A stretch of DNA of 64,000 bases from Phoenix dactylifera (lineage: Eukaryota > Streptophyta > Magnoliopsida > Arecales > Arecaceae), in NCBI RefSeq assembly GCF_009389715.1, contig NC_052393.1:5022001-5086000 (forward strand), in the 5' to 3' direction. Positions 1 through 64,000 of this stretch are shown piece after piece. Each line of letters opens with the position of its first letter. Position 1 is the first letter of the stretch. The notes below the pieces were generated by a model. The model saw only the letters and a list, made by a program, of their open reading frames with translations, had not been told where the DNA came from and made no database searches. A program made the position numbers and the translations under genes.

Positions 1-3000
1 CTCCGATATCCACCCCGGACTCCCTCCTCTTGTCGTGGCAAGATCAACAAGTGTGACAATAAGAGAGCTCAAGTAATTGCCAAAGGAGATGGTGAGCAAT
101 GCAATTGCTGTGCACATGCTCTTCATTGTATCAGGTGCCTGGCCATAGAAGAATTCAAGCTGGGTAATGAGACTGAAGACCTCTGAGCCTGCTATAATAA
201 AATACAGGGGAAGTTGCCATGCGATACTTATATATTCACCAGCCTTGCCCCTCTCCAATCTCCTCGCCTCCACAAATGCTGCTGTTGCCATTGCTAGGAT
301 CATCAAAAACCGGCCAATTCCCATCCTCTGCAGTTGTGAAAGTCCCCTTCCGTTCCCAATGTAGCTTCTAGTTATGGGAACTATGATTTTATTGTAAAAA
401 AGGACCCAAGCCATGATACATATCACTTCAAAAGAACACAAGGATGCAGGAGGGATAGAAATGGACCCGATCTTCGTGTTCATCGCACTGCCTTGTTGGA
501 TGAAAGTGGTATTCATCTGAGAATATGCAGTGCAGTAGAGGATGCCAGTCACCCATATTGGCAGCAGGCGCAGAAGTATCTTCAATTCTTCCACTTGAGT
601 TATTGTACAAAGTTTCCATGAACTTTGAGGATCATTATCTTTTAGGTCTGAATACAAGATAATAGCAGCTTTGTCCAAAAACCTGAGCAGACATCATATA
701 ATTCCTTAAAGAAGACCAATATAATAAATTCTACTACCTTAGAAGAAGACTCAGAGAGACAGTAAGAATCAACTGAGGGAGCAGCTCAGGATTTCATTTA
801 TCCATGACAATGATTTATATAGACGTAGTTTGTGTAAACAATATAAAATTAGAAAGGGAACATATTGGATTCAGCGAAATGATTAGTTGGCATAAAGTCA
901 GTTTAGCCCTTGCTATTGAGTCTTGATATTTTCAGAAGCTTACCAAACAGATAATTTCATAAGCAATCCCTTGAAATAGGAACTGTTCACTTATATATTT
1001 AAAGCCTACATTTGAAAAACATTTCTTGATTTGGAACCTGGAATATGGATTTCCTTGGCTTCATCGTAAAGTTTAATCAAAAAATATTAGTTGTGGCACC
1101 TGTAACTTTAAATTTTATAAAAGTACCTGAATTCTTCAGTATGCATCAATCTCTCTTGTCCCAAATTATCCGAGTTCTTGTCATTCACCTCATGCAATAG
1201 AGTGCAGTCTGTGGGTACTTCCAAGCTCATCTTCCTACAAGAGGCAACCAATACCTGAAAAACACTCTTCAGAGGACTCCCACTTGGCATCCGCAGCCGA
1301 TAAATTGGTGTTCCTAACAAATAGCCTCCAAAGGCCAAAGCTATGCACAATGTTGCAATGCCAAACCCAAGTGCCCAATCTACATTTTCCTGTATATAGA
1401 CTATCAAAGTGCCCGAAGTAAGCAGTCCGAAGGTGATAGTAACATAAAACCAACTGAAGAAAGCACGCTTCTTTTCTCTCTCGACCGGGTTCTCATCACT
1501 GAATTGATCTGCACCAAAAGGAAGCAATGCCGACCTGACTCCTCCACTCCCAAAAGCAATGAGATACAGCCCAGAAAAGAACATGAGATTCTGAGCTCTA
1601 GTTGCTGGCTGACATGAGCTTCCTTCACATGGAGGAGGCTTTAAAGACGGAGCAAAAGCCGAGACAGTGATGGTAATCATCCCCTAGTAATAATTAAAAA
1701 GATCAATGTAGAAGAAAAAAATAATTATTGTCATAATTTATGACAATGGAGAACGTGTTATCACACTAGTATTTTCGGATTGAATGATGAAGGTTCTAAA
1801 GCTCGCAGACCACGAGATATATTGTGAGGGAGATGAGTATTGTCTTGTAATTCCCCCAATATGTATCAGCTATAAGAGCTCCAACCAGTGGTATAAAATA
1901 GCTTGTTCCACTCCAAGTAGCAGCATTTGCAGCATTAGAAGCATTGCTTCCATGGAGGACATTGCGTAGATATACAACTAAGTTTGTAGCGATGCCATTG
2001 AAAGCTGTACTCTCCAAGCATTCAAATCCTAGAAGAACAAGGAAATTTAAGTCATATGCTGTGTACTCAAAAAAGATTGTTTTAGTACAGGAAAAATTAA
2101 GCTTGTACATAACCAACCAAATTAAAAAAAAACAAAACAAAAAAAAAAACCATGAGAATCTCAGTTTGATCTTATGTTTTCCGTTAGTATCAATGTCATA
2201 CCAAACTAGGCCTAGAAAATTCCTGATACCTCCAAAACTAGTTAAAACTCTGAACACTTGCAGCATTTTTGCTCATATTCTGCAAGAACATGCCTTGTAC
2301 CATACAGTGGCCATATTAGTAAATCTTTGAAAGTTATCTTGAACAACCTATATGATATGGGAATAGATTAAACCTCACCCAGAATAATTTTTGGTGCTTT
2401 CCAGTCACTAGGTTTGTCCTGTAACTGAGGCCCTTCACGTACTTCCAGTGATGTGTCATCTTCACAATGCCTTGATGAATAGCTCTGGAAAAAAGACCAG
2501 ATATCAGCAAAAATTATCATGGTTGATAACCCCTCTGCAAACGATTAGTTAAGATTGTAGTGTGATATCTAGGGTACATGCTGAACTGTAATTATGCATA
2601 AGTGTTTTGGCTAATGATGGCTAAGAAATCAGCAGGGCTGGGCATAACTACAAACAACAGAGTCCCAAAACAAACTGAAGACCCAGTTATATCTCAGAGC
2701 CATCCTTTATTTTTTTTCAGGGGCTTCGGCTTGCCAAAGGGCCTTGAAGTAGGGATTCAACAGATCTCCAGCGTTGATGAATTTATAAAGGGATATTACA
2801 GCTGTCAGGTTTATGCACAATCTCACCCATTATAGTATGCACAGTCTTGGATATCATAACCGAAATGCATATTGCATGCACAATCTTGATATATGAGCTC
2901 AAAGCAATCTCCAAGTCAAATTTGAATTTAGTATCTATACTAAATCATAAAATTTTGCTATTTTATTTTACTATATCTGATCCCTAGTATATTTTTCATA

Positions 3001-5421
3001 ATCATAGAATTTTGTTGTTGTATCGTACTGTATCTGGTCCCCCGAGTCAAGAGGATCAATTTAGTATATAAAGCACACCAATGCCATAAACAGAATAAGA
3101 AATTTAAGTCTCATTTCCAGTAGTATAAATTTTTCAAGGGAGCTCACAGAGAATGATCTATTGTTAGTTAGTTTCTAGATTGGCTTATCCTCCACCCTGG
3201 TTGGTCTCCAGATGGGCAGGCTTCTGAGTTCAGTCTCCTCTCCTCATCCAGAAAGGTTCCCAAAGCATCAGTGTATATTCCATATTGGTTAGTTGATTGG
3301 AAGCATGTCTGCAAGGCCAAGTCTGAAGGGGGTTTGTGAGGCAAGAATTTAGAGGACATGAACTAAATGGGCATAGAGATTCCAAGTTAATCTGACAGCC
3401 AAATGCAGAAGACTAATACACACCTCGTACTATTCAAGAAGGTTTCTGGCTCCAAGAACCGGGAAATTTGTTGTTGGCCTCTCACTTACATGGAAGGAAA
3501 TCAGTAAGAACTTAAATGCCTTCTCGAACCGTTCAGCTTTCAGAGTTAGTAATGGTAGATGTGTGAGATTCTGGGAAGGCTCATGAGTAAGAGTCCATCC
3601 CACTTGCTCTTCTATTTCCCAATCTCTACTCAATTCATTCTGAAGCCTAATGTCACTGTAGCTTCGTGATGGAAATGGAGAACCAGGGAATGGAAGATTG
3701 CCTCTTGGTATTGTGTGTTCACCATTTGTCTTTTAGATGGATCCAACCTACTTTAACGCACTCTTTGAAGTGATCTTGAATGGAGCTTCCCCTTCTTTTC
3801 TACTCATATAAAAGCCTAAATTAAAGCTTTCAGAGCCAGAAGGCTGGCAAAATTGTAATGATTGGAATGATAAGGTACGGAAGAAGCGTCAGAGCGCATG
3901 CAATGAGTTATGTAGATATCTAATTGTCGACATGCTTTGCTACATAAAATAGCAGGCTTCTGAAATTGGCTAATTGCGCTACCAACATAACAAAGAATCA
4001 ATTTAGATGGTCAACATTTGTGAAGTTGAAGGTGCAAAAAGCCTAAGTAAAGGGGTCTGGATTTTTTAAAAAAGAAATTGAAAGATTCCACATCGGCTAA
4101 ACTCGTTTCAGAGTCTGAGCATATGAGGCGGGTGTCTCTAAATCCTACAGGCATATTTTGGATGGAAAACAAAATCAGAGAGGAGTCTAAGCGGCGCCTG
4201 CGCACACGTACGGGCTCCAGAACCGGACAATATCTGGCAGGAAAGCTCCGTGCTCCTCCCTCATATAGCCCCCACGTGGGCACTGGGTGCCTCACGCACC
4301 CTACGCAGGCGGAGGCGTGACATTTGGTATCAGAACCGAGGACGACTCTAGTCCGAGGATGGGTGAATGAAAGATCTCACATCGGCTAAACTTATTTCAG
4401 AACCTGGGTATATGAGGCAAGTGTCTTCAAATTCTGCATACGCGTTTTGGATAAAAACAAAATCGGAGAGAGGTCTGAGCGGCGCGTGTGCCCACGTGCG
4501 AGCTCCAGAATCGGACAATATTTGGCAGGAAAGCCCCGTGTTCCTCCTTCATATGGCCCTCACGTGCCCCGCGCAGGCGGGGGCGTGACAAAAATATTAG
4601 CTGAAGCATCATTTAATTTATTTTATATTATTTATTTATTTTGAGATCTGTAGGGGCCGGCTAATTCTCACCTACCCCAGTATCTCTAGAGAGTCCAGTT
4701 GATGATAGGGTGGGAGCTTGCCTGCTTCTTCTTATATGTTGAGGAAGATCGGATTGGCTGATACGGGGAGATTAGGCATAGAAAATATTAAAATTTATAT
4801 AAGCCCGGTCCATGATCAGCTCTGCTTGAGAGCTAATTCTAACTTGTGCTGTGGTCAACAACGACGACGACAAAAAAAAATGCAGAAAGGAAATCTGAAA
4901 TAAAATGCACATAACCTTCCTTGACAAAGTCCAAGGGCAGGTAAGAATCCAAAGAGTCAAAAGTAAACAAAATTGACAAGGTCAACCCCCCTAGTTCATT
5001 CAAGGCTTCTTGTTGGCAACATGATTGCTAGAACTGTTAACACTTAGGATGACCATAAGAAGTTTGGTGGCTTGATGGTTGTTGGGGTGCAATGGACAGC
5101 TACCACCACGAAAAACAATAGCAAGCACCATCCAGCTGACACGTAGCCATTTCACGCGGCCCCACTACAAATACACGTATGTTTTTCCCCGATACAAAAT
5201 GTTAGAACCCAAACATTCCATTCTCTCACGAATTTAGGAGAAATCAACGTAAACTAATACCAAAACGGGTGTTTTGAGGGGAGAAAACAGATTAATAACC
5301 AGAAGTTTCACCAAAAACAACATAATAAAGATGAGAAATTTAAGGAAAAAGAGGATGTCGCTACCTTACTTAGCAAAGGCGTTCTCTCCCCTCTCTCCAT
5401 AGAAGAACTCCCCAACTCCAT
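1..5421 (-). CDS. NPF (NRT1/PTR, POT family) transporter, copy A, 3' end cut by window
   Basis: A multi-pass plasma- or vacuolar-membrane transporter of the proton-coupled oligopeptide transporter family, most like NPF8 di/tripeptide carriers. Exons on the minus strand are 5365-5421, 2379-2484, 1811-2028, 1127-1683 and 1-682 (open at the edge; about 40 codons missing compared with copies B and C). Splice phases match copies B and C exactly. The first exon encodes MELGSSSMERGERTPLLSK. Family marks include TTWSGT-like ATWSGTSYF, FGADQF, a WQLP stretch, LEFFYGQAP and the PGWISE tail. The helix-1 motif reads ECLES, so ExxE is kept but the usual K/R is Ser. The donor of intron 3 is GTCTGC, weaker than the GTATGT of the sister copies. 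Intron 1 is 2.9 kb and holds a TRIM element. No internal stop was seen in the exons read. Substrate cannot be told from sequence; nitrate, peptides or a hormone are all possible for this family. Confidence 0.85.
4079..4590 (+). mobile_element. TRIM (miniature LTR retroelement), family A, in NPF copy A intron 1
   Basis: Two direct repeats, 4079-4322 and 4368-4590, each begin TGAAAGAT and end GTGACA, and flank only 45 bases. That short interior starts with a primer-binding site TGGTATCAGAACC (4325-4337), complementary to the initiator tRNA-Met type used by plant LTR elements, and ends in a purine-rich run just before the second repeat. The flanks are GAAAT and AAAAT, a near-match 5-base target duplication. 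There is no coding capacity, as expected of TRIMs. The LTRs have clearly diverged from each other, so the insertion is not recent. It lies in the orientation opposite to the host gene. Confidence 0.8.
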
Positions 5422-6193
5422 TGCTCTTCCAAGTGGAGTCGGCCCTTCCCTTATCCAAGACCACCTCCTTCCAACCATATATATTTATGTTGTTGCTGCT
5501 GTTGAGCAAAATGACTATAATGCCTTCACAGCATTGACGAACTTATGGATCAAATCAAGTACTTTGGGGTATTAGTCGTCTTCGAGAAAAAAAGGTTGGT
5601 GAGGTTGGTGAGGTGACGTTGGGCTATCGGCATACAGCGTCATGATTGGACTTTGATGACAAATAAATTTGGATGATTCATAACAAGAGGCACCGCATAA
5701 GGTCGGGTTCAGGTTGCATCATTCTTGCGAAAGATGATTGATGTTTTTTCATGACGTTGATCATTAGATTAGATTGCACGCTGCACAAATCTCAAAATAT
5801 TTTAAAATTCTTTATTTATCCATCTGCAGTGATATCAAAGTGGCCATTATGCGATCCAACGGTGCATTCAGAGGAAGGCTAACCCTTCCTCAGAGTTCAT
5901 TCCTTCGTATAATCACTTCATGCAAACCACCAAACAGAAGGGCCTGACTATGAGCTCTGCATAAAGACAAGCTGAAAGTGCTGAGTGCAAAGTTTTTCTG
6001 AAATCTTTGGTATGTGGGTAACCCTTTGGTTTAGGCTCCACATACAAGATACTGTTATATATCTCGGATGATTCCAAATGGTGTTATTATTTTTTTTGGG
6101 TCCGCATCATAATACACGAAATAAAATTTTGCTGGCAACTTAACTACATCTTGAGCTTTTGCTCCAAAATAAAAAAATAAAAAAAAGCCATCT
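5422..6193. other. intergenic, upstream of NPF copy A and downstream of copy B
   Basis: This holds the promoter side of copy A (minus strand) and the 3' flank of copy B. I see no coding potential, repeat or clear promoter element that I can support. Confidence 0.5.
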
Positions 6194-9100
6194 TCAATGC
6201 TCCATAATGACTGTCTTGGGTGTGTACTTCCTTGCAAAAGCAAGATAGACAGAAAAATTCAATGCACATAGGGCTGCCCACAGCAAGAAATAGTAGTCTA
6301 GGTGGCCTTTGTTCACATCATCCGAGATCCACCCTGGTTCCCCTCCTCTGGTTGTTATAGCTGCAACAAGTGTGACAACAAGAGAGCTCAAGTAGCTTCC
6401 AAGTGAGGTTGAGAGCAGCGCAAGTGCAGTGCACATGCTCTTCATTCTTTCAGGTGCCTGACCATAGAAGAACTCCAGCAGCGTAATATTGCTGAAGACA
6501 TCTGAGCCTGCTTGAATAAAAAACTGAGGAAGTTGCCACATAATGCTTATAGGTTCGCCGGTCTGGACACTCCCCAATCTCCTTGCCTCCACATATGCAG
6601 CTGTTGCCATTGTCAGGATTATTAGAAAACGGCCAATTCCCAAGCGCTGCAGCAGGGAAAGTCCAGTTCCATTTCTGAAGTAAATTCTAGTTGCTGGGAC
6701 TATGATTTTGTCATAGAGAACGACCCAAATCATGACGCAAATCACTTCAAATGAAGCCAAGGATGCTGGAGGGACGGAGAAGGACCCGATCCTGGTGTTC
6801 ATGGCACTCCCTTGTTGGATGAAAGTTGTGAACAATTGAACACATGCAGCTGCATAGATGACACCAGTTGCCCATATAGGAAGCAAGCGTAGCAGTATCT
6901 TTAACTCCTCCACTTGAGTAACAGTACATAGCCTCCATGAACTCCTAGAATCACCATCCTTCAAATCCAAATCAGAAACAACAGCAGCTTTGTCTAAAAA
7001 CCTGAGAACAAAATGCAGAATCTTGATAAGCAAATGTTGCGTCTTTTGGGAACTTCTGAAAGTATATGTAGAAAGGGGGAGCAAGCAAAAGGTAAAATCA
7101 GAAACAGCATTAGGCTTCACATCTACAAAACCGGCGACCGTGGATCTAGTGAAATGGGTGAAGATAAAAACATATTAGAGAAAGGGCTTCTCCAAATTCA
7201 ACCAATCAAGACAAAAATCTAAAACAGTGCTTTAAGGTGGTAGACAAATTGATTTCGTAAATGGGTCATATTGATTTTTTTTTTCAAATGAACATATTGA
7301 GATGAAAATATATGTTAGTCCAGATTTACTGCAATCCAAATAACCACTCACTAGCATCATATTTCTTTAGTTATTGGTGGAGCCTTGCCAAGTACAACTA
7401 CCTGAATCCATCAGTATGTGCTAATCTCTGCTGTGCCAAATCATGCGAGTTTTTATTCTCCTCGTACAAGAGACTGCCATCCTGGGGAACTTCCAAGTTC
7501 ACCTTCTTGAAAGAGGAAACCACAACCTGAAGAACACTATTCAAAGGGCTGCCGCTTGGCGTCCGCACCCTATAAGTTGGTGTTCCTAAGATAAAGGCTC
7601 CTAGAGCTAGAAAGATGCACGTAGTTGCAATGCCGAACCCTAATGCCCAATTGACATTTTGTTGTATCCAGACTATTAAAGTGACCGAAGTGAAAAATCC
7701 TAAGGTGATGCAGAGATAGAACCAACTGAAGAAAGACCCCTTCTTTTCTCTTTCTGCTGGTTTCTCATCATTGAACTGGTCCGCACCAAAAGGAAGCAGT
7801 GTTGACTTGATTCCTCCACTCCCAAAGGCAACAAGATACAACCCAGAAAAGAAAGCAAGATTTTGAGCTCCACTTGCTGGGTGGCATGAGCTTCCTTCAC
7901 ACGCTGGAGGCTTTAAAGATGGGGAGAAAGCACAGAAAGTTATTGTGATCATCCCCTAGCAATGATTAAGGAAAGCATATCAGAGTAGACAAAGCATGAT
8001 AATTGTTGAAATATATGACTAAAGAACAAGCCACAATATGGTTACCTATCTATATGTAAATAAGCATGTAAGCATGCAAATATATATGCACGTATAAATA
8101 CTTTAGGAATGAGATATAAGGGGTTATAAATCTGACATACAAGAAGATAAATCATGAGGGAGATTTTGATTGTTTTGAAATTCCCCCAGACTGAATCAGC
8201 TATTACAGCTCCGACCAATGATGTGAAATAAGTTGTTCCACTCCAGGTAGCGACATTTGCTGCACTCGAAGCACTGCTTTCATGAAGGATGCTGTGAAGG
8301 TATACAACTAAATTTGCACCAACGCCATTGAAAGCTGCACTATCTAAACAGACGAGTCCTACAAGAACAATGTGTTCATGTAAGTAGATGTTATACATTT
8401 ACAGAAGTAGCCCGTGACCATGATACATTTAATCATAATGGGCCTTATGTTACATGAATAAACATATCTGCAAATTGTAGCTTCTATTTCTCAAACTTCT
8501 CATGAAAAATGTGGAACACCAATATATATTATTCTAGAATTTTTCTCTTCAGGAATTGTACTTTAGAATGTTTTATCCAGCTGACAAAGAAAGGAACAAA
8601 AGCATACCCAATATAATTGCTGGTGCCTTCCAAATACTAGGTTTATGCTGCAGGCATGGCCCATGATGTACTGCCGATGATCTGTCATCTTCGCAGTTGC
8701 TTGATGAATAATTCTGAAAGACAAAGCCAAGTAGCAGCATGAATAATAATGATCTTCTAATGCGGTACATCCCTCAAGTTTCTTCGTTTGTTCGTGAAAT
8801 AATTGTTTACGACAGATAGCACAAAGTTTAATTGCTAGAAGAAAAACAGAGATAGTATTGTATGTAGATGAAAGCAAGGAGTTTAAATGGAACTATATTG
8901 ATGAGGAGAGAAACTTTTTCCTAGAAGTATGGAGAACTTTTTTAAGGAATTTTGTTTTTCTTCTTTTAAAATTATGCAGCACTAAGTAAAGAGAATGACC
9001 ATGGTTGTGGGCTGAAACAGACCATCTTGAGCTAGAAAGTAATCTCCACCCTTCTCTTTACTTAATTATGACCAAAGTGCATTCTCATCTAACTAAAATT

Positions 9101-9926
9101 GCATGATATCTAAACTAGTAAGACATCCCAAGAACTTATGGCATGCCTACCTCTGATACATATCCATACCATATATTCCACTGAACAAAAGAAAGGACTC
9201 AAAGATCACATATCAAAGTCAAGCCCTGCATCAACTATCACCATTTGTGCTGACAACATCTACATATGTCATCAGTAAAACTAATGGATCTATCCACAAC
9301 TTTTAAACCATATGGTTTTGCAATTGGATGAGTTGATTATAGAGGCAAAAACAAAGATAAGACATCGTATTAGAACTACATAGGAAGGATTTTTTTCTTA
9401 CTCTAATTTCTTCATTAACACAATACGATGCAACAGATAAAGATGGATTCAGTAAATTATATTAGTTACAAAGGTTAGATACAAGGAGTCGCCTTGTGTG
9501 TGGATTTCAGAAACGTCATTAGCACTTGTGAGTAAAGTTTCATGGAACAATGGTGTCTCGCAACTTTGTATGAATCCAAACAATAGAGAAGTTCAAGAAC
9601 ATATGATGAGTGCTGTAGACGTTTACACTTTGAGATGAATTCCTTGTACAATTCTAATTATTTAGGCAAAAAAATAGCAACTTTTTTTTTTGTCACCATA
9701 GAGGAGCTCAATGATTGTCAATTAAAAGCAGTAGTCAGTGAAGATGGTAGGATGTGCCTAGCTTCTTTTTTTTTTTTACTTCTTTTGTCAAAAATAAGCT
9801 TAGAATAACTTGAAGAAGAAGAAGAAGAAGGGAGATCTACAAAAATTGGAGAGTACATACTGAGATTACCTTGTTTAGCAGTAAAGGCCTCGTTTCCCCT
9901 CTCTCTAACGAATCCCCGTGCTCCAT
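6194..9926 (-). CDS. NPF (NRT1/PTR, POT family) transporter, copy B, complete
   Basis: Complete five-exon transporter gene of 580 codons, within the family's usual 550-620. Exons on the minus strand: 9870-9926 (MEHGDSLERGETRPLLLNK), 8608-8713, 8141-8358, 7402-7955 and 6194-7001. All introns are GT-AG with phases matching its neighbours. Visible family features are ATWSGTTYF (helix 2), FGSGGIKS with the helix-4 Lys, FGADQFNDE, a long central cytosolic loop ending near HTDGFRFLDKAA, FIQQGSAMNTR, WQLPQFFIQAGSDVF, LEFFYGQAP and NKGHLDYYFLLWA. The helix-1 ExxE[K/R] site reads VCLDS, so both Glu residues and the basic residue are changed. This predicts altered or absent proton coupling (inference). 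The start was chosen because the Met begins a short acidic N-terminus conserved in all copies. Best guess is an NPF8-like protein; substrate unknown. Confidence 0.88.
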
Positions 9927-12540
9927 TGCAAGAGAGCAATGAAAACTCCAAGCCTTTTTCTGGGAGGGGTTAAAAAGAAAAAAAAAACTCCTTGCTTTCG
10001 AGTCCCAATCTTTGAGGCCTCTTTCCGTCCCCTTCCTTCCTCTAGTGGAGACCGGACCGCCGGTGACACTTTTCCTCGAGTGAAGTTTTTTTTCCAATCC
10101 TGTCCACGTCCTTGCAACGTTGAACGCTGAAACACCAAGTTGGTCTTCGGCTCCACCGCAATTACTGGTATTCTTAATAAGTTAGGTTGGTTGGTGGAGC
10201 CGGCGGAGGTTACGAGCCTTGGCATAATTTCCGCATGATCACATCCTAATAAAACAATCAAGCGTTAGCTGGCATCCAACATCCGGAAGTCGTGTACTCC
10301 CTGCTCAGATGCACAAAAACGCCATATTTAATTTTAGATATGATAACAGATGCGACCAATCATTTGAAGAACCATGTGATCTTGGGCACGACTCCCAAGA
10401 CTTGGAAGAAGAGAGGTAAGAGCAACTAATTTATTACAAACAATCACAGCCTAAAGTGTAGAGAAATATTAGAAACAATGGGAGGATAGTAATTGAAATA
10501 ATATGGGACACACTAGAAAAAGCCAATAATTTTCCGCCTGTAGAAAAAATTTTCTTTCACTATTATAGAAAATCAATGCTTGAGTATATAATGCATGAAA
10601 AAGTAATTTTTTAAGATTTGATTAACCGTAAGAAATAACACGTTCCAGAACGGCATATATTTGGTTGAGTATGAGAAAGTTATGTAAATTACTTATTTTA
10701 TTCTTAATAAAAAAATCTTATCCTATTTTACCTAAAAGCTTTAGGGTATTTTGGATTGTTCTAATTTTTAGCTAGTGAAAATTAGATTTTTTCATATTCC
10801 GCATAAATTTTTGTTTTCTACAAAATGTGAAAATTTTATTTTTATGAAAAAATTACTTGATCGCTCTTGTTTGAAAACTTCAAGAAAACACGAAGAAGCA
10901 CTTCTGCATGTCCCATTAAGCATACTTTTTCTCCTCTTTTTTCTGCAAACCAAACGAGTCCAAAGTACTTCAACAGATTGGCTTGCAAATCATTGAAACT
11001 ATCATAATTGGACTTTTAAGGGTTGATGCTGAGGTGAGCTTATTTTTGAGATTTCAATTTTTCTAGGGCATTTCTCTGTTTCCCAAAAGGAAAAGAAAAG
11101 AAAAGAAACAGGATACACTAACCCAGCGTGAGCTGACAGAGGTTAGACCAAAAACAATGGTAACTCGCCTGGGATTTGGATTTGAATTTTTTATCATTAC
11201 CTATTTGTAACGCTAAAAGCTCGGGTGTCCGCCCACGCACGGCCAGACATTACAGTCCAAAGCTTTCCTATTTCGCAACAAGATGAAAGGAATTTTCACT
11301 TGGCTCAAAACCCCTTTCAAGTGCCCCAATAGTTTTCTTTTTTATTAACAAAGATCGCCTTTTCTATTAAAAGAATTCAATGGTTCTCCTTTTGCGGGCC
11401 AAACATTAGCTGGAGATAATTTGAATAGAACTGGGAAATTTTATGGCCAATGTGCATAGATGGTGATGAATGGATATTTGAAATGGTCTCAAGAAGCGCG
11501 GCGCTGCAACAAAATAAATTAATTTCATTAAGAACTACATGAAAAATCCTGTTACTGATTTTATGTTGATTTTCTTCGATTCTTATTGGTCGTTACAAAC
11601 TTTACCATCTCGCCCTGCACCTTGCTATTAACTGTGCAACTTTCTTTTCTTTTCTTTTTTTTCATTTTTTGGGTTTAAGCAGCACATTTAGATTTCCCTA
11701 GAGCATATACATCTTGTGGCATTAGTATGAGTAACATTTCATTACTGAAACCAAATCTATTAGGCTGAGTACCACATAATTGAGCTTGAATGGTTAGCCA
11801 CATAAAAGGCTACTCAATCAACCGCCCTGTTCATCGTCCTGTAAATGCGAATGATCCTAAAATGACTAAAAGTGGAGATAACCTCATCATGTTATCTAGG
11901 ATAAGGTGAGAGAAAATTGAGTTGGACAGAGCTCTGATAAGCTATTTGATAACCGTCTTGGAGTCTCCCTCTAGAATAATGTTGGGGCTCTCAGACAACT
12001 ATATACCTTTCTCTCCCAATACCAATTTTTCTTGTATACTTTTTTCTTATCAAAGAAAAAACCTCTCTTGTATTTTCCTGCCAAAAAAAAAAAAAGCGAG
12101 AGTCTCACATCGGCCGCTCCACCGAAACAGTCAGATTAGATTAGACTGCACCAAGAAAATGCCTGCAATAATATAACTTTACATCACCAGATATATGCAA
12201 TACTGAAACTCTATATTTAAGCTGCAGCATGTCAGACTTATCTCACCCAGTAAACATTTAAGCAGACTTATTCTCAGAAATTTGAGCACTTCATTTTTTG
12301 AGAGAAGAATTTGAGCACAAAGATGTTGATATAATTATCGCTTTTCAAAATATGCTTTCAGAAAACATGACAATTCGTTCAATTATACTGATACAACTCT
12401 ACAAAATCCATTAAGGACACAAGAAACAATTCGCTTATAAGGATATTGCTGCAGCTATACACAACTGTAATGAGAAGAACTTCTAATTCATCATAGCATC
12501 AGCAATTCAATTTTGTAGGCTAATTTTTCTGACTACAACT
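9927..12540. other. intergenic between NPF copies B and C
   Basis: It contains the upstream region of copy B and the 3' flank of copy C. Sequence near 9927-10050 resembles the first-exon flank of copy C around 17458-17590, so the duplicated unit includes part of the 5' region. Poly(A/T) runs occur at 11640-11665 and 12065-12095. I see no supported gene. Confidence 0.5.
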
Positions 12541-15368
12541 TCAACTTCCTGAAATGACTTTCTTCAGAGTGTACTTCCTTGCAAAAGCAAGATATATGAA
12601 AAAATTTAATGCACATAGGCCTGCCCACGCCAAGAAATAGTAGTCAAGGTGCCCTTTGTTCAGATCATCAGGCATCCAGCCTAGTTCCCCTCCTCCTGTT
12701 GTTATGGCTGCAATGATTGTGACGACAAGAGAGCTCAAGTAACTGCCTAGTGAGATCGAGAGCAGTGCCAGTGCTGTGCACAAGCTCTTCATTGATTCAG
12801 GTGCCTGGCCATAGAAGAATTCAAGCTGGGTGATATTACTGAAGACGTCCGAGCCAGCCTGAATGAATAGCTGAGGAAGTTGCCACAAAATACTTAGTTG
12901 CGGTTCACCAGCCTTGACCCTCTCCAACCTCCTCATCTCCACATAAGCAGCTGTTGCCATTGTTAGGATTATTAGAACACGGCCGATTCCCATCCGTTGC
13001 AGCTGGGAAAGTCCAGCTCCATTCCCAAAGTGGCTTTTAGTTGCCGGGCCTATGATTTTATCATAGAAAATGACCCAAACCATGACGCATATCACTTCGA
13101 AAGAACCCAAGGATGCTGGAGGGATGGAGACGGAACCAACCCTGGTGTCCATTACAGTCCCTTGTTGGATGAAAGTTGTAAACAGTTGAACACATGCAGC
13201 TGAATAGATGACGCCGGTTGCCCATATCGGAAGCAAGCGTAGAAGTATCTTCAGCTCCTCCACTTTACTGATGGGACACAGTCTCCATAAACTATGAGAA
13301 CGACCATCCTTCAAATCTGAATCAAGAACAGTAGCAGCTTTGTCTAGAAACCTGAGAAAGTGATGCAAAATCTTAATAGGTCATTTTCTATTCCTTTGCG
13401 AAGTCTTGAATTGAATGCAGAAAGGAAGGGTAAGGCAAGATATAGAACCTAAGAATGAAATCAGGCTTCATCCACAAGATAATGACTATGGATCTAGAAA
13501 AATGTGTGAAGATCAATGGTATAAAAAAAAGGGCATATACCCGAGTTCAACCCATTACGACAGTATATAATCAAAGTCGATGCTTTAAGGTGGTAAACAG
13601 CCATATTTAGCACCTGGTGTTGATCCTGTAGTTTTAACGTGTGTATGTGCGTGTACATATACATGCAAAGAAAACCATCTACCATCTTGACTTTGACTTG
13701 GTAATATAAATTCAATCGGATTTGTTGCAATTTAATGACTTGTCACTAACATTATGTTCTATTGTAATGGGTGGAGCAATCTCAAGAATAACAACTATGT
13801 AAAAGTACCTGAATTCATTGGTATGCGCTAATCTCTGTTGCATCGACTTGTCTTTCTCCTCGTACAAGAGACTGACATCCCTGGGAACTTCTAAGTTCCT
13901 CTTCCTGAAAGCAGCAACCAGTACCTGAAAAACACTCTTCAAAGGGCTGCCAGTTGGCATCCGCATCCGATAACTCGGTGTTCCTAAGAGAAAGGCCCAG
14001 AGGGCTACAAATACAAGAAAAGTTGCAATCCCAAATCCAAGGGCCCAATCTATGTTTATTTGTATCCAGACTATCAAAATGCCCGAAGTAAAAAATCCTA
14101 AGGTGACAGAGAGATAGAACAGACTGAAAAATGCCCCCTTCTTCTCTTTCTCTGCTGGTTTCTCATCATCGAACTGGTCTGCACCAAAAGGAAGCAATGC
14201 TGACTTGACTCCGCCACTCCCAAAGGCAACAAGATACAACCCAGAAAAGAATACAAATTTTTGAACTCCATTTGCTGGGGGACATGAACCCCCTTCACAT
14301 GCAGGAGGCTTTAATGATGGAGAGAGAGCAAAGAAGGTGATTGTTACCATCCCCTACCAGTGTTTAAGAAATGCAGATCAGAACAGAAGAATAATCAGAA
14401 TAAACCAGTATAAAATTACTTTTATCAATTGAGGAAAAGTACAAAATTGCTTTTATCAAAGAAAAGGAACACCATAAAAGAAATCTGGGAATGAGAAATG
14501 AAGGGTTATAAATCTGACATACGATGAGATATATGATATGGGAAAACAAGATTGTTTTGTAATTTCCCAGATATGAATCAGCTATGACGGCTCCAATCAA
14601 CGATGTGGAATAACTTGTTCCAGTCCAATTAGAAACTTCTGCTGCACTTGCAGCACTGCCCACATGAAGAATGCTGTGAAGATATACAACTAAATTTGCA
14701 CCAATGCCATTGAACGCCGCACTGTCTAAGAAATTGAACCCTACATGATCAATGTATTTACGTAAGCATTTGACTACAGTAAATTCAATTCCTCTAGATT
14801 ACAGTTCAGCCATTAAGTATATATGCAAAATTGCAAACTATAGGCTTCTATCCCTGTGCTTCACAAGAAATATACAGTAGTAATTGCATCCATATACATT
14901 AGAAAGATGTATCTCTAATAAACAAGTATAGAATGGGATCATACCCAAAATAATTGCCGGTGCCTTTGAGTTGCTAGGTTTTTGCTGCGACCGGGACTGC
15001 TGTTCTACTTCCAATGATCTGTCACCTTCATGGTAGCTTGATGAATAACTCTGAAAGGCGACCAAGTATCAGCATGAATAATAAAGAAATTCTACTGGTA
15101 ATGTTCTGTTAGTTTCTTCATTTTTTTCATGATCATATAATTAATTACTATAAGAGAATATCAAATGTCCATGAAGGTAAGAAGCATATATGGCACTATA
15201 TCAATAGGGAAAGAATTTTTCTTTTTATAATAGTATGGATCACTAAAAGAAGTAAAGAGCATATCAGTAATACGCAGTTTGTGATTATCAACCAAAAGAG
15301 AACTTCAGAGCTGTAACAACATTCTCTTACTTTGCATGTCTTAAGTTGTGATCAAAGTGCACTTTTCA

Positions 15369-15439
<71 letters not shown>

Positions 15440-17457
15440 ACGCGCGCATGCGTGCATGTGTGGTGAGGAGTGCAATGGGAGTGCCAAAATTGTCGGAAAG
15501 TAAATCAAAGTTTGATGAAGTATAAATCAGTCTTGATGTATTAATTTAGCATTCATGAATGTGGCTCTAAGTATTTGTAAATGATGTCCCTTACAGTTCT
15601 ATGTAAGTGTTTAATACTTGTGTCTTTTGGGGTATTGTAGTATATTTAGGTAAGGGCGTACAGAGAGTCATAGAGTCTTGCATTCAGTCAGTTTGTAAGT
15701 GGGACAACCAAGTGAGGAATTGTTGTGTTGAGTATCTCCAAATTAGTCCCTTTGTAACCTTGTTTGAGAAATAGAATATTGTTTATTTCTTGTTCTACTT
15801 TCTCTTCTTGAGCTTTCAATTTTTCCCCACATTAAGCAGAGAATACTAAGTGTTTGTAACCTTGTTTGAGAAACAGATCGCTAAGCAGCAGGGCCCCACA
15901 TTAATCAGTCCAAGTCTGTTCTCACAGAAATTTTGTCATCTATCTAAAATTGCATTAATCTCTAAAATAGAAAACATCGTAGAGATTTTATGCCCTTATG
16001 CACCTTGAAACTGAGATGCTTTTCTCCATTCAACAAAAGGGAGTCAAAAGATCACTACTTTGATACAAGAGACTTTGAGCCAGCTGGTTGGCAACCCTTT
16101 CTTCAGTGCATGAGTTGAGGAGAGGTTCTTCTTTCAAACCCATAAGGTGGCAATACCACAGTATTTCTCCAAAAAATAAATAAGAAGAAAAGGATCATCT
16201 CAACCCATGTATCTACTGTTACTTTTTCTGTCAACAAATTTTGCATCTCATACATAAAATCTGATGCTGACGTTCACAATCTATGAACTGTGAAGGCATA
16301 ATTTAATGATTGTGTCGATTGGCAAGGCAAAAACCACGGCAAATTTTGAGTTTGAGTTGGAATCATGCAGGAAAGATGCAACGACATGTCTTGAAATTAG
16401 CTGACTACAATGGATGCTATTTTATTCGAAAGCGAATCAAATTTGAACCTCTAAGAGATATCCCACAGAACACAATTGTCCCTTTTAACTCCTAGTTATT
16501 CTTATACATAATGTTATGCAATAAAGAGCGACAAACTAACTACCCTGGATCGGGTTGGAAGGGTTATGGGGAGGTTTTCAGCGTAGTGTCTGCACTTAGG
16601 ACTTTCGAGCGTAAATTATGTAGAACAATTGTAAGGCTCACAACTTTGTATGAACTGGAATAATGTCAATCAATAAGAGTGACCTAACATATAAGATCAG
16701 TTTCATAATATTTAATTGTTAAGATGGATATCTTGTAAAATGACAATTAATAAGGTAGGAAACAGCACTTTCAAGGAAGCTCAGAAATAGCACTAAAATG
16801 GTTGCTTAAAGGAGTAGGATGGTTTGGATTTGGAAACAATTCAGAATTGGATTTGTACTGATAAAGGGGGAAAAAAAGGATGAAGACCTAATATGACAAG
16901 GATAGAAGTTGGGAGAGAAGGATCATAAAGTCAATCCCCTGTAGTTGGGTTCACGCACTAAATCATTATGCTTATGATACTGAATCGTTGTAGGGAACTG
17001 CAATTCCAGGCAGCAAGATGCAAGAAAATAAACAATGAAATAATGTTGACTGAGAACTTTTCCAACTCCACTATGATCATAATTACTACGTTTTACTTGG
17101 GCGAAACCTCCAGTTGCCTCTTTGCAGGCGGCCCTGTAAATTTAAATTCAGCAGTTCCATCACAATAAACAATTAACCAAAATTTACAACAGAGTCTTAT
17201 GATGATCCAGTTTCTGCCACCAACAAGGAATGCTAAATCCCATCCAAATCCAAATAAAAACAAATCTGTCCACATGAAATTCAGACAAACAATTTCAGAC
17301 ATATATTGAGAACTAATTCTAATAAGAAATTTTGGAGAAGCAAAAATCAGAGATTTTTGAGAGAAAAAAAGCCAATGATTGCAAACAGAGATGATCGTGC
17401 CTTATTAGAAAGCAGAGGCCTTGCTTCTCCTTTCTCCACAGAATCCTCGTGCTCCAT
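12541..17457 (-). CDS. NPF (NRT1/PTR, POT family) transporter, copy C, complete, GC-AG first intron
   Basis: Complete five-exon gene of 578 codons. Exons on the minus strand: 17401-17457 (MEHEDSVEKGEARPLLSNK), 14945-15050, 14523-14740, 13809-14353 and 12541-13351. The donor of intron 1 is AAG|GCACG, i.e. GC instead of the GT found in copies A and B; the phase only works with this GC donor. Family features: SNWTGTSYS, FGSGGVKS with the helix-4 Lys, FGADQFDDE, HTNEFRFLDKAA, FIQQGTVMDTR, WQLPQLFIQAGSDVF, LEFFYGQAP and NKGHLDYYF. The helix-1 motif reads NFLDS, with no Glu and no basic residue. Intron 4 shares sequence with copy B intron 4 (for example near 13583 and 7231), so B and C look like the most recent duplicates. 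Intron 1 is 2.35 kb and carries a CT/GT microsatellite. Substrate is unknown. Confidence 0.85.
15372..15438. repeat. compound (CT)n(GT)n microsatellite
   Basis: Uninterrupted CT repeats pass directly into GT repeats inside intron 1 of NPF copy C. This is a likely polymorphic marker. Confidence 0.95.
15489..15832 (+). mobile_element. possible short solo LTR (Copia-like)
   Basis: A roughly 340-base stretch starts TGTCGGAAAG and ends TTCCCCACA. It has the AT-rich body and CTTTCTCTTCTTGAGC-like tail typical of short Copia LTRs. A second, partial echo of its TTTGTAACCTTGTTTGAGAAA segment follows near 15853. No target duplication is visible, so the call is tentative. Confidence 0.3.
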
Positions 17458-19241
17458 TGCTGGAGAATGGTTGAGACTCTTGGTTTCCAGACCCAGTGCC
17501 TCTCTTCCTCTCAAAGGCTTCAATGAGGTCCCTTTAATCCCACCGTCCGCTAGCGTCCCGTTTCCTCCGTTGATTTTTTTTTCTTTAACTCTAGTCCATG
17601 TTCTCTCACGACTGTGATGAAGCTGACCTCCTGCCACACAGCTATTTTCGGCATTTTAAATTGGTTAGGTAGAGTCGATGCAAATGGGCCTATCGTTGGG
17701 GACAATCACATAACATGACCTTCTTTTTTTTTTTTTTGCTAGAGAATAACATGACCTTCACATGGTGATGATACTACTTGGGCAAGTAAAGGTAATGAGA
17801 AAATGTCATGGGCTTGGATTCCCATGATTTTAAAATTATTATACATGCCACAATACTGGTGTCATTCTAGATGATTGTACGTGGGTCCGGATTTTTGGAG
17901 ATATTTTAGCTTGTCATTAGCATCGAAAGATTCGAAGGCCAGCGTACATGCAGACTCGGAGAAGACGGTGTAAAGAAAGGGACAAGTTTGGCTCGCAGAA
18001 AGAAAAGCGCAAAAAAAAAGTCAATATATATATATATAGTTGAAATTTATATATAAATAGTTTTTTATAAAAAAATATTTTATGAGAAAGAAAAATTTAT
18101 ATGGAATATAGAAAAGTTCAATTCTTCTCAGCTGGAAATTAAAGATATTTTTCTGCAAAAAATTTTCTTAAACTTTTAGATACAATAGAATATTTTATTT
18201 TATAACAAGTATTTTATATTATTTTTTTAGAAAAATAAATGTTAAGTCACATATTAATTTGAAAATAAATGAGTTGTTAGTTGTAGAATATTATTTTTGT
18301 TAGACTTGAATCTAACAAAAATAACAAAAAAAGATTCAGAAAATTTCGTCCTCTTTTCGACAAAGTAAATAGATCTAAGACCTATCCATACTAGGATTTT
18401 TTTTCCTGCTATTTCCGATATTTGTATGTTATGTACTGTAGTAATTAGGAATAGAGAATTTCTACTTTTTTATAGTAAACTAAATACACAAAAAATATTT
18501 TTTAAACATTATATATTTAGACATTAATTTGTTGGAAGAAAATATTTCAGCCACAAAAAAAATTCTCGGTGGGGACCAAATGAGTTACGTGAAAAAGCCT
18601 CCCTCTTGCTCGTCTTTGTTGGTTTCTTTTTCTCCCCGCTAATCCGGCTTCGACAAACTTCACCATCTTAAATAGACTGGAAACTAACTGGCTGTATTCA
18701 AAAAGACAGCTTTCCTCACGCGATTTCTGCAGTCCGCATTCCCGGCCCCAGCGTACTAACGACCTGCCACCTTCCGCTACGTTTTATTTTTAGTCAATGG
18801 ATTCCTAACCCCATGTTGCTTAGCTATATTTTATGAAAATAAGCATAAAATTGACTCTGTTTTTATAGGACCAAGCACACTCTGTAACATGTGACAACTT
18901 CACTGAAGAAGAATTCTATACTTCTTTTTTCGACAAGCGAATCAAGAGAAAAAAACTCTCTGATCCCTAACTCAACCTTTTAAAATTGATGAATTACACT
19001 CGACTGCATTAAGAATATGCAATCCTTATAGAACTTCGAATCACCAACTACATTTAAGCAGTAAAAATGTGAAGTTATTATGGGCCTTGTAGTTCTACAT
19101 TAATATCATTAGCTTTTTATCTCCCATCATGTCTTTCCACTTTGTAAGTAACTTTCCAGTCTCATAATTGATTACACAGTGGTTACTAAGAAATATAAAA
19201 AATACTTTTCCACTAGTCTTTTTGGATGAAATCTTGAATTG
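17458..19241. other. intergenic upstream of NPF copy C
   Basis: The first about 150 bases resemble the equivalent upstream flank of copy B. The remainder is AT-rich, with a poly(T) micro-insertion at 17710-17759 and a short TA run at 18022-18040. No gene is supported. Confidence 0.5.
17710..17759 (-). mobile_element. poly(T)-GCTAGAGA micro-insertion with 14-base target duplication
   Basis: The 14-base direct repeat ATAACATGACCTTC (17710-17723 and 17746-17759) flanks a 22-base insert made of a T run plus GCTAGAGA. Read on the minus strand this is a tiny body followed by poly(A), as left by LINE-driven retroposition of a heavily 5'-truncated RNA. Confidence 0.7.
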
Positions 19242-21015
19242 TTACAACAACATTATTCTCTTTGAGGTAAATCTCCTAGCACAAAAAAGATAAGCAACAA
19301 AATTAAGGGGACTTGATGACCAGTCCCCATGCGAATCGAACTCTAACAGAAAAATCTCCATCTGCCAACTTTTTAACATCCGATCCATTAGGTATATTCT
19401 TTTTAATTTCTGGTCCCTTAAAAGGCGCACGCACCGTACATGCCTAACATGGTGGCGGATGAGGGAGGGACCAAAAATTTAAAAAATGGTCCACAAAGGG
19501 ACCACATGTTAAATAGCTCTAAAATTAATTTAAAAGCAAAAACATAGAGCCCTACCATCAACCACAAGAAATAATCAAAATGCCCCTCATCCGAATTATC
19601 TGGTATCCATCCACCCTGGCCTACTCACAAATGTGACAACTATTGAACTCAAGTAATTCCCCAACAAGATCATGAGCTGTCCAATGTGAAGTACTGAGGA
19701 GCTTGAGATCAACTTCTCATTCTTTGCAGCTGAGTGAGTCCAAGCCCACCACCTAAATAACTTGTCGCTAGCTTAGCAATCAACGTGCTGTAGACTTAGA
19801 CCCATAACATGAAACTTAGCCCTTGGAAGCCAAAGAGAGTTAAGTAGGAGCGATGGAGAAAGATCCAATCTTGGTATCCATCACACTCCCTCGTTCAACA
19901 GATTCGTCGCACGTTTCGGCATACGCAGTTGAATGGACAACGCTAACCAACTAGATTGGAAATAACCTCGAAAGTATTTTCAACTCCACGCGGGCGGCTA
20001 CGCATAATTTCCAACGACTGTAAACGCTGCCTGCTCGCAATCTAAATCCGACAAAAGCTGCAGCTTGGGTCAAAAATCCGAAAGACACGGACAAAATGAT
20101 TTAGACATTTAAGTGGCCTGGCTTGCTAAAATTAGAAATTTGGGAATTTAGAGATTTATTCACCAAGATACATACAAGTTCAAGCTAACGAGAGATTCTA
20201 ATTTAGTTTTTTTAAAAAAAAATTAAAGAATATCGGTATGATTCATGCATAGCATACCATATCGTTTTGGTAATGATATTTAGTATGGATGACGTACCGA
20301 TATTTGATATATTAAAAAAAATTTATACTGTACTGTATCAATATTGTACTAATGGATCTTGAATACCAGAGTTACTAGAGCTGCTTAGTACGTGCTATTT
20401 TCGTGTTCCTGGGATGTTAAAGTCTCTGTCTTGCACCTCATGCAAGCAATTATTAGCTGCTGTCAGGCTGGCCTTGGGCAAGCAAGTTACAAATACCTGA
20501 AAAGCTCTCTTTAATGGACTGCTCGAAGGTTCTCACACCCTATAAATAAATGCTTTAACCAAGAAGCACCTTATGGCCAAAAGTCAAACAAAGAGTTTCT
20601 AATTTTATTGGATGCATTCGTACTCGTCAGATATGAATCACCCATCCTAACTATAAAAAAAAAAAAAGAAGAAAGAGAGAGAAAGAGAGAGAGATAAAAA
20701 AAGAGAAATGATGCCATATCCAACTGCCTAGCCTTTCTTCCATGTCCACACTATCAGCATGCTAGAACTAAGGGCACCAGCATCTATGCAGCAGTAGAAC
20801 CGATTGCTGAAAGAACTTTGCTCCTTTTTTTAGCTGGGTTCTCATCATCAAACTGATGATCTGCACCCAGAGGAACTGAGGAAGCAGTAATGACTTCAAC
20901 ACTACAAAAGGCTATTAGATATAAACCAGAATAGAAGACAAACTCTTGCACTTCCATGGATGAGGGACCTGAATTTCCTTCACAGAAGGCTGAAAGTGTG
21001 ACAATTATCATCCCG
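19242..21015 (-). pseudogene. decayed NPF transporter relic (copy D)
   Basis: Fragments of exons 4 and 5 of the neighbouring NPF genes are recognisable on the minus strand. The 20784-21011 part reads like the exon-4 start (MIIVTLSAF, YSGLYLIAF, GADHQFDDENPAKK). The 20404-20560 part matches the exon-4 end (SPLKRAFQVFV, LHEV). The 19560-20060 part matches exon 5 (NYLSSIVVT, PGWMDT). In-frame stops, frame changes and an AG-rich insertion near 20660-20700 break the reading frame. Exons 1-3 were not found. It lies directly upstream of copy C in the same orientation, so it is an older member of the array. Confidence 0.8.
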
Positions 21016-21403
21016 TCAGAAGAAAAGCTTCTAGGGATAGGAGATAAGATTGCATTCCTAGTGATTATTAAGGAAAACAGCAGTCATTTCATAATGTTTG
21101 CAGCGCAATGACAGTGTAGGACGGTGTGTGGCTTCAATCAATTAGCACTGAAGACTCGAAGTGAAAACACAAGTTAGCAAGCGGTGATCAGAAGAGCCCA
21201 GAAGGCTAATTTATGAGCTACTCCACAACAATAGTTCAGAGATTAACTAGTATTGAAGACTACAAAGGGCATGCAAACATTCTAAGAGCATGATACCCAT
21301 AGCATTCTAAGAGATTGCAGCCGAGCACGGTGCACGGAGATGCCCTTAAGAAACAACATGTACTAAATTTGGTGACTGCTCTAATTTATGACTGCCATCA
21401 ATC

Positions 21404-21841
21404 TGTATAACAACTCAGGATCTCGCCCAAATGGCTAGCCGGAAGATATTATTTGTGTTTCTTGATCCTGTATAAGTACCTAAGATCTGCCCAGCAAATA
21501 ACCGACGTGGGACTAAATACACATCCGCATGAATCCTCACATACTCCCTTCGTTCAAGCCCTGACGTCCTCGTCAAGCTAAGGGTTCAAATCCATTCAAA
21601 TCTAATCACAAACACCACAATCGACTCGTGGTCAGCCCTAATGGATTCGTGCTGCAGTGTCTCATAATCCACATAGGTTATGGACCAGATCCGCTCTAAT
21701 ACCATTTGTAACAAACCGGGACCTTACCCAAAATGGCTAGCCGGAAGGTACTACTTGTGTTCTTTGATCATGTATAAGTACCTAATATTTAACCAGCAAA
21801 TAACTGATGTGGGACTAAATACATGTCCGTACAGATTCTCA
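21404..21841 (-). mobile_element. TRIM, family B, copy 1
   Basis: Two direct repeats of about 138 and 135 bases (21404-21541 and 21707-21841) flank about 165 bases. Read on the minus strand, the repeat ending in GTTACA is followed within two bases by a primer-binding-like TGGTATTAGAGC (21693-21704), and a purine-rich run (GAACGAAGGGAGTA) precedes the other repeat. This order of LTR, binding site, short interior, purine tract, LTR defines a TRIM. The repeats contain a conserved segment like TTTAGTCCCACATC. LTRs differ at many sites, so the copy is old. No coding region. Confidence 0.75.
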
Positions 21842-21866
21842 CCTAAAATGGAAGTATATGATGATC

Positions 21867-21993
21867 TGTGTGGGCGTGTATTTAGTTCCACATCGCTTAT
21901 TTGCTAGATAGATCTTAAATATTTATATAGAATTAAAGAGTATAAATAATATCTACCAGCTAGCTATTTGAACGAGATTCTGAGTTATTATAG
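21867..21993 (+). mobile_element. TRIM family B, solo LTR-like copy
   Basis: This stretch carries the same LTR sequence as the neighbouring TRIM in the opposite orientation (GTATTTAGTTCCACATC, then CAGCTAGCTATTTGAACGAG, then GAGTTATTATA). No binding site follows, so it looks like a solo LTR lying beside the full element. Confidence 0.65.
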
Positions 21994-22735
21994 GATGTGC
22001 CTCCAATGAGCTCATGTTACTTTTGAACCCAAAATCGATCCCAACACAGGCTCTGAAGAAAGAAGTGCCAAAATGGCAGACCCAAGTCCCACCACGAGTT
22101 CATTATCATAAAATCATCTTCCTTTTGAAGCTTTTTTTTTCCCTCGACTTTTAACCGAGACCTGTGATTGGAACAAGTTCTCTTTAATCAATATTCCGTC
22201 GCAATCTTAAAGCGACAGATGGTACAACTAAACCGTACATGAAGGAGCTGATGTCCGTGTGTTCGATATTTCTCTTGGGCAAGAATACCGCACGTGTGAT
22301 GCACGTGAGATGAAGTAGATCATTTCGATCTCCCGCGATCACACCAATCAGTAGCTGTGATTCTATAATTTAGGAAACATGTGTCACTCGCTGGAGTTAT
22401 CTTGAAACAAAATGTGTACCCCACGGTAGATCGTATCGTGATCGTGCAGCCTAGATGAGTACATGGTACCTAACCTTCACCTAGAAGAGCGTCCCTCCCT
22501 TCGCTGCACAGTAATTGGCATCTCGGGGCATTCGGGATTGGTGCGGTACACGAGGTCACGTGGGTGAGCGGTGGACCCTCAGGACGGCTTCACCAATAAG
22601 TGCGTGGACGTTGAGCTGTCTCATCAAAGATGTAGCGTTCGGCAAGCCGCCTCAGGATACGGACGACGGGATTCTATTCCAACTAGCTTCTAGAAGAAGC
22701 ATCATGACCGTCCTGTAGCAATCTCCACCGACAAG
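21994..22735. other. intergenic, no gene recognised
   Basis: No supported coding region, repeat or RNA gene was seen in this stretch. Confidence 0.4.
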
Positions 22736-22876
22736 TAGCCCCAGTGTTTTTTTTTTTTTTTTTTTCTGAAAACGGGTATTTCATACAATACGTGTACGAA
22801 TACATCCAAGAAAAAAAAAAAAAAAACTTTCATATGCGAGATATCGTTTAAAATAAAAAAATCTAGCCCCAGTGTT
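22736..22876 (-). mobile_element. short retroposon-like insertion with 13-base direct repeats
   Basis: The 13-base word TAGCCCCAGTGTT occurs at 22736-22748 and again at 22864-22876. Between them lies a 115-base insert that begins with a long T run on the plus strand, equivalent to a poly(A) tail on the minus strand, and has an internal A run near 22810. The arrangement fits a small retroposed RNA with a target-site duplication. Confidence 0.6.
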
Positions 22877-22930
22877 GGAGGCTATATATATCGTTTAAAA
22901 TAAAAAAATCTAGCCTCATTGATTAAGCGC
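22841..22930. repeat. tandem duplication of about 48 bases
   Basis: The segment ATATCGTTTAAAATAAAA followed by ATCTAGCC occurs twice in a row, overlapping the end of the neighbouring retroposon-like insertion and its 3' target repeat. The second unit follows directly after GGAGGCTATAT. Confidence 0.7.
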
Positions 22931-24726
22931 TCATGAGAGAAGGCAGAGCATCTGCTTCTAGACGACACATGATGGATGCTACAAAACTATCATACTATCT
23001 AGATCAGACATAACCATGCTGCTGATTGGGTTGCATTATTTACTGGCCATCATTCTGAAAAATTTTTCTGCACCTAGCAGACCTCTATTCCTTCTGCTTT
23101 GTGTAGTCTTCTTGCTAGTGATGTAGCTGGCTATGCTCATGCGAGAGCACTGTGAGTAGCCAATATACCAAAAAAAAATAATAGCTAAATATTTTTTTAT
23201 TTTAAATTAAATAAAATAATTTTAATCAAAATTAAATAAGAATGATTTTGAAGATAAATTTAAAAATAAAAAATATTTTGTCTTGAATTCGGATTCTAAT
23301 GATTCTTCAACCAATATCGAAATCCAACGTCGATACCAACCTCGAAACTAAAATCGAAATCAAAATCAAACTTGATATTTAATAATTTTAATATTTTTAT
23401 ATTTTATATAAATCTAAAATATTGTATTAAAAATTTAATTAGATTATGAATTATATTATGAAAATTTTGGATAATATTTTTAATTTAAATTATTATATAA
23501 ATTTTTTTTGAAATGAATAAAAAATTACAGTTTTTGGTTTCGATTTTAGTTTTGCAATTTTTTTAGTAGCAGTTAAAGTTTTTATTTCAAAAATCGTTCG
23601 ATTTTAGTTTTGATTTCGGAGGTGGTAGTGGATTTCGATTTTAATTTTGATTTTTTTCCGCTAAATGCATCAAATCCATCCCCTTGGCATCCCTAATACA
23701 CGATAGGATATGATTGAGGGACCAAACTGTTGCCACTAGAATCCAAACTGAAGAGCTAAGGCCAGTCTACAACCCAGGTGAGTAGTTAGGGTCGGTATTG
23801 AAGCTCCGAGCTTAAAAATTGCATTGGAGACTGGAGAGTTGGTGGAAGCAGTTGATAGCAAATAAACTTGAGCTCGGACAAAATGATGCCTCAACAACCT
23901 AAAAACAGAAAAATAAGTTCTCTTGCTAGAATTTGTTTTGCGAAAGACCCTCCAATGTTCAAGTCAATCGAATTTTAGAAAAATAGGGAGACTTTGAGAA
24001 AGGCAAAGCTTCAAAATATAGAATGGGTGAGAAGAACATATCTGAAGATCCCCCCGGTCCGCCTTTTGTATAGAGTGAGGTTGGTGTATATTACCAAAAA
24101 TTATAAGATGTGCAATAACTACTGGGTAATAGATCCCACATTGCGTATGTGGGGACAATCGTTTTCGATCGTGTAGTAATGGACGAGCTAGCATAAACAC
24201 CCCTAAGTAGCCACATTCTTAAGGGTCATTAACTATCTTTTAAAACTTAGTTCAATGGGAGACACATGTTTCTTCTTTATTGCTCGATTGGATCAATTTA
24301 GTAGTCGGCCAATAACGAGATAAAGTTTACTTCGAACATTATCGAGGTCAGAATGACTTCAAACTATATCGGGATCAGGTCAATAAATATTCACCCATCG
24401 CTTGCCTCCCCTAGTTCCAAGCCTACAATTTTTTTAGCTTGAGCAAAAGAAGTAGTTACACCATCCTGACAGAGCTTATTCATTAAAGTTAGCTGAAGTC
24501 ATGCCTTGGACGCTTTTGGAACCTCATGGAATATTCTGGAAATAACATTTAATGCCGACGTGTTCGTTGAGATCTCTGAGGCATCATCATTTTGGCATGG
24601 TTTTTTGGACGGTGATTGGACTCTTCGATGAGATTTGAAATGGCGATACGTGCAAACTTTTAGCAGCAGATTGGATGATAGCATATATGGCCGATCATTT
24701 AAGTGGAACCCTTTGGATGGATTATA
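22931..24726. other. repeat-like intergenic DNA without a recognised gene
   Basis: The part 23160-23660 is very AT-rich and contains degenerate repeats of the type TTTCGATTTTAGTTTTG. Around 24120-24180 there is a short stretch with CCCACATTGCGTATGTGGG, a near-palindrome. No protein or RNA gene is supported. Confidence 0.4.
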
Positions 24727-27049
24727 TGGGTTATAAGTATGCCCTATAAGCTAATGTGGCTGATGCATATTTGTAATCTGGAACATAAATTTGCACTTGA
24801 TCCTTATTATTTATTAATAAGATTAGGCATTATTTTCATTCATGTTTGTATGTGTCCATAAATCGTCCAAGGAATTAATAAGATATTCTCAAAAGTTGAG
24901 AATTTGAGGCATGTGTCATTAGTGATTAATTTCTAAATGCTCCTAATCGATTGATCATCACAAGGACGGTGATCGATCCACCGAGATTAGTACACAAATC
25001 TCTTAGTCAGATGGATGAGTCTCGAATCCATAGTATGGGGACACTAGAGTGATTGTGAAAGTATTTGTTAGAGAACAAGGGTACTGAGCGTGACCAAAGC
25101 TAATAGTCACATGGATGTCTATCCACTCATCAATAACATACTTATACTGCAGTTGTATGACCGGTCCTTTGACCTGCGGTGCCTCGGCTATTCACTGTGA
25201 GGTTGCTGTAGTTTGACGAGTACATACACATGGGCTCTAGCCATTCGGATCCTTATTGTACAGATGAGCTGTAGTAGATTCACTGTATGAATAGGAGTGC
25301 ATCTAGAGGGGATCTATCAACCTTGATAGATTAGGAGTGATCCTATGTGATTTGTGAGACTGAGTTCGATTAAATTCTTGGCCAGTTATTTTGGAAAAAG
25401 AGTTTTCCAAATCTCGAACTAGAGTCAAATAAATCTTGCATATGATAGAAGATGGGGTTTGACGAGTTATCCATAACCTCCATCCTGTCGGAATCCATGA
25501 TAGAGGGATTATTTCATACGCTAACTGTACTTAGAGGTTCACACATTCCGTTCTGCTGGGTTGCCACTACATACTGCTAGGTGTCACTGGTGGATTGTGA
25601 GACTCATAGGCATTTATCTGATGATCGGTAAATTCTGGTGAGTAGAACTGAAATTGTTTCAGTTCACTGAAAAGAGTTTCAATAATATTGAGATGGAGAT
25701 CTGAATATATCTCACTACCAGATAGAATAGAACCTACGGGGTTACACACATAGAGAATTTGATTAGTCAGATTGTCGTAATTATGATTTAGAATCATAAT
25801 TGGTGTCAATTATCATTATGATTGGTGATTGAATTAACCCACTAAATGTTAGTAAGTTAAAGGAAGAAGAATTAAGTGTAATTGATTGCAATTGGGCTGA
25901 TTTGATGAGCCAAATCAAATTGGGTTCAACCCAAATTGAGTTGGATTCATGATTGGGTCAACCTTGATTAGATTAGGGTATATTTTTGGAATATGCCTTA
26001 AGTCGTGTTCACACCATGCGAACTTTAAAGTTTCCATGGCATTGTAGGATAAAAATACATTAAGTCGTGTTCACGCCATGCGGACTCTAAAGTCCACATG
26101 ACATTGTAGGATGCATGGCGCCCCATCTACTTCTCCTAATATGATTAGGAGTTAGCCTAATTAAAAGACAAGTACTAATATGATTAAGACCCATCCAAGG
26201 AGCCATGAAAGAGGTCTAAGCCCAATGTGATTAGGCTCTAATCTCTTGATCCAAGAACACATGTCATGCATTGATTTGAGGCGCCACATAAGAGGATTCT
26301 AATCCTCTTGATCAAGGCGCTATGGACACTTGGCATTGATCCAAGGGTGGGCAGCAAGGAAGAGTTTATCTCTTGATTAAATAAGCCTTGAAAAACCCTA
26401 AGCCACCAAGTATAAGAAGGAGGGAGGGGAGGCGTGTGGGAGATTATTGGAGTCTCTCCTCCACGCCTCCTCCCTCTCCCTCTCCTCCTCTTCTCCCACG
26501 ATAGTAAGAGGGGTCCTTCCTCTTCCACGGCAGCAAAGAAAATCCCTTTCCTTCTCCTCTTCTAACGCAAGCAAGCAAGGCGGAAGAAGAAGAAAAAGTT
26601 TCTTCTTCAAGAAACAAGGATTGGTAGCTATTCTTCTTCTTTTCTTCTACGACAATCAGGAGAGATCTCTGCAAGGAGCTAACACCCCGATGAGGTCATC
26701 ATCTCTGATTTTCAGATCCTCATGTGGATACTTGTAGAAGCCGGACATGTGTGCGGCTACAAGGAGAATCTTTTACCATCGATCATCAGATTGTGGCAAG
26801 CATTTACCTGCACAAAGGTGAAGATGAGATCTTTACTTCCTCTGATTTTTGTTTTGGTTTTGTAATCTGATTTTTCATCATAATCTCCTCTTCCTTATGG
26901 GTTCAAAGAGATCTTCTGGATTATCGAATTCAGAAAAATTTTTGAATTCAACAATCCATGGCATGTTCATGAGATGAACAACGCCCTATGCGTATTTCCA
27001 CTGCGATCGTCGCATCGCATAGGGTGTAACTCCACAGTGGTATCAAAGC
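24727..27049 (+). mobile_element. long LTR of an LTR retroelement (probably Copia) with primer-binding site
   Basis: About 2.3 kb of LTR-like sequence ends CTCCACA at 27036 and is followed after one base by TGGTATCAAAGC (27038-27049), a typical tRNA-Met primer-binding site. This sets the plus orientation and marks the stretch as a 5' LTR. The 5' boundary near 24727 is a guess. A pyrimidine-rich tract lies at 26450-26600. No gag or pol and no partner LTR were recognised in the window, so this is a fossil fragment or part of a non-autonomous element. Copia assignment rests on the general look of the LTR and is tentative. Confidence 0.65.
26002..26120. repeat. 61-base imperfect tandem duplication inside the LTR
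   Basis: TAAGTCGTGTTCAC followed by CCATGCG and CATTGTAGGAT occurs at about 26002 and again at about 26063. The two units differ at several sites. Confidence 0.8.
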
Positions 27050-28640
27050 TACATTTTTGGGAGCATGATTAAGATTTAAAAGTTTGATTAAGTCATAATT
27101 AGATCTGATTTTAATTTTAATGCTTGCTGAAATTTTCTGCACGCAGAAATTTCAGATTGTTAAAATTTTCTGCATGCAGATTTTAATTCCTTTGATCTTG
27201 CAATATTGTTTTTACAATTACAATGAGATTGCAATGTTTAAATTCAATTATTGCATGATCTGAATTTCAGAGGATAGCATTATAAATTTAAAATACAGAT
27301 CTGAAACTTTCATGCATGAGATGCATGTGGTGATGATCAATGGATCCAACCCTTTTGGTATCAAATTGTAAAGACCTGTGATGTTTGTAATGTCATGTAA
27401 TCTTTAAATTTTAGATGTCTGTGTGCATCTTAATTTGATGTATTTGAGAAACCTACGTGTCTCATAAAAGGGTTGTAATATTAATTATTATTTTTGGGTT
27501 TTAATCTGTGATGTGATGTACGTCAATGGTTGATCGATGTACAAGTATGAGATGCATGGCGCGATCTGAGCAGATGATGGCAATGGATCAAGGTGTTGAT
27601 CAGAATCGAATCAAGGGTGCTCAGGATCGGATCAAGAGTTGAAGACGATCTAACCGATTGACGTACATATGTTTGTAATATGACCCAAACCGGATCCATG
27701 ATCATCACCAGTTTAAATTTATAGCTTTTAATCATAGCTTTTAGCATTAATTGATATCTGCCTGCAATGAGCTTTAATTGCATGAGATGCAAATGTGAGC
27801 TGAGTGGGGTAGATTTTTACATTAGATGTAAACCTATGAGACCTAAAACCTCCTCAATCAATCGAGAGTGAACGATACATTGAGCAAGCCATATTTGATT
27901 AATTGATCTAATTGGTATCTAGGAGAACATTAAAGGTGGTTACTTAATTAGGACTTTACTCTCTGAGTAAAGCGAGCCTCCCATCTACTTACCTCGCTAA
28001 TTGATTGATTACCTTTTGTGTTTGTAATATGACCCAAGAGATGACGGCATGCCAGCGCGGGAGATCTCCTCCGCATGAGAAAGGGCCCTATCCGCAACTA
28101 CCCTCAGCTGAACTCTGCTGTCGTCGAAGACCCGAGCATATCTTTTTATCAGCTAGCCTTGGCATCATCGCAAAAATGTAAGCACGGTCAATTTTTTAAA
28201 GAGAATACAAAAATATATTTGCTTGGACTTACAATGAGATGCATATTTTTAACATTGATATATTATGTCATTCTTTACATATAACTCCTCACATAAAGTC
28301 TGCCAAACAAGATTGAGACCCTATTGAAGTATTATTTCATAAAGCCCATACAATAACTCTATTTGGTTGACAAATATTGTCTCTATGAAGAAGAATAGGC
28401 AAATCTACTGCTGTGTTGATTTTTTAAACCTAAATAAAGCTTAACCAAAAAGATGACTTCTTAGGTCTTTGGTACATCTTCTTGAGACAATTCGTGCTCA
28501 ACTCCATGCCAGCTTCAATTATATATGAAGTTCGACTCGTATGAAGTCGGCAATCTAGGAGCCCACTTGATTTCAAGTCGTAAGCCACATATGCCGACTT
28601 CATCAAGCCCTTAACTCGCAGGTGGGATGATGCACTTGGG
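27050..28640. other. probable leader of the LTR element, then unassigned sequence
   Basis: Directly after the primer-binding site the sequence continues as AT-rich, non-coding DNA, which would be the element's untranslated leader. From about 28060 onward the origin is unclear and forms the upstream flank of the LOLITA-like gene. No coding domain was recognised. Confidence 0.4.
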
Positions 28641-28708
28641 GCGGCGGTGGAGAAAATAATTAGAACCGTTTCCTTCTACGGCGGTAGCGCGGAGACGTAC
28701 GTGGAGAG

Positions 28709-31700
28709 ATGATACTGGCCCTCCTCTTCGCGAACACCGACGGCAACATCCTCATCGAGCGGTACGCACCCCACCCCGCTCCCGATCCCTTCTTCCCTAA
28801 CTCTCTCTGTTTCTCCTCGGAGTCCTCTCTTTCTTTCTTTTGAGGAATCGCCCCGGGTTCTAAGGTTTCGGATCGCGCGTAGATTTCCTGATTTCCTTCT
28901 ATTTTCATGTGATTCTCGTTTTTTGGGCGGTGAGTGGATGGAAAGATGACTTCCTGGTTGGATTTTAATGTCTGATAGGGTAATGAAACTAATTTGAAGC
29001 CTGATGCCCTAAATCTAGATCGAGGAAAACCTTGCAGTATAAATCAGATCATTGTATTATCTTTATTATCGTAGATTTCGTTATACCTAAAATCTTGCAG
29101 TTGAGCAGACAAAATCCTAGATCTGTAAATCATCTGGTAGTTCTTGAAGAGGAGATGGAACAGAAGGAATAATGTTATTGGCCTGATGAGACTGTTAAAG
29201 ATTTGGTTTCGAACATTTTCCTGAAAACAGCTAATCAGTGCTCTTTGAGTTTTATTGCTGTAAGAACCTTAATGATATGCCTCGAAGTTGCATTCCTTGA
29301 AGAATTTGTTTTTTTTTTCCAGCATGAAAGACACAGTTAACGTTTTCAGTTAGCGAAATGATTGCTATAAGTGAAAACGTGTTTACTGTTTTTTTTTTTA
29401 TTAGTCATCACATGGTTTGGAAGCACTAATGGGATGAGTGGAAACGCTAATGGCCTGTTGGTTTTACTGGTTTTCAGTTTTCATGGAGTGCCTGCAGAGG
29501 AGCGACTGCACTGGCGATCTTTCCTTGTGAAACTAGGAGCTGATAATCTTAAAGGAGCTAAAAATGAAGAGCTTCTTGTTGCTTCACACAAGTTTGCAAA
29601 ATTCCCTTTCAAAAATTTAAGATTTTGAGTCGTATGGTATACAAGTATTGTGCATAAATTATTCTATTGACCTGGTACGAATTTGAGGGGCATGTGTTAT
29701 CATTCAAATTCTCTTGGAAATTTGGGATTAAAGTTGAAAAGAAAACATAAGGTTTGATCAGCTTAAAGTCTCAAAACTGTTGGCTTCCTCAAATGTTTAG
29801 TTTGTCACCTTAGGTTATTTTGTCATTTGCTTCATTTGATAGTTTTTATGCATATTTGATGTGTTGCTTTGTCCTTGAATTCTCTTCTTACATGTGGAGG
29901 ATTTATCACCTGATACAGAGCACAAGTAACTTGTCAGTATATGTGGCTCTGTCATGTTATACTTGAAATATCTTGGATTTTCTTTTGTCGGCAAATGAAA
30001 AGAAAGGAATTACTCCTAAGATACCTGAGAAAAAAACTAAGTCATATGCAATATCAATAACCATCTGATATATCACTTAACAATCTTTCCATTAAATGCA
30101 GCAATTGTTTCAAATGCAGATGTCTAAGAAAGGGACCTTAAAAAAATAAAAATAAAAAGCAGATTTTTTGGTTTGTACAAATGGGTTTCCCTTCAAAGGC
30201 TGCCTTGGCATCAGTTTGAAGTATCAAGCTAATATATTTTTACAGAGCAACTGCTATATGTTGTCTGATGGTTTTCTTTTTTCTTTTCCTTTTTCTTTTT
30301 TTTCTTTTTTTTTTGTTTTTTTTTGGGGGTGGGGGGGTGGGGGTGTTGGGAAGTGTGGAGATGGAGTAGGTGGTATATGAAATGCCCTGAAACATGTGTA
30401 GGAGCATGAGTGAAATTCTGCTGGTGAAAGGTTGAATGGCACCTGAGATAGAAATTTGAAGCTTCTGATGTTCAGATCAGTAAACTTGGCCTGTCTTATC
30501 ATTGGTAGACATGTATCAGTATTCTAATCTTTGCTGCACCTTAGGATTACTCATGACCGAAAACCTAAGAGCATATTAGTGTAAAACCCCATAGCTATTG
30601 TCTTCTTCAATTGTTTAGTGTTACATGAGCTTATCCTACCATCGTGGCATTGTTTTTAGTTGTTTTATGTATTTGGTGTCATGTCTTTGAAATCTCTTGG
30701 GTAGGAAGATTCAACACCTCAATACTACGAACGTATTATGGTGAGCCTATCTCTCTATTATGTCATATTTGAATATCTAGATTTGGTCTTGTTGGCAGTA
30801 GGAGAACATTTTCTTCTTTTTTTCAAGATACCAGGAATAAAATGTCAAAAGGGTGAGTCTTGGCACAATAGTGAGGTTGCTCCATTATGACCCGAGCATC
30901 ACAAGTTCAAAACACAGAAATAGCCTCTCCACACATGTTGTAAGGCTACGTACATGTGATGCTCCCCAGACCATGCAAAGGCAGGAACCTCGTGAGATGC
31001 CGTTTTTTTGGAATACAATGACAAATTATATGTAGTATGTTTAGCCATCCAAGTTATCAAGTTTCTTTTCACCAAGTATGGTTATTTCCTAGAGGCACAA
31101 CCTAACTCGAAAGATATTATTTCTTCCAAAAGAAGGAAGAGGAGGGGGGAGAGGAGGGAGAGAGAGAGAGAGAGCACATTTAGCACATAGAAATGGATCT
31201 GCCTTTTTTGTTATGTAAAATGGATTTTCCCCTGAAAGCTGCCTATTAATGGGGTGGAATTGTCACGTTATTAATGAAGGATATAATGTTGTATGGCATC
31301 TGATCTGGTTTTCTTCTTCTTCTTGGGCTTTGTGGGTTGGGGAGGATTTTCTCCTCCTTTTTGCTGGTTTGGGTTTGTGCTGGTGGGTGGGTTGGGGCCT
31401 TTTGGTTGGGTGGTGGTGGCTCATGACATGCTGTCTAAAACTGACAACTGATGGGGTCTTCTGCAGGGGTTGAAAATAGATACTATTTTCTGCGGATTGT
31501 AAGTTTGTTTCCTTGATAATAAGTTGGAAGCTTTGCTTACCATCTTCGCTGCTTTGTCTCATATTAGAACTCTGGGCAGGTGCATCCCTGCCAGTTTATG
31601 TGATTTACTGAATTATATGAGAGAGTCTACATGTTTTGAATATTTTACAGCCATACATGTAGAGTTATGCTTCATTTTCCTCTTCCATGTATTTAACTTT

Positions 31701-32492
31701 TTCCCTCTTTCAGGTCTGTGTATATTGTATACACCATCCTTGGAGATGTCTGTGTTTATGTTGTTGGCAAGGATGAGTATGACGAGCTTGCTTGTGAGTG
31801 TTTGGACTTTGGTTGCTTTATCAAATATGATCAACCTCTACAGGGTTGTCTCTATCTTAAGTAAAAACAATGTGACCTCATGTTTATGTTCTTCCTTGTA
31901 TTTGATTGTGTTCAAGTGGCAGAAGTGATCTTTGTAATCACATCAACAATGAAGGATATTTGTGGAAAACCTCCAACTGAGCGCCTGTTCCTCGACAAAT
32001 ATGGAAAGATATGTCTGTGTCTTGATGAAATTGTTTGGAAGGTATAGAAACTATCTATACTTTTATCTTTCAACTGCTGATTTGATGAGTCTCTCTCTTC
32101 ATTTCGGAGACTTTTATAACATTCACTGTTTTTTGATGCCTGTACCTATAACTTGACTTCGAGTGTGTAAACTATTGGCTCCAGGCTTGCTGGCCTTTTT
32201 ATGTATGCCATATTCATATCAGCTATCCACCAAAGCTGTGGCAAATCCTCGGCTTAATAAAATATTGAAACTCCTAATTGATAGGAACTCTATTGATCAT
32301 CAAGTTTTCTGTGCTGGTCTCATGAGAGCGGAAATATGCGTCTTATTTTAAGTGCATGGCAGCTTTTACACTGCCTGATTGTTCTAATTTTCTTGTTGTC
32401 CATTTTTGTTTGTTGTTAAGGGGACGCTGGAGAACGCCGACAAGGACAGGGTCGGAAAGTTGATAAGGCTAAAACCTCCTGCTGAGGCATGA
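28709..32492 (+). CDS. LOLITA: LOLITA-like small subunit of TPLATE/TSET complex (longin-fold, sigma-adaptin-like)
   Basis: A 147-residue protein with the longin fold of clathrin-adaptor small chains, very like Arabidopsis At1g15370. That protein is LOLITA, the smallest subunit of the TPLATE (TSET) complex, which acts at the plasma membrane in clathrin-mediated endocytosis. Exons: 28709-28761, 29478-29591, 31714-31793, 31917-32041 and 32421-32492; all junctions are GT-AG and in phase. Read in order the protein begins MILALLFANTDGNILIERF, continues HGVPAEERLHWRSFLVKLG, then SVYIVYTILGDVCVYVVGK, KPPTERLFLDKYGKICLCL and ends IRLKPPAEA. Length matches the family. Intron 2 is 2.1 kb and holds an Au SINE. 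Identity rests on remembered similarity, not a search, but the match is strong over the whole protein. The frame is intact. Confidence 0.88.
30849..31010 (+). mobile_element. Au-type SINE (tRNA-derived) in LOLITA intron 2
   Basis: About 160 bases follow the plant Au SINE consensus in order: a box-A-like TTGGCACAATAGTGAGG, then GTTGCTCCATTATGACC, a degraded box B (AGTTCAAAAC), ACAGAAATAGCCTCTCC, AAGGCTACGTACATGTGA, CCCCAGACCATGCAA and GGAACCTCGTGAGATGCCG, ending in a T run. Many differences from the consensus as I remember it show it is an old copy. It sits in the same orientation as the host gene. Confidence 0.8.
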
Positions 32493-33444
32493 CTTGGAGA
32501 CCTCTGGCGCTGTATCTGTCAGATCTATAAAACCAGATGGCCCATTTCATGGATCACCCTTAATGTTCTCTGTTCATTTCTCCCACATTGCTTTGTGTTT
32601 CACACTGTGTGTCGACCTTGTTTTATGCTTACTCTATAGTTCTCAAATGCAACAGTTGTCAATGGGTTTTGTGAAATGTTTCTTTTATTTATTTGTTTAC
32701 TTTTGATATATCAGAATTCAGAAAATATATATCTCACTCTCCCACTCTCTCTTCCCTGCTATTGGAATTAAATGACAACCTAAATTATGTAGTCTCACCA
32801 ATAACTATGCTTTTGCAGGAAATTTTTCAGCTAGAGTTTTCTGATGCTTTATGAGGATAATTGTTGTGGTGGAACTGCAGAGCTTCCTCCATCCAGTAGT
32901 TTCACCCATAACTATACTTTTGCAGGAATTTTTTTAGCTGGATCTTTCATCCAGATAACATTGATATCTATGCCTAATTCCTTATTGAAATGACGATAAA
33001 TTGTGGCAAGTCTATAAAGTTAGTATTGGGTTTTACATGATTAAATCTAGGCCGAAAACATCAGATCCAGATTTATTACTGAACTAGGTAGCATGAACAG
33101 TGGATGATTAGAAAATAGCCTTTATGGACTGCATTGTGCTACGTAGTTAAGAGGTGATACGATCATGTTCCGAGGATTTCTTGATAATAGTTGGCAATGC
33201 GATTTTTATGTCATGATCCAACTCACGAAAGAAAGATCAATCTTTCTTCCATGCGAAAGGTACAATCCGGACCTTTGGATGACATAGTAATATTATTTAA
33301 GTTGGTAGTCAAAAATAAATATCAAACAGAACCCTCAATTATAATCTCACGACAAGGCTCACAAGTCACGACATGGTGATATATGTTTGTAAAACGTATG
33401 CGGTACATGTAAGTCTTAGAACCAAAAAGAAAGCAGCAAAAACT
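32493..33444. other. 3' flank of LOLITA gene; no gene recognised
   Basis: It includes the probable 3' untranslated region of the preceding gene. Two similar segments, around 32805 and 32910 (ATAACTATGCTTTTGCAGGAA and its near copy), suggest a local duplication. No other feature is supported. Confidence 0.45.
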
Positions 33445-33515
33445 TGCACCAGCCGGGAATCGAACCCGGGTCTGTACCGTGGCAGGGTACTATTCTACCA
33501 CTAGACCACTGGTGC
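33445..33515 (-). tRNA. tRNA-Gly (GCC)
   Basis: Read on the minus strand, the 71-base sequence begins GCACCAGTGGTCTAGTGG (box A region) and has anticodon loop CTGCCAC with GCC. It contains box B GGTTCGATTCC and closes with CTGGTGC pairing with the 5' end, then the discriminator A. All cloverleaf stems can form. A TTTTT run follows within a few bases downstream on the minus strand, the usual RNA polymerase III terminator. It decodes GGC and GGU codons. Confidence 0.96.
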
Positions 33516-36111
33516 TTTGTATGACCTTGAAGTCAAACGATGTATTCTTGATGAGCCATTGTTTTCTTTCCTCGGCTGTTCGCCGCTTTGCACGAGATTC
33601 ATCGAAAGTATGGAACATCTCATGCGTCAACTAAATTTATATATTTACGTCTGATTTGGTATCGCTTTTTATTATTATTATTATTATTTTTACAAGAATA
33701 AATTTTTATTTTCTTTTATTTTTAATTTTTGAAATGTAAATATATTTTGGTATGATTAATTATTTTTAAAAATATAAATATGATTATGGTGGTTAAGGCA
33801 ACTAGGCATCAATAATGGCGGTGGAGGTAACAGAAGCGATAGTAGTAGTGAAGGAGAACCAACAATATGGTGGTGGTACAAGCAATTATAGCGACAATGA
33901 TTGTTTAATAGAGATGGTGGGTGTGGATAATGGCAGCAATTACAATGGCAATGGTAAAGATAGAGTAACTATGGTAACCATTATAGTGTTGAAAATATTG
34001 ACAACATTAATGACAACAACAACAATAATGGAGAGTGGCAATATAGAATTAATTATGGCAGCGATGGAGATGACAATTGCAGTCATAATAATGATGGTGC
34101 CATTAGTGGTGGTGATAGAAGATGCAAGTGCTCTATTTTTGAAAATAATAAAAATAATATTTTCTTATTCTTATTATTTTTAGAACTAATAAAAATATTT
34201 TTTTTAAAAAATAAAAAATAAATATAATAGCGCCAAACTTTTTTGTCTCGATTTTTCTGTGTTTCCATTTTCGAAATAAAAATTAATATATAAAAATGAT
34301 GCCAGCATGTTTTGACTTTTCCGTACCAACTCTATTTTTTGTTTTGTAGTTGTTGTTTCTCTCCAAATTAGTGAAAGCACATGGAGATTAGCATCTATGG
34401 CATCACATTGCACCTCCTTGCTTCTGTTTTGCTGATTTCCAAAAGCTGGCCATTTTTAAGAAAATTAAAATGGTTTCGACCTAGGTCCAAATTAGTGTCT
34501 TTTTCTTCTTGATTTTTTTTAATAAATTGGATGATTTAAATTAAACAAAAAACAAACACAATTGAAGCGTATATTTTTTTCTTCCTGGGCCTCATCCCCG
34601 TTAGAAAATGTTCGATACAGACGGACAAATTTTACTCATACCCTCTCCACCCGTAGGGAGCCCCACCATGTAGCAGCCTCTTCCGCGTGTGAGTACGTCA
34701 CACCAGCACCACCTAAGTACCGGCAGACCAGATGGCGACTCCACCGGATAAATCAGGCTCCGCATTTAATCGATGCACGCGTGTTTTGAAACTGGGCTAC
34801 TCCGGTGGAATCTTAGCTCTGTTCCAACCGTGCTACCACTATGATTGTTTTTTTTGGGCTTTTGAAAATGATAGCAGCTGCAAGAGAACCTTACAATTTC
34901 AATACAAAGATGCTTTGTTTCATTGAACAAAATTGGATTTTAAATCTCTGCGGTGAAAGAAAAAGGCAATGCCGAAATACATGCATCCATTCGCGATCCC
35001 CAACCGATAATCCCCTCGTTGATATCTAAATGAAGCCGTACGATGTTCCCCACTGGATGATCCAAAGGAGCCAGCGTAGGACAATTTTTATGCCAACGGT
35101 CCGGAAGGTGGTCCGAGATGTACTTAGAAAGAGCCTGGAGGGAGCCCAATAATCTAAATGCTTTCTCATACAAATGGACCAACAAATTGGCGTCCATGTA
35201 AACTACTTCGTTAATAGATTGCAAGGGTCATTTAAGCTATCTGAAGTATCCATTATTGCTAAATACCGCATGCTCATTTGATCGCTAATTTGCAATTTAA
35301 AATGAGTCATGTATATGTCTCCCAAAAATTTACTTTTTATACTTTGTGAGAGAAAAAAAGCACTATAATTTCTATCGAGCCAACATACAATGTAACAGTA
35401 GCTCGAGCAAAAGCCATAAATTGGGACACATGTTGAACTTCATTAAGTCGACAAAACTAATAAATTTCTCCAAAATGTTATTTTACTCTTGATATGCTAC
35501 TTACCATTTTTTCTTTATTCCTCGTGACTCAAGGTTAAATTTTTTTTTGATCTATATCTTATTCTTGTAAAATTTTATGCAAAACTCTTCACTTGTTCTT
35601 CGGCGTATAAGTTACGTACAATGAGTCGGTCTAAATTCTTTCAAATTTAAGGGAACCATAGGGCACTTACTGTATGGTTGTATCAGGCCTTTTCATTCAT
35701 ATATTGGTACGAAAACTTAATCAAAAGTTTTATGAGGATAATGTATATAATTCAGACTCGACTCGATAAAATCAGACAAGATATCAAGCTGCGGGGTCAC
35801 AATCAAGAGCCTCTTGGACCAGATCTAGGTCCACCTAAATTCTTATTTCTTAGTGGCTTTGGACCTCATCCAATTTACCCCAATTTTACCACCAGATCCA
35901 TTTGGGCAAATTGACGAACCCGGGTCAAGCCTCTATTGCCTAAGAGAAAGAGATCCAACCGGTTGCCCAAAATGACCCCCACGGTCTCCTTTCCTGCCCT
36001 AACGTTCCCACCCTGCCCCCGCGCCGGTGATTTCCTTCCCAAAATACTTCCTACAAAAGTTGAATATTTGTTTCGAGGGAAATCTTTTCATCCCGAAGGG
36101 GAAGAGGAGCG
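33516..36111. other. intergenic, no gene recognised
   Basis: At 33810-34120 there is a degenerate stretch rich in GGTGG, GACAA and AATGG triplet-like words that is probably decayed simple repeat. The open frame at 34940-35224 (minus) matches nothing I recognise. From about 35980 on lies the upstream region of the bL35m gene, which is richer in C and G. Confidence 0.4.
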
Positions 36112-39100
36112 ATGCAGCGATGGTGCATCAAGCTCGGCCGCCACTTCCTATCCTCTTCCCGTTCTGCCCTCCGTCCCATCCCTCCCCGATGCCTTGAACC
36201 GGTGGCATTTCCAGCAAATACGCCGATCCTCAGGCCCGTTTCCTGGGACCCATCTCCCGGGGCATCCCGCCCCCAGCTTCTAGGATTAGGGTTTTTCCCT
36301 CCCTCTCCACTTCTTGGGGTAAGCGCGAGATTTTAATTGATTTTTCTTTCCTAAAGTTTGGTCTTGCTTTTTCTTTTCAAATCGAGGAGACTGGTTTCTC
36401 CTGTTTTTAATTACAAAATTTATGTTTTTTAGATTCTTTTTTGATTGATTATGCTAGCATTGCTTTTCTGTAAAATTTCTTTTCTTGAATCGTTTTTCTA
36501 ACTCGAAGAGAACACCATCTGCTGTTTTTGTTAATAAAGTTTGGGATTTTTGTTTAATTTCTTGATTTATTATGGGAATGAGTCGTATTCGCTATAAGTT
36601 CTTTATTCTTGGATCTGAATGGATCGGTTAGCCCTCCTTTCTTTTATTTTCTCAAAAGAAAAGGTATTTTGATGATTTTTTATTGACAGTGTTATGAGTT
36701 CTGTGGGTTTTATTGGTGCTTTAATGTGGTTTCAGGCGATGCAAGCCCGGCATTATGCAGCCAAGGAGAGATCAAGAGCTCCAATTACGCCAGCTACTTC
36801 GAAAGTGAAGAAATACAAGCTTAAAGCTTTCTCGTGGGTTTGCTTTTCCTTTCTATTTTTTAGGGGTTTAATTGATTTCTCTTTTCTTTGATTATCTAAT
36901 GTTTCCTCTTTTTGTTTTTTGGGTTTTAGATCTTTTAAGTTCAGATTTAGGACTATGAAGGATGGAAAGATCCGGCGGTGGAGGGCAGGAAAGCGACATA
37001 ATGCGCATTTGAAGGTAGCCTTTTTATCCCCCTCTTCTGTAATAGATGCATCTGCTCTGGTCGTGCCTTGAATATAGTTGTAATTTAGTAGCAGAAACGT
37101 TGGCAACATAGCAGTAAGATCTTAAGTGGATCATTTTATTAGAATTATGATAGCCATAAACATCATGGCTGTTGTAGTATTGTAATATTAGATCTTGCTA
37201 TATATAATATAGCATGCATGAGATGAATTCATCCATATACTTGCCTTTTTTATACTAAAATGAGGTAGCTTGTTGTCATATGCTTGCTCCTAAGTAAAAT
37301 CTTTTACTTTTATGATTCATACACTACAATAGTCTGATTCTAATACATGACGCATGCATGAAAGAGAATTACATGTGGATTCAGATCAACCAAAACCAAA
37401 ACTGATGTGTTGGGCATCTGGATTTTCTGTAACCCAAACCATAAGTATAGGCTTTTTCTTTGTCCTTTATTGCTGTCAAAGGTTACGTCTAGATATCCTT
37501 CTCACATATTGTTGTCTTATTAGAAATTTATTCATGATGTCTCAGCTATTAATTTGTAAATTTGATTTGATCGATTACAAATTCTAAAAGATGAGTTTTG
37601 GCTCGTTGGATACATGAGAGTTTGGGCTTTGATTAGTTGACAACGAGGTTGCACATGATATTTGTTAATAAAGGCTTTTTCTGGTATTCCATCATGTGTT
37701 GGAACAATTTACCTAATTAAACCTTAACTCTGATTTCAAGCTGATTTCTTGATTGAATTAAGACTAGTTTTGGTTTTATTATGATAAAACTTTCTCATAT
37801 TAAGGAACTAGAAGTTGTTTTGGGGTAGTGGCCTTTCCTGCTACCTTTTTGTATTGTGAAAGTAATAGTAAGGGCCATTCAGAGACATGTTCTGGGTCTC
37901 CATCTACTGAAGGAAGAAGTCTGGTCTTAAGGTTGGATGGCTTTTAATTTTGTTATTGTACAAATGGCTATTCAAGCATTCCACTTCTTACAAAAAGAAA
38001 ATCATCAAGTTCTTGTTCCATTTATGTTGATTTTTATTAATCTATTCATAAATGTGATTATCTCTTGAATTAATAGTACTAGAGCTAACATATTCCTTCT
38101 TTAATCAAAAAAAGTAGAATACATTCTAACGTAAACATTTCCGCATTTAGCATCAATCTATTCTTTGCTGCTATAGCTATTGGTCTAACTTGCTTCTTCT
38201 ACTATTGCTTTTGTCATGGGGCAGAATTGAGCTTGAATCCTATTAAACCCCATGCCATTCCCCCTCTCTCTCATTCATACTCATGCATGCGTGCATGCAC
38301 ACTCTGTTTGCATGTATAGTTTCTGTGATGACTAGCTTGCATTTGTTGGTGAAAGAAAGAGAAAGTTAAGATCATGACTTCAAGCTAGCTATCTTAATGA
38401 ATCTGGATCTATTTTATATTATCTTAACATACCACTTTATTGTTTTGAACCAGCATGAATACATCCTTTAGTTACAATCACATGTCACTGAAAACTTATG
38501 ATTTTCTTCTTTAAATCATAAGGAACGGACTGCGTAAATAGCTTTTTGCTGCCAAAAAAAAAAAAAAAACTAGGCCACCCCAAGGTCACACTTTTTTTTT
38601 TTATCTGATGGAGGGAGACATGAATGAGATGAGTTACAAAGAAACCTTAACATTAGTTCCTCAAGACACTTGATACTTTCAAACTGAATGCCTTTTATTT
38701 TTTTAAAATAAAAATTTAATGCCATAGTTGGCCAACCATAAACAAGAGTTGTATGAGTGATTATTGGTATCTGCTTAGAATTTGACATGTACCTTGGTTA
38801 GCTTTACTGTTTTCTGTCCATCATGGTACTAAGGAGAAGCCCTTAAACAGTCTCCATTCATTCTAGAATCTGAAACTTCCAGTGCTCCGGTGAACCAAAA
38901 CTAATCCATAGCACTTGTCCATTCATCAGATCAAATCTGGATTAAATAAGAACATGTTAAATAGAGATGATTGTAGAATTATAATCTGTTAGGCCTCAAT
39001 TAGGAGAGAACATAGCATTTTTTCTCCTAAGCCAATTGGTTCCCTATGCAAAGTCCCAGAATCTAAGAATAAATCAAGGGAAAAGCAATGCAGCTGCACC

Positions 39101-41142
39101 ATAGAAAGTTAACAAGAATGACAACCAGCTTAACAGCGACCTTTCAGTAATGAAGTGAAATTCAGTCCTAATATGTTATGAATAACCCACATTGGACAAT
39201 CTTGAGATTTCATCGACTATCTTCCATGCATCTTGAACATTTTATTTTGAGTGTTATGGAGTCTCTTTCCTCTAAACCATCCATTAGAAAGCTATGGTAT
39301 CTTTACATGCTCACTCACATCTAAGTGACCTCTCTTGCAGTGATATCATAGAAGCTGATTGTAGGGTTTTTTTTACAAGTAATCCACTACGGATGTCATA
39401 TAGCTCGAATAATCATATGCTATAATTAATTCACTTTGAGCTGACCTATTTCTAAACAATTGAAGAGAATGCATGTGGCATGTGCTTATGCTCATCTAAG
39501 TTGTCGACCGTATCTTGAGCTTCCAATTAGCAACTGTGATAAAATATCGGCGTGAATTGCTCCTCTCAATGGTCAGACCACAAAGTTGATTTTCAATCTT
39601 ATTGACAAAAATGCTTTGGAATTCTAGAAAACAAAGAAACCAGTTTGTAAGTCGGATGTAGTGTTGTATTTCTTCCTTATAAAATCAGGGCGTCAAATGT
39701 TGTAACTTGGCATTGAATTTGGTGAATTCAAATCATATTGTTCCCCTGAATAATGGAGTATGGTTTATGTTTAATTTTAAATTAATTTAATGGTGTTGAT
39801 CAACTGTTCATATGTCAAATTTTCCTCTAGGGAATACTAATGCTGGATAGAACTATACAAGTGATTTATATGAGTATGATACTGGATTGAATAATTTTTC
39901 TGATCTTTTTGTAATTTGATATATGCATTCCTACTTTTTGCTGGTGCAATTCTCTTGTTTCTGCTTCCTGAAGGGAAAGAAGAGCAATATTTATCAAAGA
40001 TAGGAGAGCCTATAGACTTGTCAAGAGTGAAGATGATTTAGAGAGCAATATTTTTCTTTCTTTTCCTCTTCTTTTCTTTCCTTTTTTTTCGCATGCATGC
40101 ATGTGTATCAAAACTGGGTTGAAGTGGAGACATATGGGGTCGGTCATCCTTCCAAGTAATTTGCTTGCTTATGGCAGACATACAATATATAATACAGTCA
40201 TCAAATTGTTGGTGGATTTGCAAATTTAAGCCTCAGTAAAATCTTGTTCAAAGCCATCAGGGAGGAAAAAATAAACAAGAAAATGGATATACCCAATTTG
40301 CAACTATATTTTTCAGAGTGAGAAACTTATGTCTCTCTTTTTTACAACTGTGCACAAATTTCCTTTTCTGAACTTTCTAGGACATGCAAAATAACTGTTT
40401 TAAAAGATTGCTTATATTTGCAAGTGGTATGATTGGTGCAAACTTTTGTTTTGTTATAATTTTTCCAGATATGATACCCTGCAAGTGAGTCGTTATTATT
40501 CTAGTTACATCTGGCTTTGTGAGAACAATTGCCATTGTTCTAGTCACTATTATCCTAAATATCCACAGGAACAATTGTCATTCGAGTCCAAGGTCCACAA
40601 TATTAGGGTGCTGTGTGGTTGCGTGAGTCTTCTCCTTGCTTTATTTCTTGTTCTTTAGGCAAGCTATAAAGGCATTCATAAAAAAATAGTAAAAGGGAGC
40701 TACAAACTGCTTCTAAAGGATAGAGGAGACAACAAGGGAAAGGAGTCCCCTAAATTTGGTCAACACCAAAGAAACCTACTGCACATTCATCCTTTTTGTT
40801 CTTATGCTAATGTTTCATCGTTCTGAGTGGATGTTGATTAAGTTGCAAATCCTCAGTGTGTTTTGTGTTGGCAAGAGGCAGGACCTCTGTCCTGCCCCTC
40901 TTTTATATCTCCCTACTCTGTTGGAGGGAAGCTTCTGGTGTTAATAGTTGTTGTATTTATGTTTCATTATTAACTCTTTCAAAGCAGGATTTTTTTGACC
41001 TTGTACCGGCAATATTGCATTTGTGCTAAAATTGATATCATGGTTGTTGCAGACCAAGAAGGCAAAGAGAAGGCTTAGAAAGCCTGGGGTTGTACATGCA
41101 GCTTATGCCAAAGTGATTAAGAAGCTAAACTTTTGCGGCTAG
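36112..41142 (+). CDS. mitochondrial large ribosomal subunit protein bL35m
   Basis: A 159-residue nuclear-encoded ribosomal protein of the mitochondrial large subunit. Exons: 36112-36318, 36736-36833, 36930-37014 and 41053-41142. All introns are GT-AG and the phases fit (0, 2, 0). Exon 1 encodes a 69-residue N-terminus rich in Arg and Ser (MQRWCIKLGRHFLSSSRSA), fitting a mitochondrial presequence. The L35 domain follows: KVKKYKLKAFSSFKFRFRT, MKDGKIRRWRAGKRHNAHL, then TKKAKRRLRKP and a final KLNFCG. Intron 3 is 4.0 kb with no recognised insert. A shorter product could start at the Met early in exon 2, but the presequence argues for the first ATG. Mitochondrial rather than plastid targeting is inferred from the domain type. 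Confidence 0.88.
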
Positions 41143-41969
41143 AGCTTTAGGGGGGATTTTTTTTTTTCTAATTTTTCCTGAAGGCAGTATAACAAAATTT
41201 TTTTTTTCTCTTCGAACTGATATTTGTAGCCCCTGACTTTTTTCGTGATGTAACATCTGCAAGAAACTATGCTTTTTTAGCTGGTACTTGTGCCCATGTC
41301 ATGGCTACTTCTGATCACGAATGCCATGATAAAGAAACTCATTGTAGGGCTTTCTTATCTTTTATAAGGGATTTATATGCAAAATCCATAAATCAGGATT
41401 ATATTTGGTGCTTATTGACTCAGTTGATGATATTGATACACTGAGTTTGCAGGATCATTTTACAGAGCAATAAAATTTCTACCAAAGCTTCATTTGTTTT
41501 CCTCTCTCTCTCTCTCTCTCAAGTATACCGTTTGCTACCTTTTGCTACTGTTTTGAGTGTGCCCTCTCATATATGTATGTGAGATGAGACTGCATAATGT
41601 CAGTCTTCTATGACATGGCTCGGGGGCTCCACGTTGTGGCAATCGGATTATTGATTTGCATCTTTAATGAGGCAGATTCGCTGCTCTTATATTTTACTTC
41701 AACATGTCATCAGTTTTTTTTTTTTCAAAAAAGTTATAAAAAGAGAAAGATTGGAAAATTATAAGAACCGATGTGGCATAGAGATTTAACATAAATTGCA
41801 CATCAGAGCTATGCGTATTGGGCAGAGGGATAACTCTGGGGCAAGCATTTTCTGAGTCTCCTGGTTTTGTTTTATTTTTAGGTTTTTTTAAAAATAAACT
41901 GAGAGGTCAGATACTTCAAAAGAAGCAACTACATGGAATGAAAATAAGTACAATATCTAGCATCATACT

Positions 41970-42627
41970 AAGGCCCGTCTGGCAGGGTCTTTGGAAGAGC
42001 TTTTCAAAAGCACTTTTAGATAGCAAAGCTAAAACAATTTTTTGAGATGAACTTTATTTTGAAGCTTCTTCAGAAAAGTATTTTTTTTGGCCCAGTTGTA
42101 GAGTTATAAATTTTTTTCTTTTTGAATAAAAATACCGATGATAAAATATAACAATTATATAAATAATAATATTAATATATAATAATAATAATTATAATAT
42201 TTTATATCTTTATTATTATATTATATTATAAATATAATATAATATTACATTATATCATAATATATTGATATATTATGTTATATAATATCAAACGATGTTA
42301 TATTATTATACTATAATATACAATATTATATTACTCTATTATAATAATATTATATTACATTATAGTAATATTATACTATATTATATATTTATGTATTAAT
42401 ACATATTATATTTTATTATACTATATTGTATAATATTATGCAATGTTCTTTATTGGTTTGTCAAACTAAAAATATTTTCTTAATTTGTTTACTAAATATA
42501 TATTAAAGTCTCACAATATTTTAAAAATGTAGTTACTAAACTGCAAATAACTTTTTATAAAAATTCTACCTCAAAAAGTTCTACTTTTGAAAACTCTGCT
42601 GTCAACAGCTCTACCAAACGGGGCCTA
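41970..42627. mobile_element. MITE-like element with AGGCCC terminal inverted repeats
   Basis: The left end reads AGGCCCGTCTGGCAGGGTC and the right end, reverse-complemented, reads AGGCCCCGTTTGGTAGAGC, with further imperfect pairing inward through TTTTCAAAAG. The interior is extremely AT-rich and non-coding. The ends resemble the GGCCCCGTTTGG ends common in plant hAT-like MITEs. No clear target duplication was found, so the family is tentative. Confidence 0.55.
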
Positions 42628-43061
42628 AATCAAGTGAGTAAAATTTGAAGGAAAATTTGAGCGCAAGATGAGATCCATATTGGTATTTTTCTTCGAACAA
42701 GCAGGGTAATCTTTCGAATTTATATATTAATTATATAAAATAACTAATTAATTTGTAATTTCTTTTGAATAGTTAATTTATTTTATATAAATAAATAATT
42801 AAAAAATCGTGAAGAGGGACAACGGTTGGATTAGGGGAGCCGTGGGGCATTGGTCTCCTGGCTAATAAAAGAGTGGAGAAGTTGTTTGGTAAAAAAAAAA
42901 GAAAAATTATAATGAAGAATAATTTTATCAACATAGAAATTTATTCTTTACATGCTTCATCCATCTTTTTTTTTTTTTTTTTTTTGCATCCTTTCAAAAA
43001 AAAATATTTTAAATAATGGTTAAAATTATAACCCATTCATCCTTCCTCGTAATCCCAGCCA

Positions 43062-43105
43062 AACACAGGGCTTTTTTTTTTTTTTTTTTTGCTAAGAACA
43101 CAGGG
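43062..43105 (-). mobile_element. poly(T)-GCTAAG micro-insertion with 9-base target duplication
   Basis: AACACAGGG at 43062-43070 recurs at 43097-43105 and flanks an insert made of C, a run of T and GCTAAG. It has the same layout and nearly the same non-T bases as the insertion at 17710-17759. Confidence 0.7.
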
Positions 43106-43620
43106 TTAATACCGCGCATTTAGATGGCTTCGACCGTTGCTTTATGTTATTTGGTGCGGCGGCAAGAGGTAGAAAGTGAGAAGAAAACATAAGGGTTCAA
43201 AGGAAAAGGTCGGTACTCGACAGAATAGGAGAGTGGAAGCCTACAGAGAGAGAGAGAGGGAGAGAGAGAGAGTGAAGCAGGGAAGGAAGATGAACGCGTT
43301 CAGGTTAGCGGGGGACATGAAACATCTCTTGAGCATCATATTGCTCCTCGATAGGATCCGCGCCATGAAATCCTGCGCTGGTACTCTAGGGTTTCTTTCC
43401 CCTTCCGATTTCTTTCTAACGAATCATTTATATGCTTGGTCTAGGGCACGAAGGAATGTAGAGCCAAAGCGCTGCCTCGAGGGTCGTGAAAGTAAAAGAG
43501 CACGGCTTTCTTCCCCGTCTTCTAGATTGTTCCAGAAGGGCGAGAGGAAACCGATGCATTCCAAATCCAACGGCCGAGGTCGTCCTGAGCACCGGGGCCA
43601 GCCCCGAAACCGGCTCCTCT

Positions 43621-43630
43621 TTTATAAAAC
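43621..43630 (+). promoter_or_regulatory. possible TATA box of the CPN60 beta locus
   Basis: TTTATAAAAC is followed by a pyrimidine-rich CTCATCTCGTTTCCC region fitting a transcription start. A 5' untranslated exon ending near 43748 (CATCTCAG) could splice to the acceptor at 44663-44664, three bases before the start codon. This is inferred from spacing only. Confidence 0.4.
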
Positions 43631-45495
43631 CTCATCTCGTTTCCCCTCCCTCCCACTCGCCGGAGTCTCTCCCACATCTTAGGAGGCGAGACTTATCTAC
43701 CAAGAATCATCCCAAACCCTAGCACTTGCTGTCCGGAGCTCATCTCAGGTTGCATTCTCCTTCTCTCCTGCTGCATTTTCTCCTATTTGGGTTATTCTTC
43801 TTCCTGTATGGGGACTGGGATTGTGGCTTTGGGTTTGGGATGCATTTGCTCTGTTGCTGTTTCGTTTCTTCTGAGAAAAATTCGAAAAAGATCGGATTTT
43901 GGATATCCCGTGAACCTATTGGGTTGGCTTCTGGATCCAGAGTTAAGGATTTATGCTGCAGTAGCACATAACAAGGGGGAATCTATGAGAATCTTTGGAT
44001 ACTTGAAGATACATGCAATGAAGGTGGATTTTGTTGGGATTTGCGGGGGTGTTTGTCGATCTTTTATGCATTTTTTGGGAGTTATCTCTGTATTTGAGCG
44101 GGTTGGTTTGTAAGAGGGTTAATCTATAGAACGGAAGGCACTTAAAAAGATGAGAAAAAAATTACAGAATTTAGAAGAAGACTATTGCTATAGTGCGACA
44201 ATGGCGTAAGAGCTTTAGCATCATGCTTCTCTTTGTTGCCGTTCTGTCACTAATTACTGTAGACTAGAGAAGATCGTATTTTGGATACCCTGTGAAGATA
44301 TTGTATTGGCTTTACCCCATGATAGGAAAGTATCATGGGGTGCCCTGTGCGCCAAAAATTTTGTAGATCTAAAACTAAATTCCTGGTAGTGCTAAGGTAA
44401 CAACGCTTTATTCCATTTTTCCTTGTTAGTTACCCTTGGTATTGAACCTTGTGTCATCAAGACATTTGAAATTCTCTGCTTATCTTCTTCGTGGGTTTAT
44501 AAAGGTTTTTTTTTTCTTCTTATTTTTCCCCATTGTTATTGCGACATTGTTGTTTGATGTTTTGCCTGACAAAACCGTTTTCCTATTTCATATCTGAGTC
44601 CCTTCTGTAATTACGTGGTTAAAGTTTTTGGACAATCGATATTCCTTTGTACTCTGTCAAACAGGAAATGGCTTCTACTTTCAGCACCATGTCTACAATT
44701 GTCTCTGTGGCTGCTCCCAGCAGTTTTGTCACTGATAGGAAGCTCTCAGCTTCTGCTCAAAGGTCCTCTTTCTCTTCTCTTGCTTCCATATCTTCTAGTT
44801 CTCTAAGTGGCAGGAGGCAGAACTTGCATCTACAAAAGAGATGTAACTCTAGAATCAGGGCAATGGCCATGGAATTGCACTTTAACAAGGATGGATCAGC
44901 CATTAAGAAGCTCCAAGTAAGCTCTTATATATATATATATATTACAACGTTTTAATATTGTGATGATGCTTTCTTTTTCCACTCCACTGACATTACACTC
45001 ATGTATACTTAATTCACTTGTGTCAGACTGGAGTTAATAAGCTTGCAGACCTCGTGGGGGTCACTCTTGGCCCAAAGGGCAGGAATGTTGTTCTTGAGAG
45101 CAAATATGGGTCGCCAAAAATTGTCAATGATGGTGTCACTGTGGCCAAAGAGGTATTATGTATGATAAGGTTTTATGTGACTTACTATTTAAGGATTTTA
45201 ACTTGTAATATTCTGATGGCATGGTTCATCAGAGATATGTGGATAATTTCTAGTTAGTCATGTGAAAATTCTGGGGATTCACACACTATCTTTATGCACG
45301 ATTTTGGCCATATATTCTATTGAATTTGGAGTAAATGGGGACATTATGTTGTACTTAAGAAGACCGGAGAGTCAATGATTTGCTTGTCCATTATGTTCTC
45401 TGCTCCCCTTTATTTTTGTTCCAGATACCCATATTTAGAAGCATTTCATATTCATGTGCGTGGTAATGCTTGTTGATATGGTTTTGTTAGAAGTA

Positions 45496-48346
45496 TGTCA
45501 CGACCCCCGCCCCGTTCCCGGCGGGCCGCCGCGACGGTCCTAGGGTGTGGGTAGGCATAAGGCCACCAGCCACCACGTAGAACCCTACTACCTATCAATC
45601 ATAAATAAATTCTGAAAAATTTTGGCATGATGCATGCACAAAATGATCACCTTTCTTATGGTGACCTGTCAGGATTATCTCAATACATACAGCAACACTA
45701 CGTGTCAGAGCAGCAATCACCTAATCTGTCACATAATGAACCTGGACAATATATATCAATACATCATCACAGGCATATAATTCATCTGTATAAAAATCTG
45801 GTTCTCATTTTCATCCATGGTCAAATCCATATCCACAACAGAATCTATGACTGTAACTATACACTATATACAACAGAAGGTTTATAATACACCAAAAGGG
45901 TATAAACATCTATCTACATTATACTATACTATGGAGCGGCACAGCTAGCAGGCAATCACTAATCCTGCTCCTCTCTATACAATACCTGTCCTGCAATCAA
46001 AAACACCAAACTGGGGAGTGAGTATATCAATACTCAGTAAGTGGAGTAGAGAGTACCATGCACATGAGACAGAATATAATCATGGCTCGAGATGAAATCT
46101 TAAGATCAATAACAAGATGAACATGAACTCAACATAGAGAATATGGAGTAAATCATCAATATCACCACAATCACAATCAACTCATCTGGAGCACATATGG
46201 AATAATCAAGTAATCATATATGCTACTCATGAATATGCTCGACAGATCATAATGCTGGAACATACAAATCGGGTGTCAATATGCTGAAACATTGATATAT
46301 ACCTATCGGAAGGTGGGTCTTACGCCCCAGGCGAACCACAACAACTCCCTACTGCCATATGCATGCATAGAATATGACACCACACCAATATATAAATCAG
46401 GGTGTTAATATGCAAAGTCATCACTAGACAGCTGTCGGAAGGTGGGTCTTACGCCCCAGGCGAACCACAACAACTCCCTACTGTCACGTATATGCAGGAT
46501 AAGACACCACACTGATCATGTAAATGCTGGCCAGTATCCAGAACAGAAATTCATGGAAACATCTCACATCTATATACTAAACGGCACCTCGCGGGAATTC
46601 TACATCCGCGGAAAGCCATACTGCACCTCGCGGGGTCTTACTATGCCCGGCGGCAAGCAGAATATAAGTCGTAGGACCGGCCGATCCTACGCCTAGGACC
46701 GTGACCCCCTAGGAAGGGACTGAGCTCCGCCCACTCAGAAGGCTACTATGTGCACACAGGCCGATGTCTAACCCCATCGACTATAGGTGTCCTGTAGATA
46801 CTGCCAAGCCATGCATAAATGCCATAATGCACCCTCCCAATACTCTACTAAAAAGGAGCATAATCAAGACTACCACTCACTCGACTCCGACCCAATCATA
46901 AACTAACATCAGGATTGGGAGTGAGGGGTCAAGGGAGTGCAATGCAACTCAATATACCACTGAAAAGGCTCTACAAATCTTTGAAGTAGAGGAAATGAAA
47001 TCAATTTACAAAAGAAGTCATTTCACAATCTGGAACCAATTTGAATTCTCTTCTACCTCTTTTAATTCCTCTCAATGTTCCCTCAAATGCATGTACGAAA
47101 TAATCAAGCATGGAGAAACAAGATTATAGAGGAATCTATTACAATATCAATCAATATGCACAAGTGGAATCAATTCACACTTGGCGACATTTATGAAAAT
47201 GAATTAAGAATGCTCATGGTGCAAAGTACATGACTCCCATTCATCTGTTAATCCGGCACAGCCCTGATACGCCTCCAAAAATCTACAGCAGGCAGTGGAA
47301 AACTTCTTCCTCTTGTTCCCTAGCTTCTTGCCCAACTGTGACATGCATTTACAATACATTTAGTCTTGTATCAAGGGCCATAATCTACGTGCCAATTATA
47401 TTATAGGAAACTTTAATTGATTCAACTCCCCCGTTCCCTAAATTTTTTTCTTTTCTTTCTCTTTTTTTTTCTATTAATTAACTCATCATTTATGTGTACT
47501 AGGAATTTTCTTGCATGAGTACAAAGTCCCCCTTAACTTAATCTAGGCTTAATTCCCTATTATGGCATGAAATTTCTTATTTTCCCACCCGAATAAACAG
47601 TAACCCGGACCGACAGCCGGTTACTTCATCCCGGGTTTGATCCACTTTTCAAACTCCAAATTTTATGAAATTTTTACCTAACATTCTACACTCATAGAGG
47701 ATTCCAGAATAGTAACATGCATCACCATCGGAGGCCGATTGGCCTCCGAAATAATTCACCGAAGTTGGGACTTCGACACAGTTTTTCTGTAGTGCCGGAA
47801 AAACTTGTCGAAATCCAATTCTTCCTCTTTTAACCACCTCTAGACTACATCCACTCTTTGTATAGCCTAATTTCATCAAAAGACTAGGTAGGGATTGATA
47901 TTTACCTTTTTCTCTTCGGAAAATCGAGGTCTTTGCGTAGAGGGGAAGGAGATCTACGCTTTTCCCTTCAGTTGGCAGCGCAACCAGGGCTCCCCTCCAT
48001 CTCGAATCCCCTTCCTCTTTCTTCTCTTTCTTCTTCTTCTTCTTCTCTTTTTTTTTTCTTCTTTCCTTCCACGCCTGAGACCTCCCTCTCCTCTCTGTTT
48101 CACGTCTGAGCCACCAAACCCTCCTAATTAAGTCACATCACACACCAAAAATTCCCATTTTGCCCCTAACACACATATCTACTGTTATGCCATTAACTTT
48201 TGATTCCTTCCAATTTTACCCTTACCACTTCAACGCATCTACAACTATGCCATTATCTTTTGATTTCTTCCAATTTTACCCCTTATATCAATTTTAAAGG
48301 ACTATTCTATCCCTTTTTATAAAAAAAAAAATTTGGGGTTATTACA
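45496..48346 (+). mobile_element. 2.85 kb LTR-type insertion (solo LTR) in CPN60B intron 2
   Basis: The insert starts TGTCACGACC and ends GGGTTATTACA, the canonical TG...CA ends with a CACGACC word common in plant Gypsy LTRs. Flanks are AAGTA and AAGAA, a near-match 5-base target duplication. No coding domains were recognised, so a solo LTR is the simplest reading. The one-base difference in the duplication suggests a moderate age. Strand is arbitrary, based on the TG end. Confidence 0.7.
46307..46530. repeat. 129-base tandem duplication inside the solo LTR
   Basis: The segment CGGAAGGTGGGTCTTACGCC with the following CCAGGCGAACCACAACAAC starts at 46307 and again at 46436. The second unit is partial and has diverged toward its end. 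Confidence 0.85.
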
Positions 48347-51300
48347 AAGAATGTCCCTATGTAACTGTCATTTGTTTCTCTTTTTCTTCTTTCCTTTATC
48401 CAGTAAATTGGATTGGGGATTGTGGGGGAGACCCTTTCTCTTTTGTAGCTTTCTTGTTGAGCTTGAAGTGAGTTTCTATTAGTTCTCAATTCCTTGTAAC
48501 CGATTCTCCCTAATTCGTCATGCACTGTTGCAACTTTGTCTCTTATTTCGGAAATGTCTCATTAAAACTTTTGCTTGGACATTTAATATCTTAATGAAAC
48601 TTAGTTTATCACTTTCTAAAGCTCCTGATTTGCTTGCCTACACATGAGATGACATTTTAAATGCTGAAACTGAACTAAGACTTGATGTTTCTTTGCTGAT
48701 CATTGGTTTAGAAATGCACTTATAATTCGTGGTGTGTTAGGTTGAACTAGAGGATCTGTGGAAAACATTGGTGCTAAGTTGGTAAGGCAGGCTGCTGCAA
48801 AGACCAATGACTTAGCTGGGGATGGGACAACTACTTCTGTTGTTCTTGCTCAAGGTTTGATTGCGGAAGGTGTTAAGGTTTGTAACATATTCCTGTCCAT
48901 CTGATAACCTCATTTTCATGAGTGGATCTTGAAGAGGTATTACATTATTACCTGATAGATCCCTGTGGATTATGCAGGTGGTTGCAGCAGGTGCAAACCC
49001 TGTTCAGATAACCCGAGGTATTGAGAAGACAGCCAAAGCTCTAGTTGCGGAACTCAAGCTGATGTCAAAAGAGGTATGTGCAGGGTGCTTGAAGAGAAAT
49101 TTTTCAAATATAACACATTTGGTTCTCACATTGCTCCCAGCACTTTGATTGCATTTCTAATTAAATAATGTTATACTTAGCCTAATAGCTGTTTTAAATC
49201 TTCCAGCAGTTTCCACACAACTGAGTGAGCTGCTCGGAATGCTTTAGTTTGTAATTTCTGTGGTGTTACAATTACAATGCACATAATTGCACCAGTGCAT
49301 ATATTTCAATATTGCAGGTTGAGGACAGTGAACTAGCCAATGTAGCTGCCGTAAGTGCTGGAAACAACTACGAGATTGGAAACATGATAGCTGATGCTAT
49401 GACTAAGGTTGGTAGGAAAGGGGTGGTGACACTCGAAGAAGGGAAAAGCGCTGAGAATAGCCTCTATGTTGTAGAAGGAATGCAATTTGATCGTGGTTAC
49501 ATCTCTCCATACTTTGTAACAGATAGCGAGAAAATGTCAGTTGAATATGAGAACTGTAAGGTCTGTAATTAATTTTATATGGTTATGCATTGTAGTTTAA
49601 CTCTCTGCTTTCATTTTGATACTAATATCTTCATTTATGACCTTCGCCTTTTCAGTTGCTTCTTATAGACAAAAAAATTACAAATGCAAGAGATCTTATC
49701 AATGTTTTGGAAGATGCAATTAGAGGGGGATATCCCGTCTTGATAATTGCTGAAGACATTGAGCAGGAAGCTCTTGCTACCCTTGTTGTAAATAAGCTCA
49801 GAGGTGCATTGAAGATTGCTGCACTTAAAGCCCCTGGATTTGAAGAACGCAAAAGTCAATACCTTGATGACATTGCTATCCTTACTGGAGGTTGGACCTT
49901 TTTTTTTTCTCAAAAAAAAAAGTGATTCTAAGTCTATAGTGGAAATATAATTTAGTGATGCTGTTAAATCTACACTGCACTTTGCATCAATAATTTTCTC
50001 CATTTTATGAGAGATCCTGACTGGCTATTATTGTGCGCGGCAACTGTAATTAGAGACGAGGTAGGGCTTTGCCTGGATAAAGCTGACAAGGCGGTTCTGG
50101 GTACTGCTGCAAAAGTTGTGCTAGCCAAAGATTCAACCACCATAGTTGGTGACGGTAGCACTCAAGAAGAAGTAACCAAACGGGTTGCACAAATCCGTAA
50201 TCTGATTGAGGTTTGATTTTCATTGTCAGGCTAAATTGTTTGTTAATTTGAAACCTGTTAGATGGCCTAGATAATATGAATCTCTTTTCTCAGGCTGTTG
50301 AGCAAGAATATGAAAAGGAAAAATTAAATGAGAGGATTGCGAAGCTCTCTGGTGGAGTTGCTGTCATTCAGGTATTCGATTTTGGACATATTTCATTTAT
50401 ATGCTGATAATCAATTAGTGTGACATATGAATAATTGTGTTCTTGAACGTGAGCAGGTTGGTGCACAAACGGAGACAGAACTTAAGGAGAAGAAATTAAG
50501 GGTTGAAGATGCTCTCAATGCTACCAAGGTATGTTCTACTGGGCACTAAATCGTGTTTCAGGCTCCTGGTATGGTTATGGCTTTGTGAAATATTTTGTTC
50601 TTTTTGCACTGCTGCACAGGCAGCTGTTGAGGAAGGCATTGTTGTTGGTGGTGGTTGTACCCTTTTAAGGCTTGCAGCAAAGGTTGATGCCATCAAGGAT
50701 ACTCTTGAAAATGATGAACAAAAGGTCAATTATATATGCAATCCCCCCTTCCTCCCCGGTTCAACTTTGGACCATCTATCATCACTTCTCTGCTTCAGTT
50801 TTGTTTACCTCACATGTCGAAAAGAAAGAGGAAATGCGGTGATATCAGTGGCAACATGAAGTGTGCAAAACTGGACTGTCATACAGCAACCTGTCATTGT
50901 GTCTTGAATGTCCACCTCACGTTGCTTTGAATGGATTGCAGGTTGGAGCTGATATAGTAAAAAGGGCTCTGAGTTACCCGTTAAAATTGATTGCAAAGAA
51001 TGCTGGAGTAAATTGAAGTGTTGTCATTGAGAAGGTATTAATTTCTTGCCTGAAACCTACTGAATTGCTGTTGTGACAATTGTTTTGCTGCTGCTTTAGT
51101 GTTTGGGGTTCTTCACCACTGTTCATTGTTTCAGATCCTTTCAAGTGACAATTTCAAATATGGTTATATTGCTGCAACTGGAAGTTATGAAGATTTGATG
51201 GCTGCTGGAATTATTGACCCAACTAAGGTTGACTCTTCCTCCTTTGGTCATGCTTTTGTTCTTGTGACTTGCATGTTGTTGCCCAATATGGACCTTCCTG

Positions 51301-52286
51301 ATCTTTTTTCATGAAATGATCTTGTAACTGGTATTATAGGCAAAACACTAGAATTGTATCGGTGGCAATATTTTTCCCAAGGGTACCTATGTAAGCCTTG
51401 AACCTTGGATGCTTTGGGAAACTGCCTTCTTGGGGGCTCTTGTTAGCCGTATGTTGTTCCTAGAACAGTATGCCTTTTCTTTTCCTTGGTTTAGTCATAT
51501 TCAATTTTACTAAATTGTGCATGAAGTTCGGAGGCATATTTTGTAGGCTTTCATGATTGACTAAACCTTTTGTTGCTTTCAACTGTTTTACCCAGTATTT
51601 GCATAAACATTATAATACAACTTATTTGCAGATAACACTACCTTTAGATGCAACGGCGGTTGATATAAATCTTTAATTATTCTCTCTCCTTTTAATTTGT
51701 TTATTAAGATTTTCTGCAATAGCATCTCCATGCAGATACTTCATCATCAGTCCTTATTTACTCTAGATGTGTGCTATAATTCTATTGTGAGTTACGGTTG
51801 TAGCTCTTATGCCTTTGAGTTTCCTGCTCTGAAATATAGTGACTCCGCAAGCCTGAAGCATCTTCAAGCTTTTAATCAAATCTCTGGGTCAGACAGGTGA
51901 TGGATGACTCCAGTAGTAGCAAAATGTCAGATGTTTTGAATATGAAGTTTAGTTTCCCTCATCTTGTAATAACTGGATGGTTGATTGCATTATTTTGAAA
52001 CCCATCTAGCAAGAAGTAAAATGTTAATCCCACCTTTCTTTGATAAAATCAGGTGGTGAGGTGCTGCCTGGAGCATGCAGCTTCAGTTGCAAGAACATTC
52101 CTTACTTCAGATGTTGTGGTGGTTGACATCAAAGAACCAGAGACAGTGCCTGCAGGGAATCCATGGACAATTCAGGTGCTACCTTCTGAATTCTAATCAT
52201 TCTCTCTGCTATCCCAGCTCATTTGTTATGAGAAACGCACTCTGATGGTCTTGTGTTTCGGTTTCCAACCAGGTTATGGCTACTAA

Positions 52287-52495
52287 TTTAGCTGTGGGAT
52301 ACCAGGGAATGGAGAACCTGTTCCTAGGTGGTAACTGTCATGTTGGTTTTTTTGCATTATTTTGAATGAGAGCTCCATGAGGTTAGACTAGCATTCTTAA
52401 ATTCTTGCAGCGGCACTATAAATGTTGTTAAGCTGATTTCAGCATTTTGTACCATCTTTGAGGAACCAAATTTAGCTTTTCTTTAAAAAGAACAA

Positions 52496-52559
<64 letters not shown>

Positions 52560-52934
52560 CCATCTCACGAATTTGTTTAGAAAGATGCGCAAATTAACCA
52601 TGGATGTCTTGGATGCTTTAGTCAGCCTTGCAGGCCCTGCATAATTTTCCTTGTTATTGGGAATGGTAAAAAACTGATAGAGAGGTTCCTGGTCGGTCGC
52701 CTTGTTTCTAACAATTTTGGAGTCATACGAGCTTTGGACGTTGGCTTTATAATTAGAGTATCAATTTGTCTGCTCCTCAGAACATTTATTCAGAGTGAAG
52801 TGTAGGCCGAGCTGGGTTTTCCTCAACCTGTTCCTTTTGGATTCAGAATTTACGAGGCTTTTCCTGACCTTCTTGATGGAATATAGGTCAAGAAGTTTGG
52901 AGGTGCTCAAGCCTGATGCAATGCATGACCGAAG
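52287..52934. other. 3' flank of CPN60B locus with (TA)n run
   Basis: It includes the former 3' untranslated region and an uninterrupted TA microsatellite at 52499-52557. Nothing else is recognised. Confidence 0.5.
52499..52557. repeat. (TA)n microsatellite
   Basis: About 59 bases of pure TA repeat just downstream of the CPN60B locus. Confidence 0.95.
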
Positions 52935-54780
52935 TAGGTGTCATGCTCCGTGTGCTAGGAAGGGGTATAACCCACAATAACATAAAGTCAAATATTATAT
53001 TTTAGATTTCAAATTCATCTTAACTTCTACATTCATTTCAAAAAAAATAGAATAAATAGAAATGCAATTTTATTATCTACTAAATGCAACCAATATTAAT
53101 TTAGAGTATTTAAATTCAAATATAATACCGTACTCATAATTCTTAAAATTTAAAAAATTATTAAGGTATAAATTTATGATCAACTGAAGAACTAAAGTTC
53201 ATCTATATAGATCGCTGAGTTTGTTAGTACGAACTCCAAGTCTTGACAATTTTTCATCCTTTTTGACTCTATTTGCCTGAAAAGAGCAAATTAAAAATTG
53301 AGATATATGAGTAATATAACTTAGTAAGTAAATTTTATATTATCTTATTGGATCAAGTATAAATTTTTTCATATTAATGCATTATTTAAAAAAAATAACA
53401 GATTTTACAAAAAAATAAAGCATTTTATAGTACAGTATATTAAAATAAGTCATAAAGCAAATTATGCATAAATAAATCATTCATATTTTATAAATATATT
53501 TTTAAGTTTATTTTGTAAATAAATACATAAATCATTATTCTGTCATCTAGCCATATCATAGTTTAAATAATGCTCATAGATATTCGTGCTACAGTCACTT
53601 TATACCCTTGCAGGGCTGTGTTCGTAATCGACAAAGATTTTTATTTCGTATGCCAACTTTATACCTACTGAGGAAGCCTATATTTGTATGGATGCTAACT
53701 TTGGGTGCCAATTTTTCTAATTTTAGGAATCATATATAGCTATCTCAAAGCTTTTAGAAAACTTATTTCTTTTTCTTAATACATATACATTAATAGATGA
53801 AAAACACTAAGTAACATGATCATATTTATATTTCATAATAAAGCTATTTTTATTTAAAATATTTATGAAACTATTTTTTATAAAATATTATTTTCATAAC
53901 ATATGTACTGATCCATAATTTTAAGAAAATATGACATATTTGTTGGCAATATCATATGCATGGAAAACACGATAATTTGAAAAATAATGAGTATAAGATT
54001 TATTTACTTCTTTTGTCTATTTACTATACAAAACAGTTAACCCTATTTAAAACATTAAAAGAGAACGTTCTCTTCTTCTTATCTTTTTCTTTCTTAGCAA
54101 TATAGAAGAGAAAGGGAGGTAGGCTGATGGTTGTCATATCGTGGTCCGGTGAGGTAGCAACAAGCCGCGGTGGCGACCAACAAAGGGCGACCGGTCGGAT
54201 TAAGCCTAAAAAAATAGGGTCGAGAAGAGGTCTGTGATTCAATCAATACCAAGCACTAGACGGCTTGCTGGTGGTTGGAGCTCCAGCATCTGGTTAGGGA
54301 TAACGGCTGAAAGCCTCGGCGACAAACGTTGGTGGAGGCGGTGGCGAAATATTGCAAAATAGGGGATCTTTTTCCCCAAATGATTTCCAGCCGGCGGCCA
54401 TGATTCCAAGACGTGGGAAGAAGAACAAAAAAAGGAAAGGAAGATTCAGTGTTACCTCGGCTCTGGAGGCATTGGCGACCCTGATTTTGGGCAGCACGGT
54501 GATGGGCAACCGTGAACTCAATGGGAAAAAAAGGAAGAAGAAGGAGAGGGAAAGAAAGGATAGAGATTGAGGTGGAGGGCTTAGGGGGGTGGGGAGGTGG
54601 TTATATAGAAGAAGCAAGCCTCCCTTAACTCTCGGAAGTTGACTCCCACTGGGTCGGATGGAGAACTGGGAGTCTTCCTCTCTGTTTTAGTTTTTTTTTT
54701 TGCCCCGATGTGAGCTTGGGCTGGGCCAAGTTTGTGTCAGGCCAGTCAAGCGGACCGGGCCATCATAGTAGGATTTATTT
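52935..54780. mobile_element. possible diverged LTR fragment
   Basis: The stretch begins near TGTCATGCTCC and shares scattered words and layout with the solo LTR at 45496-48346, for example the AACTTAGTAAGTAAATT region against ACTCAGTAAGTGGAG. It has a long AT-rich middle and a mixed end. No duplication or matching end was fixed, so both limits and the identity are uncertain. Confidence 0.3.
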
Positions 54781-55229
54781 AGTGGGGAAAGTGATCTGCA
54801 AAAGGTGCAGGGGATGCTTAACCTGTAAGTGATGATTGGAGCTAATTAGTTGTTTATAGGTAAAGCGGAGGCGTCTTCCGTTCGGATAGAACAAGATACC
54901 TAACAGAGAAAGCGCAGGTCTCTGCTGTACTAGCTGCTATTGGGCGGTGATGGGCAACCAACCTTGGTCAAAATTTTCAAATCTGTGATGGCTCGGCTAT
55001 TTTCAGACGTGCGGTCCGATTGCAAGTACTAGACGCTATTGCTTTCTCCGAGTTGGGATCTGAGATGCCTGCTGCAAGCACAGTTAGAAATTCTAGTCCC
55101 ATAGAAAGGTTAAACAGTTAGTGCTGTTTAGGGCGTCCTCTGACATTGTTAAGGGCTGGTCTTCGATCACTACTGAATGTTTTTTTTCTCCAAAAAAAAT
55201 ATATTTGTATTGCTATAAGAGACTGTAGC
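54781..55229. other. intergenic, no gene recognised
   Basis: No supported coding region, RNA gene or repeat in this stretch. Confidence 0.4.
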
Positions 55230-55300
55230 TGTAACAATTTAGGAACTCATCCAAAATGGCTAGTCGGATTAAGTAGGACTGAACACCCAAAATCTAATCA
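55230..55300 (-). mobile_element. truncated TRIM family B fragment
   Basis: TGTAACAATTTAGGAACTC followed by ATCCAAAATGGCTAGTCGG matches the LTR end of the family B TRIMs, and AATCTAATCACAAGC matches their interior. Most of the element is missing. Confidence 0.6.
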
Positions 55301-55325
55301 CAAGCAAATAGGGTTCTAATGGGGG

Positions 55326-56150
55326 GTGAAATGGATCGTCCAGCCCACAACTAAAAGGCCGCCGCCCCATTTTGGCCCAATAAACGCCAACACAGTCCGG
55401 TCGAATCCTCAGTCCGGCCTGGAACCAGCTCGACTTCGAACTCTGCCAAAAGCTCCACCAACTTCAGATATTCGCCGACTTCCCCGACCAAGTTCGGGGT
55501 GTCTCCAGTATTCGTGGACCCGCCCCGACCAAGCTCGAGGCGCTCCACCGAGCACACCTCGGAACTCGGGAAGCCGAGCTACTCTCGGCACCCGTCAAGC
55601 TGACCTCGTCAAACATATGATGCGACCTCTCAACGGGCTCGACCTCGCCAACGACCACATCCATGTGCACACCTACGCCCATCTACGTGGCCATACGTTA
55701 TAACACCACCGTGCCACGTCTCCATAGCCGGCCTTCAACAGTCAAAGGACGGCACGATGACTACTTCGGCCATACCTTGCTGTGATTGTCAACACCCTAC
55801 CGTTCTCAAGCATGGGCAATATTACACGCCACCAACCAGCCTAAGCTACACGCCATTCGGCTCAGAGCCACACCCCCTCATGATGAGGGCTGATAGCGCC
55901 TCTGCCACCCGAGCTTCTCCACTAAAACTATAAATAGCTCGGTCAGATAACTTCTAAGGGACTTTTGGCTGAACCAAATTTACCCCACTCTAACTTGATC
56001 GTCGGAGGGCCCTCACCGGAAACACCGGTAAGGCTTTGTGCAGGTCCGCGGCCGTGGCGCAAGAGGTGGCTCCCGTCTTCTTCTTCCAATAACTGGCAGC
56101 TCCCTCGACTCCATCGGCGTGGTCACCCTTGGGCCAAATTTGAACCACAA
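55326..56150 (+). mobile_element. GC-rich LTR fragment, probably Gypsy
   Basis: A C-rich segment contains repeated CGACC and CTCGG words, a TATA-like CTATAAATAGCTCGG near 55928, and TAACTTGATCGTCGGAGGG followed by CACCGGAAACACCGG. This run of features is typical of plant Gypsy LTRs around the transcription start and R region. Boundaries are approximate and no internal coding region follows. Open frames here (for example 55326-55703) are incidental. Confidence 0.5.
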
Positions 56151-56757
56151 CAGGTTCCAATTATTATTATTATTTTTTTTTTGTGTGTTCATGGAGACCG
56201 ACAGATACCTGGAATCATCATGAAGTACAAAGATTGGAAATCATGTACGCGAAGAAATGGTATAGAGTTTTCTTTCCTGCAGAAAATTTAAATTACGCAT
56301 TAGATGCATGCGACCCTATTTGCAATTCAACTTGGATGGCCACCAAGAAGGAGGCAGAGTTCCGGTGTTTGTTTCTTGTTTTGAAGCTCTGGTTGACTTG
56401 CTGCATGCCATGAGCACGAGGCACGAGCTGCTGCATCTGATGATTTGATTTAGCGCATGAATGCTAAGAGCAGGTAAAATGGATCAGAAAGAACGTCACT
56501 GTTTTAGGTCTTCTGATAGTTTGATGGGCCGTGTTGGGTTATTGGACCAACTTATGGAGTCAGGGCAGTGACCGTGCTTCTCGCGATGCATGAGAAAAAT
56601 TGGGGAACAATTATGAATTAGTCGGGGATGGGATTTTTTGGGATGTCTGATCCATCCCGGAAGTTAATAGGATCCATTTTGCAAAATCGAGATTTGACCC
56701 TTAGGTACTTGCTACTCGAACTTGTTTATATATAATATTTTTTTTTATAAATTCTTA

Positions 56758-60672
<3,915 letters not shown>

Positions 60673-61103
60673 TATAATAATCGAGGACCTTATCCAAAAA
60701 GGTTAGCTGAAAAGTATTAGTTAGGGTTTTTGGTCCTATATAAGCATCCAAGATCTACTTGTTGTGTAGTTAATGTAAGACTAAACACAAATTTGCATGG
60801 GTCCTCACATAATTCTATATTTAAGATTTGGAATTCTCAATAGGCTAAAGGTCCAAATCCATTCAAATTCAATCACAAATACTATAAATCCAATTATAAT
60901 TACCACGATCAGCCTATGTTGTAGTGTCTTTTAGTCCACATAGACAATGAGCCGAGTTTACTTTAATACCATCTATAACAACTTAGGAGTTCATCCAAAA
61001 AGACTAACTAGAATGTATTATATTAGATTTTTTAATCTTGTATCCAAGATCTATCCAATGCATAACCACTATAGGATTAAACACACATCAGCATAGATTC
61101 TCA
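60673..61103 (-). mobile_element. TRIM, family B, copy 2
   Basis: It has the same layout as the element at 21404-21841. LTR-like repeats at about 60673-60809 and 60974-61103 flank about 164 bases. On the minus strand the binding-site-like TGGTATTAAAG (60961-60971) follows the first LTR. The interior shares AATCCATTCAAATTCAATCAC and AGTCCACATAGAC with copy 1. It has diverged from copy 1 and its own LTRs differ widely, so it is old. Confidence 0.7.
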
Positions 61104-61938
61104 AATTAATATTATATAACACAAATTACGAATCCACATGAATAGAGAAGTGAACACGTTTAAGGGGGCAATCTAGATTGAATTATGGTGTGAAAGTATG
61201 GTTTTCAAGAACAGTATTTAATACCTAATACACTGAAAGCAGAATTCCAATGTTGAAAAATCAAAGGAATAGGAAATAGAAAGCTGAGGAACAAAAGAGC
61301 TATTCTAATCTCATTTTTTTCCAAACTCCCAACTCCAAGCTCACCTACTCGTAGCACATGCAAGATATTATTCGAATAAAAATCGAGATCTTCATGCTCA
61401 TCTCTCTTTCTTCCAAGTCCTTCGGCCACCTTCTTTTATGGCATGGCAAAGTAAGTCAAGCCATGCTCCTTCCTTTGTTTCAAATCTTCACTAGGCTTGA
61501 ATTATTTTCCCCACTTGGAACGAAGAGAGGAGGGGGGGAGGAAGTGAAAAGAAAAGCTCATCCTATATCGACACTATCTCAACTTCCTCGTGAAAGCTTT
61601 TTCAGTCACATCTAAGACGTGTACTTGTTCTAACTGTAGAAAGCTTCTGTTCCTCAGCTTTCTGTCCCATCCTTCAATATTCCAAGGATGCGGGTCTACC
61701 ATGGACCTGCTCCCAGTTCACCTACAACCCCCTTCTCTTTTTCTCCTAATCTGTAGACTGGTCTGTTAAATAACAAGAAAGAGGAAAGACAACAGAAAGA
61801 GACCCTTACCCCCCACATCAATATTCAAACTTAGTACTTAAAAAAGGTTTATACCAAGACCTTGGACAAAACTGCACCTCCATAAAACAAACTAGGGGTT
61901 GTTTTTCTTATAAGGTGTTTTGCTGCACCAAGATCTTG
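61104..61938. other. 3' flank of the WRKY gene, no gene recognised
   Basis: It includes the probable 3' untranslated region of the WRKY gene (minus strand). No other feature is supported. Confidence 0.45.
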
Positions 61939-63537
61939 TTATAAACCTTTCCTAGCTTCTCCAAATGAGTTCCCAGCCCAATCAAACATGCTGAATGGAT
62001 CTGAAGCTCTCAGTCCCCTCTCCTCATCAGCTGGCTTGGTTTCCATGAATCCTTTCGAGAAGATGAGGCTCATCGGGTCAGGCTCCAGCTCTGCCAAATC
62101 TGCGAAGAAGTCATCGGGCTGATCCGAATCTGGGATCATGGGCTTGTAGCTCTGCTGGAACACCTGATCGAATTCATTATCTTCGACTGGATCCATGGCC
62201 TTCTCCATCTCTCTCGCTTCTTCTTTTATCGCAGGGGCGCTCGAGCTTGTTGCCTCCCTGGACTCTTCTTTGAGGCTTGCGGATGGTTTTTGGTTATGAG
62301 CGGGGTTCTTTGAAGCTGAAGAGCCACTCTTTGTGGGTTGGGCTCTTGTAGATCCGGCAAGTGCATTCCTTTGAGTTGGCCATGGATGGTTGTGCTCCGA
62401 TGTATAGGTGATGACTAACATGTTGGGATCGGTTCGACTTCGCTCAACTTGCTTCCTTGCCGAGCATCCCTTCGAACTGCTGCATCTGTAATAGCCCCTG
62501 AATTGCATCGAACTCATCAGCCATCCGGAGTCTAAATATATGAATGCACCATATGGGGAAGAACAAGGGTTAAAAGAAACAAGAAGTTTTCGAATAAACT
62601 TGATGTATGCTGACGGAAAATGATAGCAATGTTTATCACTGAAATGAGCAACTTCTGTGACTAAGAACAATCCATTCTTTCATTAATAGTTATATATAAA
62701 AAAAAAACCATTAGTTGTAATGCAAAGTCTCTGTTGCTTTAATTCATTGAAAAAAATAATGTACGAATAGTAGAGAGAATTTCAAGGAACAAGGCCAACA
62801 AGACCTTGATATATGGTTATAATTTTTTAACAATGTTTATTTCGTAAACTTGAAACTTATACGACAAACAAATCATGAAGTCCTCCTGGATTAAGATAGA
62901 AAATGTATTAGGTGTAATTAATTTTAAAATTAATGTTGCTCCAACTGGCATGTGTTTTCAAAGTCGTGATTTGAATTAGTCATGTGAACTTTAATTTAAG
63001 AGAGACAGTAGCACAAAATGGACTTGAAAAAATTGCTTTCTTTCTTCTACACAGGATCCCTTTTCCCTTCACATGCTTTTTCCTATATGCAAGGATGATT
63101 AGAGGATGCAAGATGATGCTTGGAGCCATGGCATCCACCCTTGAGGAAATTAAGGAAACAGCAGAAAAAGGGAGAGAGAAATAGTATTTTCACAATAATA
63201 AAAGATGGATCAGAAATACTAGTTTAAATTTGCTTGGTAATCATCACAGCCTTATTCTATTCTTCTCATTTGACTTCTACATTAGCAACTCATGTGCTTC
63301 GGCCGAAAATTAAGAGGATGGAAGAAGAAAAAAAAAAGACCTTCCAGTGAAGGAGAATCTGGGATTTCATCAGCATGTGATGATGGGGAGAATTACCTTG
63401 GATAAGGGGATCCCTTGATGGGTTTTTGACCATATTTCCTCCAAGCCCATAGATCAGAGGGAACCACCTCTCCACTAGGTCTGTTGCTTGCTGCTGCTGG
63501 TGCTGGAATGCAAACCACTTTCTTTGCCTGGCTTTTT
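61939..63537 (-). CDS. WRKY transcription factor, group IIe (WRKY14/35-like), last two exons
   Basis: A nuclear DNA-binding regulator that recognises W-box sites. Exons on the minus strand: 63397-63537 and 61939-62497, joined by a GT-AG intron in phase 2 exactly between PR and GYYRCSS, the conserved intron position of this WRKY subclass. The domain reads WRKYGQK, then CSSSKGC, then HNH, giving C-X5-C-X23-H-X1-H. It is preceded by [11 protein letters not shown] and [11 protein letters not shown], which are typical of the WRKY14/35 branch of group IIe. The C-terminal 120 residues are Ser- and acid-rich ([23 protein letters not shown]), fitting an activation region. The exon at 63397-63537 has an acceptor (TTTGTAG) at its 5' side, so an earlier exon with the N-terminus lies upstream; I did not find it before 64000. 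The 61939-62670 open frame reads through the intron and is longer than the real exon. Confidence 0.9.
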
Positions 63538-64000
63538 CTACAAAGATTAAGAAGAAGGCCAGTTAATTTTCTTCGTCTAAATTCTAACAGAATGATGAGG
63601 GAAAAAAATGAACGAAGGAAGAAAGAAAGAGAGAACGTTCTGGTAATTAATTATTGCCTATATTGTTCAACTTTAAGCTGTTCATAAATTCTGACAGAAA
63701 AAAATTAAAGGGCATCAAGATAGGGATGGAAGAGACCCATCCTTTCGGTGGGTTTGGCAGCAAAAGTTTCAGATAGCAAGAATGAATGGTAAGCTTGTGC
63801 TTGAACTCATGACGCATGAACTAGTCTTTAGGCATCTGTATGTGTATGCGTGTTTGCGTGCTATTTTAGCTATGCCTTGTGACCACTTGAAAACCAAGTC
63901 TACGGTTGGCATCATAAAAGAGAAAAGCCCCATCTTTTATGACCCAAATCCTTGGATTTCCATCAAGTTTTATGGTCAATCACACAAGATTACTCCTTTT
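63538..64000. other. WRKY intron 1 (part)
   Basis: The sequence upstream of the 63537 acceptor on the minus strand shows no recognisable WRKY N-terminal exon, so the intron probably continues past the window edge. Confidence 0.5.

Follow-up and report, generated by a model that had tools for sequence, protein, structure and literature searches.

Among the published NPF groups, the one closest to the transporters described here appears to be NPF7a. Longo et al. 2018 (PMC6288477) surveyed 2383 NPFs of 42 plants and report the complete ExxER/K motif in 62% of them. Their NPF7a comprises 41 proteins from seven plants, all monocots; its motif logo reads ECLES, the full ExxER/K occurs in 0 of 41 members and the TMH4-TMH10 charge pair in 39 of 41. 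According to the same paper, NPF7 members of the ECLES type contain either one Glu or two at this site, and R/K is missing. In durum wheat, 11 NPF7 proteins have been reported with an ExxES variant described as monocot-specific. NPF7 proper (AtNPF7.2/7.3), which has lost ExxER/K as well, is characterized by the motif QGLAT and by the presence of the TMH4-TMH10 pair in 0 of 181 proteins, and NPF8 retains the full motif in 221 of 282 proteins (78%), with 61 lacking it. The passive nitrate excretion transporters of NPF2a/NAXT have also lost the motif, which reads LLGLS/T; their genes are clustered and some of them are reported to be passive (all from PMC6288477). Further facts for comparison were taken from PMC10665861, PMC12780319, PMC4176842, PMC11265797, PMC13056971 and PMC5826914.

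Published reports on motif-less NPF7 proteins, PMC6288477 among them, disagree. Longo et al. placed rice OsNPF7.2 in NPF7a and called it not pH dependent (PMC6288477). The paper dealing with OsNPF7.2 itself describes a tonoplast low-affinity nitrate transporter of weak pH sensitivity, below that of AtNPF6.3; compared with water-injected oocytes, 15N-nitrate was increased by 67% at pH 5.5 and by 32% at pH 7.5, and no efflux is reported there as detected (PMC5078692). These two figures support the description of OsNPF7.2 as not pH dependent only partly. Some other NPF7 proteins devoid of ExxER/K have been reported as electrogenic and proton-coupled.

The locus examined here lies at the start of the window, that is, the whole analysed DNA stretch of 64,000 nucleotides. 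Its minus strand bears three five-exon NPF/POT genes arranged head to tail, whose models we assembled by hand using splice sites and homology. Copy A (1..5421, minus strand) consists of exons 5421-5365, 2484-2379, 2028-1811, 1683-1127 and 682-1, the last one being cut by window base 1, so that 540 amino acids are seen. Copy B (6194..9926, minus strand; exons 9926-9870, 8713-8608, 8358-8141, 7955-7402 and 7001-6194) encodes 580 amino acids and copy C (12541..17457, minus strand; exons 17457-17401, 15050-14945, 14740-14523, 14353-13809 and 13351-12541) encodes 578. All three match Pfam family PTR2/POT (PF00854) over the transporter core, with E values of 2.3e-96 (A), 1.4e-97 (B) and 5.1e-93 (C), and are thus members of the POT/PTR2 (NPF) family. 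Copy C, the only one searched in this way, matched the solved AtNPF6.3 in HMMER with E 2.7e-103.

Internal stops are absent from B, from C and from the visible part of A. The sequence-only reading had taken the proteins, apart from their motifs, to be intact; this holds for the reading frames, with the qualification that the end of copy A lies beyond the window start and that intron 1 of copy C begins, in our gene model, with GC instead of GT (17399..17400, minus strand), while intron 1 of A and of B starts with GT. Two alternatives were inspected by eye, namely the nearest GT further downstream and a single ATG immediately preceding exon 2, and neither yields the frame. The GC donor could lower splicing of copy C. 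A fourth NPF copy (D; 19496..21014, minus strand) is a pseudogene, in which pieces resembling exons 4 and 5, at 24-50% identity, are interrupted by stops and frameshifts. One open piece of it matches PTR2 weakly (E 0.0069, 15.8 bits, cut-off 27), and neither exons 1-3, which would include TM1, nor some 60-70 residues around TM10 were found at the locus. Both copy D and the GC donor are features absent from the sequence-only reading. Intron 1 of copy A holds two copies of a repeat (window 4079-4566), in which a 113-base block is 86% alike and an adjoining 95-base block 76% alike, at a distance of 288-289 bases.

The residues of TM1 were located in a MAFFT alignment of five sequences (A, B, C, AtNPF6.3 and NPF2.10). 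At positions corresponding to E41, E44 and R45 of AtNPF6.3, copy A has E/E/S, copy B V/D/S and copy C N/D/S, and none of the copies carries the canonical ExxE[K/R] of proton-coupled NPFs. Counted from exon starts, the motifs are ECLES at 2009..2023 (GAA TGC TTG GAG AGT), VCLDS at 8339..8353 (GTC TGT TTA GAT AGT) and NFLDS at 14721..14735 (AAT TTC TTA GAC AGT), all on the minus strand. The HMMER alignment likewise places N-F-L-D-S of copy C opposite E41-A-V-E44-R45 of AtNPF6.3. Residues, labels and coordinates given in the sequence-only reading are correct. Could the motif changes have been produced by an assembly or sequencing error? Such an origin is extremely improbable: the exon around every motif is intact, positions 41 and 44 are encoded by different codons in the three copies, and ECLES itself is the consensus of a published subfamily (PMC6288477).

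Copy A carries exactly the motif that is usual in NPF7a. Like NPF7a, the array lacks K/R at the fifth position and keeps the TMH4-TMH10 pair; unlike it, B and C have no first Glu, and Asp occupies both their fourth position and their TM10 site; Ser is retained together with a single TM1 acid, to which the NPF7a members with one Glu only, mentioned in PMC6288477, can be compared. From motif and charge pair in the case of A, and from the pair and kinship with A in the case of B and C, we infer that all three are of NPF7a type. NPF2a/NAXT resembles the array in motif loss and clustering and differs in motif, since A, B and C each retain one acid or more; NPF7 proper shares the loss of ExxER/K, whereas the array keeps both partners of the charge pair. 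Placement in NPF8, whose members NPF8.1-8.5 had been proposed as the set for comparison, is not favoured, given that the ECLES logo belongs to NPF7a and that 78% of NPF8 keep the full motif; as a set for comparison, NPF7a comes first. The idea of a clade of carriers with altered motif and mechanism has already been published for NPF7a, together with the ECLES logo (PMC6288477). What is new are the additional changes in B and C, beyond Ser; loss of Arg itself has been described. A text search of the literature for the motif peptides of A, and another for those of B and C and for 'ExxDS', returned no NPF paper, which is weak evidence as alignments are mostly placed in figures and supplements. 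A pattern scan of genome contigs with copy B gave 10 pattern matches, none of them a relative.

Next, we examined the remaining parts of the proton network. In the MAFFT alignment, the charge pair of TMH4 (K164) and TMH10 (E476) is R/E in A and K/D in both B and C, so that opposite charges, as in NPF7a, are present in all three copies, and the TM10 proton site E476 is Glu in A and Asp in B and C. Between the same copies the TM7 stretch YSQMN of A has changed to CVQLF in both B and C. In the MAFFT alignment, read by eye and numbered by hand, the column of GTR1 Tyr381 on TM7 is Tyr in A, B and C. Out of 102 columns common to AtNPF6.3, NPF2.10 and copy A, 10 are changed in B and 12 in C, and each of the two changed sets includes E41, E44 and E476 (three of three; P about 0.0007 for B and 0.0013 for C, values that are not independent as B and C are sisters and that refer to two reference proteins only). 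Of the nine acidic residues shared, B and C preserve six, the remaining three being exactly E41, E44 and E476, and all seven shared basic residues are unchanged. These shared losses, together with the changed TM7, suggest further uncoupling with an altered pocket.

Selection on the three genes was estimated from pairwise and branch comparisons. Pairwise dN/dS is 0.24 (A-B), 0.29 (A-C) and 0.27 (B-C), at dS of 0.78, 0.73 and 0.55, respectively. On the three branches (535 common codons), dN/dS amounts to 0.26 (0.19-0.36) for A, 0.20 (0.13-0.30) for B and 0.34 (0.22-0.55) for C, the upper figures being upper 95% bounds. The expectation that the ratio would be below 1 is thus borne out on every branch. 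In neutral simulations with substitutions only, 2000 runs each for B and C, every run produced at least three stops (median 13 for B and 12 for C), while the real genes, at branch dS of 0.30 and 0.25, contain none. Low branch dN/dS and absence of stops in B and C argue for conserved carriers with an altered motif, as the sequence-only reading had maintained, and make decay unlikely for A and B, less firmly for C.

These results also bear on the idea that B and/or C are losing transport, either as non-transporting sensors or in early decay, with the motif drifting. Position 41 indeed differs between the two (V in B, N in C); copy C combines the GC donor with a W31 to S change and the highest branch dN/dS (0.34, upper bound 0.55); and the neighbouring copy D is a pseudogene. 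Purifying selection may also fit a non-transporting sensor. On the other side stand the missing stops, compared with at least three in all 2000 neutral runs for each gene, and the TM1 region itself (alignment columns 49-80), where dN/dS between B and C is 0.11, though calculated from just 5 nonsynonymous and 10 synonymous differences. On balance, we regard loss of transport as improbable.

B and C group as sisters with an ultrafast bootstrap of 92 (491 columns, outgroups AtNPF6.3 and NPF2.10). Their introns 1, 3 and 4 match each other, introns of A match neither B nor C, and intron 2 matches in no pair. Recent gene conversion among the copies was considered and rejected, as no near-identical tract appeared in 45-codon steps, the top B-C value being 0.87. 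This grouping allows us to propose an order of changes. Since the Ser codon at position 45 is AGT in all three copies and Ser is the state of the subfamily, the change from Arg of ExxER to Ser probably, and most simply, predates the array and would have taken place before the copies diverged, as across published NPF7a. With ECLES taken as ancestral, E44D, E476D and the loss of E41 would have occurred once copy A had split off. The second TM1 Glu and the TM10 Glu (E476 of AtNPF6.3, E513 of GTR1) would have turned to Asp in the common ancestor of B and C, E44D being common to both copies, and the first TM1 Glu would have disappeared in favour of Val in B and Asn in C. This last step may have passed through Asp, since GTC and AAT are each one base away from an Asp codon. 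The stepwise loss claimed before would, on this reading, apply within the array to E41, E44 and E476 and hardly to Arg. Exons 1-3 of copy D were not found, so the ancestral motif cannot be told from it.

Taken together, we propose, with a probability of roughly 60%, that the locus is a tandem array of NPF7a-type carriers in which proton coupling is weak in A and weaker still in B and C. Copy A, with both Glu kept, is predicted to act like rice OsNPF7.2, as a low-affinity carrier of nitrate (or small peptides), probably on the vacuole membrane and weakly driven by the pH gradient. B and C, which retain one TM1 acid, the TM4-TM10 charge pair and the TM7 Tyr (partner of E513 in GTR1), would be less coupled to protons, close to facilitated diffusion, with a changed TM7 pocket. 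In PepT2 simulations, the motif Arg was reported to have a role in connecting the binding of substrate with the protonation of Glu; weaker coupling where Arg is replaced by Ser would be in line with this. Several points weigh against this proposal. Motif and charge pair are the basis of the assignment to NPF7a, whose logo is absent from B and C. OsNPF7.2 uptake is still greater at pH 5.5 than at pH 7.5. Copy C might be spliced less efficiently from its GC donor. The GTR1 mutants E75Q, E78Q and K79A are reported to lose uptake almost completely, so that B and C may be without activity or may carry a different substrate.

Loss of the motif need not equal uncoupling either, given that some NPF7 proteins without ExxER/K have been reported as proton-coupled. 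B and C could still be coupled through Asp44 and the TM10 Asp476 with the TM7 Tyr, the motif change merely shifting affinity or pH optimum. Both acids are indeed kept as Asp, the Tyr381 column is conserved (by eye) in all copies, and for GTR1 the TM10 Glu (E513) has been proposed, with uptake data, as a probable second protonation site pairing with Tyr381. Against retained coupling speak the weak pH sensitivity of OsNPF7.2 (PMC5078692) and the behaviour of the three GTR1 mutants. We consider this explanation rather unlikely, and prefer that of carriers with weakened coupling.

As to the membrane on which these weakly coupled carriers would reside, first exons of all three genes encode an EX3LL sequence (ERTPLL, ETRPLL and EARPLL). 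A motif of the form [D/E]X3-5L[L/I] has been proposed for tonoplast sorting (discussed in PMC5078692). OsNPF7.2, compared here by its published description, likewise has an acidic-dileucine N-terminus, of EX6LL rather than EX3LL type. Because shuffling of the N-termini yields [DE]X3-5L[LI] in 18-36% of cases and mutation of EX6LL in OsNPF7.2 left oocyte uptake unaffected (PMC5078692), EX3LL is just a hint that A, B and C may be targeted to the tonoplast.

A bolder and quite tentative extension, which we hold to be doubtful, is that in the B/C sub-lineage the network of E41, E44 and E476 and the facing TM7 were rebuilt together, yielding a true facilitator or exchanger. How a symporter of the POT type can go on transporting after loss of proton coupling is still debated, and three adjacent, conserved copies with differing remnants of the proton network offer a ready comparison. 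If coupling is graded as proposed, A, B and C would constitute a natural graded series for testing the uncoupling of a POT symporter. The surprise is limited by the fact that a monocot subfamily without Arg has already been published.

Elsewhere in the window, the plus strand contains a possible plastid chaperonin-60 beta gene (44623-50859). A piece from the ORF at 50500-50859 matches Cpn60_TCP1 weakly and does not reach the cut-off (E 0.0013, 18 of 34.3 bits), and a further candidate part of this gene, the ORF at 44623-44955, matched no family. On the minus strand, a match to PF03106 (E 1.5e-14) marks an exon of a WRKY transcription factor at 61942-62679, and the sole tRNA found in the window is a tRNA-Gly (gcc) at 33445-33515, also on the minus strand.
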